In this document: piece by piece, positions 1 to 31,789 of the stretch
Layout of the letters: the number at the start of each line of letters is the position of its first letter
How positions within the stretch are numbered: position 1 is the first letter of the stretch
Origin: a virus
IMG/VR virus record: IMGVR_UViG_3300042520_001441
Coordinates: 1 to 31,789 of that record
DNA length: 31,789 bases
Reading direction: 5' to 3' (one strand)
Position numbers and translations under genes: made by a program
Notes under the pieces: generated by a model
The model's database searches: none
What the model was told of the DNA's origin: nothing
The model's input: only the letters and a program-made list of their open reading frames with translations

Positions 1-876
1 GGGTCAAAAGTTGGTCGTGATGTAATTGACGGTCATGAGTGTGAAGTAAGGTTTGTTTTAGTAACCCCAGATTTAGCGGCTGAAATACTAGAAAATTACA
101 ATAGCGAAAATAGACCTTTTTCACAAAGTAATGTTGCTAAATTAGTTAAAGAAATTAATTCTGGTAATTGGTCATTCAATGGAGAACCAATATCTTTCAA
201 CAGTAAAGCTAATGTGTCAAATGGTCAACACAGATTACAAGCAATTGTTTTAACTGGTATTGCATTGAGATTTTTAGTTACAACTGGTCTTGACCCTAAA
301 AGTTTTGCTACTATGGATAACGGTAGAAAAAGAACTGGTTCTGATGTTTTAGCTATTGCTGGTGTTGGTAATTATACAACTGCTGCATCTGTTTGTAAAT
401 TTGTTTACTCTTTTAAAAACGGAAATTTTGGTTCTGTTTATAGAGCATCAGAAAGTAGAACTTTGACAAATACTCAAATTGAAAGTTACTACACAACATT
501 AACAAATGTTGATGAGAGCATTAAATTTGGTGCTGCTATGTCGAAAAAAAGTAATGGGTTATTGAAAGCAACTATTTTAGGTGGGTTTCATTATTTGTTA
601 TCTGAGATTGATGAAGTTTTAGCTGATGAGTTTTTAACTAAACTATCAACTGGTATCGATTTAAAACAAGGTTCACCAATTATTTCATTAAGAAATAGAT
701 TACTTAAATCTACAACTGATGATAATTACAGAATCACTAGTGAAACTTTAATGAAATTAATCGCATATAGTTGGGAGAAATTCGTTAAAAACGAAACTGT
801 TAAGAATCTTAAATTACCAGAAAACTATGAAATTAATCTTTATGGTTCATCAAACCAAAAAACATTAAATTTCTAA
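1..876 (+). CDS. DGQHR/ParB-like protein, 5'-truncated
   Basis: The reading frame is open from base 1 to the TAA at 874-876, so the true start lies upstream of the window; the ATG at 214 is internal. About 20 residues upstream of that ATG the frame already carries a plausible domain (NSGNW, then GEPISF). The NGQHRLQA motif at about residue 73 of the visible frame, followed by MDNGRKRTG, matches the DGQHR/ParB-sulfiredoxin-like family seen in phages and in DndB. The family is linked to DNA binding or nucleotide-dependent regulation; the exact role here is unknown. The C-terminal half is helical with no recognisable motif. It is followed by a hairpin and the first tRNA array, so the tRNAs may be read from the same transcript. 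Confidence 0.7.
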   Translation, partial: GSKVGRDVIDGHECEVRFVLVTPDLAAEILENYNSENRPFSQSNVAKLVKEINSGNWSFNGEPISFNSKANVSNGQHRLQAIVLTGIALRFLVTTGLDPKSFATMDNGRKRTGSDVLAIAGVGNYTTAASVCKFVYSFKNGNFGSVYRASESRTLTNTQIESYYTTLTNVDESIKFGAAMSKKSNGLLKATILGGFHYLLSEIDEVLADEFLTKLSTGIDLKQGSPIISLRNRLLKSTTDDNYRITSETLMKLIAYSWEKFVKNETVKNLKLPENYEINLYGSSNQKTLNF

Positions 877-882
877 AAAAAC

Positions 883-908
883 GTAACCGAAGATAGTTTT
901 TCGGTTAC
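883..908 (+). terminator. 9-bp hairpin between the first gene and the tRNA array
   Basis: GTAACCGAA pairs with TTCGGTTAC around an 8-nt loop. No T-run follows, so it may be a weak terminator or an RNA-processing signal that separates the mRNA from the tRNA array starting 5 nt later. Confidence 0.45.
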
Positions 909-912
909 ACTT

Positions 913-986
913 GGACCTCTAGCTCATTCGGTTAGAGCAACTGACTCATAATCAGTAGGTGCTTGGTTCGATTCCAAGGTGGTCCA
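913..986 (+). tRNA. tRNA with CAT anticodon (Met or Ile2)
   Basis: Cloverleaf: acceptor GGACCTC/GTGGTCC (one T-T mismatch), D-stem GCTC/GAGC, anticodon arm ACTGA-CTCATAA-TCAGT, T-arm CTTGG-TTCGATT-CCAAG, discriminator A. CCA is not encoded. The CAT anticodon fits initiator Met, elongator Met or lysidine-modified Ile; the C1-A72 mismatch typical of bacterial initiators is absent, so elongator Met or Ile2 is more likely. Confidence 0.9.
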
Positions 987-990
987 CATT

Positions 991-1108
991 TAGGTGATTC
1001 TCAGTAATGGAGATAGTAGAATCTTTAGAGTATTGAACATGAAAAGGCTGGCAAACCGTTAAATTATTTCTCAGTAGTGCCTCACATAACCACTATGATA
1101 CTCACTAA
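991..1108 (+). ncRNA. Structured intergenic RNA segment in tRNA array 1
   Basis: There is no tRNA here, but there is clear pairing. GATTCT (about 996) pairs with AGAATC (about 1018) as one hairpin, and GAGTAT (about 1027) pairs with ATACTC (about 1099) around a larger domain. The 10-mer TTCTCAGTAR followed by TG occurs twice, once in each substructure. There is no plausible ORF. It may be a processed spacer or an undescribed small RNA; no known family fits. Confidence 0.35.
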
Positions 1109-1113
1109 ATTAC

Positions 1114-1187
1114 GGTTCCGTAGCTCAGCTGGATAGAGCCACGCACTTCTAATGCGTAGGTCACACGTTCGAATCGTGTCGGAATCA
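1114..1187 (+). tRNA. tRNA-Arg(TCT)
   Basis: Acceptor GGTTCCG/CGGAATC with one G-T pair, D-stem GCTC/GAGC, anticodon arm ACGCA-CTTCTAA-TGCGT, T-arm ACACG-TTCGAAT-CGTGT, discriminator A. It decodes AGA/AGG, the preferred Arg codons of this AT-rich genome. Confidence 0.93.
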
Positions 1188-1193
1188 CAATAA

Positions 1194-1319
1194 TGGAAGG
1201 TAGCCCAATTGGTAGAGGCAGCGGAATGCAAAAAGATTAATCTGTTTTAAAGATTAAGTTCAGCAATTTAAACGCTATTTAGGAACCGAAAAGTGTTAGT
1301 TCGAATCTAACCCTTCCGA
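1194..1319 (+). tRNA. Interrupted tRNA (about 52-nt insertion), tentatively Leu(TAG)
   Basis: Normal-order tRNA whose arms are intact but which is 126 nt long. Acceptor TGGAAGG (1194-1200) pairs with CCTTCCG (1312-1318); D-arm 1203-1219; T-arm GTTAG-TTCGAAT-CTAAC. Between D-arm and T-arm lies an insert of about 1226-1277 with a 7-bp hairpin TTAATCT-GTTTTAA-AGATTAA, preceded by an A-run and followed by GTTCAGCAATTTAAAC. Removing it leaves a weak anticodon stem (CGG/CCG plus mismatches) closing TTTAGGA, which would read TAG (Leu) with G37. The same core occurs in four other elements of this window. The splice points are inferred from tRNA geometry only. The alternative is a degenerate tRNA carrying an extra hairpin. 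Confidence 0.6.
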
Positions 1320-1323
1320 CAAA

Positions 1324-1398
1324 AGAAGAGTGAGCAGCATTAGCCAAGTTGGAACGAGTACCAGCGTGAAGGTCAAAAATACTCGGCTCATGACTTCT
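1324..1398 (+). ncRNA. Structured tRNA-array RNA with long closing helix
   Basis: AGAAG-a-GTGAGC (1324-1335) pairs with GCTCAT-ga-CTTCT (1386-1398). Inside, CGAGTA (1355-1360) pairs with TACTCG (1380-1385) and abuts the outer helix, allowing coaxial stacking. A D-arm-like GCCAAGTTGG lies between them. The acceptor-like helix and D-arm-like segment suggest a tRNA-derived RNA without a T-arm. A related GCCAAGCTGG...ACGAGT stretch is found at 11825-11842. Function unknown. Confidence 0.4.
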
Positions 1399-1419
1399 GA
1401 AAAAAAGTTTGAAAAAAAC

Positions 1420-1450
1420 TTGCAAATGTAAAATAAAGTTAGTACATTTG
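1420..1450 (+). promoter_or_regulatory. Bacteroidota-type promoter upstream of the coiled-coil gene
   Basis: TTG at 1420-1422, 20-nt gap, TACATTTG at 1443-1450. It is the first of two promoters in front of the gene at 1628. Confidence 0.75.
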
Positions 1451-1532
1451 TAGTATAGAAAAAGTTCTTTGAAAAGTATTAGAAATGAGGGTGTTACATT
1501 CTTAAATTTCTTTAAAAAAGTTACTAAAAAAC

Positions 1533-1563
1533 TTGACATTTGCTTAAAAATGTCGTATATTAG
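1533..1563 (+). promoter_or_regulatory. Second promoter for the coiled-coil gene
   Basis: TTG (in TTGACA) at 1533-1535, 20-nt gap, TATATTAG at 1556-1563. Two stacked promoters and a leader of about 65 nt suggest high expression of the downstream gene. Confidence 0.65.
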
Positions 1564-1627
1564 TAACATAAAAATTGGATTAATTATCATAAAATAAAAA
1601 AGTAAAAAAAAAAAGAAAAAAAAGAGT

Positions 1628-2263
1628 ATGGCAACACCAAAAAGTACACCAGCAAGAAAAGCTTCTGCAAATACAGAAGTAGTTTTAGGACAAGCAGCAG
1701 CACAAATCGCTAAGGCTGTTAACGAATTAAAAGCAGCAACTGCAACAGTTTCTACTTTATCTGACCAGTCAGAGCAATTAACTATGTTAGTAGCTAACAA
1801 AGAGGAGTCAATCGCTTCATTAGAAGTAGAGTACGCTGAGAAACGTAGACAATATGACGTTGAGTTAGAATTGTCTTTCAAAGCTAACCAAGAAAGAGTT
1901 GTAAATGAGTGGTTACGTTCAAACGGATACACATCTATTTCAACAGCTGACTTAACAACTTTACGTTCTGATTTAGAAACTTCTAGAACAAACACTGAAG
2001 CAACAGTTAAGAAAGAAGTAGCTACTGTAGCTGCAACTTTAAAATCTCAGTACGAGAATGAAATTAAATTAATTCACTCTGAGAACAAAGCTGTTGCTGC
2101 TGAAAACGCTGCAAAAATTGGTACGTTAGCAACACAAAACTCGTTCTTACAAGAACAAGTTACTAAGTTGTACGAACAATTAGATGCTGAGCGTTCTGCT
2201 GGTATCGAAAGAGCGAAAGCTGGGTCAGTAGGTTCAATTAACGTTGCACCAGCTGGTAAGTAA
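1628..2263 (+). CDS. Alanine-rich coiled-coil protein, unknown function
   Basis: 211 aa, no recognised family. The first 15 residues are basic and low-complexity (MATPKSTPARK). Residues about 20-75 and 105-195 have the heptad pattern of long coiled coils, joined by a short segment with W and Y around residues 97-106. The C-terminus is Gly/Ala-rich. No signal peptide or membrane segment. The gene is isolated between two tRNA blocks, has two promoters of its own, and uses an A-rich leader. That isolation and strong promotion suggest an abundant protein, perhaps structural or nucleoid-associated; this is inference. Confidence 0.75.
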   Translation: MATPKSTPARKASANTEVVLGQAAAQIAKAVNELKAATATVSTLSDQSEQLTMLVANKEESIASLEVEYAEKRRQYDVELELSFKANQERVVNEWLRSNGYTSISTADLTTLRSDLETSRTNTEATVKKEVATVAATLKSQYENEIKLIHSENKAVAAENAAKIGTLATQNSFLQEQVTKLYEQLDAERSAGIERAKAGSVGSINVAPAGK

Positions 2264-2274
2264 TTAGCAATGAT

Positions 2275-2300
2275 ATTCTACGTGGGGAACTGCGTAGAAT
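2275..2300 (+). other. 8-bp hairpin upstream of the permuted tRNAs
   Basis: ATTCTACG pairs with CGTAGAAT around a 10-nt loop, 12 nt after the preceding stop codon. There is no T-run. It may mark the 5' boundary of the permuted tRNA precursor. Confidence 0.4.
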
Positions 2301-2314
2301 GTTACAAGGGTAAA

Positions 2315-2443
2315 AAGATTATTTCAGCAACCAAAAATTCAAGCCTTGTTAATGCCGTGGTCGTGGGTTCGAATCCCACACTGTCCATGATAATGGGCGG
2401 TTAGCTCAGCTGGTTAGAGCACGTATGAAAAAAAGTTAATCTT
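2315..2443 (+). tRNA. Circularly permuted tRNA-Asn(GTT)
   Basis: The 3' half comes first: GCC-TTGTTAA-TGCCG (2343-2357; anticodon GTT), T-arm GTGGG-TTCGAAT-CCCAC, acceptor ACTGTCC (2380-2386), discriminator A2387. After a 7-nt linker comes the 5' half: acceptor GGGCGGT (2395-2401), D-arm GCTC...GAGC, then A, CG. The two acceptor strands pair at 7/7 positions. CG (2422-2423) completes the anticodon stem with the CG of TGCCG. The outer ends hold the split insertion: AAGATTA (2315-2321) then TTTCAGCAA, and an A-run then TAATCTT (2437-2443); AAGATTA and TAATCTT pair perfectly. Maturation would need joining across the anticodon stem and opening at the linker. Anticodon pair 31-39 is a C-T mismatch. 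Confidence 0.7.
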
Positions 2444-2461
2444 GTCCCCCAAATTGGAGTC

Positions 2462-2480
2462 CTCTGCTCCTTAAACAGAG
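2462..2480 (+). other. Small hairpin between the two permuted tRNAs
   Basis: CTCTG pairs with CAGAG around a 9-nt loop (CTCCTTAAA). It lies in the 44-nt spacer between the 3' end of the first permuted unit and the 5' end of the second. It resembles an anticodon arm in size, but the loop is two bases too long. Confidence 0.3.
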
Positions 2481-2487
2481 TAATTAA

Positions 2488-2611
2488 AAGATTGTTTCAG
2501 CAATTAAACTCAAAAATTGTATGGATAACAAGCGGTCTGGGTTCGAATCCCAGCATGTCCTAACAGAGGTGTGGGCGTGTGGTGTAATGGTAGCACAAAA
2601 AGAGCAATCTT
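2488..2611 (+). tRNA. Second circularly permuted tRNA, identity unresolved
   Basis: Same order as the preceding unit. 3' half: T-arm CTGGG-TTCGAAT-CCCAG (2537-2553), acceptor CATGTCC (2554-2560), T2561. 11-nt linker. 5' half: acceptor GGGCGTG (2573-2579), D-arm GTGT-AATGGTA-GCAC. The acceptor strands pair 7/7, while pairing this 3' half with the other 5' half gives only 5/7. The end segments AAGATTG (2488-2494, followed by TTTCAGCAA) and CAATCTT (2605-2611, after an A-run) pair perfectly, with C-G replacing the T-A of the first unit. A possible anticodon arm TTGT-ATGGATA-ACAA (2517-2531) would read GGA, but T37 and the short D-loop argue against Ser, so identity is left open. Confidence 0.6.
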
Positions 2612-2622
2612 GATACTCAAAT

Positions 2623-2700
2623 ATGGCGTTAGCTCAGCTGGTAGAGCACTGTTGGTTTTAACTGGCAGATGGGTCGTAGGTTTGAATCCTACACGCTGTA
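2623..2700 (+). tRNA. tRNA with enlarged anticodon arm, perhaps Lys(TTT)
   Basis: Acceptor ATGGCGT/ACGCTGT (with T-G and G-T pairs), D-stem GCTC/GAGC, T-arm GTAGG-TTTGAAT-CCTAC, discriminator A. The stretch between D- and T-arms is 5 nt longer than standard. CTGTTGG and CTGGCAG can pair around TTTTAA, giving a 7-bp arm; a GTTTTAA loop would read TTT (Lys). The anticodon is uncertain, and it may be a decaying gene. Confidence 0.6.
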
Positions 2701-2816
2701 CAATGTTTCTTTGTTTTATAAAACAAAGTGGTGGTAGTCTGGGGTGTTAAAACTCTCGGTCCCAAAAAAATAAGGTTGGTAATTTACTGTAAAGCTATGG
2801 CTTCCTTCAAAAAAGT

Positions 2817-2845
2817 GGCACTATCGTTTGGTAGTGTCATTTTTT
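2817..2845 (+). terminator. Rho-independent terminator of tRNA array 1
   Basis: GGCACTATC pairs with GGTAGTGTC (9 bp with G-T pairs) around a 4-nt loop, followed by ATTTTTT. The hairpin overlaps the -33 box of the next promoter. Between 2701 and 2816 I see only a short TTTGTTTT/AAACAAA hairpin and no gene. Confidence 0.8.
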
Positions 2846-2858
2846 ATTTGTACCTTTG
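2827..2858 (+). promoter_or_regulatory. Promoter overlapping the terminator, near-leaderless
   Basis: TTTG at 2827-2830 (inside the terminator hairpin), 20-nt gap, TACCTTTG at 2851-2858. The ATG of the next gene begins 4 nt after the -7 box, implying a leaderless or nearly leaderless mRNA. Confidence 0.65.
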
Positions 2859-2862
2859 TCAA

Positions 2863-3345
2863 ATGAAAACAAAAAGAATTAGTTTAAATTATCAATTAGG
2901 TATGATGGTAGGTGAATACATCGTAGCACTACATTTACCAACACTTAGCACAGATATGCTAAAATCTAGAACAATTATCCAAGTATCTGAAGAAGAAACT
3001 GCTGAATGGGAAACCTTAGAGAAAAAGGAAGAACCATATTGGTTTAACGACAAAAAAAGGGAAGAAGATGAAGAAGGTTATTTGAAATCTTTTTATGATA
3101 ATCGTAAATGGTATCATAAATTGGAAGAAAAATATCTACCAGAAACAATCAAAGTTCCAGTACCTAGAGTAGTACCAACCAATATTAATAGATTTGCTGA
3201 AGGTATCAAAGATACTTTGTGGAATTGTGATATGTCACATTATAGAATTCAAGAAGGGTTTTTTGAGCAAACAGAAGACATTGCATGGTGTTCTTATATT
3301 ATTTTAACAAGACACATAGAAAAAATTCCAGAAAAGTTTGCATAA
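2863..3345 (+). CDS. Hypothetical acidic protein
   Basis: 160 aa from the ATG at 2863. The frame is open from 2728, but that part covers the terminator and promoter, so the longer start is rejected. The protein has a hydrophobic stretch near the N-terminus (GEYIVALHLPTLS) and then a highly charged Glu/Lys-rich middle. It contains several Trp and Tyr, and the pattern WNCDMSHYRIQEGFFEQ near residue 125. No family recognised. It is a single-gene unit with its own promoter. Confidence 0.7.
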   Translation: MKTKRISLNYQLGMMVGEYIVALHLPTLSTDMLKSRTIIQVSEEETAEWETLEKKEEPYWFNDKKREEDEEGYLKSFYDNRKWYHKLEEKYLPETIKVPVPRVVPTNINRFAEGIKDTLWNCDMSHYRIQEGFFEQTEDIAWCSYIILTRHIEKIPEKFA

Positions 3346-3368
3346 TTGAAATATTATGTATACATTTG
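3337..3368 (+). promoter_or_regulatory. Promoter for the coiled-coil/ABC cassette
   Basis: TTTG at 3337-3340 lies in the last codons of the previous gene; 20-nt gap; TACATTTG at 3361-3368; ATG at 3392. Confidence 0.75.
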
Positions 3369-3391
3369 TATCAACATTAAAAATTTAAGAA

Positions 3392-4111
3392 ATGGGATTA
3401 AGAGATTTATTCATTGTTAGTGATGAAAACGCTAACGAACAACCAAAACAAGTGGAAACCGTAAAACCAACTAATACGGCTGCGACTACAAAGTTTCCAT
3501 CATCTACTCCTCAAGTAGAAGAAAGTGGAGGGTTATTTAGTGCGTTTGGTTTTGGTAAAACAGAAACACCAACAACTAATATACCAACACAAGTGTCTAA
3601 TGAGCATTTAGAGAAAGCATTTGATTTGTACCAAAATGGTTTTGATTCATTAAACCAACCTGGGTATGACTTCTATGAGTTTTATCAAGCAGTAATGCAA
3701 GCTGGACCAACAAATCCACAAATCTATGTTATGGCATTGACTATGGCTAGTGCTATGGACAAGTCTATATCGAAAGATAAGTTGGTGCAACAATCAGAGT
3801 TTTATATTGCTGAAATTAACAAAGTTTACCAAGAATATAACTCAAAAGGTTTATCTAAGAAACAAGACTTAACAACTCAAAAACAAAATGAGAATGAATC
3901 TCTTGTAGGTGAATTATCTTTGTTAAGACAACAACTAGAAGCAATCCAAACTCAGATTGCTGACAGAGAAAACAAATTATCAGTTATCGATGTGAAGTAT
4001 GCACCGATGATGAGTGAAGTAGATAGCAAATTGTCAGCAAATGACATGGCTAAAAACAAAATCGTTCAATCTATTGAACAAGTTAAAAATGGAATTATTA
4101 ACAATTTATAA
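3392..4111 (+). CDS. Coiled-coil protein of the ABC cassette
   Basis: 239 aa. The N-terminus (MGLRDLF) is followed by a low-complexity Thr/Pro/Gln linker to about residue 70. A compact region with many aromatic residues follows (about 70-130), and then a long coiled coil with QNENESLV and LLRQQLEAIQTQ (about 150-230). There is no signal peptide or membrane segment, so it is probably cytosolic. It lies 11 bp upstream of the membrane coiled-coil gene and is likely its partner. Arrangement and architecture recall genes linked to TelA-type toxic-anion-resistance loci, but I cannot assign it to that family from motifs. Confidence 0.7.
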   Translation: MGLRDLFIVSDENANEQPKQVETVKPTNTAATTKFPSSTPQVEESGGLFSAFGFGKTETPTTNIPTQVSNEHLEKAFDLYQNGFDSLNQPGYDFYEFYQAVMQAGPTNPQIYVMALTMASAMDKSISKDKLVQQSEFYIAEINKVYQEYNSKGLSKKQDLTTQKQNENESLVGELSLLRQQLEAIQTQIADRENKLSVIDVKYAPMMSEVDSKLSANDMAKNKIVQSIEQVKNGIINNL

Positions 4112-4122
4112 AAAGTAGAAAA

Positions 4123-5250
4123 ATGCAAACTAAAACTGAAACAGCAACATCATTTAAAGCGAATTTATCTGAGTTGCCAATTTTAAAACACTTTGACCAA
4201 AACGAAATCTCTGCAAAGGTAGACAGTTTCCGTAAAGGTGAAAAAGGAATGTTCTGGTTCTTTAAATTAGCAGCACTTATTGGTGTGGGTTATTTAACAT
4301 GGACTTATGTATTACCACCAGTTTTCCAAGCAATTGGACAATTCTTAGCTGTAGCAGCAACTGGTGTTTTGATTATAGCTGGAGTTATTATGGCACCAGT
4401 GATTGTGAAAGGGATTCGTTTATTTACACGTTCTTTACACAAAGCACTTATCAAATATGACCCATTTGCTCAGTTGGAAATCGAAAGACAAAAAATGCTT
4501 GAAAATCAACGTACTTTCAGAACAGCTAAAGGTAACATCGCTTCATTAAAAACTGAGATGGAAGTAGAAGCTGATAAATCTGAGAAAGAAGCTGAATCTG
4601 GTCAAACACGTATCATCTCTTTACAAGGTAAAGCTGAAAAGATTAAGCATGAAATGGATGCTATGGTTCAAAAGATGGGTATTGATGCTAAATCAGAAGA
4701 TGATTATGTAAACAGAGCATCTGAATTACAAAAGATTTTGGCTGAAGCACAACGTGTAGCTAACAAATTAAACCAATCTAAAGACTTTGTTCAAAAGTAT
4801 GGTTCACGTGCCGCTATCATGAAGAAAATGGGTCAAAAACTTACAATGGTTGAAACCGTTATGGATATTAAAATTCAAGACTTTGATGCAACTATAGATA
4901 TGTTGAAGAAAGACTATGAGTTCGGTCAAAAATCTAATGCTGCGACTAGTGCTGCTAAATCAGCAATGGGTTTCACAAAAGGATGGGAATTCGACTATGC
5001 ATTGGATGTTGTAACATCAACTATTGCTAATGATATCGCAATTACTGCTGGTAACTTGAGAGATATCGAAACACTTACAAGTAACTACTCATTAGATTCT
5101 GATGAATTGTATGCAAACTTGAATGCTGTGGCTGATAAAATCAAAGTTGGTCAAGATATCATACCACAAGCAAAACAATATTCAAACCCAGAATATACTC
5201 TTTCTCAATCAGATAAAGTTAAATCTGGAGGATTTGGAGAATTATTTTAA
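4123..5250 (+). CDS. Membrane-anchored coiled-coil protein
   Basis: 375 aa. A soluble N-terminus of about 43 residues is followed by two adjacent hydrophobic segments (about 45-68 and 72-97), predicted to form a membrane hairpin. After KGIRLF comes a long coiled coil (about 118-250) rich in Lys, Glu, Gln and Ala, then a C-terminal helical domain ending in a Gly-rich GGFGELF. It could be an inner-membrane scaffold with its coiled coil in the cytosol. It lies directly upstream of the periplasmic-binding/OmpA fusion and ABC genes, so a role in assembling or gating that system is plausible. No enzyme motif is visible. Confidence 0.72.
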   Translation: MQTKTETATSFKANLSELPILKHFDQNEISAKVDSFRKGEKGMFWFFKLAALIGVGYLTWTYVLPPVFQAIGQFLAVAATGVLIIAGVIMAPVIVKGIRLFTRSLHKALIKYDPFAQLEIERQKMLENQRTFRTAKGNIASLKTEMEVEADKSEKEAESGQTRIISLQGKAEKIKHEMDAMVQKMGIDAKSEDDYVNRASELQKILAEAQRVANKLNQSKDFVQKYGSRAAIMKKMGQKLTMVETVMDIKIQDFDATIDMLKKDYEFGQKSNAATSAAKSAMGFTKGWEFDYALDVVTSTIANDIAITAGNLRDIETLTSNYSLDSDELYANLNAVADKIKVGQDIIPQAKQYSNPEYTLSQSDKVKSGGFGELF

Positions 5251-5266
5251 AAAAAGTTGCAAAATG

Positions 5267-5298
5267 TTTGGAGAATTAAAATATTCTCCATACATTTG
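5267..5298 (+). promoter_or_regulatory. Promoter with an internal palindrome (possible operator)
   Basis: TTTG at 5267-5270, 20-nt gap, TACATTTG at 5291-5298. The gap is filled by the perfect inverted repeat GGAGAAT-taaaat-ATTCTCC (5270-5289). A repressor dimer bound there would block the promoter. Confidence 0.65.
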
Positions 5299-5336
5299 TA
5301 ATATCAAATTAAATGTTTAACTAAAAAAAAAAGAAA

Positions 5337-5414
5337 ATGTCAAAAACATCGAATCACGTAAAAATCTCTTGTTTGTTAGAGTGGATTAAATCTATTAAAA
5401 AATACAGATTTTAA
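5337..5414 (+). CDS. Possible 25-aa leader peptide
   Basis: ATG after an A-rich leader (aagaaa), 38 nt downstream of the -7 box, open for 25 codons to TAA. The peptide begins MSKTSNHVKIS, continues CLLEWIKS and ends KKYRF. It sits in the 5' leader of the substrate-binding/OmpA gene, where a small regulatory ORF would make sense. There is no homology evidence. The rest of 5251-5464 holds only the promoter and A-rich leader. Confidence 0.35.
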   Translation: MSKTSNHVKISCLLEWIKSIKKYRF

Positions 5415-5464
5415 TCTTAGAAACAAAAATAAATTATTAAAGTAAAAAACGAAAAAAGAAAAAA

Positions 5465-7303
5465 ATGGAAAATGTTAATGGAGTACAAGGTGGTTTAGCG
5501 GCAAAATGGAATCGTTTGACCAAATTAAGTAAAATGTTAATTATGGGTGTTGGTTTAGCAATTGTTTTAGCAGTTGTGTATATGGCCGCACCAGGTTTAA
5601 GAGTTGCAGTGTCAAAAGAAATGAAAGCGTTAGCAATCAATTCTGACGATTTAAACAACGTAACTAAAGGTGCTGAATTACCTTTACCATCTACGGAAGT
5701 GTCTAGTAACTTTGACGAAAGTAAGTTGATTAGAATAGCTGAGTACGCATGGAATGGTAACTCTGGTATGATTGTAGCAAATGGTGGACCAAGAACAACT
5801 GAAGGGTCTCTTATGGAGGCTGCTGATGTAAACTTGGAAATCGTGCGACAAGATATGGTTGGTGGTTTACGTGATATGCAAATAAAATTTGTTGATGAAT
5901 TTAGCAAAGGTGTTGCTTATCCAAAATCACAAAAGTCAGCGTTTGCTGTATCTATCATGGGTGATGGTGTGCCTTTTTACATTACAACTACTCAAAAAGC
6001 GTTAGATGAGAAGTTTGGTAAAGGTAAATATCACGTAGTTAATATCGGTGCAATCGGTTTATCATATGGGGAGGACAAATTAATTGGTCCAAAAGTATGG
6101 CAAGATAACCCACAAACACTTAGAGGTGCGGTTGTATCATCAGTAATCGGTGATGGTGACTGGGTAGTAGCTGTAAACTATGCATCTGCGAATGGTATTC
6201 CAGTTAATCCAGACCCAACAACTTTTGATGCTAATGCATTGAACTTTGTACCGTCACAAGATGATGACTTTATCAACTCTGTAAAAGAATTGATTAAATC
6301 ACAAAACACTGGATTTACTGTACCTTTGAAAGAAGTTAAAGATGGTAAATTGACTGGTAAGACAATCAACCATAAAATTGATGGTGCAACAACATGGACT
6401 CCAGGTGATAAAATGGCTTTTGATGCGTTGACTGGGTTTACTGATGTTGTTACAACAAAAGATTTCGTTAACCAAATGGCTACATCAATTATCGTAGTGA
6501 AAGAATGGGCGATACAACATGAAAAAGAAGTAACGAATATTTTGAAACAAACATATACTGCTTGTAACCAAATTAAACAATACGATAGATGGGCCCGTAA
6601 GGCTGCTGAATGTGTTGCAAAAACATACAACTTTGAAACTGCTGATTATTGGTACAAAATGTTCAAAGGACAAAAAGGTACTAAAGGTGGTTTAGATTAC
6701 AATATTGGTGGTACACGTGTATTTAACTATGCTGATGCTATGCAATACTACGGAATCACGGATGGTAATAACAGATATAAAGCGGTTTACAATCAAGTAT
6801 CTATGTACTTAACTGACTTGAACCCATGTGGTTTCAACGAAACATGTAAAGATGGTGTTGTGCAATACGAAGATGCTGTTAACTTATACTTCTTGAAATC
6901 TATTAGTGATGTTGATGCTGGAACTACTCAAAAGTTCAACTATGTTGAGAATAAAACTAAAGTGATGGCAGATGGACAATGGAACATTAGCTTTGCTACT
7001 GCAAGTACAACTATCCAAGGTTCTGAGAAAACGTTAGAGACTATCTACAACTTGTTAATTCAAGCTGAACAAACTAAATTGAAAGTGATTGGTCATACAG
7101 ATAATGTTGGTAATCCACAATCTAATATGGTATTGTCTAGAGGTCGTGCTAACTCAGTTGTTGATTATTTGGTTAATCGTGGGATTCCTAAAGCACGTAT
7201 TCAATTTGTGGATGGTTTAGGTGATACTAATCCAGTAGCTACAAATGCAACTGCGGCTGGTAAATCGAAAAACAGACGTGTAGAGATTACATTGTTACAA
7301 TAA
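5465..7303 (+). CDS. ABC substrate-binding domain fused to OmpA domain
   Basis: 612 aa. One membrane segment (about residues 22-43, MLIMGVGLAIVLAVVYM) anchors the protein with the rest in the periplasm. Residues about 80-420 resemble the NMT1/nitrate-sulfonate-type periplasmic binding fold: an N-terminal beta-rich stretch with NGNSGMIVANGG, and a later helical lobe. Residues about 500-612 are a clear OmpA peptidoglycan-binding domain, with GHTDNVG, SRGRAN..V..YL, GLGDTNPVA.N and NRRVEITLLQ. Fusions of this type are annotated as phosphate ABC transporter substrate-binding/OmpA proteins, though the substrate cannot be read from sequence. The permease and ATPase genes follow after a terminator, completing an import system tethered to the cell wall. 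Confidence 0.85.
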   Translation: MENVNGVQGGLAAKWNRLTKLSKMLIMGVGLAIVLAVVYMAAPGLRVAVSKEMKALAINSDDLNNVTKGAELPLPSTEVSSNFDESKLIRIAEYAWNGNSGMIVANGGPRTTEGSLMEAADVNLEIVRQDMVGGLRDMQIKFVDEFSKGVAYPKSQKSAFAVSIMGDGVPFYITTTQKALDEKFGKGKYHVVNIGAIGLSYGEDKLIGPKVWQDNPQTLRGAVVSSVIGDGDWVVAVNYASANGIPVNPDPTTFDANALNFVPSQDDDFINSVKELIKSQNTGFTVPLKEVKDGKLTGKTINHKIDGATTWTPGDKMAFDALTGFTDVVTTKDFVNQMATSIIVVKEWAIQHEKEVTNILKQTYTACNQIKQYDRWARKAAECVAKTYNFETADYWYKMFKGQKGTKGGLDYNIGGTRVFNYADAMQYYGITDGNNRYKAVYNQVSMYLTDLNPCGFNETCKDGVVQYEDAVNLYFLKSISDVDAGTTQKFNYVENKTKVMADGQWNISFATASTTIQGSEKTLETIYNLLIQAEQTKLKVIGHTDNVGNPQSNMVLSRGRANSVVDYLVNRGIPKARIQFVDGLGDTNPVATNATAAGKSKNRRVEITLLQ

Positions 7304-7324
7304 ACTAACATTATTTAATTAAAG

Positions 7325-7351
7325 TCCCTAACTTTGTTAGGGATTTTTTTT
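7325..7351 (+). terminator. Terminator between binding protein and permease genes
   Basis: TCCCTAAC pairs with GTTAGGGA around TTT, followed by eight T. No promoter of the usual form precedes the permease, so partial read-through would give less permease and ATPase than binding protein. Confidence 0.88.
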
Positions 7352-7371
7352 GAACTTTAAAAAATAAAAAT

Positions 7372-8142
7372 ATGAAAAATTTAATTAAACCATTTCAAGA
7401 ACTTAAAAGTACGTCAAGAGGTACAATCATGTTAGGTTGGTTAGTAGCTATACTTACATTTTGGACCTTGAATATGTTTGGAACATCACATATGTTTCCA
7501 ACACCAACACAAGTTATCCATGGATTTGGTGACTTATGGGCTGAAGGATTAGTTGTTCACATAGTTAGTTCAATTGCGTTATGTGCACATGCTGTATTCT
7601 TATCAGTGATTATATCATTGGTTATCGCATATTCAACAGCAATTCCAATTATGAAGCCAGTAGGTACATTTATATCTAAATTAAGATATCTTCCATTGAC
7701 TGGTATTGCTTTTTATTTAGCTATCATTATTAACGATGCTAGAAGTCTTCAAGTATGGGTGCTTGTAGTGTTCATGACAACGTTTCTAACGACTTCTCTT
7801 ATTCAAATGATACAAGATATCCCCAAAGAAGAATTGGACCACGCAAAAACGCTAGGATGCAATCGTTGGGAGATTTTATGGGAAGTAGTTATCAAAGGTA
7901 GATTAGATTACGTGTTAGAGTTGGTAAGACAAAACTTAGCAATTGTATGGATGATGCTTGTAACGGTTGAGTCTATATTAGCAGCAGCTGGTGGTATGGG
8001 ATTCTTAATCAAAAATAGTGACAAGTTAGGTGACAATGGTAGAGTAATTGCATTACAAATTATAATTGTAGTTGTAGGGTTATCATTGGACTTTATCATC
8101 ACTAAATTACGTAAATTAATATTCAGATATTCAAATTATTAA
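7372..8142 (+). CDS. ABC transporter permease (SsuC/TauC-like)
   Basis: 256 aa with six predicted membrane segments (starting about residues 20, 58, 82, 112, 190 and 220). The BPD_transp_1 cytoplasmic coupling loop is recognisable at about 145-175: EELDHAKTLGCNRWEILWEV, with the conserved Ala-x3-Gly spacing of the EAA motif. Its length matches SsuC/TauC/NrtB permeases, which serve sulfonate, taurine and nitrate importers. It lies 3 bp upstream of the ATPase gene and is surely co-translated with it. The permease should act as a homodimer in the inner membrane. A complete ABC importer in a phage is unusual. The substrate is unknown. Confidence 0.9.
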   Translation: MKNLIKPFQELKSTSRGTIMLGWLVAILTFWTLNMFGTSHMFPTPTQVIHGFGDLWAEGLVVHIVSSIALCAHAVFLSVIISLVIAYSTAIPIMKPVGTFISKLRYLPLTGIAFYLAIIINDARSLQVWVLVVFMTTFLTTSLIQMIQDIPKEELDHAKTLGCNRWEILWEVVIKGRLDYVLELVRQNLAIVWMMLVTVESILAAAGGMGFLIKNSDKLGDNGRVIALQIIIVVVGLSLDFIITKLRKLIFRYSNY

Positions 8143-8145
8143 GAC

Positions 8146-8967
8146 ATGAGTTATAGAGAATTAGATACAATATTATACGTTGATAAGATTAGCGTTGGGT
8201 ATGAAGGAAAAACAATTCTTAAAGATATTTCAATCATTGAGAAAAATATAGTAAGAGATGGTCACGATTCCACTGGACAAACAATTGCGGTGTTAGGTCG
8301 TTCTGGTAGAGGTAAATCTACATTGTTCAAAGCGTTGACTGGATTGGTTAAACCAATGTCTGGCCAGATTTTGATAAGTGATATGGCTACAGAAGTTGCA
8401 GATGATGCAAAAATATTGGCTGAAGGTGATGTAGGGTTTGTTGACCAAAAATACACTTTGTTCAGACATAAAACAGTATATCAGATTTGTCAATATGCAT
8501 TAAGAAAAAGTAAAACGACAAAACAAGAGAAAGATAAGTTGATTACTGAGTTTTTAACTGAATGGGGTTTATTAGAACACAAAGATAAATACTCATGTGA
8601 GTTATCTGGTGGTCAAAGACAAAGAACTGCAATCATTGAGCAAATGTTATCATCTAAACATTTTATGATTTTGGATGAACCATTCTCTGGATTGGACGTT
8701 GGAAACATTGAGAAAGTTAAAACATCTTTCCAAAAGATTTTGGATGCTGACGAATATAACACAATCATATTTTCAACACACGATATCAGATTGGCTGCTG
8801 AATTGGCTGATAGTATTTATATTATTGGTAACCCAGAGGGTACAACTGAATATTCAACAGTCTTAAAACACTATGATTTAAAGAAAATGGGATTAGCTTG
8901 GACACCATATGGTGAGGGTCATAGAAAAGTGGTTGCTGACATAAAAGAAATATTATTAAAATCGTAA
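8146..8967 (+). CDS. ABC transporter ATPase (SsuB/TauB-like)
   Basis: 273 aa with all nucleotide-binding motifs. Walker A is GRSGRGKST (about residue 50), the Q-loop is in GFVDQKYTLF, the signature is LSGGQRQR (about 152), Walker B is MILDEPFSGLD (about 173), and the H-loop is in FSTHD (about 207). The middle Gly of Walker A is followed by Arg, a tolerated change. The C-terminal tail of about 40 residues is longer than in SsuB. The protein should energise the permease encoded immediately upstream. All catalytic residues are present, so I expect an active transporter rather than a relic. Confidence 0.92.
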   Translation: MSYRELDTILYVDKISVGYEGKTILKDISIIEKNIVRDGHDSTGQTIAVLGRSGRGKSTLFKALTGLVKPMSGQILISDMATEVADDAKILAEGDVGFVDQKYTLFRHKTVYQICQYALRKSKTTKQEKDKLITEFLTEWGLLEHKDKYSCELSGGQRQRTAIIEQMLSSKHFMILDEPFSGLDVGNIEKVKTSFQKILDADEYNTIIFSTHDIRLAAELADSIYIIGNPEGTTEYSTVLKHYDLKKMGLAWTPYGEGHRKVVADIKEILLKS

Positions 8968-8969
8968 CA

Positions 8970-9227
8970 ATGATAAATTTTTTTGGTAAATTAGGTCTAA
9001 TTGCACATGGTCAATTAAGATTGTTTAAAAATCTCTTCTATGAGATACAGTTGTTTGGTCGTATTAGAGATTTTAAAGATGGTATTACATTCTTTGAGTT
9101 TAAATGTAATTTAGACAGATATAAGAGTGAACATTCACCATCTTTTCAATTAGAATTAACAATATTAAACTTATATAATCATATATGGGTTTATCAAAAC
9201 AATTTTGAAGATGATAATAGTAAGTGA
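8970..9227 (+). CDS. Small hypothetical protein
   Basis: 85 aa starting 2 bp after the ATPase stop, so probably translated by coupling. It is rich in Phe, Tyr, Leu and Ile without a clear membrane helix; the N-terminus MINFFGKLGLIAHGQLRLFK could be amphipathic. No family recognised. Its last 17 nt overlap the next gene in another frame. Confidence 0.6.
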   Translation: MINFFGKLGLIAHGQLRLFKNLFYEIQLFGRIRDFKDGITFFEFKCNLDRYKSEHSPSFQLELTILNLYNHIWVYQNNFEDDNSK

Positions 9228-9531
9228 TAGGTTTTTAAGGTTCTTGACATTCTTTTTAGGTGGTGGTCAATTACCAGCAGCTATGGCGTTCTACCCTTTT
9301 GTTATATTGAATAGCAAAGTGGTAGCAACGCCAGAGTTGATAAACCATGAAAGGATTCACCTAAGACAACAAATCGAAATGTTAATTATACCATTCTATA
9401 TTTGGTATCTTATTGAGTATTATAGAAAGGGGTATTATAATGTTTCTTTTGAAAAAGAAGCGTATGCTAACGATAAAAACTTTAATTATCTTAAAAAAAG
9501 ACGTATATTTAGTTTTATTAGATATTTATAA
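9211..9531 (+). CDS. Small HExxH-type putative metallopeptidase
   Basis: 106 aa from the ATG at 9211; a TTG at 9205 would add two residues. Near residue 47 is NHERIHLRQQIEML, an HExxH zinc motif, followed by a membrane-like aromatic stretch (IPFYIWYLIEYY) and then FEKEAYAND, where the Glu could be the third zinc ligand. This layout occurs in short conserved Bacteroidota proteins of unknown function. The N-terminal FLTFFLGGGQ region is hydrophobic. I infer a membrane-associated peptidase-like protein; activity is not proven. Confidence 0.65.
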   Translation: MIIVSDRFLRFLTFFLGGGQLPAAMAFYPFVILNSKVVATPELINHERIHLRQQIEMLIIPFYIWYLIEYYRKGYYNVSFEKEAYANDKNFNYLKKRRIFSFIRYL

Positions 9532-9548
9532 TAAAGACTTTGTTCATA

Positions 9549-9586
9549 AGAACAACTTTTAAGCAGAGTTAAGGTTGTTGTTTTTA
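9549..9586 (+). terminator. Probable terminator
   Basis: AACAAC and TTAA on the left arm pair with TTAA and GTTGTT on the right arm, and the structure runs into a T-rich tract (gTTTTTaa). It covers the TTG codons at 9575/9578 that could otherwise start the next gene. Confidence 0.55.
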
Positions 9587-9604
9587 ATTAAAAAAAAATG
9601 GATA

Positions 9605-10453
9605 GTGAATGTAACAGTAAGCAGAAAAGTTGTGGGGACAGTTTGCCTCATGATAGCGACTTTTCTGAACCCTTTAGGGTTCGACATACTGGTTTTCAAA
9701 CTGATGCAGTTAACCAACGATTATTGGAATACAATGTACATTCTATATGGATTGGCATTTGTGTTCTTATTGCTGTCGCACTTATTTTTTAGATTAAAAA
9801 AAAGAGTTTTAGGAAACTTATTTGTAACAATAGCATTATTTGTTAATCCATTGGGTTATGATGTTGTTGTTTACTGTATTACGTTATTAACAAAAAATTA
9901 TTGGATGACTATGGCGATTATGTATGCGTTAGCATTTGTTTTTTTTGGATTTTTTATGTACCTTTACAAAATGAATCCAATCAAACTCATTAAAGACAAG
10001 ATTATTGGGTTACATGAAAAATTTTTAAAAAAAAAAGTAAAAATGAAAACATTTGATGAACTATTTGACGAATTCTTTAATAAAAAGAATTCTGAAGAAC
10101 CAAAAAAGAAATCTAAACCTTCAAGAGAAGAATTTAGTGACGGATTATCTAAATTAATAAACATTTTATCTAGTGCTAAGCAAATAGATGATGAAGATGA
10201 AAAATTTAAAATAGACAATGAATATGGTGAACCATCTAGAGTTGAGTATTTCAATGAGGATGAATTGTATTTTAAAAAAACAATATGGGAAGTTGAAGAT
10301 GGTGAAATTGTTAAATTAGAAGTGTCAGATGCACCATTTGATGAAGACGAACACAAATCTTTAGAAGAATTATTAGAAGAAGCTATTGCTGCTGAAGAGT
10401 ACGAAAAAGCTGCTGAAATAAGAGATGAATTAAATAAAATTAAAAATAATTAA
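9605..10453 (+). CDS. Membrane protein with duplicated hairpin and UVR motif
   Basis: 282 aa from the GTG at 9605; the frame is open to TTG 9575, but that lies in a probable terminator. Two homologous membrane units of about 55 residues repeat the pattern NPLGFD / NPLGYD, NDYWNTM / KNYWMTM and YGLAFVF / YALAFVF, an internal duplication giving four membrane helices. The cytosolic part begins near MKTFDELFDEFF (ATG 10043, after an A-rich tract that could serve as a second start). It is highly charged and ends in an UVR motif (LLEEAIAAEEYEKAAEIRDE) as in UvrB/UvrC, McsA and Clp adaptors. The combination suggests a membrane-recruited adaptor; the function is unknown. Confidence 0.65.
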   Translation: MNVTVSRKVVGTVCLMIATFLNPLGFDILVFKLMQLTNDYWNTMYILYGLAFVFLLLSHLFFRLKKRVLGNLFVTIALFVNPLGYDVVVYCITLLTKNYWMTMAIMYALAFVFFGFFMYLYKMNPIKLIKDKIIGLHEKFLKKKVKMKTFDELFDEFFNKKNSEEPKKKSKPSREEFSDGLSKLINILSSAKQIDDEDEKFKIDNEYGEPSRVEYFNEDELYFKKTIWEVEDGEIVKLEVSDAPFDEDEHKSLEELLEEAIAAEEYEKAAEIRDELNKIKNN

Positions 10454-10472
10454 AAAAAAAATTACAAAAAAC

Positions 10473-10503
10473 TTGACAAATGTAAAAAAAGTTCGTACAT
10501 TTG
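10473..10503 (+). promoter_or_regulatory. Promoter of the 31-aa mini-gene
   Basis: TTG (TTGAC) at 10473-10475, 20-nt gap, TACATTTG at 10496-10503. Confidence 0.78.
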
Positions 10504-10559
10504 TAGTATAATTTTGAATTTTAAAAAAAAACGATATATTTAATTAATACAAAAGCGAA

Positions 10560-10655
10560 ATGAAAACAACAGTTACTACATATCAACCGAAACAAACGCA
10601 AGGCGGAAAGCCTAGTGTATCGGGTATGTTATATCTGTTGAGTAACGAAGAATAA
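10560..10655 (+). CDS. 31-aa mini-gene with its own promoter and terminator
   Basis: ATG at 10560, 31 codons, TAA. The peptide starts MKTTVTTYQPKQTQ, contains GGKPSVSG, and ends MLYLLSNEE. It is the only ORF in a complete transcription unit: consensus promoter 57 nt upstream and a strong terminator 25 nt downstream, which supports it as real. No family recognised. A small regulator of host machinery is one possibility, by analogy with other strongly expressed phage mini-proteins. The alternative is that the unit encodes an RNA of about 200 nt. Confidence 0.6.
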   Translation: MKTTVTTYQPKQTQGGKPSVSGMLYLLSNEE

Positions 10656-10680
10656 AGATTCTAAATTACAAGATATTCCA

Positions 10681-10712
10681 AACCCGATTTCAGAAATGAC
10701 ATCGGGTTTTTT
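10681..10712 (+). terminator. Terminator of the mini-gene
   Basis: AACCCGAT pairs with ATCGGGTT around a 12-nt loop, followed by a T-run. Between it and the next tRNA at 10809 I see only a CCTAT/ATAGG hairpin and the inverted repeat TTGTA-cata-TACAA near 10776-10789, a possible operator. Confidence 0.88.
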
Positions 10713-10808
10713 GTTTTAGGTACCTATGCCTCTTAAAAAATAGGAACGTTATTTGACATGTTGGTTTATTTTGGGTTGTACATATACAATAGTAGGAATG
10801 TAAATTAT

Positions 10809-10882
10809 CGAGTAGTATAGGAGTGGTTTATCTAGCGGCATTTGGAATGCCGAGCACGTTGGTTCGAATCCAACCTATTCGA
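10809..10882 (+). tRNA. tRNA-Pro(TGG)
   Basis: Acceptor CGAGTAG/CTATTCG (one G-T), D-stem TAGG/TCTA, anticodon arm CGGCA-TTTGGAA-TGCCG, T-arm GTTGG-TTCGAAT-CCAAC, discriminator A. Confidence 0.9.
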
Positions 10883-10932
10883 CCCTAATGGTTTCCCATA
10901 AGCCATTAAAAAAACAAGTTATGGGAAGTTAT

Positions 10933-11006
10933 TTTCCGATAGACAAACTGGCAAAGTCACTCGCCTTTGAAGTGAGAATTTGGGGGTTCGAAGCCCTCTC
11001 GGAAAT
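10933..11006 (+). tRNA. tRNA-Gln(TTG)
   Basis: Acceptor TTTCCGA/TCGGAAA, D-arm GAC...GTC, anticodon arm CTCGC-CTTTGAA-GTGAG, T-arm GGGGG-TTCGAAG-CCCTC (one G-T), discriminator T. Confidence 0.88.
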
Positions 11007-11024
11007 CAAAAAAAATAAAAAAAC

Positions 11025-11055
11025 TTGCATATGTTAAAAATAGTTCATACATTTG
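11025..11055 (+). promoter_or_regulatory. Promoter inside tRNA array 2
   Basis: TTG at 11025-11027, 20-nt gap, TACATTTG at 11048-11055. Transcription would start near 11062, just before the Lys anticodon-arm element, and run into the downstream tRNAs. Confidence 0.75.
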
Positions 11056-11069
11056 TAAAAGAAAAATAA

Positions 11070-11131
11070 AAGATAGCTTCAGCAATTTCACAACTATCAA
11101 ACTTTTAATTTGAATCAGAAAATGCTATCTT
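11070..11131 (+). ncRNA. Anticodon-arm element with the shared TTCAGCAA core
   Basis: 62 nt closed by an 8-bp helix, AAGATAGC (11070-11077) with GCTATCTT (11124-11131). TTCAGCAA follows the first strand, and an A-rich strand (AGAAAAT) precedes the second. Inside is TCAAA-CTTTTAA-TTTGA (11097-11113), a perfect 5-bp, 7-nt anticodon arm with T33 and anticodon TTT (Lys). It has no acceptor, D- or T-arm. The core matches the insertions of the interrupted and permuted tRNAs, in permuted order. It directly follows a promoter, so it is probably transcribed first. It could be an excised small or circular RNA, or a decoy for anticodon nucleases; both are inference. Confidence 0.55.
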
Positions 11132-11138
11132 GATTTAT

Positions 11139-11221
11139 TGGAGGGTGGCCGAGTGGTTAAAGGCGGCAGACTGTAAATCTGTTCTCGTAAGGGTACGGGG
11201 GTTCGAATCCCTCCCCTCCAA
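11139..11221 (+). tRNA. tRNA-Tyr(GTA), long variable arm
   Basis: Acceptor TGGAGGG/CCCTCCA, D-arm GCCG...AGGC, anticodon arm GCAGA-CTGTAAA-TCTGT, class II variable arm (about 14 nt), T-arm GGGGG-TTCGAAT-CCCTC. The sequence at the 3' end reads A-CCA, so the CCA tail may be encoded. Confidence 0.92.
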
Positions 11222-11232
11222 CCAAAAATTAT

Positions 11233-11305
11233 GCCTTTGTAGCACAGCTGGTAGTGCACTTCACTTGTAATGAAGGGGTCGTAGGTTCGAATCCTATCAA
11301 AGGCT
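11233..11305 (+). tRNA. tRNA-Thr(TGT)
   Basis: Acceptor GCCTTTG/CAAAGGC, D-stem GCAC/GTGC, anticodon arm CTTCA-CTTGTAA-TGAAG, T-arm GTAGG-TTCGAAT-CCTAT (one G-T), discriminator T. Confidence 0.93.
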
Positions 11306-11310
11306 CACGT

Positions 11311-11390
11311 GTTAACTAGGGTCGAGCCACATTTTGCCTCGGTTAACAATAGAAGAAAGAACCTAGAGGTGGCCGTGACTGTCTTTCTTC
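11311..11390 (+). ncRNA. Two-hairpin RNA with complementary loops
   Basis: Hairpin 1: GTTAAC (11311-11316) with GTTAAC (11342-11347). Hairpin 2: GAAGAAAGA (11352-11360) with TCTTTCTTC (11382-11390), 9 bp. GCCAC in loop 1 is complementary to GTGGC in loop 2, so a kissing interaction or pseudoknot is possible. It lies between two tRNAs, with no ORF and no T-arm. Function unknown. Confidence 0.4.
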
Positions 11391-11397
11391 GAAATTT

Positions 11398-11470
11398 GCA
11401 GATATCGTATAATGGTTTATTATATTAGCCTTCCAAGCCTAGGATTTCAGTTCGATTCTGAATATCTGCT
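11398..11470 (+). tRNA. tRNA-Gly(TCC)
   Basis: Acceptor GCAGATA/TATCTGC, T-arm TTCAG-TTCGATT-CTGAA, anticodon loop CTTCCAA (TCC), discriminator T. The anticodon stem is weak (two mismatches in TTAGC/GCCTA) and the D-arm is A/T-rich. Confidence 0.82.
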
Positions 11471-11476
11471 CAAAAA

Positions 11477-11525
11477 GAGGAATAACAAGTGTGGATGCCT
11501 CAAGGTACAGCTGACCTACCACACT
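11477..11525 (+). ncRNA. Pseudoknot-like spacer RNA
   Basis: AGTGTGG (11488-11494) pairs with CCACACT (11519-11525). GAGG (11477-11480) outside it can pair with CCTC (11498-11501) inside, a pseudoknot. An inner AGGT/ACCT hairpin fills the rest. It lies between two tRNA-Gly genes. Function unknown. Confidence 0.35.
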
Positions 11526-11529
11526 CTAT

Positions 11530-11601
11530 GCGAGAGTAGCTCAGTGGTAGAGCATCTGGTTACCAACCAGAGGGTCGTGGGTTCGAATCCCATCTCTCGC
11601 T
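11530..11601 (+). tRNA. tRNA-Gly(ACC)
   Basis: Acceptor GCGAGAG/CTCTCGC, D-arm GCTC-AGTGGTA-GAGC, anticodon arm TCTGG-TTACCAA-CCAGA, T-arm GTGGG-TTCGAAT-CCCAT, discriminator T. All arms are sound. The anticodon ACC is unusual: bacterial Gly tRNAs normally use GCC or TCC, so A34 appears to replace G34. Confidence 0.85.
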
Positions 11602-11609
11602 CAAAATAT

Positions 11610-11736
11610 GGGGGTGTTGAAATGTTAGATAAATCACATTCTGCCTTTTAGATTAAAGAATGTTTGCAGCAAAATCAAAATTATTCACGCAAACTGTAAA
11701 TTTGATAAAACGTTGGTGCAATTCCAGCCGCCCCCA
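11610..11736 (+). tRNA. Interrupted tRNA-Tyr(GTA)-like gene (about 50-nt insertion)
   Basis: 127 nt. Acceptor GGGGGTG (11610-11616) pairs 7/7 (one T-G) with CGCCCCC (11729-11735). The T-arm is GTTGG-TGCAATT-CCAGC, with G instead of T55. A clean anticodon arm, CAAA-CTGTAAA-TTTG (11690-11704), reads GTA. Between D-arm and anticodon arm lies an insertion with a 7-bp helix ACATTCT/AGAATGT (11636-11642 and 11657-11663) followed by TTGCAGCAAAATC, matching the core of the insert at 1226-1277. The variable loop is short, unlike class II bacterial Tyr tRNAs, and a normal tRNA-Tyr is encoded at 11139, so this copy may have another role. The D-arm is poor and the splice points are inferred. Confidence 0.55.
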
Positions 11737-11816
11737 CTAAAATAAAATTATAAAAAACTTAAAAAATAAAAACTATGAAAAATTCTATCAACATTAAGCG
11801 AAAGATAAAACGATAA

Positions 11817-11845
11817 GGCACTCGGCCAAGCTGGTTACGAGTGTC
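11817..11845 (+). other. 8-bp hairpin with D-arm-like loop
   Basis: GGCACTCG pairs with CGAGTGTC around GCCAAGCTGGTTA. No T-run follows. The loop and right arm resemble 1343-1359 in the first array, so this may be a degenerate relative of that RNA. The surrounding stretch 11737-11859 holds nothing else I can support. Confidence 0.4.
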
Positions 11846-11859
11846 AATGGAAAAAACAC

Positions 11860-11933
11860 GCCTTCGTAGCTCAGCTGGATAGAGCACTCCACTTTTAATG
11901 GAGGGGTCATGGGTTCGAGTCCCATCGGGGGTA
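11860..11933 (+). tRNA. tRNA-Lys(TTT), copy 1
   Basis: Acceptor GCCTTCG/CGGGGGT (with G-T pairs), D-arm GCTC...GAGC, anticodon arm CTCCA-CTTTTAA-TGGAG, T-arm ATGGG-TTCGAGT-CCCAT, discriminator A. Confidence 0.9.
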
Positions 11934-11938
11934 CATAT

Positions 11939-12011
11939 GTACTCGTAGCTTAGTTGGTAGAGCACTCCGCTTTTAACGGAGGGGTCAAGAGTTCGAATCT
12001 CTTCGGGTACA
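11939..12011 (+). tRNA. tRNA-Lys(TTT), copy 2
   Basis: Acceptor GTACTCG/CGGGTAC, anticodon arm CTCCG-CTTTTAA-CGGAG, T-arm AAGAG-TTCGAAT-CTCTT, discriminator A. It begins 6 nt after copy 1 and differs from it in acceptor and T-stem, so it is not a fresh duplicate. Confidence 0.93.
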
Positions 12012-12042
12012 CAACTATTAATAAACCAACATGTAACGTATT

Positions 12043-12411
12043 ATGAAACCAGAACAATATAATAAATTGACTGAACTTATTGGCAAAGATAAAGCTGATG
12101 AAGTAAGAGAAAATCTAATCAAGCATAAAGAGGAAAAGAAAGTTCAGAAACAAAAAGATGCTGCTGAATTAGAAGAAATGGTTGATAGGATGATACCAAA
12201 AACAGATTTAAAAGGTGGTGTTTATTACAATGGTCATAGATGGAGAGGAAAACATGTTGCCATGTGGGATGCTGAAAAGGAAACGTTTTTAACTATCAAC
12301 TATACTATGGGTAATTTCTTCTTAGAAGAATTGCAGCATTACGAAGATGTTGCTGAAACAAGAATAGATGGTTTCATACCGTTTATTGAGATAGAAAAGT
12401 TTACTTTATAA
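12043..12411 (+). CDS. Hypothetical protein
   Basis: 122 aa. A helical, Lys/Glu-rich N-terminal half (to about residue 45) is followed by a compact region with VYYNGHRWRGKHVAMWD and a C-terminal beta-like part. No family recognised. It starts 31 nt after tRNA-Lys copy 2 with no promoter of the usual form between, so it may be expressed from the tRNA transcript. Confidence 0.7.
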   Translation: MKPEQYNKLTELIGKDKADEVRENLIKHKEEKKVQKQKDAAELEEMVDRMIPKTDLKGGVYYNGHRWRGKHVAMWDAEKETFLTINYTMGNFFLEELQHYEDVAETRIDGFIPFIEIEKFTL

Positions 12412-12444
12412 TGTTTTTTGATATTTATAACTAAAATAGATATC

Positions 12445-13452
12445 ATGATTAAAAAACTATTAAGAGAAGGTATAATAAAAACAAATTTAACTGAAGACTC
12501 AATTAAATTATTTGAAACAGTTAAAGATTATTATGATTTTTCTGGTGACTTACAAGAAAATATTGACGCATTAAATGAATTGACAGTTTATTTAAAAGAA
12601 GAAGAGGATTTTGACCCATATGGTCATGGAGATAAACCATCAGAACCAACGACAGATGAAAATGTGTGTTTATTAAAGTTTTCAAAATCTAACACAAAAT
12701 TAGACTGGCCTTCATTATCATTACCAGCTGGTTTTACATGTCCAGCAGCAACAGCGTGTAAAAATTTTCCAGCTAAAATGGGTAAAAGATTTTCAGATGG
12801 TTCAGCTGTTAAAAAAGCTAGTGAAAAAACTAAATTTCAATGTTATGCTGCTAGAGAACAAGGTCAATATCCTTCATTAAATAAAAATGTTTTTAGTAAC
12901 TTAAATTTATTGAAGGATGCTAATAAAACTGGTGGTGTTGATGGCATGGCTAACTTAATAATTGAATCATTAGAAAATGCTAATTTTACTTCTAAAATTT
13001 TTAGAATTCATGAAGGTGGTGATTTCTTTTCTAATTCTTATTTCCAAGCTTGGATTAAAGTTTGTCAAAAATTTCCAGAAATAACATTTTATACACATAC
13101 AACATCATTAACTTTTTGGATTAATAATAAATCATCTGTACCTAACAATATGAATTTAATTGCTTCTATGGATGAAGAAAATTATAACACAATTGTAGAT
13201 AATGGGTTAAGATATTCTAAAGTTGTGTTTAGTGAAGAAGAAGCAATTAATGAAAGATTACCTATTGATTATGATGATTCATTAGCTTGTTGTACTAACA
13301 AAAATTTTGCATTATTATTACATGGACAACAACCAGCTGGTTCAGAAGCGTCAAAAGCAGTTTCAAAAACTAAAAAACAAGGTATTCCAGATAAATTAAA
13401 AGGTTTACATAAAGCAAACAAATCAAAAAGAAAAGAATTAATGAGAAAATAA
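12445..13452 (+). CDS. GP88-family phage protein
   Basis: 335 aa from the ATG at 12445; an upstream TTG would add nine residues but lacks an A-rich leader. The region after residue 70 carries SLPAGFTCPAATACK and later FRIHEGGDFFSNSYFQAW plus FPEITFYTHTTSL. These match the GP88-like family of phage and plasmid proteins (RiHxxGDFxs..Y...W and YT), which has conserved Cys and His but no established function. The C-terminus is Lys-rich. It ends at a terminator shared with the opposite-strand gene. Confidence 0.75.
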   Translation: MIKKLLREGIIKTNLTEDSIKLFETVKDYYDFSGDLQENIDALNELTVYLKEEEDFDPYGHGDKPSEPTTDENVCLLKFSKSNTKLDWPSLSLPAGFTCPAATACKNFPAKMGKRFSDGSAVKKASEKTKFQCYAAREQGQYPSLNKNVFSNLNLLKDANKTGGVDGMANLIIESLENANFTSKIFRIHEGGDFFSNSYFQAWIKVCQKFPEITFYTHTTSLTFWINNKSSVPNNMNLIASMDEENYNTIVDNGLRYSKVVFSEEEAINERLPIDYDDSLACCTNKNFALLLHGQQPAGSEASKAVSKTKKQGIPDKLKGLHKANKSKRKELMRK

Positions 13453-13478
13453 AAAAAGGAGCTATTAGCTCCTTTTTT
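13452..13478. terminator. Bidirectional terminator between convergent genes
   Basis: AAAAAAGGAGCT and AGCTCCTTTTTT form a perfect hairpin with a 3-nt loop, giving a T-run on both strands. It serves the GP88-like gene (+) and the small basic gene (-). Confidence 0.85.
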
Positions 13479-13482
13479 GTTT

Positions 13483-13623
13483 TTAACCTTGTCCTACGCT
13501 TTTCTTTTTATAGTTTTTAGCGTTTTTAGATACTGAAGTTTTACATTTAGAATGAACTCCTGGTCTTTTCTTTTTACCTTTACTAATTTTAGTAGAAGAT
13601 ACTGTTTTAACTGCTTTTGCCAT
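13483..13623 (-). CDS. Small basic phage protein (46 aa)
   Basis: The only minus-strand gene I can support. ATG at 13623 (reading leftwards), TAA at 13485-13483. It starts MAKAVKTVSSTKISKG, has the basic core KKKRPGVHSKCKTS and ends NYKKKSVGQG. The pattern RPGVH-K-K-S-K-NYKKK-GQG is a recurrent family of small Lys-rich proteins in Bacteroidota phages; the function is not established, and nucleic-acid binding is likely from composition. It converges on the GP88-like gene and shares its terminator. Confidence 0.8.
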   Translation of the reverse strand: MAKAVKTVSSTKISKGKKKRPGVHSKCKTSVSKNAKNYKKKSVGQG

Positions 13624-13650
13624 AATATTAAGTTTTACATATATAAATAC

Positions 13651-13682
13651 TTGATAAACCCATTTTTTATTTGTATATTTAG
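13651..13682 (+). promoter_or_regulatory. Promoter of the 13695 gene
   Basis: TTG at 13651-13653, 20-nt gap, TATATTTAG at 13674-13682 (A in place of the last consensus G). It is divergent from the small minus-strand gene. Confidence 0.55.
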
Positions 13683-13694
13683 TAAAAAATTATT

Positions 13695-13934
13695 ATGAAG
13701 AATCTTATTACTATTGACGTAGACACAGAAAGAGAGCAACCAATACTGATTGGTAAAGGTGCTGAAATTCCATCACCAACAAATAAAGATGAAGCACGTG
13801 AAATGATTGTAAATGACATAAAATGTGTTTGTGAAACATTATGCATTTTAATTGACGTTGCTGACCAAAATAAATACGCATTAAAAAGCGAATTGATTAC
13901 TGAATCAATCAAGCAATTAACAAAAATGCTTTAA
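13695..13934 (+). CDS. Small hypothetical protein
   Basis: 79 aa, starting MKNLITIDVDTERE. The first half is a possible beta-hairpin with a Pro-rich turn (PILIGKGAEIPSPTN). The second half is helical with three Cys (CVCETLC) spaced in a way that could bind metal. No family recognised. It ends in a helix LITESIKQLTKML. Confidence 0.65.
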   Translation: MKNLITIDVDTEREQPILIGKGAEIPSPTNKDEAREMIVNDIKCVCETLCILIDVADQNKYALKSELITESIKQLTKML

Positions 13935-13962
13935 TATAACATTTAAAATAAAATAATATGAA

Positions 13963-14472
13963 ATGATTGAAATTGATATTACTGACGACCAAAAACAAAG
14001 AGCAAAAGAATTATATGAGTTTAATGTTTTGAAAGGGTCAGTGACTGAAGGCAAAGGCAACGAAGTTGGTGCATTAGGTGAAGTGATTGTTTGGGACCAA
14101 TTTAAAAAGATAACAAAATATGTTGGTTCATATGATTATGATATGATAATCAGAGGTAAAAAAGTCGATGTTAAAACAAAATTACAAAACTTTGAACCAA
14201 AACCATATCACAGAGCTAACATATTCGCTTACAACATAAGACAGAAATGTGATTACTATTGTTTTGTTGCTATTTTATCTGATTTATCAAAAGGTTGGAT
14301 TATTGGGTGGAAAGAAAAAGATAAATTTTTCGAAGAAGCGATATTTAAGAAAAAAGGGGAAGTGGATAACGTTGGAACAAACGAAGGTTGGGTTTTCAAA
14401 GGTGACTGCTACTGTTTAAATAATGACCAATTAGATAATAAGGTGAAAGAAAGGTCAACTAGTATTAATTAA
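13963..14472 (+). CDS. PD-(D/E)XK-like nuclease
   Basis: 169 aa. After an N-terminal helix come GALGEVIVWDQF (about residues 35-46) and YDYDMIIRGKKVDVKTK (about 57-73). The E, the D and the DVKTK spacing fit the PD-(D/E)XK catalytic core: Glu on the first helix, Asp at the end of one strand, then D-x-K. The rest has the mixed beta and aromatic pattern of small endonuclease-like phage proteins. Possible substrates are host DNA or recombination intermediates. It lies in a run of small accessory genes. Confidence 0.65.
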   Translation: MIEIDITDDQKQRAKELYEFNVLKGSVTEGKGNEVGALGEVIVWDQFKKITKYVGSYDYDMIIRGKKVDVKTKLQNFEPKPYHRANIFAYNIRQKCDYYCFVAILSDLSKGWIIGWKEKDKFFEEAIFKKKGEVDNVGTNEGWVFKGDCYCLNNDQLDNKVKERSTSIN

Positions 14473-14498
14473 TTAATTAATTCGTGAAACAAGAAAAT

Positions 14499-14966
14499 AT
14501 GGAATTAGTAACAACCTATTTATGCAAGACCAGTGATGTCGGTGTACATTCAAATGTATTCGGTGGTAGGTTAATATCAATTATTGATGAAAGCAGTGCA
14601 GCGTATGTAGCACAAATATGTGATACCCCAAGAGTTGTAACAGTTAAAATTGATGACTTGATATTTGATAAACCAGTAAAGGTAAATAACATAATTAAAT
14701 TATATGCAAAAGTTTTGAATTTTGGAAAAACTTCTATAACTTTGTATGTAGAATTAAGAAAACATGATGTTTATACTGGCGACCAAGAAATCGCAATAAA
14801 AACAAACATAAAGTTTGTTAGGATTAATGATGAAGGTAAACCAATTCCAATAACTGAAGAAGTTAAAAAAAGGTATTACGAAAGAATTGAGAAATATGGT
14901 AAAGGACTTTTAAGCACTGAGGAAAAAGAAATTGCTATAAAAAATGAAACCAAAAATCTCAATTAG
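14499..14966 (+). CDS. Hotdog-fold acyl-CoA thioesterase
   Basis: 155 aa from ATG 14499; a GTG at 14484 is in frame. The motif VHSNVFGGRLISIIDESSAAYVAQ is the signature of the YciA/acyl-CoA hydrolase subfamily: conserved Asn, Gly-Gly and the catalytic Asp on the central helix. RVVTVKIDDLIFDKPVKVNN then matches the following strand-loop. It would hydrolyse acyl-CoA or another acyl thioester in the cytosol. Such a gene is rare in phages; it could alter membrane lipid supply or clear acyl donors, which is inference. It overlaps the next gene by 23 nt. Confidence 0.8.
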   Translation: MELVTTYLCKTSDVGVHSNVFGGRLISIIDESSAAYVAQICDTPRVVTVKIDDLIFDKPVKVNNIIKLYAKVLNFGKTSITLYVELRKHDVYTGDQEIAIKTNIKFVRINDEGKPIPITEEVKKRYYERIEKYGKGLLSTEEKEIAIKNETKNLN

Positions 14967-15159
14967 CTTTGGTGAACCAGTTGCTTTATGTAATCGTTGT
15001 GATGCTGTTATGTGTTATGTTCACTGTAAATTCGAAAAATGTAAAGTTCTTGAAGTAAGAACAAATAATGGTGTTCCTTATATTAACACACCAATAGGTG
15101 ACGAAGCACCATTATATTGTTTAAATTGTGAATTATTAACTAATTTAAAATTAAATTAA
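14944..15159 (+). CDS. Small Cys-rich (zinc-ribbon-like) protein
   Basis: 71 aa with two metal-binding-like pairs: CNRCDAVMCYVHCKFEKC near the N-terminus and YCLNCELL near the C-terminus. The spacing suggests a zinc ribbon. It overlaps the thioesterase gene by 23 nt, indicating coupled translation. No specific family is assigned. Confidence 0.68.
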   Translation: MKPKISISFGEPVALCNRCDAVMCYVHCKFEKCKVLEVRTNNGVPYINTPIGDEAPLYCLNCELLTNLKLN

Positions 15160-15160
15160 T

Positions 15161-15235
15161 ATGAATTATAACGAAAATAACATTAAGTTCCTAGCTGAAT
15201 ACATATTCAGTTATGTGATTAGATACCCAAATTAA
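15161..15235 (+). CDS. Possible 24-aa peptide
   Basis: ATG immediately after the previous stop, 24 codons to TAA, and the next gene starts 2 nt later. It begins MNYNENNIKFLAEY and ends VIRYPN. The tight packing into an otherwise gene-tiled stretch is the only support. Confidence 0.4.
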   Translation: MNYNENNIKFLAEYIFSYVIRYPN

Positions 15236-15237
15236 GA

Positions 15238-15486
15238 ATGGATTTTTATATGGAAATTTTGGCATATTTTGCCTCAGTAATAGTATTAATATCTTTTATT
15301 GTTAAAGACATAGTATTGTTAAGATTATTGAATGTGATAGGTTGCATTTTATTTATAACGTATTCACATTATCACGGCAGATACCCATTGGTTTTTTTAA
15401 ACTTTATGGTTATCATAGTTAATTTAGTTTATATTTACAAACCAATAGTTTCATTATGGAAGGGACGTTTAAAAAAGAGATATTAG
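15238..15486 (+). CDS. YgjV-like small membrane protein
   Basis: 82 aa with three hydrophobic segments (about 5-22, 28-45 and 48-68): YFASVIVLISFIV, LLNVIGCILFITYSHYHG and PLVFLNFMVIIVNLVYIY. Length and layout resemble YgjV-family inner-membrane proteins of unknown function. It overlaps the following ORF by 31 nt. Confidence 0.68.
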   Translation: MDFYMEILAYFASVIVLISFIVKDIVLLRLLNVIGCILFITYSHYHGRYPLVFLNFMVIIVNLVYIYKPIVSLWKGRLKKRY

Positions 15487-15647
15487 GTAACGAATTGTAC
15501 CTATTTAACGCAAAAGGTGAATTAATCTTTAAGCGTTGGTTGAATCAAGGTTATTCAAAAGTTTTTACACCATTTGCTTATGGTAAGAATGATACGTATG
15601 TATCAATTACAGAACAAGATGGTAAAATAATACGCAAAGAGAAATGA
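15456..15647 (+). CDS. Small hypothetical protein
   Basis: 63 aa, starting MEGTFKKEILGNELYLFN, then FKRWLNQGYSKVFTPF and a Lys-rich tail. The profile is mainly beta strand. It overlaps its upstream neighbour by 31 nt and the DHFR start by 4 nt (ATGA-type coupling), so it sits firmly in the operon. No family recognised. Confidence 0.62.
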   Translation: MEGTFKKEILGNELYLFNAKGELIFKRWLNQGYSKVFTPFAYGKNDTYVSITEQDGKIIRKEK

Positions 15648-16150
15648 TTAGTATTATAGTTGCTGCGTCTACCAATATGGTTATTGGTAAAGATAATCAA
15701 TTGCCATGGCATATCCCAGACGATTTAAAGAACTTTAAATCACTTACTGATGGAAAGCGTGTCTACATGGGTAGAAAGTGTTGGGAATCGCTTCCAGAGA
15801 AGTTTAGACCTCTACCTAATAGAGATAATATTATTATTACCAGAGATACCACATACAAAGCAGAAGGTGCCACAGTATTGAATGATATCGACCTTATCAA
15901 AAGAGGTTATGAATTATCATCAATTAATTTTGGTCTTACAGAACATTTTGTTATTGGTGGTGCAGAAATATATAAAGAATTATTTCCAATCGCTCAAAAA
16001 TTATATCTTACAGAAGTGTTGGCTGAAGTTGAAGGTGACACTTACCTACAAGGTTTTAACCCAGATGAATGGGTGTTGATAGATGAAAGTGCCATTTATG
16101 AAGAAAATGGTTTTAAATATCGTTTCAAATATTTTCAAAGAAAACAATAA
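15644..16150 (+). CDS. folA: Dihydrofolate reductase
   Basis: 168 aa, the usual DHFR length. Reduces dihydrofolate to tetrahydrofolate with NADPH, supporting thymidylate synthesis during phage replication. Visible motifs: N-terminal strand ISIIVAASTNMVIGKDNQLPW (Met20 loop with the LPWHIPDDLK active-site segment, where the conserved Asp is present), GKRVYMGRKCWESL (NADPH-binding), PLPNRDNIIITRD, and HFVIGGAEIYKELFP. The start overlaps the preceding gene by 4 nt. No thymidylate synthase is seen in the window, but a dCMP deaminase is encoded at 24230. Confidence 0.96.
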   Translation: MISIIVAASTNMVIGKDNQLPWHIPDDLKNFKSLTDGKRVYMGRKCWESLPEKFRPLPNRDNIIITRDTTYKAEGATVLNDIDLIKRGYELSSINFGLTEHFVIGGAEIYKELFPIAQKLYLTEVLAEVEGDTYLQGFNPDEWVLIDESAIYEENGFKYRFKYFQRKQ

Positions 16151-16156
16151 AAAAAA

Positions 16157-16188
16157 TTTGTTTAATCAGTTTTTTGTTTGTACATTTG
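16157..16188 (+). promoter_or_regulatory. Promoter upstream of the Lys/Glu-rich gene
   Basis: TTTG at 16157-16160, 20-nt gap, TACATTTG at 16181-16188; ATG at 16204. Confidence 0.75.
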
Positions 16189-16203
16189 TCCTATAATTAA
16201 ATT

Positions 16204-16524
16204 ATGGCACAAGAACGTAAAAAAGCTGAACCAAAACCTATTGTTAAACTTGAACCTAAGAAAAGGGTTCAAACTGCTGTTGAGGAAAAACCTAAAAAAG
16301 AGGTTAAAGTTGAACCAATAGTTGAACCAATAGTTGAAGAACAAGCTGAGGCTAAAGTTAAACGAAGTGAAAACAAATATGTTAGACTATCGTTAGAGGC
16401 TAAGGCTGATGAAAAACTTCCTTTTTTAGAAAAGGTAAAAAGTGGTGAGTTAAAATATGCGTTCTATGCTATAGATGGTGATAAGGGTTATCACTATTAT
16501 TTAGTAACTAAAAAACAAAAATAA
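16204..16524 (+). CDS. Lys/Glu-rich hypothetical protein
   Basis: 106 aa. Residues 1-60 are low-complexity, alternating Lys, Pro, Glu and Val, with the repeat VEPIVEPIVEE. Residues 60-106 form a small ordered domain with NKYVRLSLEAKADEKLPF and GYHYYLVTKK. It heads the operon from the promoter at 16157. The disordered tail plus small domain suggest a binding adaptor; no family recognised. Confidence 0.65.
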   Translation: MAQERKKAEPKPIVKLEPKKRVQTAVEEKPKKEVKVEPIVEPIVEEQAEAKVKRSENKYVRLSLEAKADEKLPFLEKVKSGELKYAFYAIDGDKGYHYYLVTKKQK

Positions 16525-16525
16525 A

Positions 16526-16921
16526 ATGAGTTTAAAAGAAAGAATCAACACAGATTTCATGGCAGCTTTTAAAGCTAAAGAAATGGAAAAGAAAAACTTT
16601 TTAGGTGTTGTAAAGGGTGAAATACAAAATGAATCTGGTCGCTCTGGTAAAGACGATGATGAAACAGTTATGGGTATTTTAAAGAAAATTGAAAAGTCTT
16701 TGAAACAAACCAATACTGCTGAATCATTAGCAGAGTTAGAATACATCAAACCATACTTACCAAAGTTAATGGATGAAATTAGTATTCGTTCAATCATCAG
16801 AACATTTAAAAAAGATGGTATTGATGATGTTGGTAAAATGATGGGTGCGTTCAATAAAGTGTATAAAGGTCAAGCAGATAATGCAGTAGTATCTAAAATA
16901 GTTAAAGAAGTGTTAGCATGA
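16526..16921 (+). CDS. GatB/YqeY-domain protein
   Basis: 131 aa. The YqeY family (GatB tail domain) is recognisable: MSLKERINTDFMAAFKAKEM, LGVVKGEIQNE, then DDDETVMGILKKIEKSLKQ, YIKPYLPKLMDEI, and GKMMGAFNKVYKGQADNAVVS near the C-terminus. In bacteria the domain is linked to tRNA-dependent amidotransferase and tRNA binding. In a tRNA-rich phage a tRNA-related role is possible but not shown. It overlaps the next gene by 4 nt. Confidence 0.88.
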   Translation: MSLKERINTDFMAAFKAKEMEKKNFLGVVKGEIQNESGRSGKDDDETVMGILKKIEKSLKQTNTAESLAELEYIKPYLPKLMDEISIRSIIRTFKKDGIDDVGKMMGAFNKVYKGQADNAVVSKIVKEVLA

Positions 16922-17295
16922 TTTGGTATATTTTATTTATATTAGTAGTACATTGGTTTGCGGATTTTATTTTACAGACCCATCACATGAGCACTAGAAA
17001 AAGTAGCAGTAACTACTATCTTACATTACACGTATCTGTATATACATTTGCAACAATTGTTTTATGGGCTTTTGTTTTTCCTTTTACATCTATTCATGTT
17101 ACTAGTTTAGGTATTTGGACATCATTTACTTCGATATTTGCTAGTCATTGGGTTACAGATTATTTTACGAGTAGATTAACTAGTAAATTATACAAAGAAG
17201 AAAAGTATCATAACTTTTTTGTTGTGATTGGATTAGACCAAGTGCTGCATTACACACAATTATTATTAACATTTAATTATTTATTACAATTATGA
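16918..17295 (+). CDS. DUF3307 membrane protein
   Basis: 125 aa with four hydrophobic segments. DUF3307 hallmarks: VHWFADFILQTHHMS at the N-terminus, LHVSVYTF in the middle, SHWVTDYFTSRLTSKLY, and FFVVIGLDQVLHYTQLL at the end. Conserved His and Asp residues within membrane segments suggest metal or proton chemistry, but the family has no known function. Overlaps of 4 nt on both sides place it in an operon with YqeY and the phosphoesterase. Confidence 0.85.
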   Translation: MIWYILFILVVHWFADFILQTHHMSTRKSSSNYYLTLHVSVYTFATIVLWAFVFPFTSIHVTSLGIWTSFTSIFASHWVTDYFTSRLTSKLYKEEKYHNFFVVIGLDQVLHYTQLLLTFNYLLQL

Positions 17296-17888
17296 AATTA
17301 AAATTAGACCATCAACGTATTTGGTTTGCATCAGATTATCATTTTTGCCACGCAAATGTGATTAAATACGATGGAAGACCATATAAAAATGTTGATGAGA
17401 TGCATGAAGCTTTGATTGAAAACTGGAATCATTACATTGCAGAAGACGATGTGGTGTTTTATTTGGGTGATTTATCTTTTGATAAGAATGGTAAACAAAC
17501 ACAAGAGTTAGTTAACCAATTAAAAGGTAAAATTCATTACATATTGGGTAACCATGACAAAGAAAAAGACATTAGAAAACTAAATCGTTTTGAAACTGTT
17601 AGTGATTATATCAATTTATCGGTAATGGATGAAGATAACCCTAGAAAATGGCAAGAGATTATGATGATGCACTACCCAATACTATCTTGGGATAAGGCAC
17701 ACCATGGTGCTTGGCACTTACATGGTCATTGTCATGGGTCATTGATGAAAGATTCCAACTATGATTGGTATTATAATAAAAAAGTAATGGATGTGGGTTG
17801 CTGCATGACAGATTATCACCCACTACATTATACCGATGTGAAACAAATCATGTCACAGAAAGAAGTAGAAAAAGTAGGACACCACTAA
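17292..17888 (+). CDS. Calcineurin-like metallophosphoesterase
   Basis: 198 aa. Motifs in order: FASDYHFCHANVIKYDGRP (DxH), VFYLGDLSF (GDL), YILGNHDKEKD (GNHD), MMHYPILSW, and HLHGHCHGSL (GHxH). This is the full two-metal set, with Tyr between Asp and His of the first motif. It resembles small phage and bacterial phosphoesterases that act on nucleotides or short nucleic acids. The substrate is unknown. It lies in the same operon as DUF3307 and 12 bp before the AAA+ ATPase. Confidence 0.9.
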   Translation: MKLKLDHQRIWFASDYHFCHANVIKYDGRPYKNVDEMHEALIENWNHYIAEDDVVFYLGDLSFDKNGKQTQELVNQLKGKIHYILGNHDKEKDIRKLNRFETVSDYINLSVMDEDNPRKWQEIMMMHYPILSWDKAHHGAWHLHGHCHGSLMKDSNYDWYYNKKVMDVGCCMTDYHPLHYTDVKQIMSQKEVEKVGHH

Positions 17889-17900
17889 AATTAAATTAAA

Positions 17901-19229
17901 ATGGGAAGTAAAAAGAAAGTTAAAGAGGTTGAAATTTCATTAGATGAAATTATAAAAATGACGAAAAGACGTAATCCATTATTGGGGGAAATTGATATTA
18001 ATTTACCACCTCGTGGGTTTAATATTTCTGATTTAGAATCTGATGATGATGAAGATGATGACGATGATGATAACACGTACACTAGTCTTTCATTAGAAAG
18101 TACATTTGTTGAAATGGCGTTGATAAATAGTTATCTATATGATTGTTTTAAACGAAAACAAAAAGATGTTACAGTTACATCATATGGTTCAACAGATTCT
18201 TTAGGTAGACTATATTTGAATGGAAGTTTTGATAATACTGCTTCTTTTTGGTATGAATGTAATATGCCAGATAATGATAATAAATTCTTTTTTCAAACAA
18301 AAAGTTTTGTTGATAATAGAAATGAAGTACAAGTGCAGCTTCACATTACAATTCAAAATGGAGTGTCAAACGACAAGTTACATGAAATCATTGAGAAAAT
18401 TAAACATCTTTCGTTTAATAACTCAGAATACAAAGGTAAATGTATCAAAGTTAAGTTAAGAGATGGTAGATTTAAAGGTATTGAAATAATTGATATCGAA
18501 GAGTCATCAAATGAATTAATTTTGAATGATATTCAAATGAAATTTATTGAACATTTTATCTCACGTGTAAAGAGAGGTGGGAACGCTAGATACTTGTTAA
18601 ATGGAGAACCAGGAACGGGTAAGACAGAATCTATACGTGAAATAGCTAGAAAATTGATACCTAATGTAACATTTGTTATTCCAGAATTTCTTTCAACAAA
18701 TGATTTGACCATGATTATGGAAGGTTGTGAAATTTTTGATAACGCTGTAATCATTATGGATGACATCGATTTATTCTTAGGTTCACGTGATAATGGAAGT
18801 TACACATCATTGTTAGGCCAATTCTTATCATTCTTTGATGGTGTTAAGAAACGTAAAATTAGTTTATTAGCATCAACAAATGACAAAGGGTTGGTTGATA
18901 AAGCTGCCGAAAGACCAGGTCGTTTTAACTTTACATTAGATTATAGTTTCTTAGATGAAGACCAAATAATTAAAGTTTGTAACATTCATTTACCAGAACA
19001 ATGGAGAGTTAAAGAAGTGTATGATGCACTTACTGAGAATATAAATGGTAAAAAACCAAACATCACTGGTGCATTTATTGCTAACTTATCTGATAATATT
19101 AAAGAAATGTCTGAAGATGATGAAAAATGGTCATTATCCGATACTGTTTCGTTAATCAAAGAATCTTATAAAGGATTCTACTCAAGCCAAGTTGAGAAAG
19201 AAAAATCAACCATGGGGTTTATTAGATAA
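17901..19229 (+). CDS. AAA+ ATPase
   Basis: 442 aa. The N-terminal part (1-200) has a basic start, an acidic run (SDDDEDDDDDDN, about 48-60), and a mixed alpha-beta domain that I do not recognise. The AAA+ module follows: Walker A LLNGEPGTGKTES (about 234), Walker B VIIMDDIDLFLG (about 283), sensor 1 LLASTNDKG, and arginine finger/sensor region ERPGRFNFTLDYSF. The C-terminal lid is helical. It looks like a classical-clade ATPase (FtsH/BCS1-like) without a protease domain. A remodelling role in replication or assembly is possible. It ends at a strong terminator. Confidence 0.88.
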   Translation: MGSKKKVKEVEISLDEIIKMTKRRNPLLGEIDINLPPRGFNISDLESDDDEDDDDDDNTYTSLSLESTFVEMALINSYLYDCFKRKQKDVTVTSYGSTDSLGRLYLNGSFDNTASFWYECNMPDNDNKFFFQTKSFVDNRNEVQVQLHITIQNGVSNDKLHEIIEKIKHLSFNNSEYKGKCIKVKLRDGRFKGIEIIDIEESSNELILNDIQMKFIEHFISRVKRGGNARYLLNGEPGTGKTESIREIARKLIPNVTFVIPEFLSTNDLTMIMEGCEIFDNAVIIMDDIDLFLGSRDNGSYTSLLGQFLSFFDGVKKRKISLLASTNDKGLVDKAAERPGRFNFTLDYSFLDEDQIIKVCNIHLPEQWRVKEVYDALTENINGKKPNITGAFIANLSDNIKEMSEDDEKWSLSDTVSLIKESYKGFYSSQVEKEKSTMGFIR

Positions 19230-19234
19230 AAAAG

Positions 19235-19268
19235 AATCCGAATAAGTTGCTTATTCGGATTTTCTTTT
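19235..19268 (+). terminator. 12-bp terminator after the AAA+ gene
   Basis: AATCCGAATAAG pairs with CTTATTCGGATT around the loop TTG, followed by TTCTTTTG. The TTG loop doubles as the -33 box of the next promoter. Confidence 0.85.
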
Positions 19269-19277
19269 GTACATTTG
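19247..19277 (+). promoter_or_regulatory. Promoter of the NAD+ operon
   Basis: TTG at 19247-19249 (the terminator loop), 20-nt gap, TACATTTG at 19270-19277; ATG at 19295. It drives the tightly packed genes from 19295 to about 23479. Confidence 0.75.
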
Positions 19278-19294
19278 TATTATAAAATTAAAAT

Positions 19295-20284
19295 ATGGAA
19301 GCAAAATCAAATATTAACCCATCCGATTATGAAATCGGTGTAGTGGTTGCTAGATTCCAAGTGCATAAATTGCATGAAGGACAAAGAAATTTACTTAACA
19401 TGGTTTATAAAAACCACAAGAAAGTAATTATATTTTTAGGTGTTTCAGTAATATCTGGAACTAAGAATAATCCATTAGACTTTGCATCACGCAAAGCAAT
19501 GATACAAGAAGCTTATCCTAAAGCAGTTGTATTACCACTTAAAGACAATCGCTCAGATGCTAAATGGTCACAAGTGCTTGATGCTGAAATCAAAACACCT
19601 TATGGTGATTTATCAGCGGTATTGTATGGTAGTCGTGACTCTTTTATTCCTTATTATAGTGGTAAAAATCCAGTAATTGAATACACAACAGATGTATTTT
19701 ATTCTGGTACTGAAGTGCGTAAAGAAGTGTCAAGAGAAATATTGGCATCAGAAGACTTTAGAGCTGGTGTAATCCACGCAACTTATGCTGCTAGACCAGT
19801 AACATATCCAACAGTAGATATCACCGTATACAACGACAAAGGACAAATCCTTATGGCTAAAAAACCAAACGAAGAGTTTTATCGTTTTATTGGTGGGTTT
19901 GTTGATAGAACTGATGAGTCTTGGGAACAAGCAGCTAAACGTGAGTTTAAAGAAGAAACTGGTGGAAACGCTGAAATTGACGATATTAGATATGTTTGTA
20001 GTGCTGCTATAAATGATTGGCGTTATGGTAAAACAGAGTCTGGTATTATGACAACACTTTTCATTGGTAAGTTCTTATGGGGACGTATTGAACCATCTGA
20101 TGATATTGCATCATTGCATTGGATAAACCCATCTGACGTTTATAGTAGTGAAATCATGCCAGAACACCAAGAGTTATTTGAATCTTTGACACGTTTTTTA
20201 CATAGAACTGAATTAATCAGTAAAAACACTGGTGAAGGTAAAATAAAAGAAGCAAAAGCTAAATACGGAGAAAGTATCGCATGA
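19295..20284 (+). CDS. nadM: NMN adenylyltransferase-Nudix bifunctional protein
   Basis: 329 aa, two domains. Residues about 8-180: nucleotidyltransferase, with VVVARFQVHKLHEGQ (HxGH-like, but Gln in place of the second His) and YSGTEVRKEV (SxTxxR). This makes NAD+ from NMN and ATP. Residues about 190-310: Nudix hydrolase, with GGFVDRTDESWEQAAKREF then KEETGG, the REx(x)EE core intact and one extra residue before it. Nudix partners of this enzyme usually cleave ADP-ribose. The order matches known bifunctional NadM-type proteins. It overlaps the SLOG gene by 4 nt and lies just before NadV, so it completes a two-step NAD+ route. The HxGQ substitution may affect activity. Confidence 0.9.
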   Translation: MEAKSNINPSDYEIGVVVARFQVHKLHEGQRNLLNMVYKNHKKVIIFLGVSVISGTKNNPLDFASRKAMIQEAYPKAVVLPLKDNRSDAKWSQVLDAEIKTPYGDLSAVLYGSRDSFIPYYSGKNPVIEYTTDVFYSGTEVRKEVSREILASEDFRAGVIHATYAARPVTYPTVDITVYNDKGQILMAKKPNEEFYRFIGGFVDRTDESWEQAAKREFKEETGGNAEIDDIRYVCSAAINDWRYGKTESGIMTTLFIGKFLWGRIEPSDDIASLHWINPSDVYSSEIMPEHQELFESLTRFLHRTELISKNTGEGKIKEAKAKYGESIA

Positions 20285-20619
20285 AATTAGCAGTAATTGG
20301 TAGCAGAGGTTTTAATGACTATGAGTTGGTTAAAGAAACTTTAAAACATCATACAATAACATTATTGGTTAGTGGTGGTGCGAAAGGTGCTGATTCATTG
20401 GGTGAAAGATATGCAAATGAAAATAACATTCAAACACTTATCTTTAAACCAGATTGGAAGAAACATGGACCAGCAGCTGGTCCACTTAGAAATACCGATA
20501 TTGTTAACAATGCCGATACTATCATAGCATTTTGGGATGGTGAAAGTAAAGGAACCAAAGATAGTATCACAAAAGCTGAAAAATTAGGAAAAAATATAAT
20601 AATAATAAATACAAAATAG
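20281..20619 (+). CDS. SLOG-domain protein (DUF2493-like)
   Basis: 112 aa. Rossmann-like start MKLAVIGSRGFNDYELV, then VSGGAKGADSLGERYA (the GGAxGAD nucleotide-binding turn), FKPDWKKHGPAAGPLRN, and AFWDGESKGTKDSI. This is the YspA/DUF2493 branch of the SLOG superfamily, known to bind nucleotides or their derivatives and proposed as a sensor or processor of NAD+/ADP-ribose products (SLOG class described by Aravind and colleagues). It overlaps nadM by 4 nt, so the ligand probably belongs to the NAD+ pathway. The exact ligand is unknown. Confidence 0.88.
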   Translation: MKLAVIGSRGFNDYELVKETLKHHTITLLVSGGAKGADSLGERYANENNIQTLIFKPDWKKHGPAAGPLRNTDIVNNADTIIAFWDGESKGTKDSITKAEKLGKNIIIINTK

Positions 20620-20620
20620 T

Positions 20621-22240
20621 ATGCAATCAGAAACTAGAAGATTAAAAAGAAGTTTAGCACTTAAAGAAGTGATTAAAACTAGATTGGCAGAAGCAATTAA
20701 AAACAAAGATTGGTCTTCAATCGAAACATTAGAAGGTCTTATCACAAAAGTATTGGATAAACCTAACAACCTTGTACTTATGGGTGATGCGTATAAATAC
20801 TCACACCATAAATTCTATGAGGATAACACAACAACAGTTTATTCATACATGGAGTCACGTGGTGGTCGTTTCCAAGAAACTGTATGGTATGGTCTTGAAA
20901 TGTTCATTAAAGAATATTTAGAAGGTGTTGCAATCACACAAGAAGAATTAGATGAAGCATATGAGTACTTAGGTACTAAACATGGTGTATTTGGTCGTGA
21001 TGATGTGTTTGATAAATCTAAATTCCAATACATTATAGATGTTCATGGTGGTAAACTACCAGTACGTATTAAAGCAGTACAAGAAGGTACAGTTGTAGGT
21101 GTTAAAAACGTTCTTATGACTATTGAGAACACTGACCCTAATTGTTATTGGTTAACTAACTTTTTAGAAACAATCATGATGCAATTATGGTATCCAATTA
21201 CGGTTGCAACATTGTCACGTGAAGTTAAGAAAATTGTTATCGAATACTACCAAAAAACATCTGCGTTACCACAACACATTATGGATACAGTTATTGAGTT
21301 CGTATTAAACGATTTCGGTTTTAGAGGTGTATCATCAGTACAATCAGCTGGTTACGGTGGTTCAGCACACTTAATTAATTTTATGGGTTCTGACACAACA
21401 GTTGCATCAAAACGTATCTGTGAATACTATAATACTGACACAATATTTGGTTTATCAGTTCCAGCAACTGAACACTCTATCATGACAATGAAAGGTGAAG
21501 AAGGTGAAGTTGAAATGATGAGAAGAACACTTGAGAAATACCCTACTGGAATTGTAGCGTGTGTATCTGACTCTTACCACATCTTACGTGCATGTTCTGA
21601 GAAATGGGGAACTGAGTTACGTGATTTGATTTTATCAAGACCATCAGAACCTGGAAATCAACTGGTTATTCGTCCAGATAGTGGTCACGTTGTCAACACA
21701 TTAAAAGAAGTGTTTGCTATATTGTTTGATAAATTTGGTTACACTGTGAATGATAAAGGGTTCAAATTGTTACCACCACAAGTTCGTGTAATTCAAGGTG
21801 ATGGTGTAAACATCAATTCAATTCGTGAGATTTACGAAGAATTATACAGATTAGGTATTTCTGCTGAGAACATCGTGTTTGGTATGGGTGGTAAATTGTT
21901 ACAAGCTGATATTAATAGAGATACACAAAACTTTGCAACTAAAGCATGTTTCGCTGTCGTAAATGGTGAACAACGTGATTTGGTTAAATCACCAACAGAA
22001 GTTGATGAAAATGGTGAATTAAAACCATCATTCAAGAAATCTAAACAAGGTCGTTTGAAGTTGGTTAAACACTATACAAATGGTCAATACTACACTGTAA
22101 CATCATTGGAAGATGGATATGAATCTGCACATGATGAATTGAGAACTATTTTTGAAGATGGTAAACTATTGGTTGAAACGAAGTTTGAAGATATTCGTAG
22201 TAGAGCTAAAATTTTTAAATTAAACGTAGAATTAGTATAA
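20621..22240 (+). CDS. nadV: Nicotinamide phosphoribosyltransferase
   Basis: 539 aa. Converts nicotinamide and PRPP to NMN, the entry step of the NAD+ salvage encoded here. After an N-terminal helical extension of about 45 residues come VLMGDAYKYSHHKFYE, TVYSYMESRGGRF, GFRGVSSVQSAGYGGSAHLINF (PRPP/nicotinamide site region) and VIRPDSGHVVNTLKEVF (the conserved RPDSG loop), then VIQGDGVN and GMGGKLLQ. All match the NAMPT/NadV family. The length is slightly above the usual 460-490 because of the extension. It is preceded by nadM-Nudix and SLOG, and its stop overlaps the NADAR start by 1 nt. Confidence 0.95.
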   Translation: MQSETRRLKRSLALKEVIKTRLAEAIKNKDWSSIETLEGLITKVLDKPNNLVLMGDAYKYSHHKFYEDNTTTVYSYMESRGGRFQETVWYGLEMFIKEYLEGVAITQEELDEAYEYLGTKHGVFGRDDVFDKSKFQYIIDVHGGKLPVRIKAVQEGTVVGVKNVLMTIENTDPNCYWLTNFLETIMMQLWYPITVATLSREVKKIVIEYYQKTSALPQHIMDTVIEFVLNDFGFRGVSSVQSAGYGGSAHLINFMGSDTTVASKRICEYYNTDTIFGLSVPATEHSIMTMKGEEGEVEMMRRTLEKYPTGIVACVSDSYHILRACSEKWGTELRDLILSRPSEPGNQLVIRPDSGHVVNTLKEVFAILFDKFGYTVNDKGFKLLPPQVRVIQGDGVNINSIREIYEELYRLGISAENIVFGMGGKLLQADINRDTQNFATKACFAVVNGEQRDLVKSPTEVDENGELKPSFKKSKQGRLKLVKHYTNGQYYTVTSLEDGYESAHDELRTIFEDGKLLVETKFEDIRSRAKIFKLNVELV

Positions 22241-22728
22241 TGACAACAGATAAATTTATATTCTTTTGGGGAGGGACATACAGTCAATGGTGTCCTTCCA
22301 CATTTGAAATCGGAGGTGTAAAATATAATTGCTGCGAGCAATATATGATGGCACAAAAAGCATTATTATTCAATGACATAGAAAGTCACAAGATGATTAT
22401 GTATGCTACTAGTCCACGTGACCAAAAAGCATTTGGACGTAGAGTAAAAGGGTTTGACAAAGACAAATGGGAAGCTGTTTGTAGAGAAATCGTTTACGAT
22501 GCAAACTATGCCAAGTTTACTCAAAACCCATCTATGATGGCTGAGTTACTGGCAACTGGTGATAGAGAAATTGTAGAAGCTAGTCCAGAGGATAAAATCT
22601 GGGGAATTGGATTGCATGAAAACGATGCTAGAGTTCACGACAAGTCAAAATGGCAAGGAACCAATTGGTTAGGTGAAGCTATCATGCAAGTAAGAGAAAA
22701 ATTAAGAACTATTAAAATAGAAATGTAA
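22240..22728 (+). CDS. NADAR-family N-glycosidase (YbiA-like)
   Basis: 162 aa. Family marks in order: FFWGGTYSQWCPSTFEIGG, YNCCEQYMMAQKALLF (with the catalytic-site Glu of the CEQxMM motif), ATSPRDQKAFGRRVKGFD, and IWGIGLHENDARVHD followed by GTNWLGEAIMQVREKL. NADAR proteins cleave N-glycosidic bonds in NAD+/ADP-ribose-type or riboflavin-intermediate molecules and can reverse guanine ADP-ribosylation. It is encoded between NadV and the macro-domain protein with 1-nt overlaps, so it very likely works on ADP-ribose chemistry in this operon. Confidence 0.92.
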   Translation: MTTDKFIFFWGGTYSQWCPSTFEIGGVKYNCCEQYMMAQKALLFNDIESHKMIMYATSPRDQKAFGRRVKGFDKDKWEAVCREIVYDANYAKFTQNPSMMAELLATGDREIVEASPEDKIWGIGLHENDARVHDKSKWQGTNWLGEAIMQVREKLRTIKIEM

Positions 22729-23186
22729 TGATTAGATACGTAGAAGGCGATTTAGTGAAAATGGCCAAAGAAGGAGAATTCGATGTAATAGCACACGGTT
22801 GTAACTGTTTCTGTGCTATGGGTGCTGGTATTGCACCACAAATTAAAAATGCTTTTCCAGAAGCATATGAGGCTGATTGTGCAACAGTGGCTGGTGATGA
22901 ATCAAAAATGGGTACTATTACTCATACGGTTAATTCTACACCGATAGTTGTAAACATTTATTCTCAATATGACACCAAAGGTAGACGTAGTGGTAACATG
23001 GATTTAGACTATGATGCTTTACGTTCTGGTTTAAAAGAGATGAAAGCTAAATTTTCTGGTAAAACAATTGGGTTACCGATGATTGGTGCTGGATTGGCTG
23101 GTGGTGATTGGGATATCATTGAGAAAATAATTGAAGAAGAAATGATTGGTGAGTATGTAACAATCGTTCAATACGTTCCATGGTAA
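22728..23186 (+). CDS. Macro-domain ADP-ribose phosphatase/hydrolase
   Basis: 152 aa, one compact macro domain. Motifs: MIRYVEGDLVKMA, DVIAHGCNCFCAMGAGIAPQ (the N-C-F-C and G-A-G-I-A pattern of Poa1-like ADP-ribose-1''-phosphate phosphatases), FPEAYEADC, VVNIYSQYD, and LPMIGAGLAGGDWDII (phosphate loop). It would remove ADP-ribose or its phosphate from RNA ends, proteins or free metabolites. The start overlaps the NADAR stop by 1 nt and its stop overlaps the next ORF by 7 nt. Confidence 0.92.
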   Translation: MIRYVEGDLVKMAKEGEFDVIAHGCNCFCAMGAGIAPQIKNAFPEAYEADCATVAGDESKMGTITHTVNSTPIVVNIYSQYDTKGRRSGNMDLDYDALRSGLKEMKAKFSGKTIGLPMIGAGLAGGDWDIIEKIIEEEMIGEYVTIVQYVPW

Positions 23187-23479
23187 TAATCTTTGTTAAT
23201 AATCCAATGCAAGATGCAAACACTCTTGAACCGCAATTAATTGATGGTAGAGTAGTTTATTGGACTGTGGTTAGTGAGTGTATGAAATCAAATGAAACAT
23301 TCAAAGAATGGTTGGTTAGAAAGGAAGAAAGAATCAATACACATCCTAATTATAGTTCCATTGAAGGTCTTTTAATCTATGACATGCAACCAATTGTGTC
23401 TACCCCTTACGAAGGGGTGACACATGGTGGTATGATTATTAGGTATGCTTTTTTAAAGAAAAAAGAAGAAAACATTTGA
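23180..23479 (+). CDS. Hypothetical protein, tandem paralogue 1
   Basis: 99 aa. A shared pattern with the next gene is visible: EWLVRKEERINTHPNY versus EWMNRKNEMLLNDPRY, then EGLLIYDMQPIVSTPYE versus EGVILYDVESYFDSPYK, then HGGMIIRYAFL versus HSGLILKYKYL. The two form a tandem pair of diverged paralogues. No outside family recognised. The ATG overlaps the macro-domain stop by 7 nt; it is the last gene of the first NAD+ operon. Confidence 0.68.
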   Translation: MVIIFVNNPMQDANTLEPQLIDGRVVYWTVVSECMKSNETFKEWLVRKEERINTHPNYSSIEGLLIYDMQPIVSTPYEGVTHGGMIIRYAFLKKKEENI

Positions 23480-23505
23480 TTTTTAATTTATTTTTAGTAC
23501 ATTTG
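23475..23505 (+). promoter_or_regulatory. Near-leaderless promoter of paralogue 2
   Basis: TTTG at 23475-23478, 19-nt gap, TACATTTG at 23498-23505. The ATG starts 4 nt after the -7 box, as at 2863, implying a leaderless mRNA. Confidence 0.68.
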
Positions 23506-23509
23506 TAAC

Positions 23510-23767
23510 ATGAAAATAGTTTTTGAAAATTTAGAAGAAGCGTTAAAAATACCATCTTCAGCATACACAATTAGAACTGAAACTCTTAAAGTTGAAGAGA
23601 CTTTATTAGAGTGGATGAATAGAAAGAATGAAATGTTATTAAATGACCCTAGATACGCTAACGTTGAAGGTGTTATTTTATATGACGTTGAGTCGTATTT
23701 TGATTCACCATACAAAGATAAGGTACATAGTGGGTTAATCCTAAAATATAAGTATTTAAGAAAATGA
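23510..23767 (+). CDS. Hypothetical protein, tandem paralogue 2
   Basis: 85 aa, related to the preceding gene through its central block (EWMNRKNEMLLNDPRYANV, then EGVILYDVESYFDSPYK) and a similar C-terminal strand. Its N-terminus differs (MKIVFENLEEALKIP). It heads a second operon, from a promoter wedged between the paralogues, so the two copies are separately regulated. It overlaps the HAD-like gene by 4 nt. Confidence 0.68.
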   Translation: MKIVFENLEEALKIPSSAYTIRTETLKVEETLLEWMNRKNEMLLNDPRYANVEGVILYDVESYFDSPYKDKVHSGLILKYKYLRK

Positions 23768-24237
23768 AAGTAATATTTTTAGATATTGATGGAGTATTAG
23801 CAACAACATCTTGTTATGGTAAAGGAAAAAACAACAAGTGGGGTGCTTATATGTTTGACCAAAAAGCTGTTGTTTATCTCAATTTTATACTTAGTGAGAC
23901 TGGTGCTGAAATCATTTTATCATCTGATTGGCGAAATCAATATACTTTGCATGAAATGCGTGAAATTTTTTGTCATAACGGAGTGTTGAAAGGTCCGATA
24001 GGGTTTACACCATCGTTAAAAACATATAAGGGTGATAATCTTGAAGGTGGTCGTGCTGATGAAATAAATGCATGGTTAGAAATTAACGCATGGAAGAATG
24101 ATATCAAATGGGTTGCCATTGATGATTTGAATATGGATGAATGGTTGTACCCTAACTTTGTTCATTGTCCTAATGAACATGAAGGAATCAAAAAACAAAA
24201 CATAAAAGATAAAATAATACAAATATTAAATGGATAA
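23764..24237 (+). CDS. HAD-like hydrolase (phage SSDWR type)
   Basis: 157 aa. Motif I FLDIDGVLATTS (DxDGV), motif II IILSSDWRNQYTLHEM (Ser in SSDWR), and motif IV WVAIDDLNMDEW (DD) are all present, which supports phosphatase activity. The SSDWR form belongs to a HAD group common in phages and in RNA-repair-like proteins. The substrate is unknown; nucleotides or RNA ends are plausible. Overlaps of 4 and 8 nt tie it to paralogue 2 and the dCMP deaminase. Confidence 0.8.
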   Translation: MKVIFLDIDGVLATTSCYGKGKNNKWGAYMFDQKAVVYLNFILSETGAEIILSSDWRNQYTLHEMREIFCHNGVLKGPIGFTPSLKTYKGDNLEGGRADEINAWLEINAWKNDIKWVAIDDLNMDEWLYPNFVHCPNEHEGIKKQNIKDKIIQILNG

Positions 24238-24664
24238 TTGGGATAAGAAGTTCATCAAGTTGTGTCAACACATTGCTGAATGGAGCAAGGATAAAAATAA
24301 AAAAGTTGGTGCTGTAATAGTTGATAATGACAATGTAGTTATATCAATGGGTTATAATGGAATACCAAGAGGTTGTGATGATACTGAAGAGTGTCGTTAT
24401 GAAAGACCAACAAAATATTTGTTCACAGAGCATGCTGAACGAAATGCAATATACCATGCAGCAAGACATGGTGTATCATTGAAAGATTGTAAAATGTATG
24501 TAACTTTGTTCCCATGTGCTGATTGTGCAAGAGCAATGATTCAATCTGGAATAACAAAAATAATAGCACCAGAACCAAATTTAGACCACGAAGTATGGGG
24601 TGTACACTTCAAGGCTGCGATTCAAATGATGGAGGAAGCTAATATCGAAATAATTTTAATTTAA
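24230..24664 (+). CDS. dCMP deaminase
   Basis: 144 aa. Deaminates dCMP to dUMP, feeding dTMP synthesis. Zinc-site motifs: EHAERNAIYHAA (HAE, about residue 68) and TLFPCADCARAMIQ (PCxxC, about residue 94). The N-terminal DKKFIKLCQHIAEWSKD and VVISMGYNGIPRGCDD match T4 Cd-type and bacterial deaminases. Length is typical. It partners metabolically with the DHFR at 15644. It overlaps the next small gene by 1 nt. Confidence 0.94.
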   Translation: MDNWDKKFIKLCQHIAEWSKDKNKKVGAVIVDNDNVVISMGYNGIPRGCDDTEECRYERPTKYLFTEHAERNAIYHAARHGVSLKDCKMYVTLFPCADCARAMIQSGITKIIAPEPNLDHEVWGVHFKAAIQMMEEANIEIILI

Positions 24665-24840
24665 TGGAAACAGTTAAAGTAGGCTTGGCCAATGTTGGTG
24701 AAAAATTAATGCCAGTTGATATTGTCATCAAATGGATGCCAACTGATATTGTATATGCTGGTGATACAGTGTTTTTTAAAAATGAAAAGTCCTATTATTC
24801 AATGAATTATATGGACTTTATGAGAATATTTAATTTATAA
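24664..24840 (+). CDS. 58-aa hypothetical protein
   Basis: ATG overlapping the dCMP deaminase stop by 1 nt (TAATG), 58 codons to TAA, and the next gene starts 3 nt later. The protein starts METVKVGLANVGEKLM, has VIKWMPTDIVYAGDTVFF and ends DFMRIFNL. A small beta-rich fold is likely. The tight fit between two sure genes supports it. No family recognised. Confidence 0.62.
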   Translation: METVKVGLANVGEKLMPVDIVIKWMPTDIVYAGDTVFFKNEKSYYSMNYMDFMRIFNL

Positions 24841-24843
24841 AAT

Positions 24844-25287
24844 ATGAGTATAGTAAGGTCAATAAAAATTAATCATTATGAACACATGGTTAATAGAAAT
24901 TGGGATAAAACATATTGGGCGTTTGACATCCATGGTACAATCCTAAAACCAAATTACGAGTATGGAAACATACCTAAAGAGTTTTACCCATTTGCTAAAG
25001 AAACACTTCAGTTTATTAGCAAGATGGAAGATGTTGTAATGATTCTTTACACATGTTCACATCCACATGAGATTGAACAATATATTGAGTATTTCAAAGA
25101 GAATGATATTCATTTTGATTACATAAATGAAAACCCAGAGATAGCTACAAACCTAGAAGGTTATGGTAACTACGATAAAAAACCTTACATGAATGTATTA
25201 TTTGAAGACAAAGCTGGATTCGATGGTGACAGTGATTGGGATAGTGTTTTATGGTTATTAACTAGTAAAAATGGCGAGAATATCTGA
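24844..25287 (+). CDS. HAD-like protein with DxHGT motif
   Basis: 147 aa. Motif I reads WAFDIHGTILKP: the usual second Asp of DxDGT is His. Motif II region is MILYTCSHPHEIEQY, and the end is NVLFEDKAGFDGDSDW, equivalent to the acidic loop IV. The replaced general acid means it may lack normal phosphatase turnover or use a different chemistry; the DxHGT form recurs in a bacterial and phage HAD subgroup. It is the second HAD-like gene in the region. It overlaps the next gene by 17 nt. Confidence 0.78.
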   Translation: MSIVRSIKINHYEHMVNRNWDKTYWAFDIHGTILKPNYEYGNIPKEFYPFAKETLQFISKMEDVVMILYTCSHPHEIEQYIEYFKENDIHFDYINENPEIATNLEGYGNYDKKPYMNVLFEDKAGFDGDSDWDSVLWLLTSKNGENI

Positions 25288-25639
25288 CATACAAAGATAC
25301 AATAAAGGTAGAAAAGATTTAACTAGGGATAATGCCGATTTTGAAACATTAAGGTTTAAAAATGAAAATGGTGATGTTATGGTTATTAAACCACAAGAGG
25401 TTAGAGAAGTTTTACATGATTTTATTGATAGTGAGATAGGTTTTTTGGGTGATGCAATGAAAACTCAAATAAAAGAAAGATTAGAGTTCAAAATTAAACA
25501 AGTTGAAAGAACTTTAATTGAACATTTAGATGATAAAATAAATAAAATTGCAGAATCAATATTAGAAAAAACTATTGATAGAATAGCAGAAGAAGAAATA
25601 AATAGAAGGGTTTTAGAAAAAATTAAAAAATGTTTATGA
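25271..25639 (+). CDS. Coiled-coil hypothetical protein
   Basis: 122 aa. The basic N-terminus MARISDIQRYNKGRKDL is followed by a short beta stretch (GDVMVIKPQEV), then a long amphipathic helix region with alternating Glu, Lys and Ile from residue 45 to the end. It probably oligomerises through the coiled coil. It overlaps both neighbours (17 and 10 nt), so it is translationally coupled to the HAD-like and lipoprotein genes. Confidence 0.62.
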   Translation: MARISDIQRYNKGRKDLTRDNADFETLRFKNENGDVMVIKPQEVREVLHDFIDSEIGFLGDAMKTQIKERLEFKIKQVERTLIEHLDDKINKIAESILEKTIDRIAEEEINRRVLEKIKKCL

Positions 25640-25947
25640 AAAGAAGAAGAAGAATTGGTTTAATTATTTTTGCAATTGTAATTGCAATATTTTTGTTAAG
25701 TAGTTGTGCCGACACATCACATGTTAAACAATGTTTACCACCAACAGAACACACTTATGGTTTCTGGGGTGGTACATGGCATGGTATGATAACAGTTCCA
25801 TCATTTATTGGTAGTCTTATTTGGGACGATGTTGCTGTATACGCAGTAAATAATAATGGTGGATGGTATGATTTTGGATTTGTAGGTGGATTATTTTTCA
25901 TGCTAAAATTAGTTGGGATTGGTAATAAAAAAGTTAAAGAAAAATGA
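25630..25947 (+). CDS. Small phage-encoded lipoprotein
   Basis: 105 aa. A basic N-terminus (MFMKRRRR) precedes a hydrophobic stretch and the lipobox FLLSSCAD, so signal peptidase II would lipidate Cys near residue 27. The mature part has TYGFWGGTWHGMITVPS and a hydrophobic VGGLFFMLKLVGIG near the C-terminus, perhaps inserting into the membrane. Phage lipoproteins often block superinfection, which is a plausible role here. It overlaps the sirtuin gene by 4 nt. Confidence 0.72.
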   Translation: MFMKRRRRIGLIIFAIVIAIFLLSSCADTSHVKQCLPPTEHTYGFWGGTWHGMITVPSFIGSLIWDDVAVYAVNNNGGWYDFGFVGGLFFMLKLVGIGNKKVKEK

Positions 25948-26708
25948 AAAAGAAAGTAGTAGTATTTAGTGGTGCTGGATTAGATAGAGAATCTGGTATC
26001 TTAACGTTTCGTGACTCTAAAGATGGGTTATGGAACAATTATAAAGTTGATGAAGTTGCGACAAAAGAAGGATGGTCTAAAAACCGTGAAAAAGTTTTGG
26101 CGTTTTACAACGAAAGACGTAGAGAATTACCTAGTGTTGAACCAAACGATGCTCACAGAGCATTGGTGCGTTTAGAAGAAGGATATAGTGTATTAAACGT
26201 GACGCAAAACGTAACTGATTTGTTAGAACGTGCTGGTGCAAGTGATATTATTCATTTACATGGTGAGTTAACCAAAGCAAGAGGTTGCTTCCATAAATCA
26301 GAAGGTTTTGACACTAATTACATTGTTAAAGAAATTGGTTATAACGACATTAACATCGGTGATAAATGTGAACATACTGATTCACAATTAAGACCACATG
26401 TTTGTTGGTTTGGTGAATGGCCTTATGACACAGATAGAGCTTATGATGAAGTTCCATTTGCAGACATTCTTATCATTGTTGGTACAAGTTTAGAGATAAC
26501 TTATACGTTATCAATGTTAGGTCAATTAAGACATAAAGTTTTAAGTGGTGAATGTGAAGTTTATTATGTTGACCCAAATCCATCAACTCACATGGAAGCT
26601 TATGGGATTAAACCTAATTACATTAGAAAAGTTGCTAGTGAAGGGTTAAATGAATTAGTTGACGAATTATTAAAAAGAGAAGAAAATCAAAAAAATATTG
26701 CTAATTAA
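25944..26708 (+). CDS. Sirtuin (Sir2-family NAD+-dependent enzyme)
   Basis: 254 aa, class III-like (CobB/SIRT5 type). Motifs: FSGAGLDRESGILTFRD (GAG...ESG..FR), NVTQNVTDLLERAG, IHLHGELTKARG (catalytic His about residue 105), RPHVCWFGE, and VGTSLEI. The QNxD motif reads QNVT: the Asp that binds the nicotinamide amide is Thr. Two of the usual four zinc Cys positions are not obvious. NAD+-dependent deacylation, demodification or NAD+ hydrolysis are possible. It is encoded amid NAD+ synthesis and ADP-ribose genes, so it probably consumes or senses the same pool. Confidence 0.9.
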   Translation: MKKKVVVFSGAGLDRESGILTFRDSKDGLWNNYKVDEVATKEGWSKNREKVLAFYNERRRELPSVEPNDAHRALVRLEEGYSVLNVTQNVTDLLERAGASDIIHLHGELTKARGCFHKSEGFDTNYIVKEIGYNDINIGDKCEHTDSQLRPHVCWFGEWPYDTDRAYDEVPFADILIIVGTSLEITYTLSMLGQLRHKVLSGECEVYYVDPNPSTHMEAYGIKPNYIRKVASEGLNELVDELLKREENQKNIAN

Positions 26709-26728
26709 TAATTTATTTAGTATATTTG
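26698..26728 (+). promoter_or_regulatory. Promoter of the DUF3127 gene
   Basis: TTG at 26698-26700 (in the end of the sirtuin gene), 20-nt gap, TATATTTG at 26721-26728; ATG at 26751. Confidence 0.72.
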
Positions 26729-26750
26729 AATTAATAAAATAAAAATAGAT

Positions 26751-27122
26751 ATGGAATATTACACGTTTGAAGGAGTTATCAAAGAGATTTTTGATACTCA
26801 AGAATTTAAAAACAATTTCAAGAAAAGAGAAGTTGTATTAGAAACAGAAGAGGATTATCCTCAATTAATAAAATTTGAGTTTACCGATGAAAATGGTATT
26901 AACAAATTAGATGACCATGCTGCTGGTGAAAAAGTTAAGATTGCTTTCTTACTAAAAGGTAGTGAATGGCAAGGTAAATATTTTACTAATTTAAGAGGTG
27001 TTGCAATTGCTTCATCAGAAGAACCAACTTCTACTGATAAACCTAAAAAAGACACTAAGAAAGATGTTTTGTCTTCAATGACAAAAGTTAACAATAACGA
27101 AGAAGATGAATTACCATTCTAA
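26751..27122 (+). CDS. DUF3127 OB-fold protein with SSB-like tail
   Basis: 123 aa. The N-terminal 85 residues (YYTFEGVIKEIFDTQEFK, KREVVLE, GEKVKIAFLLKGSEWQGKYF, NLRGVAI) match DUF3127, an OB-like family common in Bacteroidota and their phages. A disordered Lys/Thr linker follows, and the protein ends EEDELPF, which closely resembles the acidic DDDIPF tail by which SSB recruits replication and repair proteins. I infer a single-strand-binding-like replication factor. It has its own promoter, fitting an abundant protein. Confidence 0.82.
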   Translation: MEYYTFEGVIKEIFDTQEFKNNFKKREVVLETEEDYPQLIKFEFTDENGINKLDDHAAGEKVKIAFLLKGSEWQGKYFTNLRGVAIASSEEPTSTDKPKKDTKKDVLSSMTKVNNNEEDELPF

Positions 27123-27124
27123 TC

Positions 27125-27478
27125 ATGAGTGTAGTTAAATTTGAATTGAAAGAAGAACACGTAAAGTTGTTAAAATATTTACGTTGGAGTAAATCAAAAG
27201 AACTTATTGTTAATATTTCTGATGATGAAGATTCTGTTCCATTTGGTTTTGATACTATCTATGAAGCAATAGATACAATATTAAACGGTAAACCAGAAGG
27301 GTTTGACCCATTTGAAGCAGATGATGTTATTGAATATAGTGATGAACAAAAAGCTGAATGGGATAAATTATATGATGAGTTGCCAACAGCATTAGATGTC
27401 ATATTACATAATCAATCATTTGATTTGGGGCGTTATAAGACCAAGTATCATGACAGAAACTGGAAAAAGATGAATTAA
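27125..27478 (+). CDS. Hypothetical acidic protein
   Basis: 117 aa starting 2 bp after the DUF3127 stop. It begins MSVVKFELKEEHVKLLKYL, carries acidic stretches (NISDDEDSVPFGFD and FEADDVIEYSDEQK) and ends DRNWKKMN. No family recognised. Co-transcription with the SSB-like gene suggests a replication-linked role. Its stop codon lies inside the terminator stem. Confidence 0.7.
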   Translation: MSVVKFELKEEHVKLLKYLRWSKSKELIVNISDDEDSVPFGFDTIYEAIDTILNGKPEGFDPFEADDVIEYSDEQKAEWDKLYDELPTALDVILHNQSFDLGRYKTKYHDRNWKKMN

Positions 27479-27493
27479 TTTTCATCTTTTTTT
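27464..27493 (+). terminator. Terminator overlapping stop codon and next promoter
   Basis: AAAAAGATGAA pairs with TTCATCTTTTT around TTAATT, followed by a T-run. It includes the last codons of the preceding gene, and its T-run touches the TTTG (27491-27494) of the following promoter. Confidence 0.8.
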
Positions 27494-27522
27494 GTTTATA
27501 TGAAATATTATTCATACATTTG
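27491..27522 (+). promoter_or_regulatory. Promoter of the Prs operon
   Basis: TTTG at 27491-27494, 20-nt gap, TACATTTG at 27515-27522; ATG at 27546. Confidence 0.77.
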
Positions 27523-27545
27523 TAGAAACTAAAAAATAAATAAAT

Positions 27546-27737
27546 ATGAAAAATGTAAAAAGTTACTGTATCATAAAGAAAGTGGTACAATCAAATGGGA
27601 AAACATTAAACGTGCTAATGTTAGATATTAACACTGAAGTATTGGAATTCGATAATTTACAAGATGCTGAAAAATTTGCTGCATTGATGACACAAAACTC
27701 TGACTCTGGTTGGGAATACATCGTAAAAGAAATATAA
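27546..27737 (+). CDS. Small hypothetical protein upstream of prs
   Basis: 63 aa, starting MKNVKSYCIIKKVVQSNGK, with LNVLMLDINTEVLEFDN and an end SGWEYIVKEI. A small beta-alpha fold is likely. It starts directly after the promoter and A-rich leader and ends 1 nt before prs. No family recognised. Confidence 0.65.
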   Translation: MKNVKSYCIIKKVVQSNGKTLNVLMLDINTEVLEFDNLQDAEKFAALMTQNSDSGWEYIVKEI

Positions 27738-27738
27738 T

Positions 27739-28785
27739 ATGAATCAATCGTTATTATTTACCTTAGATGGTAAAACAGAATTGGCTGAAGCCATTATTGA
27801 CTCTGCTAATTTATTTAGCACGGAACATGAAATTAGTTTAGGTTATTTAAACAAACAAAAATTCTCCGATGGTGAGTTATGTGTTGATTTCACTGACTCA
27901 GTTAGAGGTAAATCAGTGTTTTTGTTATCTAGTCCAAACACATCAGATGCAATCATCAACTTAGCATTGGCTATTGATGCTGCAAAACGTGGTGGTGCTA
28001 AAGAGATTATACCTATCTTACCATATTTCCCATATGCTAGACAAGATAAGAAAGACCAAAGCAGAGGACCAATTGGTGCTAAGGTTATGGCTGAAATTAT
28101 TGAACAACGTGGTGCAACATCAGTAATCACTTTTGATTTACACGCTGACCAGATACAAGGGTTCTTTAATATACCAGTTACACACATTGAAGGTAAGCAT
28201 GTTTTCGACAGTTACATCAACGATACTATCAAAAACTTTACTGGTGGTGAAGTTGTATTGTGTGGACCAGATGCTGGTTCTGGTAAACGTGTTAAACGTA
28301 TGCGTGACCAAATCAATAAAAGATATGGTGTTAACCTAAACATTGTCATGATTGACAAAACTAGGAAAAAAGCCAACGTGATTGATGAAATGATTATTAT
28401 TGGTGATGTTAAAGGTAAACATGTTATCATATTGGATGATATGGTTGATACTGCTGGTACGTTATGTAAAGCTGCTGAAGTATTGAAAGATGCTGGTGCG
28501 TTGACTGTAAGGGCGATAATTGCACATGGTGTGTTATCTGGGCCAGCAGTTGAACGAATTGGTGAAAGTAAATTAGCTGAATTAGTAATAAGTGATTCAT
28601 TACCAATGAAAGATGCTAAAGAATTATGTCATAAAGAATTTAATGAAACAAAATGTCATCATATTATAAAAGGGTGCGAGAAAACAACTGTTATTAGTGT
28701 AGCACAACAAATTGGGATGGGAGTTTCTGCATCAATCAATAAACTAAGCTACGAAGCATTAAAATCAATTAAAGCAGTATATTAA
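27739..28785 (+). CDS. prs: Ribose-phosphate pyrophosphokinase (PRPP synthetase)
   Basis: 348 aa. Makes PRPP from ribose 5-phosphate and ATP, the co-substrate that NadV needs. Motifs: PYFPYARQDKKDQ, ITFDLHADQIQGFF (about residue 131), CGPDAGSGKRVKRM (about 177) and VIILDDMVDTAGTLCKAAEVL, the PRPP loop (about 232). Active-site residues are present. It is about 30 residues longer than the typical enzyme; the extra length includes the C-terminal LSYEALKSIKAVY. It forms a separate operon from nadV/nadM but completes the same pathway. Confidence 0.96.
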   Translation: MNQSLLFTLDGKTELAEAIIDSANLFSTEHEISLGYLNKQKFSDGELCVDFTDSVRGKSVFLLSSPNTSDAIINLALAIDAAKRGGAKEIIPILPYFPYARQDKKDQSRGPIGAKVMAEIIEQRGATSVITFDLHADQIQGFFNIPVTHIEGKHVFDSYINDTIKNFTGGEVVLCGPDAGSGKRVKRMRDQINKRYGVNLNIVMIDKTRKKANVIDEMIIIGDVKGKHVIILDDMVDTAGTLCKAAEVLKDAGALTVRAIIAHGVLSGPAVERIGESKLAELVISDSLPMKDAKELCHKEFNETKCHHIIKGCEKTTVISVAQQIGMGVSASINKLSYEALKSIKAVY

Positions 28786-28913
28786 TGAGTAAAAATAATT
28801 TTGACAACACAACGCTATTACAAATAGCATTGGTTGGTGGTATTGTAACCCTAGCAGCATTGGGTGTGAATGGTTGGGGTTGGTTAGTTTTCGCACTAGT
28901 ATTAACATTATAA
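28785..28913 (+). CDS. 42-aa single-span membrane protein
   Basis: ATG overlapping the prs stop by 1 nt (TAATG), 42 codons to TAA. A polar N-terminus MSKNNFDNTTLLQ is followed by one long hydrophobic segment with GGIVTLAALGVNGWGWL and FALVLTL. A small inner-membrane protein; role unknown. Confidence 0.6.
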   Translation: MSKNNFDNTTLLQIALVGGIVTLAALGVNGWGWLVFALVLTL

Positions 28914-28924
28914 AAAATAAAAAT

Positions 28925-29812
28925 ATGTCACATTTCGCAGTATTAGTTATCGGTGATAACGTTGAAGAACAATTGGCTAAATACGATGAAAGCATTGAAA
29001 TGCCAAGGTATGTTAAACATACAAAAGAAGAATTGATTGTTGAAGAAAAACAATCAATTGAAGAGTATAAGAATGGTACTTATGCTCAATATTTAGCAGA
29101 CCCAGTTAAGTATGCTGAGAATGTTAATAATGAAAATCATTTGAAGTATGTATCAGAAGAGTTTCCTAAGAAATTGGAAATGAATGATGAGGAAATTTAC
29201 CAACAAGCTATCAAATACTATGAAGAAGAATATTTAGGTCCAGATGGTGAAGTATATTCAACATATAACCCAGATTCTAAATGGGATTGGTATGAAGTAG
29301 GTGGTCGTTATGCTGGTCGTATTGCAGTGAAAGATGGTGTTGAAATTGATGAACCTAATTTCTCATGGGGTTGGCAAGAAGAAGATAAAGAAAAAGTAAT
29401 TGCTGAAGGTTATAAAACTGATTCAGCATACGTTGGAGATATTGATTTCTCTAAAATGCACAGAACTGAAGAAGATTACAATGAAGCTTTGCGTTATTGG
29501 GAACTAATTGTTGAAGGTGCTAAACCTAAAAACGAAGATGAAACAAACCAAGTTAAATGGAATTGGTATAAACCAGAGTATTACACTGAAAGATACAAAG
29601 ATAAAGAAACGTATGCTAAATGTAATTCTTCATTCTCTATGTGGGCTGTTGTGAAAGATGGTGTGTGGTATGAGAAAGGTCAAATGGGTTGGTGGGCTAT
29701 GTCCAATGAAACGCATGATGAAGCTTTGGATTGGGAAATGAATTTCTATGATAGATTCATCAAAGATTTACCAGAAGATACATTAATCACAGTTGTTGAT
29801 TGTCACATTTAA
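28925..29812 (+). CDS. Conserved phage protein with SKWDWY-GGR motif
   Basis: 295 aa from ATG 28925, after an A-rich leader; the frame is open upstream to 28874, but that overlaps the preceding membrane ORF. The N-terminus MSHFAVLVIGDNVEEQL and the motif NPDSKWDWYEVGGRYAGRI (about residues 117-135), followed by FSMWAVVKDGVWYEKGQMGW, are typical of a family widespread in phages and prophages. Its function is not established. Acidic overall, without signal or membrane segments. Confidence 0.78.
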   Translation: MSHFAVLVIGDNVEEQLAKYDESIEMPRYVKHTKEELIVEEKQSIEEYKNGTYAQYLADPVKYAENVNNENHLKYVSEEFPKKLEMNDEEIYQQAIKYYEEEYLGPDGEVYSTYNPDSKWDWYEVGGRYAGRIAVKDGVEIDEPNFSWGWQEEDKEKVIAEGYKTDSAYVGDIDFSKMHRTEEDYNEALRYWELIVEGAKPKNEDETNQVKWNWYKPEYYTERYKDKETYAKCNSSFSMWAVVKDGVWYEKGQMGWWAMSNETHDEALDWEMNFYDRFIKDLPEDTLITVVDCHI

Positions 29813-29824
29813 AAAAAAAACATT

Positions 29825-30055
29825 ATGAGTGAAGAAAAAGAATATAAAGACGAAACATTCGTTTTGAGTGCTGCACAACACAAAAAGTACGATGAATGGA
29901 GGAAAGAAAAGAATGAAAAGGATGGGGAAGTATATGTAGGTGCCATTGGTGGTGCCTACTCCTTTTGTTTCACACCAACTGGATTGGGTGATATGGTAGT
30001 TGTTAAGTGTGCTGATGGTACACAATTAGATTTAACAGAATACGAATATTGGTGA
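29825..30055 (+). CDS. Small hypothetical protein
   Basis: 76 aa, starting MSEEKEYKDETFVLS, with a Lys/Glu-rich helix (KYDEWRKEKNEKDGE) and a beta-rich second half (GAIGGAYSFCFTPTGLGD, VVVKCADG). The length and the GGAYSF-FTPTGLG pattern recall short phage proteins, but I cannot name a family. It ends 2 nt before the sigma-factor ATG. Confidence 0.66.
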   Translation: MSEEKEYKDETFVLSAAQHKKYDEWRKEKNEKDGEVYVGAIGGAYSFCFTPTGLGDMVVVKCADGTQLDLTEYEYW

Positions 30056-30057
30056 TT

Positions 30058-30600
30058 ATGAATGATAATGAATTATTTTGTGCTTGTGTAAAAGGTAATA
30101 CACAAGCACAAGGTTTATTATATGAAAAATATAATAAACATCTATTTAACATTTGTTTAAGATACCTAGGTAATGAATATGACGCTGATGATTGTCTTCA
30201 AGATGGGTTTTTACATATTTTAAACAAGTTAACTAAAATGGATGCCACAACTAATATTAAATTAAATGGTTGGTTAAGTGTGGTAATGAAAAACTATACA
30301 TTAGATGTGTTAAGAAAGAAAAAGAATGAAATGTCATTTGAATCAGTTGAATATTTTACAACTGAAGTAGTTGATGAAGAGGAGTTTATGGTTTCTATTT
30401 CGCAAAATACATTATTAGAATTAATAAATAATTTATCACCACAATTTAAGAAAGTGTTTGAAATGTATGCTATTGATGAATTACCACATAAAGATATTGC
30501 AAAAGAATTAGGTATTAGTGAGAGTACATCTAAGACTAATTACCATAGAGCAAGAAAAAAATTAAAAAAAGCTTTATTTCATTTGGATATTATAAATTAA
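30058..30600 (+). CDS. ECF-type RNA polymerase sigma factor
   Basis: 180 aa from ATG 30058; an in-frame TTG at 30049 is less likely. Sigma region 2: AQGLLYEKYNKHLFNICLRY, then DADDCLQDGFLHILNKL and LNGWLSVVMKNYTLDVLRKK (-10 recognition side). Region 4: LINNLSPQFKKVFEMYAID then HKDIAKELGISESTSKTNYH and RARKKLKKAL (-35 helix-turn-helix). No anti-sigma gene is adjacent. It may redirect host RNA polymerase to late or middle phage promoters; the TAnnTTTG promoters in this window look like host primary-sigma sites, so its own targets probably lie elsewhere. Confidence 0.9.
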   Translation: MNDNELFCACVKGNTQAQGLLYEKYNKHLFNICLRYLGNEYDADDCLQDGFLHILNKLTKMDATTNIKLNGWLSVVMKNYTLDVLRKKKNEMSFESVEYFTTEVVDEEEFMVSISQNTLLELINNLSPQFKKVFEMYAIDELPHKDIAKELGISESTSKTNYHRARKKLKKALFHLDIIN

Positions 30601-30629
30601 ATTAGTATTTTAGGGTAAAATATTTAATT

Positions 30630-31789
30630 ATGAAATTTAAAGAATTAACGGATGAAGTAATCGAAAAAGCAAGACAAATCTACACTGATAAAAGTATCAG
30701 TTGGGACAATAGAATGTCACTGTTAACAAATTTACTTGGTCGTTCAGAAAGAACTGTTCGCAAATGGTGTTCAGAGAAACTAGGGTTTAAAGAAAAAGCT
30801 GAAGTAGAACCAGAACAATACACCCAAGCAAAAAGCAAAGTGTTTGATAAAGAAAAGAAAAGATTTATCATTACATGGGCCCAAAACAACACTCCAATAC
30901 ATGCTAAATTTCTTAAAAACATTGAGAAATATGCTGAATTTATTGAAGCTGACATTCATGTTATTGCTGGACGATATAAAAACCCTACTAGTGTATGGTC
31001 TGCTGAACAAGAAAATGAAGAGTTTTGGGATGAAAGAGTTGTAAAATACTTAGATGCTAACAGACATGATATACACAAATATTTGTCTATATTATCTGAT
31101 ATTAAAATACCACCTACAGCGGTTAACCCTATGACTGGTATGCAAGCATTAAGTGGTGTCAATTCATGTGTTTTTGGTAGCCCTAAAGTGCAAATGGAGA
31201 TGATTCCAGTGTTAGATGGTAACGCACCTAAAATGATGTTAACAACTGGTGCTGTAACGATGCAAAACTATACTGATTCAAAATCTGGTAAAGTTGGTGA
31301 GTTTCACCACACATTTGGTTTTGTTGTTGTTGAAATCAAAGATGATGAAATATTCTTTGTTAGACAAGTAACTGCTGATGATAAGAATGGTAACTTTTCA
31401 GACTTATATTATAGAGTTGAAAATGGATTAATAAAACCTATTAAAACAATGGAAGCCATCATATTAGGTGATTTACATTGTGGTCATCATGACATAGATG
31501 TGTTGAACACAACAATTAATATGATGTATAAAATATTACCTAAACACGTAATATTACATGACGTATTTGATGGAGATTCTATTAGTCATCACCAAATGAA
31601 AGACCCATTTGTTCAATATGGTAAAGAAGTGCAAGGTACTAATGATTTAGGTAAGGAAATCGATGATATGATGGTTATATTAGATAACTTTAAAGAGTTT
31701 GAAAATGTAGTTATTGTTCGTTCAAACCATGATGACTTTGTTGACCGATGGTTAAAGAATGAAGATTGGAAAAAACAACCTACATTTAA
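30630..31789 (+). CDS. Phosphoesterase, 3'-truncated by window end
   Basis: 386 codons are visible and the frame is still open at the last base. Residues about 25-50 resemble a helix-turn-helix (NLLGRSERTVRKWCSEKLG). A charged middle region follows. Near residue 275 a metallophosphoesterase core begins: ILGDLHCGHHD (GDxH), then VILHDVFDGDSISHH and VVIVRSNHDDFVDRWL (NHD). This DNA-binding plus phosphoesterase layout resembles large phage enzymes such as T5 A1-like proteins, an analogy from motifs only. The C-terminal part lies outside the window. Confidence 0.75.
   Translation, partial: MKFKELTDEVIEKARQIYTDKSISWDNRMSLLTNLLGRSERTVRKWCSEKLGFKEKAEVEPEQYTQAKSKVFDKEKKRFIITWAQNNTPIHAKFLKNIEKYAEFIEADIHVIAGRYKNPTSVWSAEQENEEFWDERVVKYLDANRHDIHKYLSILSDIKIPPTAVNPMTGMQALSGVNSCVFGSPKVQMEMIPVLDGNAPKMMLTTGAVTMQNYTDSKSGKVGEFHHTFGFVVVEIKDDEIFFVRQVTADDKNGNFSDLYYRVENGLIKPIKTMEAIILGDLHCGHHDIDVLNTTINMMYKILPKHVILHDVFDGDSISHHQMKDPFVQYGKEVQGTNDLGKEIDDMMVILDNFKEFENVVIVRSNHDDFVDRWLKNEDWKKQPTF

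Follow-up and report, generated by a model that had tools for sequence, protein, structure and literature searches.

A reciprocal exchange of Ser/Thr and Asp between two motifs of a phage sirtuin encoded among NAD+ salvage genes

A SIR2-family gene in an NAD+ salvage neighbourhood

The DNA analysed here (the window) is a stretch of 31,789 nucleotides, positions 1 to 31,789 of IMG/VR virus record IMGVR_UViG_3300042520_001441. Over 13,846 bases it matches an IMG/VR contig of 205,931 bases with 99.94% identity and is therefore a piece of a large phage; its part from 17000 to 31789 has no DNA-level match among named phages. The sirtuin gene lies on the + strand at 25944–26708 as an intact open reading frame (ORF), with an ATG at 25944, 254 codons and a stop through 26708, and its start overlaps the stop of the preceding ORF (25630–25947). 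A Pfam profile search matches its 254-residue product, P0001, to SIR2 (PF02146) with an E-value of 8.5e-37 (127.3 bits, against a curated cut-off of 24), and PHROG 2162 ‘Sir2' matches it at 9.6e-43. An earlier note, made from the letters of the window, had placed a sirtuin gene here with the correct ORF, coordinates and strand, and both the profile match and the fold confirm the family.

E. coli CobB is the top relative of P0001 in the protein data bank both by sequence (3.7e-40) and by structure. The AlphaFold2 model (pLDDT 93, pTM 0.91) shows a Rossmann sirtuin fold that superimposes on CobB with a Z value of 28.7 (r.m.s.d. value of 2.0–2.1 Å calculated over 228–229 residues), and at 137.7 bits P0001 misses the cut-off of the NCBIfam CobB equivalog NF040867 (320 bits). 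With CobB (PDB 1s5p, 6rxj) and class III, SIRT5-type enzymes it shares the fold, the frame of the GAG loop, the Gln-Asn pair, the catalytic His, the GTS loop and YxxR, the acyl-recognition motif of class III (CobB/SIRT5) deacylases. Q88-N89 (26205–26210) and H106 (26259–26261), the catalytic His position of HxHGE, are invariant in an alignment of 81 rows, and Y55xxR58 (26106–26117) is nearly invariant. P0001 differs from CobB in reading GAGLD for GAGIS and QNVT for QNID, and in having none of the CxxC pairs of which zinc-ribbon sirtuins carry two: its cysteines are found only at 115, 142, 154 and 204, and its canonical Bacteroidota-type relatives likewise lack this zinc site. The closest cellular sirtuins are mostly those of Bacteroidota, ordinary deacylase-like proteins. 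Two other assemblies carry the gene with 100% identity and further ones with 99, 96 and 91%, which rules out an assembly or sequencing error behind QNVT and GAGLD. The dN/dS ratio is 0.09–0.21 in all eight related pairs tested, and the sirtuin is under strong purifying selection.

The sirtuin gene stands among genes of NAD+ and ADP-ribose metabolism, all on the + strand. These encode an NMN adenylyltransferase–Nudix protein (NadM-like; 19295–20284), of which the Nudix part exceeds the Pfam cut-off and the NMNAT part matches weakly, below the NCBIfam cut-offs; a nicotinamide phosphoribosyltransferase (NAMPT/NadV; 20621–22240; PF18127 2.4e-26, PF04095 4.5e-41); a NADAR domain protein (22240–22728; PF08719 7.2e-54); a macro domain protein (22728–23186; PF01661 2.3e-9), whose gene is 2.8 kb upstream of the sirtuin with other genes between; a HAD ‘Swiss army knife' phosphatase (HAD_SAK; 23764–24237; PF18143 1.5e-26); and, downstream, a PRPP synthetase identified by profile match (27739–28785), which supplies substrate for NAMPT. 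Genes for a YspA/SLOG protein and a deaminase are also found around P0001. For comparison, the macrodomain partner of macrodomain-linked sirtuins (SirTM) is encoded by an adjacent gene. The earlier note had found a sirtuin beside NAD+ synthesis genes puzzling, as an active enzyme would consume NAD+. It is less so when the products of both are considered: a sirtuin releases nicotinamide and NAMPT consumes it, and the NAMPT, NMNAT–Nudix and PRPP synthetase genes can recycle the released nicotinamide to NAD+. A pairing of sirtuin and nicotinamide salvage has been noted earlier for Vibrio phages (PMC5107563).

Elsewhere in the window, three consecutive genes at 5465–8967 form a transporter-like set carried by the phage; their products are a 612-residue protein whose C-terminal part is an OmpA domain, and a permease (PF00528) and an ATPase (PF00005) of the ABC type. 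The gene at 14484–14966 encodes a hotdog thioesterase (4HBT, 4.4e-10) that may act on acyl-CoA, that at 16526–16921 a YqeY-like protein (PF09424 9.3e-17), of a kind not commonly known from phages, and that at 30049–30600 a sigma factor of the ECF type (Sigma70_r2 and r4_2).

Coupled residues at positions 14 and 91

In the alignment with CobB, the Asp of QNID falls on T91 of P0001 (Q88 N89 V90 T91; codon ACT, 26214–26216), as the earlier note had read, and the near-universal Ser of the GAG loop (GAGIS) falls on D14 (codon GAT, 25983–25985). The note's further statement that the catalytic His and the GAG and GTS loops remain holds for H106 and for GTS, not for the GAG loop, which is altered to GAGLD. 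P0001 has the SIR2 fold but departs from the family at two motif letters together, the Asp of QNxD and the Ser of GAGxS, both of which are among the letters by which sirtuins are defined. The amide of nicotinamide is bound in SIRT3 by the side chain of Asp231 and the backbone of Ile230 (PMC4164625), which agrees with the role that the note gave to the QNxD Asp. A review links Asn168, Asp170 and Ser88 of SIRT2 in catalysis (PMC11476333); by residue count, Ser88 is predicted to be the Ser of GAGxS. Position 14 corresponds, by range offset, to S24 of Af1 Sir2, a residue studied as S24A in 1m2h.

The two positions vary in an all-or-none manner. In a set of 231 distinct, informative sirtuins from phages and bacteria, which are related to each other and so do not amount to 231 independent tests, 200 carry Ser14/Asp91, 31 carry Asp14 with Ser or Thr at 91, and none is mixed; all 31 exchanged sequences are viral. 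The set comprises 136 distinct sirtuin ORFs, which remain from 142 distinct ORFs at 249 loci after removal of one 41-residue fragment and of five ORFs without the first site (106 Ser14/Asp91, 24 Asp14/Ser91, 6 Asp14/Thr91, no mixed form); the best 80 bacterial genome matches, all Ser14/Asp91; and 15 further named phages, picked from match lists to span groups, with 14 Ser/Asp and one Asp/Ser. Thr itself, the conservation of which the earlier note had proposed to check, is not conserved: among a set of 31 exchanged alignment rows, in which P0001 and the copy of its locus each count as a row, position 91 is Ser in 24 and Thr in 7. Simple loss of the QNxD Asp is ruled out, as D14 compensates in every exchanged sequence; the note's reading of a lost Asp missed this Ser-to-Asp change, and in all cases examined Asp and the hydroxyl residue have swapped positions.

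Pattern scans keyed on one site, with the other left free, returned the same pairing. A scan for GAGxD found 38 stretches, of which 30 hold a full sirtuin ORF, each with Ser or Thr at 91; the remaining eight consist of seven stretches without a sirtuin ORF and one remnant (L047). All 26 sequences from a scan for QNx[ST]D have Asp14. The scan for QNxD found at least 118 stretches; among the matches listed, 110 are Ser/Asp, four end before site 14 and four have an ORF too short to be counted. Conversion of a Ser to an Asp codon, or the reverse, takes at least two base changes. In cellular genome contigs, no stretch contains QN[VIM][ST]DL[LH]ER[AG]G, a narrow pattern that would also miss the KVP40 type; the absence of the exchange from cells is shown for this pattern and for the best 80 bacterial matches.

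Four further sites (9, 13, 85 and 94) also differ between the canonical and exchanged types. Position 85 is Ile or Val in most canonical relatives and His or Asn in exchanged ones (N85 in P0001, 26196–26198), and position 94 is His in most canonical relatives (L94 in P0001, 26223–26225). When 24,136 pairs were ranked by mutual information with average-product correction, 14–91 ranked 10 and the neighbouring 13–94 ranked 2, as expected of two touching segments. Residue 13 of P0001 (25980–25982) belongs to this second coupled set, which opposes I/V13–H94 to L13–L94 and I/V85 to H/N85. Certain phage sirtuins of the canonical type likewise have N85 and L94 (L017, L019).

The exchange has a counterpart in the sirtuin of the KVP40 group of Vibrio phages (AAQ64114.1), which combines GAGxD with Nx[S] in a phage that also carries NAMPT. 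That protein is only about 35% identical to P0001, reads T-A-N rather than T-Q-N, and its NAMPT gene lies 114 kb away. The Sir2 proteins of Vibrio phages phi-St2 and phi-Grn1 have been described (PMC5107563), and a survey of viral sirtuins by Iyer et al. 2022 put forward an RNA-repair clade (PMC9503650); the portions available of these two papers make no mention of the exchange. A literature search by title and abstract, with subscription papers mostly outside it, returned no description of a Ser/Asp exchange. A second ‘Sir2'-annotated gene follows shortly after the sirtuin of Salmonella phage 118970_sal2 (L338:804-2236).

The exchange does not track the gene neighbourhood, NAMPT being common to both types. 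Of 19 exchanged records, 11 contain NAMPT and 8 a macro domain; of 29 canonical records, 14 contain NAMPT and 11 a macro domain, which rules out the presence of either as the driver of the exchange. In records having NAMPT, it lies less than 10 kb from the sirtuin in 8 of 11 exchanged and 12 of 14 canonical cases. NADAR exceeds its cut-off in 5 of 19 exchanged and 20 of 29 canonical records, a difference that carries no weight, the exchanged contigs often being shorter fragments.

Origins of the exchange and recombination

Several origins or transfers account for the exchange. In a FastTree phylogeny of 220 rows, built without sites 14 and 91, the exchanged rows are scattered over about 10 places. 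An IQ-TREE phylogeny of 88 rows (21 exchanged), also without these sites, calls for at least nine changes, five of them forced by well-supported branches, and in five of five independent pairs on such branches sites 14 and 91 change together. A single vertical origin of the exchange was rejected over the whole protein without the two sites (AU test for a single exchanged clade, p 0.00084), but over residues 1–110, with only these two sites removed, a single clade was not rejected (p 0.34). Sites 9, 13, 85 and 94 differ by type and could draw exchanged rows together in trees. Their additional removal, a choice made after the data were seen, led to rejection of a single clade both over residues 1–145 (p 1.9e-5; 11 changes; paired changes in six of six, sign test p 0.031) and over residues 1–110 (p 0.0011; 13 changes; four of four pairs).

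Some of the changes counted in this way are transfers, and recombination is plain in certain cases. The sirtuins of L024 (Asp/Thr) and L092 (Ser/Asp) differ by two nucleotides over codons 151–245, and their first halves are about 30% different. At L008 (7011–8753), an intact sirtuin gene is separated from a 5′ remnant of a sirtuin gene by an ORF for a GIY-YIG/NUMOD3 homing endonuclease. This endonuclease is 87% identical to one encoded immediately upstream of the sirtuin gene of L009; over its first 40 residues, the L008 sirtuin agrees with the L009 sirtuin at 35 positions and with P0001 at 28. This arrangement suggests an endonuclease-driven exchange of the 5′ part of the gene. GIY-YIG domains exceed the cut-off in 23 of the 48 records examined, and their mere presence in a record is uninformative since they are so widespread. 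For another pair, L030 (Asp/Ser) and L167 (Ser/Asp), whose N-terminal halves are 93% identical, the patches around both sites 14 and 91 differ and none of the 90 nucleotides of codons 46–75 is changed, so that a single conversion tract spanning both sites fails as an explanation.

The sirtuin also stands out from its neighbours in one syntenic pair that differs in type. A phage contig (L062) has the gene order of the window, and 13 of 14 other proteins are 74–96% identical at the amino-acid level; the remaining one is 42% identical, and its top match falls at the place of another gene. The L062 sirtuin, by contrast with P0001, is canonical (S14/D91) and only 62% identical to it (73% over residues 1–110 and 54% over the rest). 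In the comparison with L008, an exchanged relative, the sirtuin, at 84% identity, has not diverged more than its neighbours, which are 66–93% identical, with one again at 42%.

The nicotinamide pocket and alternative explanations

The recurrence of an all-or-none trade suggests an active site that has been rebuilt rather than broken. The reading that we favour, and consider reasonably probable, is that P0001 is a CobB/SIRT5-like NAD+-dependent deacylase in which the nicotinamide (C) pocket has been rebuilt by reciprocal exchange and the nicotinamide set free is recycled. Positions 14 and 91 would face each other across the C pocket, presumably in direct contact, with the carboxylate normally provided by QNxD supplied by D14 of the GAGx[D] loop and the hydroxyl normally provided by GAGxS supplied by the Thr or Ser of QNx[T/S] (T91). 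The Ser–Asp pair would thereby be kept in reversed order, which would leave the enzyme able to hold the nicotinamide amide and to break the glycosidic bond. As judged from low dN/dS and invariant catalytic residues, P0001 is probably an active deacylase in which the nicotinamide-holding carboxylate has moved to the opposite loop, although Asp14 may have a role other than holding nicotinamide. The neighbouring NAMPT and NMNAT would convert the released nicotinamide back to NAD+, the PRPP for this coming from the synthetase that the phage encodes.

A rebuilt pocket may also have altered the chemistry of the enzyme. Nicotinamide might rebind more weakly, making the enzyme resistant to inhibition by it and to base exchange; an NAD analogue might be used; or the reaction might have shifted toward hydrolysis of NAD+ or ADP-ribosyl transfer. 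The exchanged residues lie at the site that holds nicotinamide (PMC4164625), positions 85 and 94 vary together with them, and CobB is inhibited by nicotinamide with a Ki of 108 uM (PMC5734772). NADase defences combined with salvage would make nicotinamide levels unusual in infected cells, and the low identity of the L062 sirtuin relative to 13 of its 14 neighbours hints at selection on the sirtuin. The exchange, however, conserves the Ser/Thr–Asp pair instead of discarding it, and leaves the genomic neighbourhood as it was, and altered chemistry is a less likely alternative. A related joint reading appears doubtful to the same degree: phage sirtuins would flip repeatedly between mirror-image Ser/Asp and Asp/Ser-Thr pockets without surviving intermediates, and the reversed pocket would be an adaptation to conflict based on NAD+, conferring for example resistance to product inhibition by nicotinamide, or to a mimic of nicotinamide or NAD, when host NADase defences fire beside phage salvage genes. 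A single origin of the exchange, or a small number of origins, followed by spread as an allele through recombination aided by homing endonucleases, with site compatibility as its only meaning, is rather unlikely. The nearly identical 3′ parts and different 5′ parts of L024 and L092, the endonuclease ORF at L008 and the AU result for the N-terminal half fit such a spread; the unchanged stretch between the two differing sites of L030 and L167 and the rejection of a single clade once co-varying sites are removed argue against it, and transfer alone leaves the absence of mixed forms unexplained.

The earlier note had raised a shift toward another reaction or a non-catalytic NAD+ binder; neither is indicated, as the Asp/hydroxyl pair is kept though exchanged. 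Replacement of a universally conserved Asp would suit a non-catalytic binder or sensor of NAD+ or ADP-ribose, but the retention of YxxR, Gln-Asn and the catalytic His under strong purifying selection, and the return of an Asp at the facing position in every instance, make this the least probable of the readings considered. Scarcely more probable is an ‘RNA-repair' sirtuin as proposed by Iyer et al. 2022, with KptA-like removal of RNA 2′-phosphates by ADP-ribosyl transfer. Most viral sirtuins were put in such a clade, with HAD_SAK linkage cited (PMC9503650); P0001 is likewise phage-borne, with a HAD_SAK gene 1.7 kb upstream, and ADP-ribose products could be handled by the neighbouring macro and NADAR proteins. 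Against this, the record of 205,931 bases from this phage yields no match to the profiles for RNA ligase (PF09414) and KptA (PF01885), and the ordinary deacylase-like character of the closest cellular sirtuins points elsewhere.

If the pocket is rebuilt as favoured here, the point of interest becomes whether its reversal alters nicotinamide inhibition. Within the NAD+ network of these phages, the sirtuin is a gene far more different than its neighbours in the one syntenic pair compared closely. The recurrent reciprocal exchange, with no mixed form in the whole set of sirtuins, amounts to a double-mutant experiment that nature has performed on the nicotinamide pocket, and makes the role of the Asp directly testable in nicotinamide binding, cleavage and base exchange. 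It also indicates that calls of an ‘inactive sirtuin' based on motifs can be wrong.
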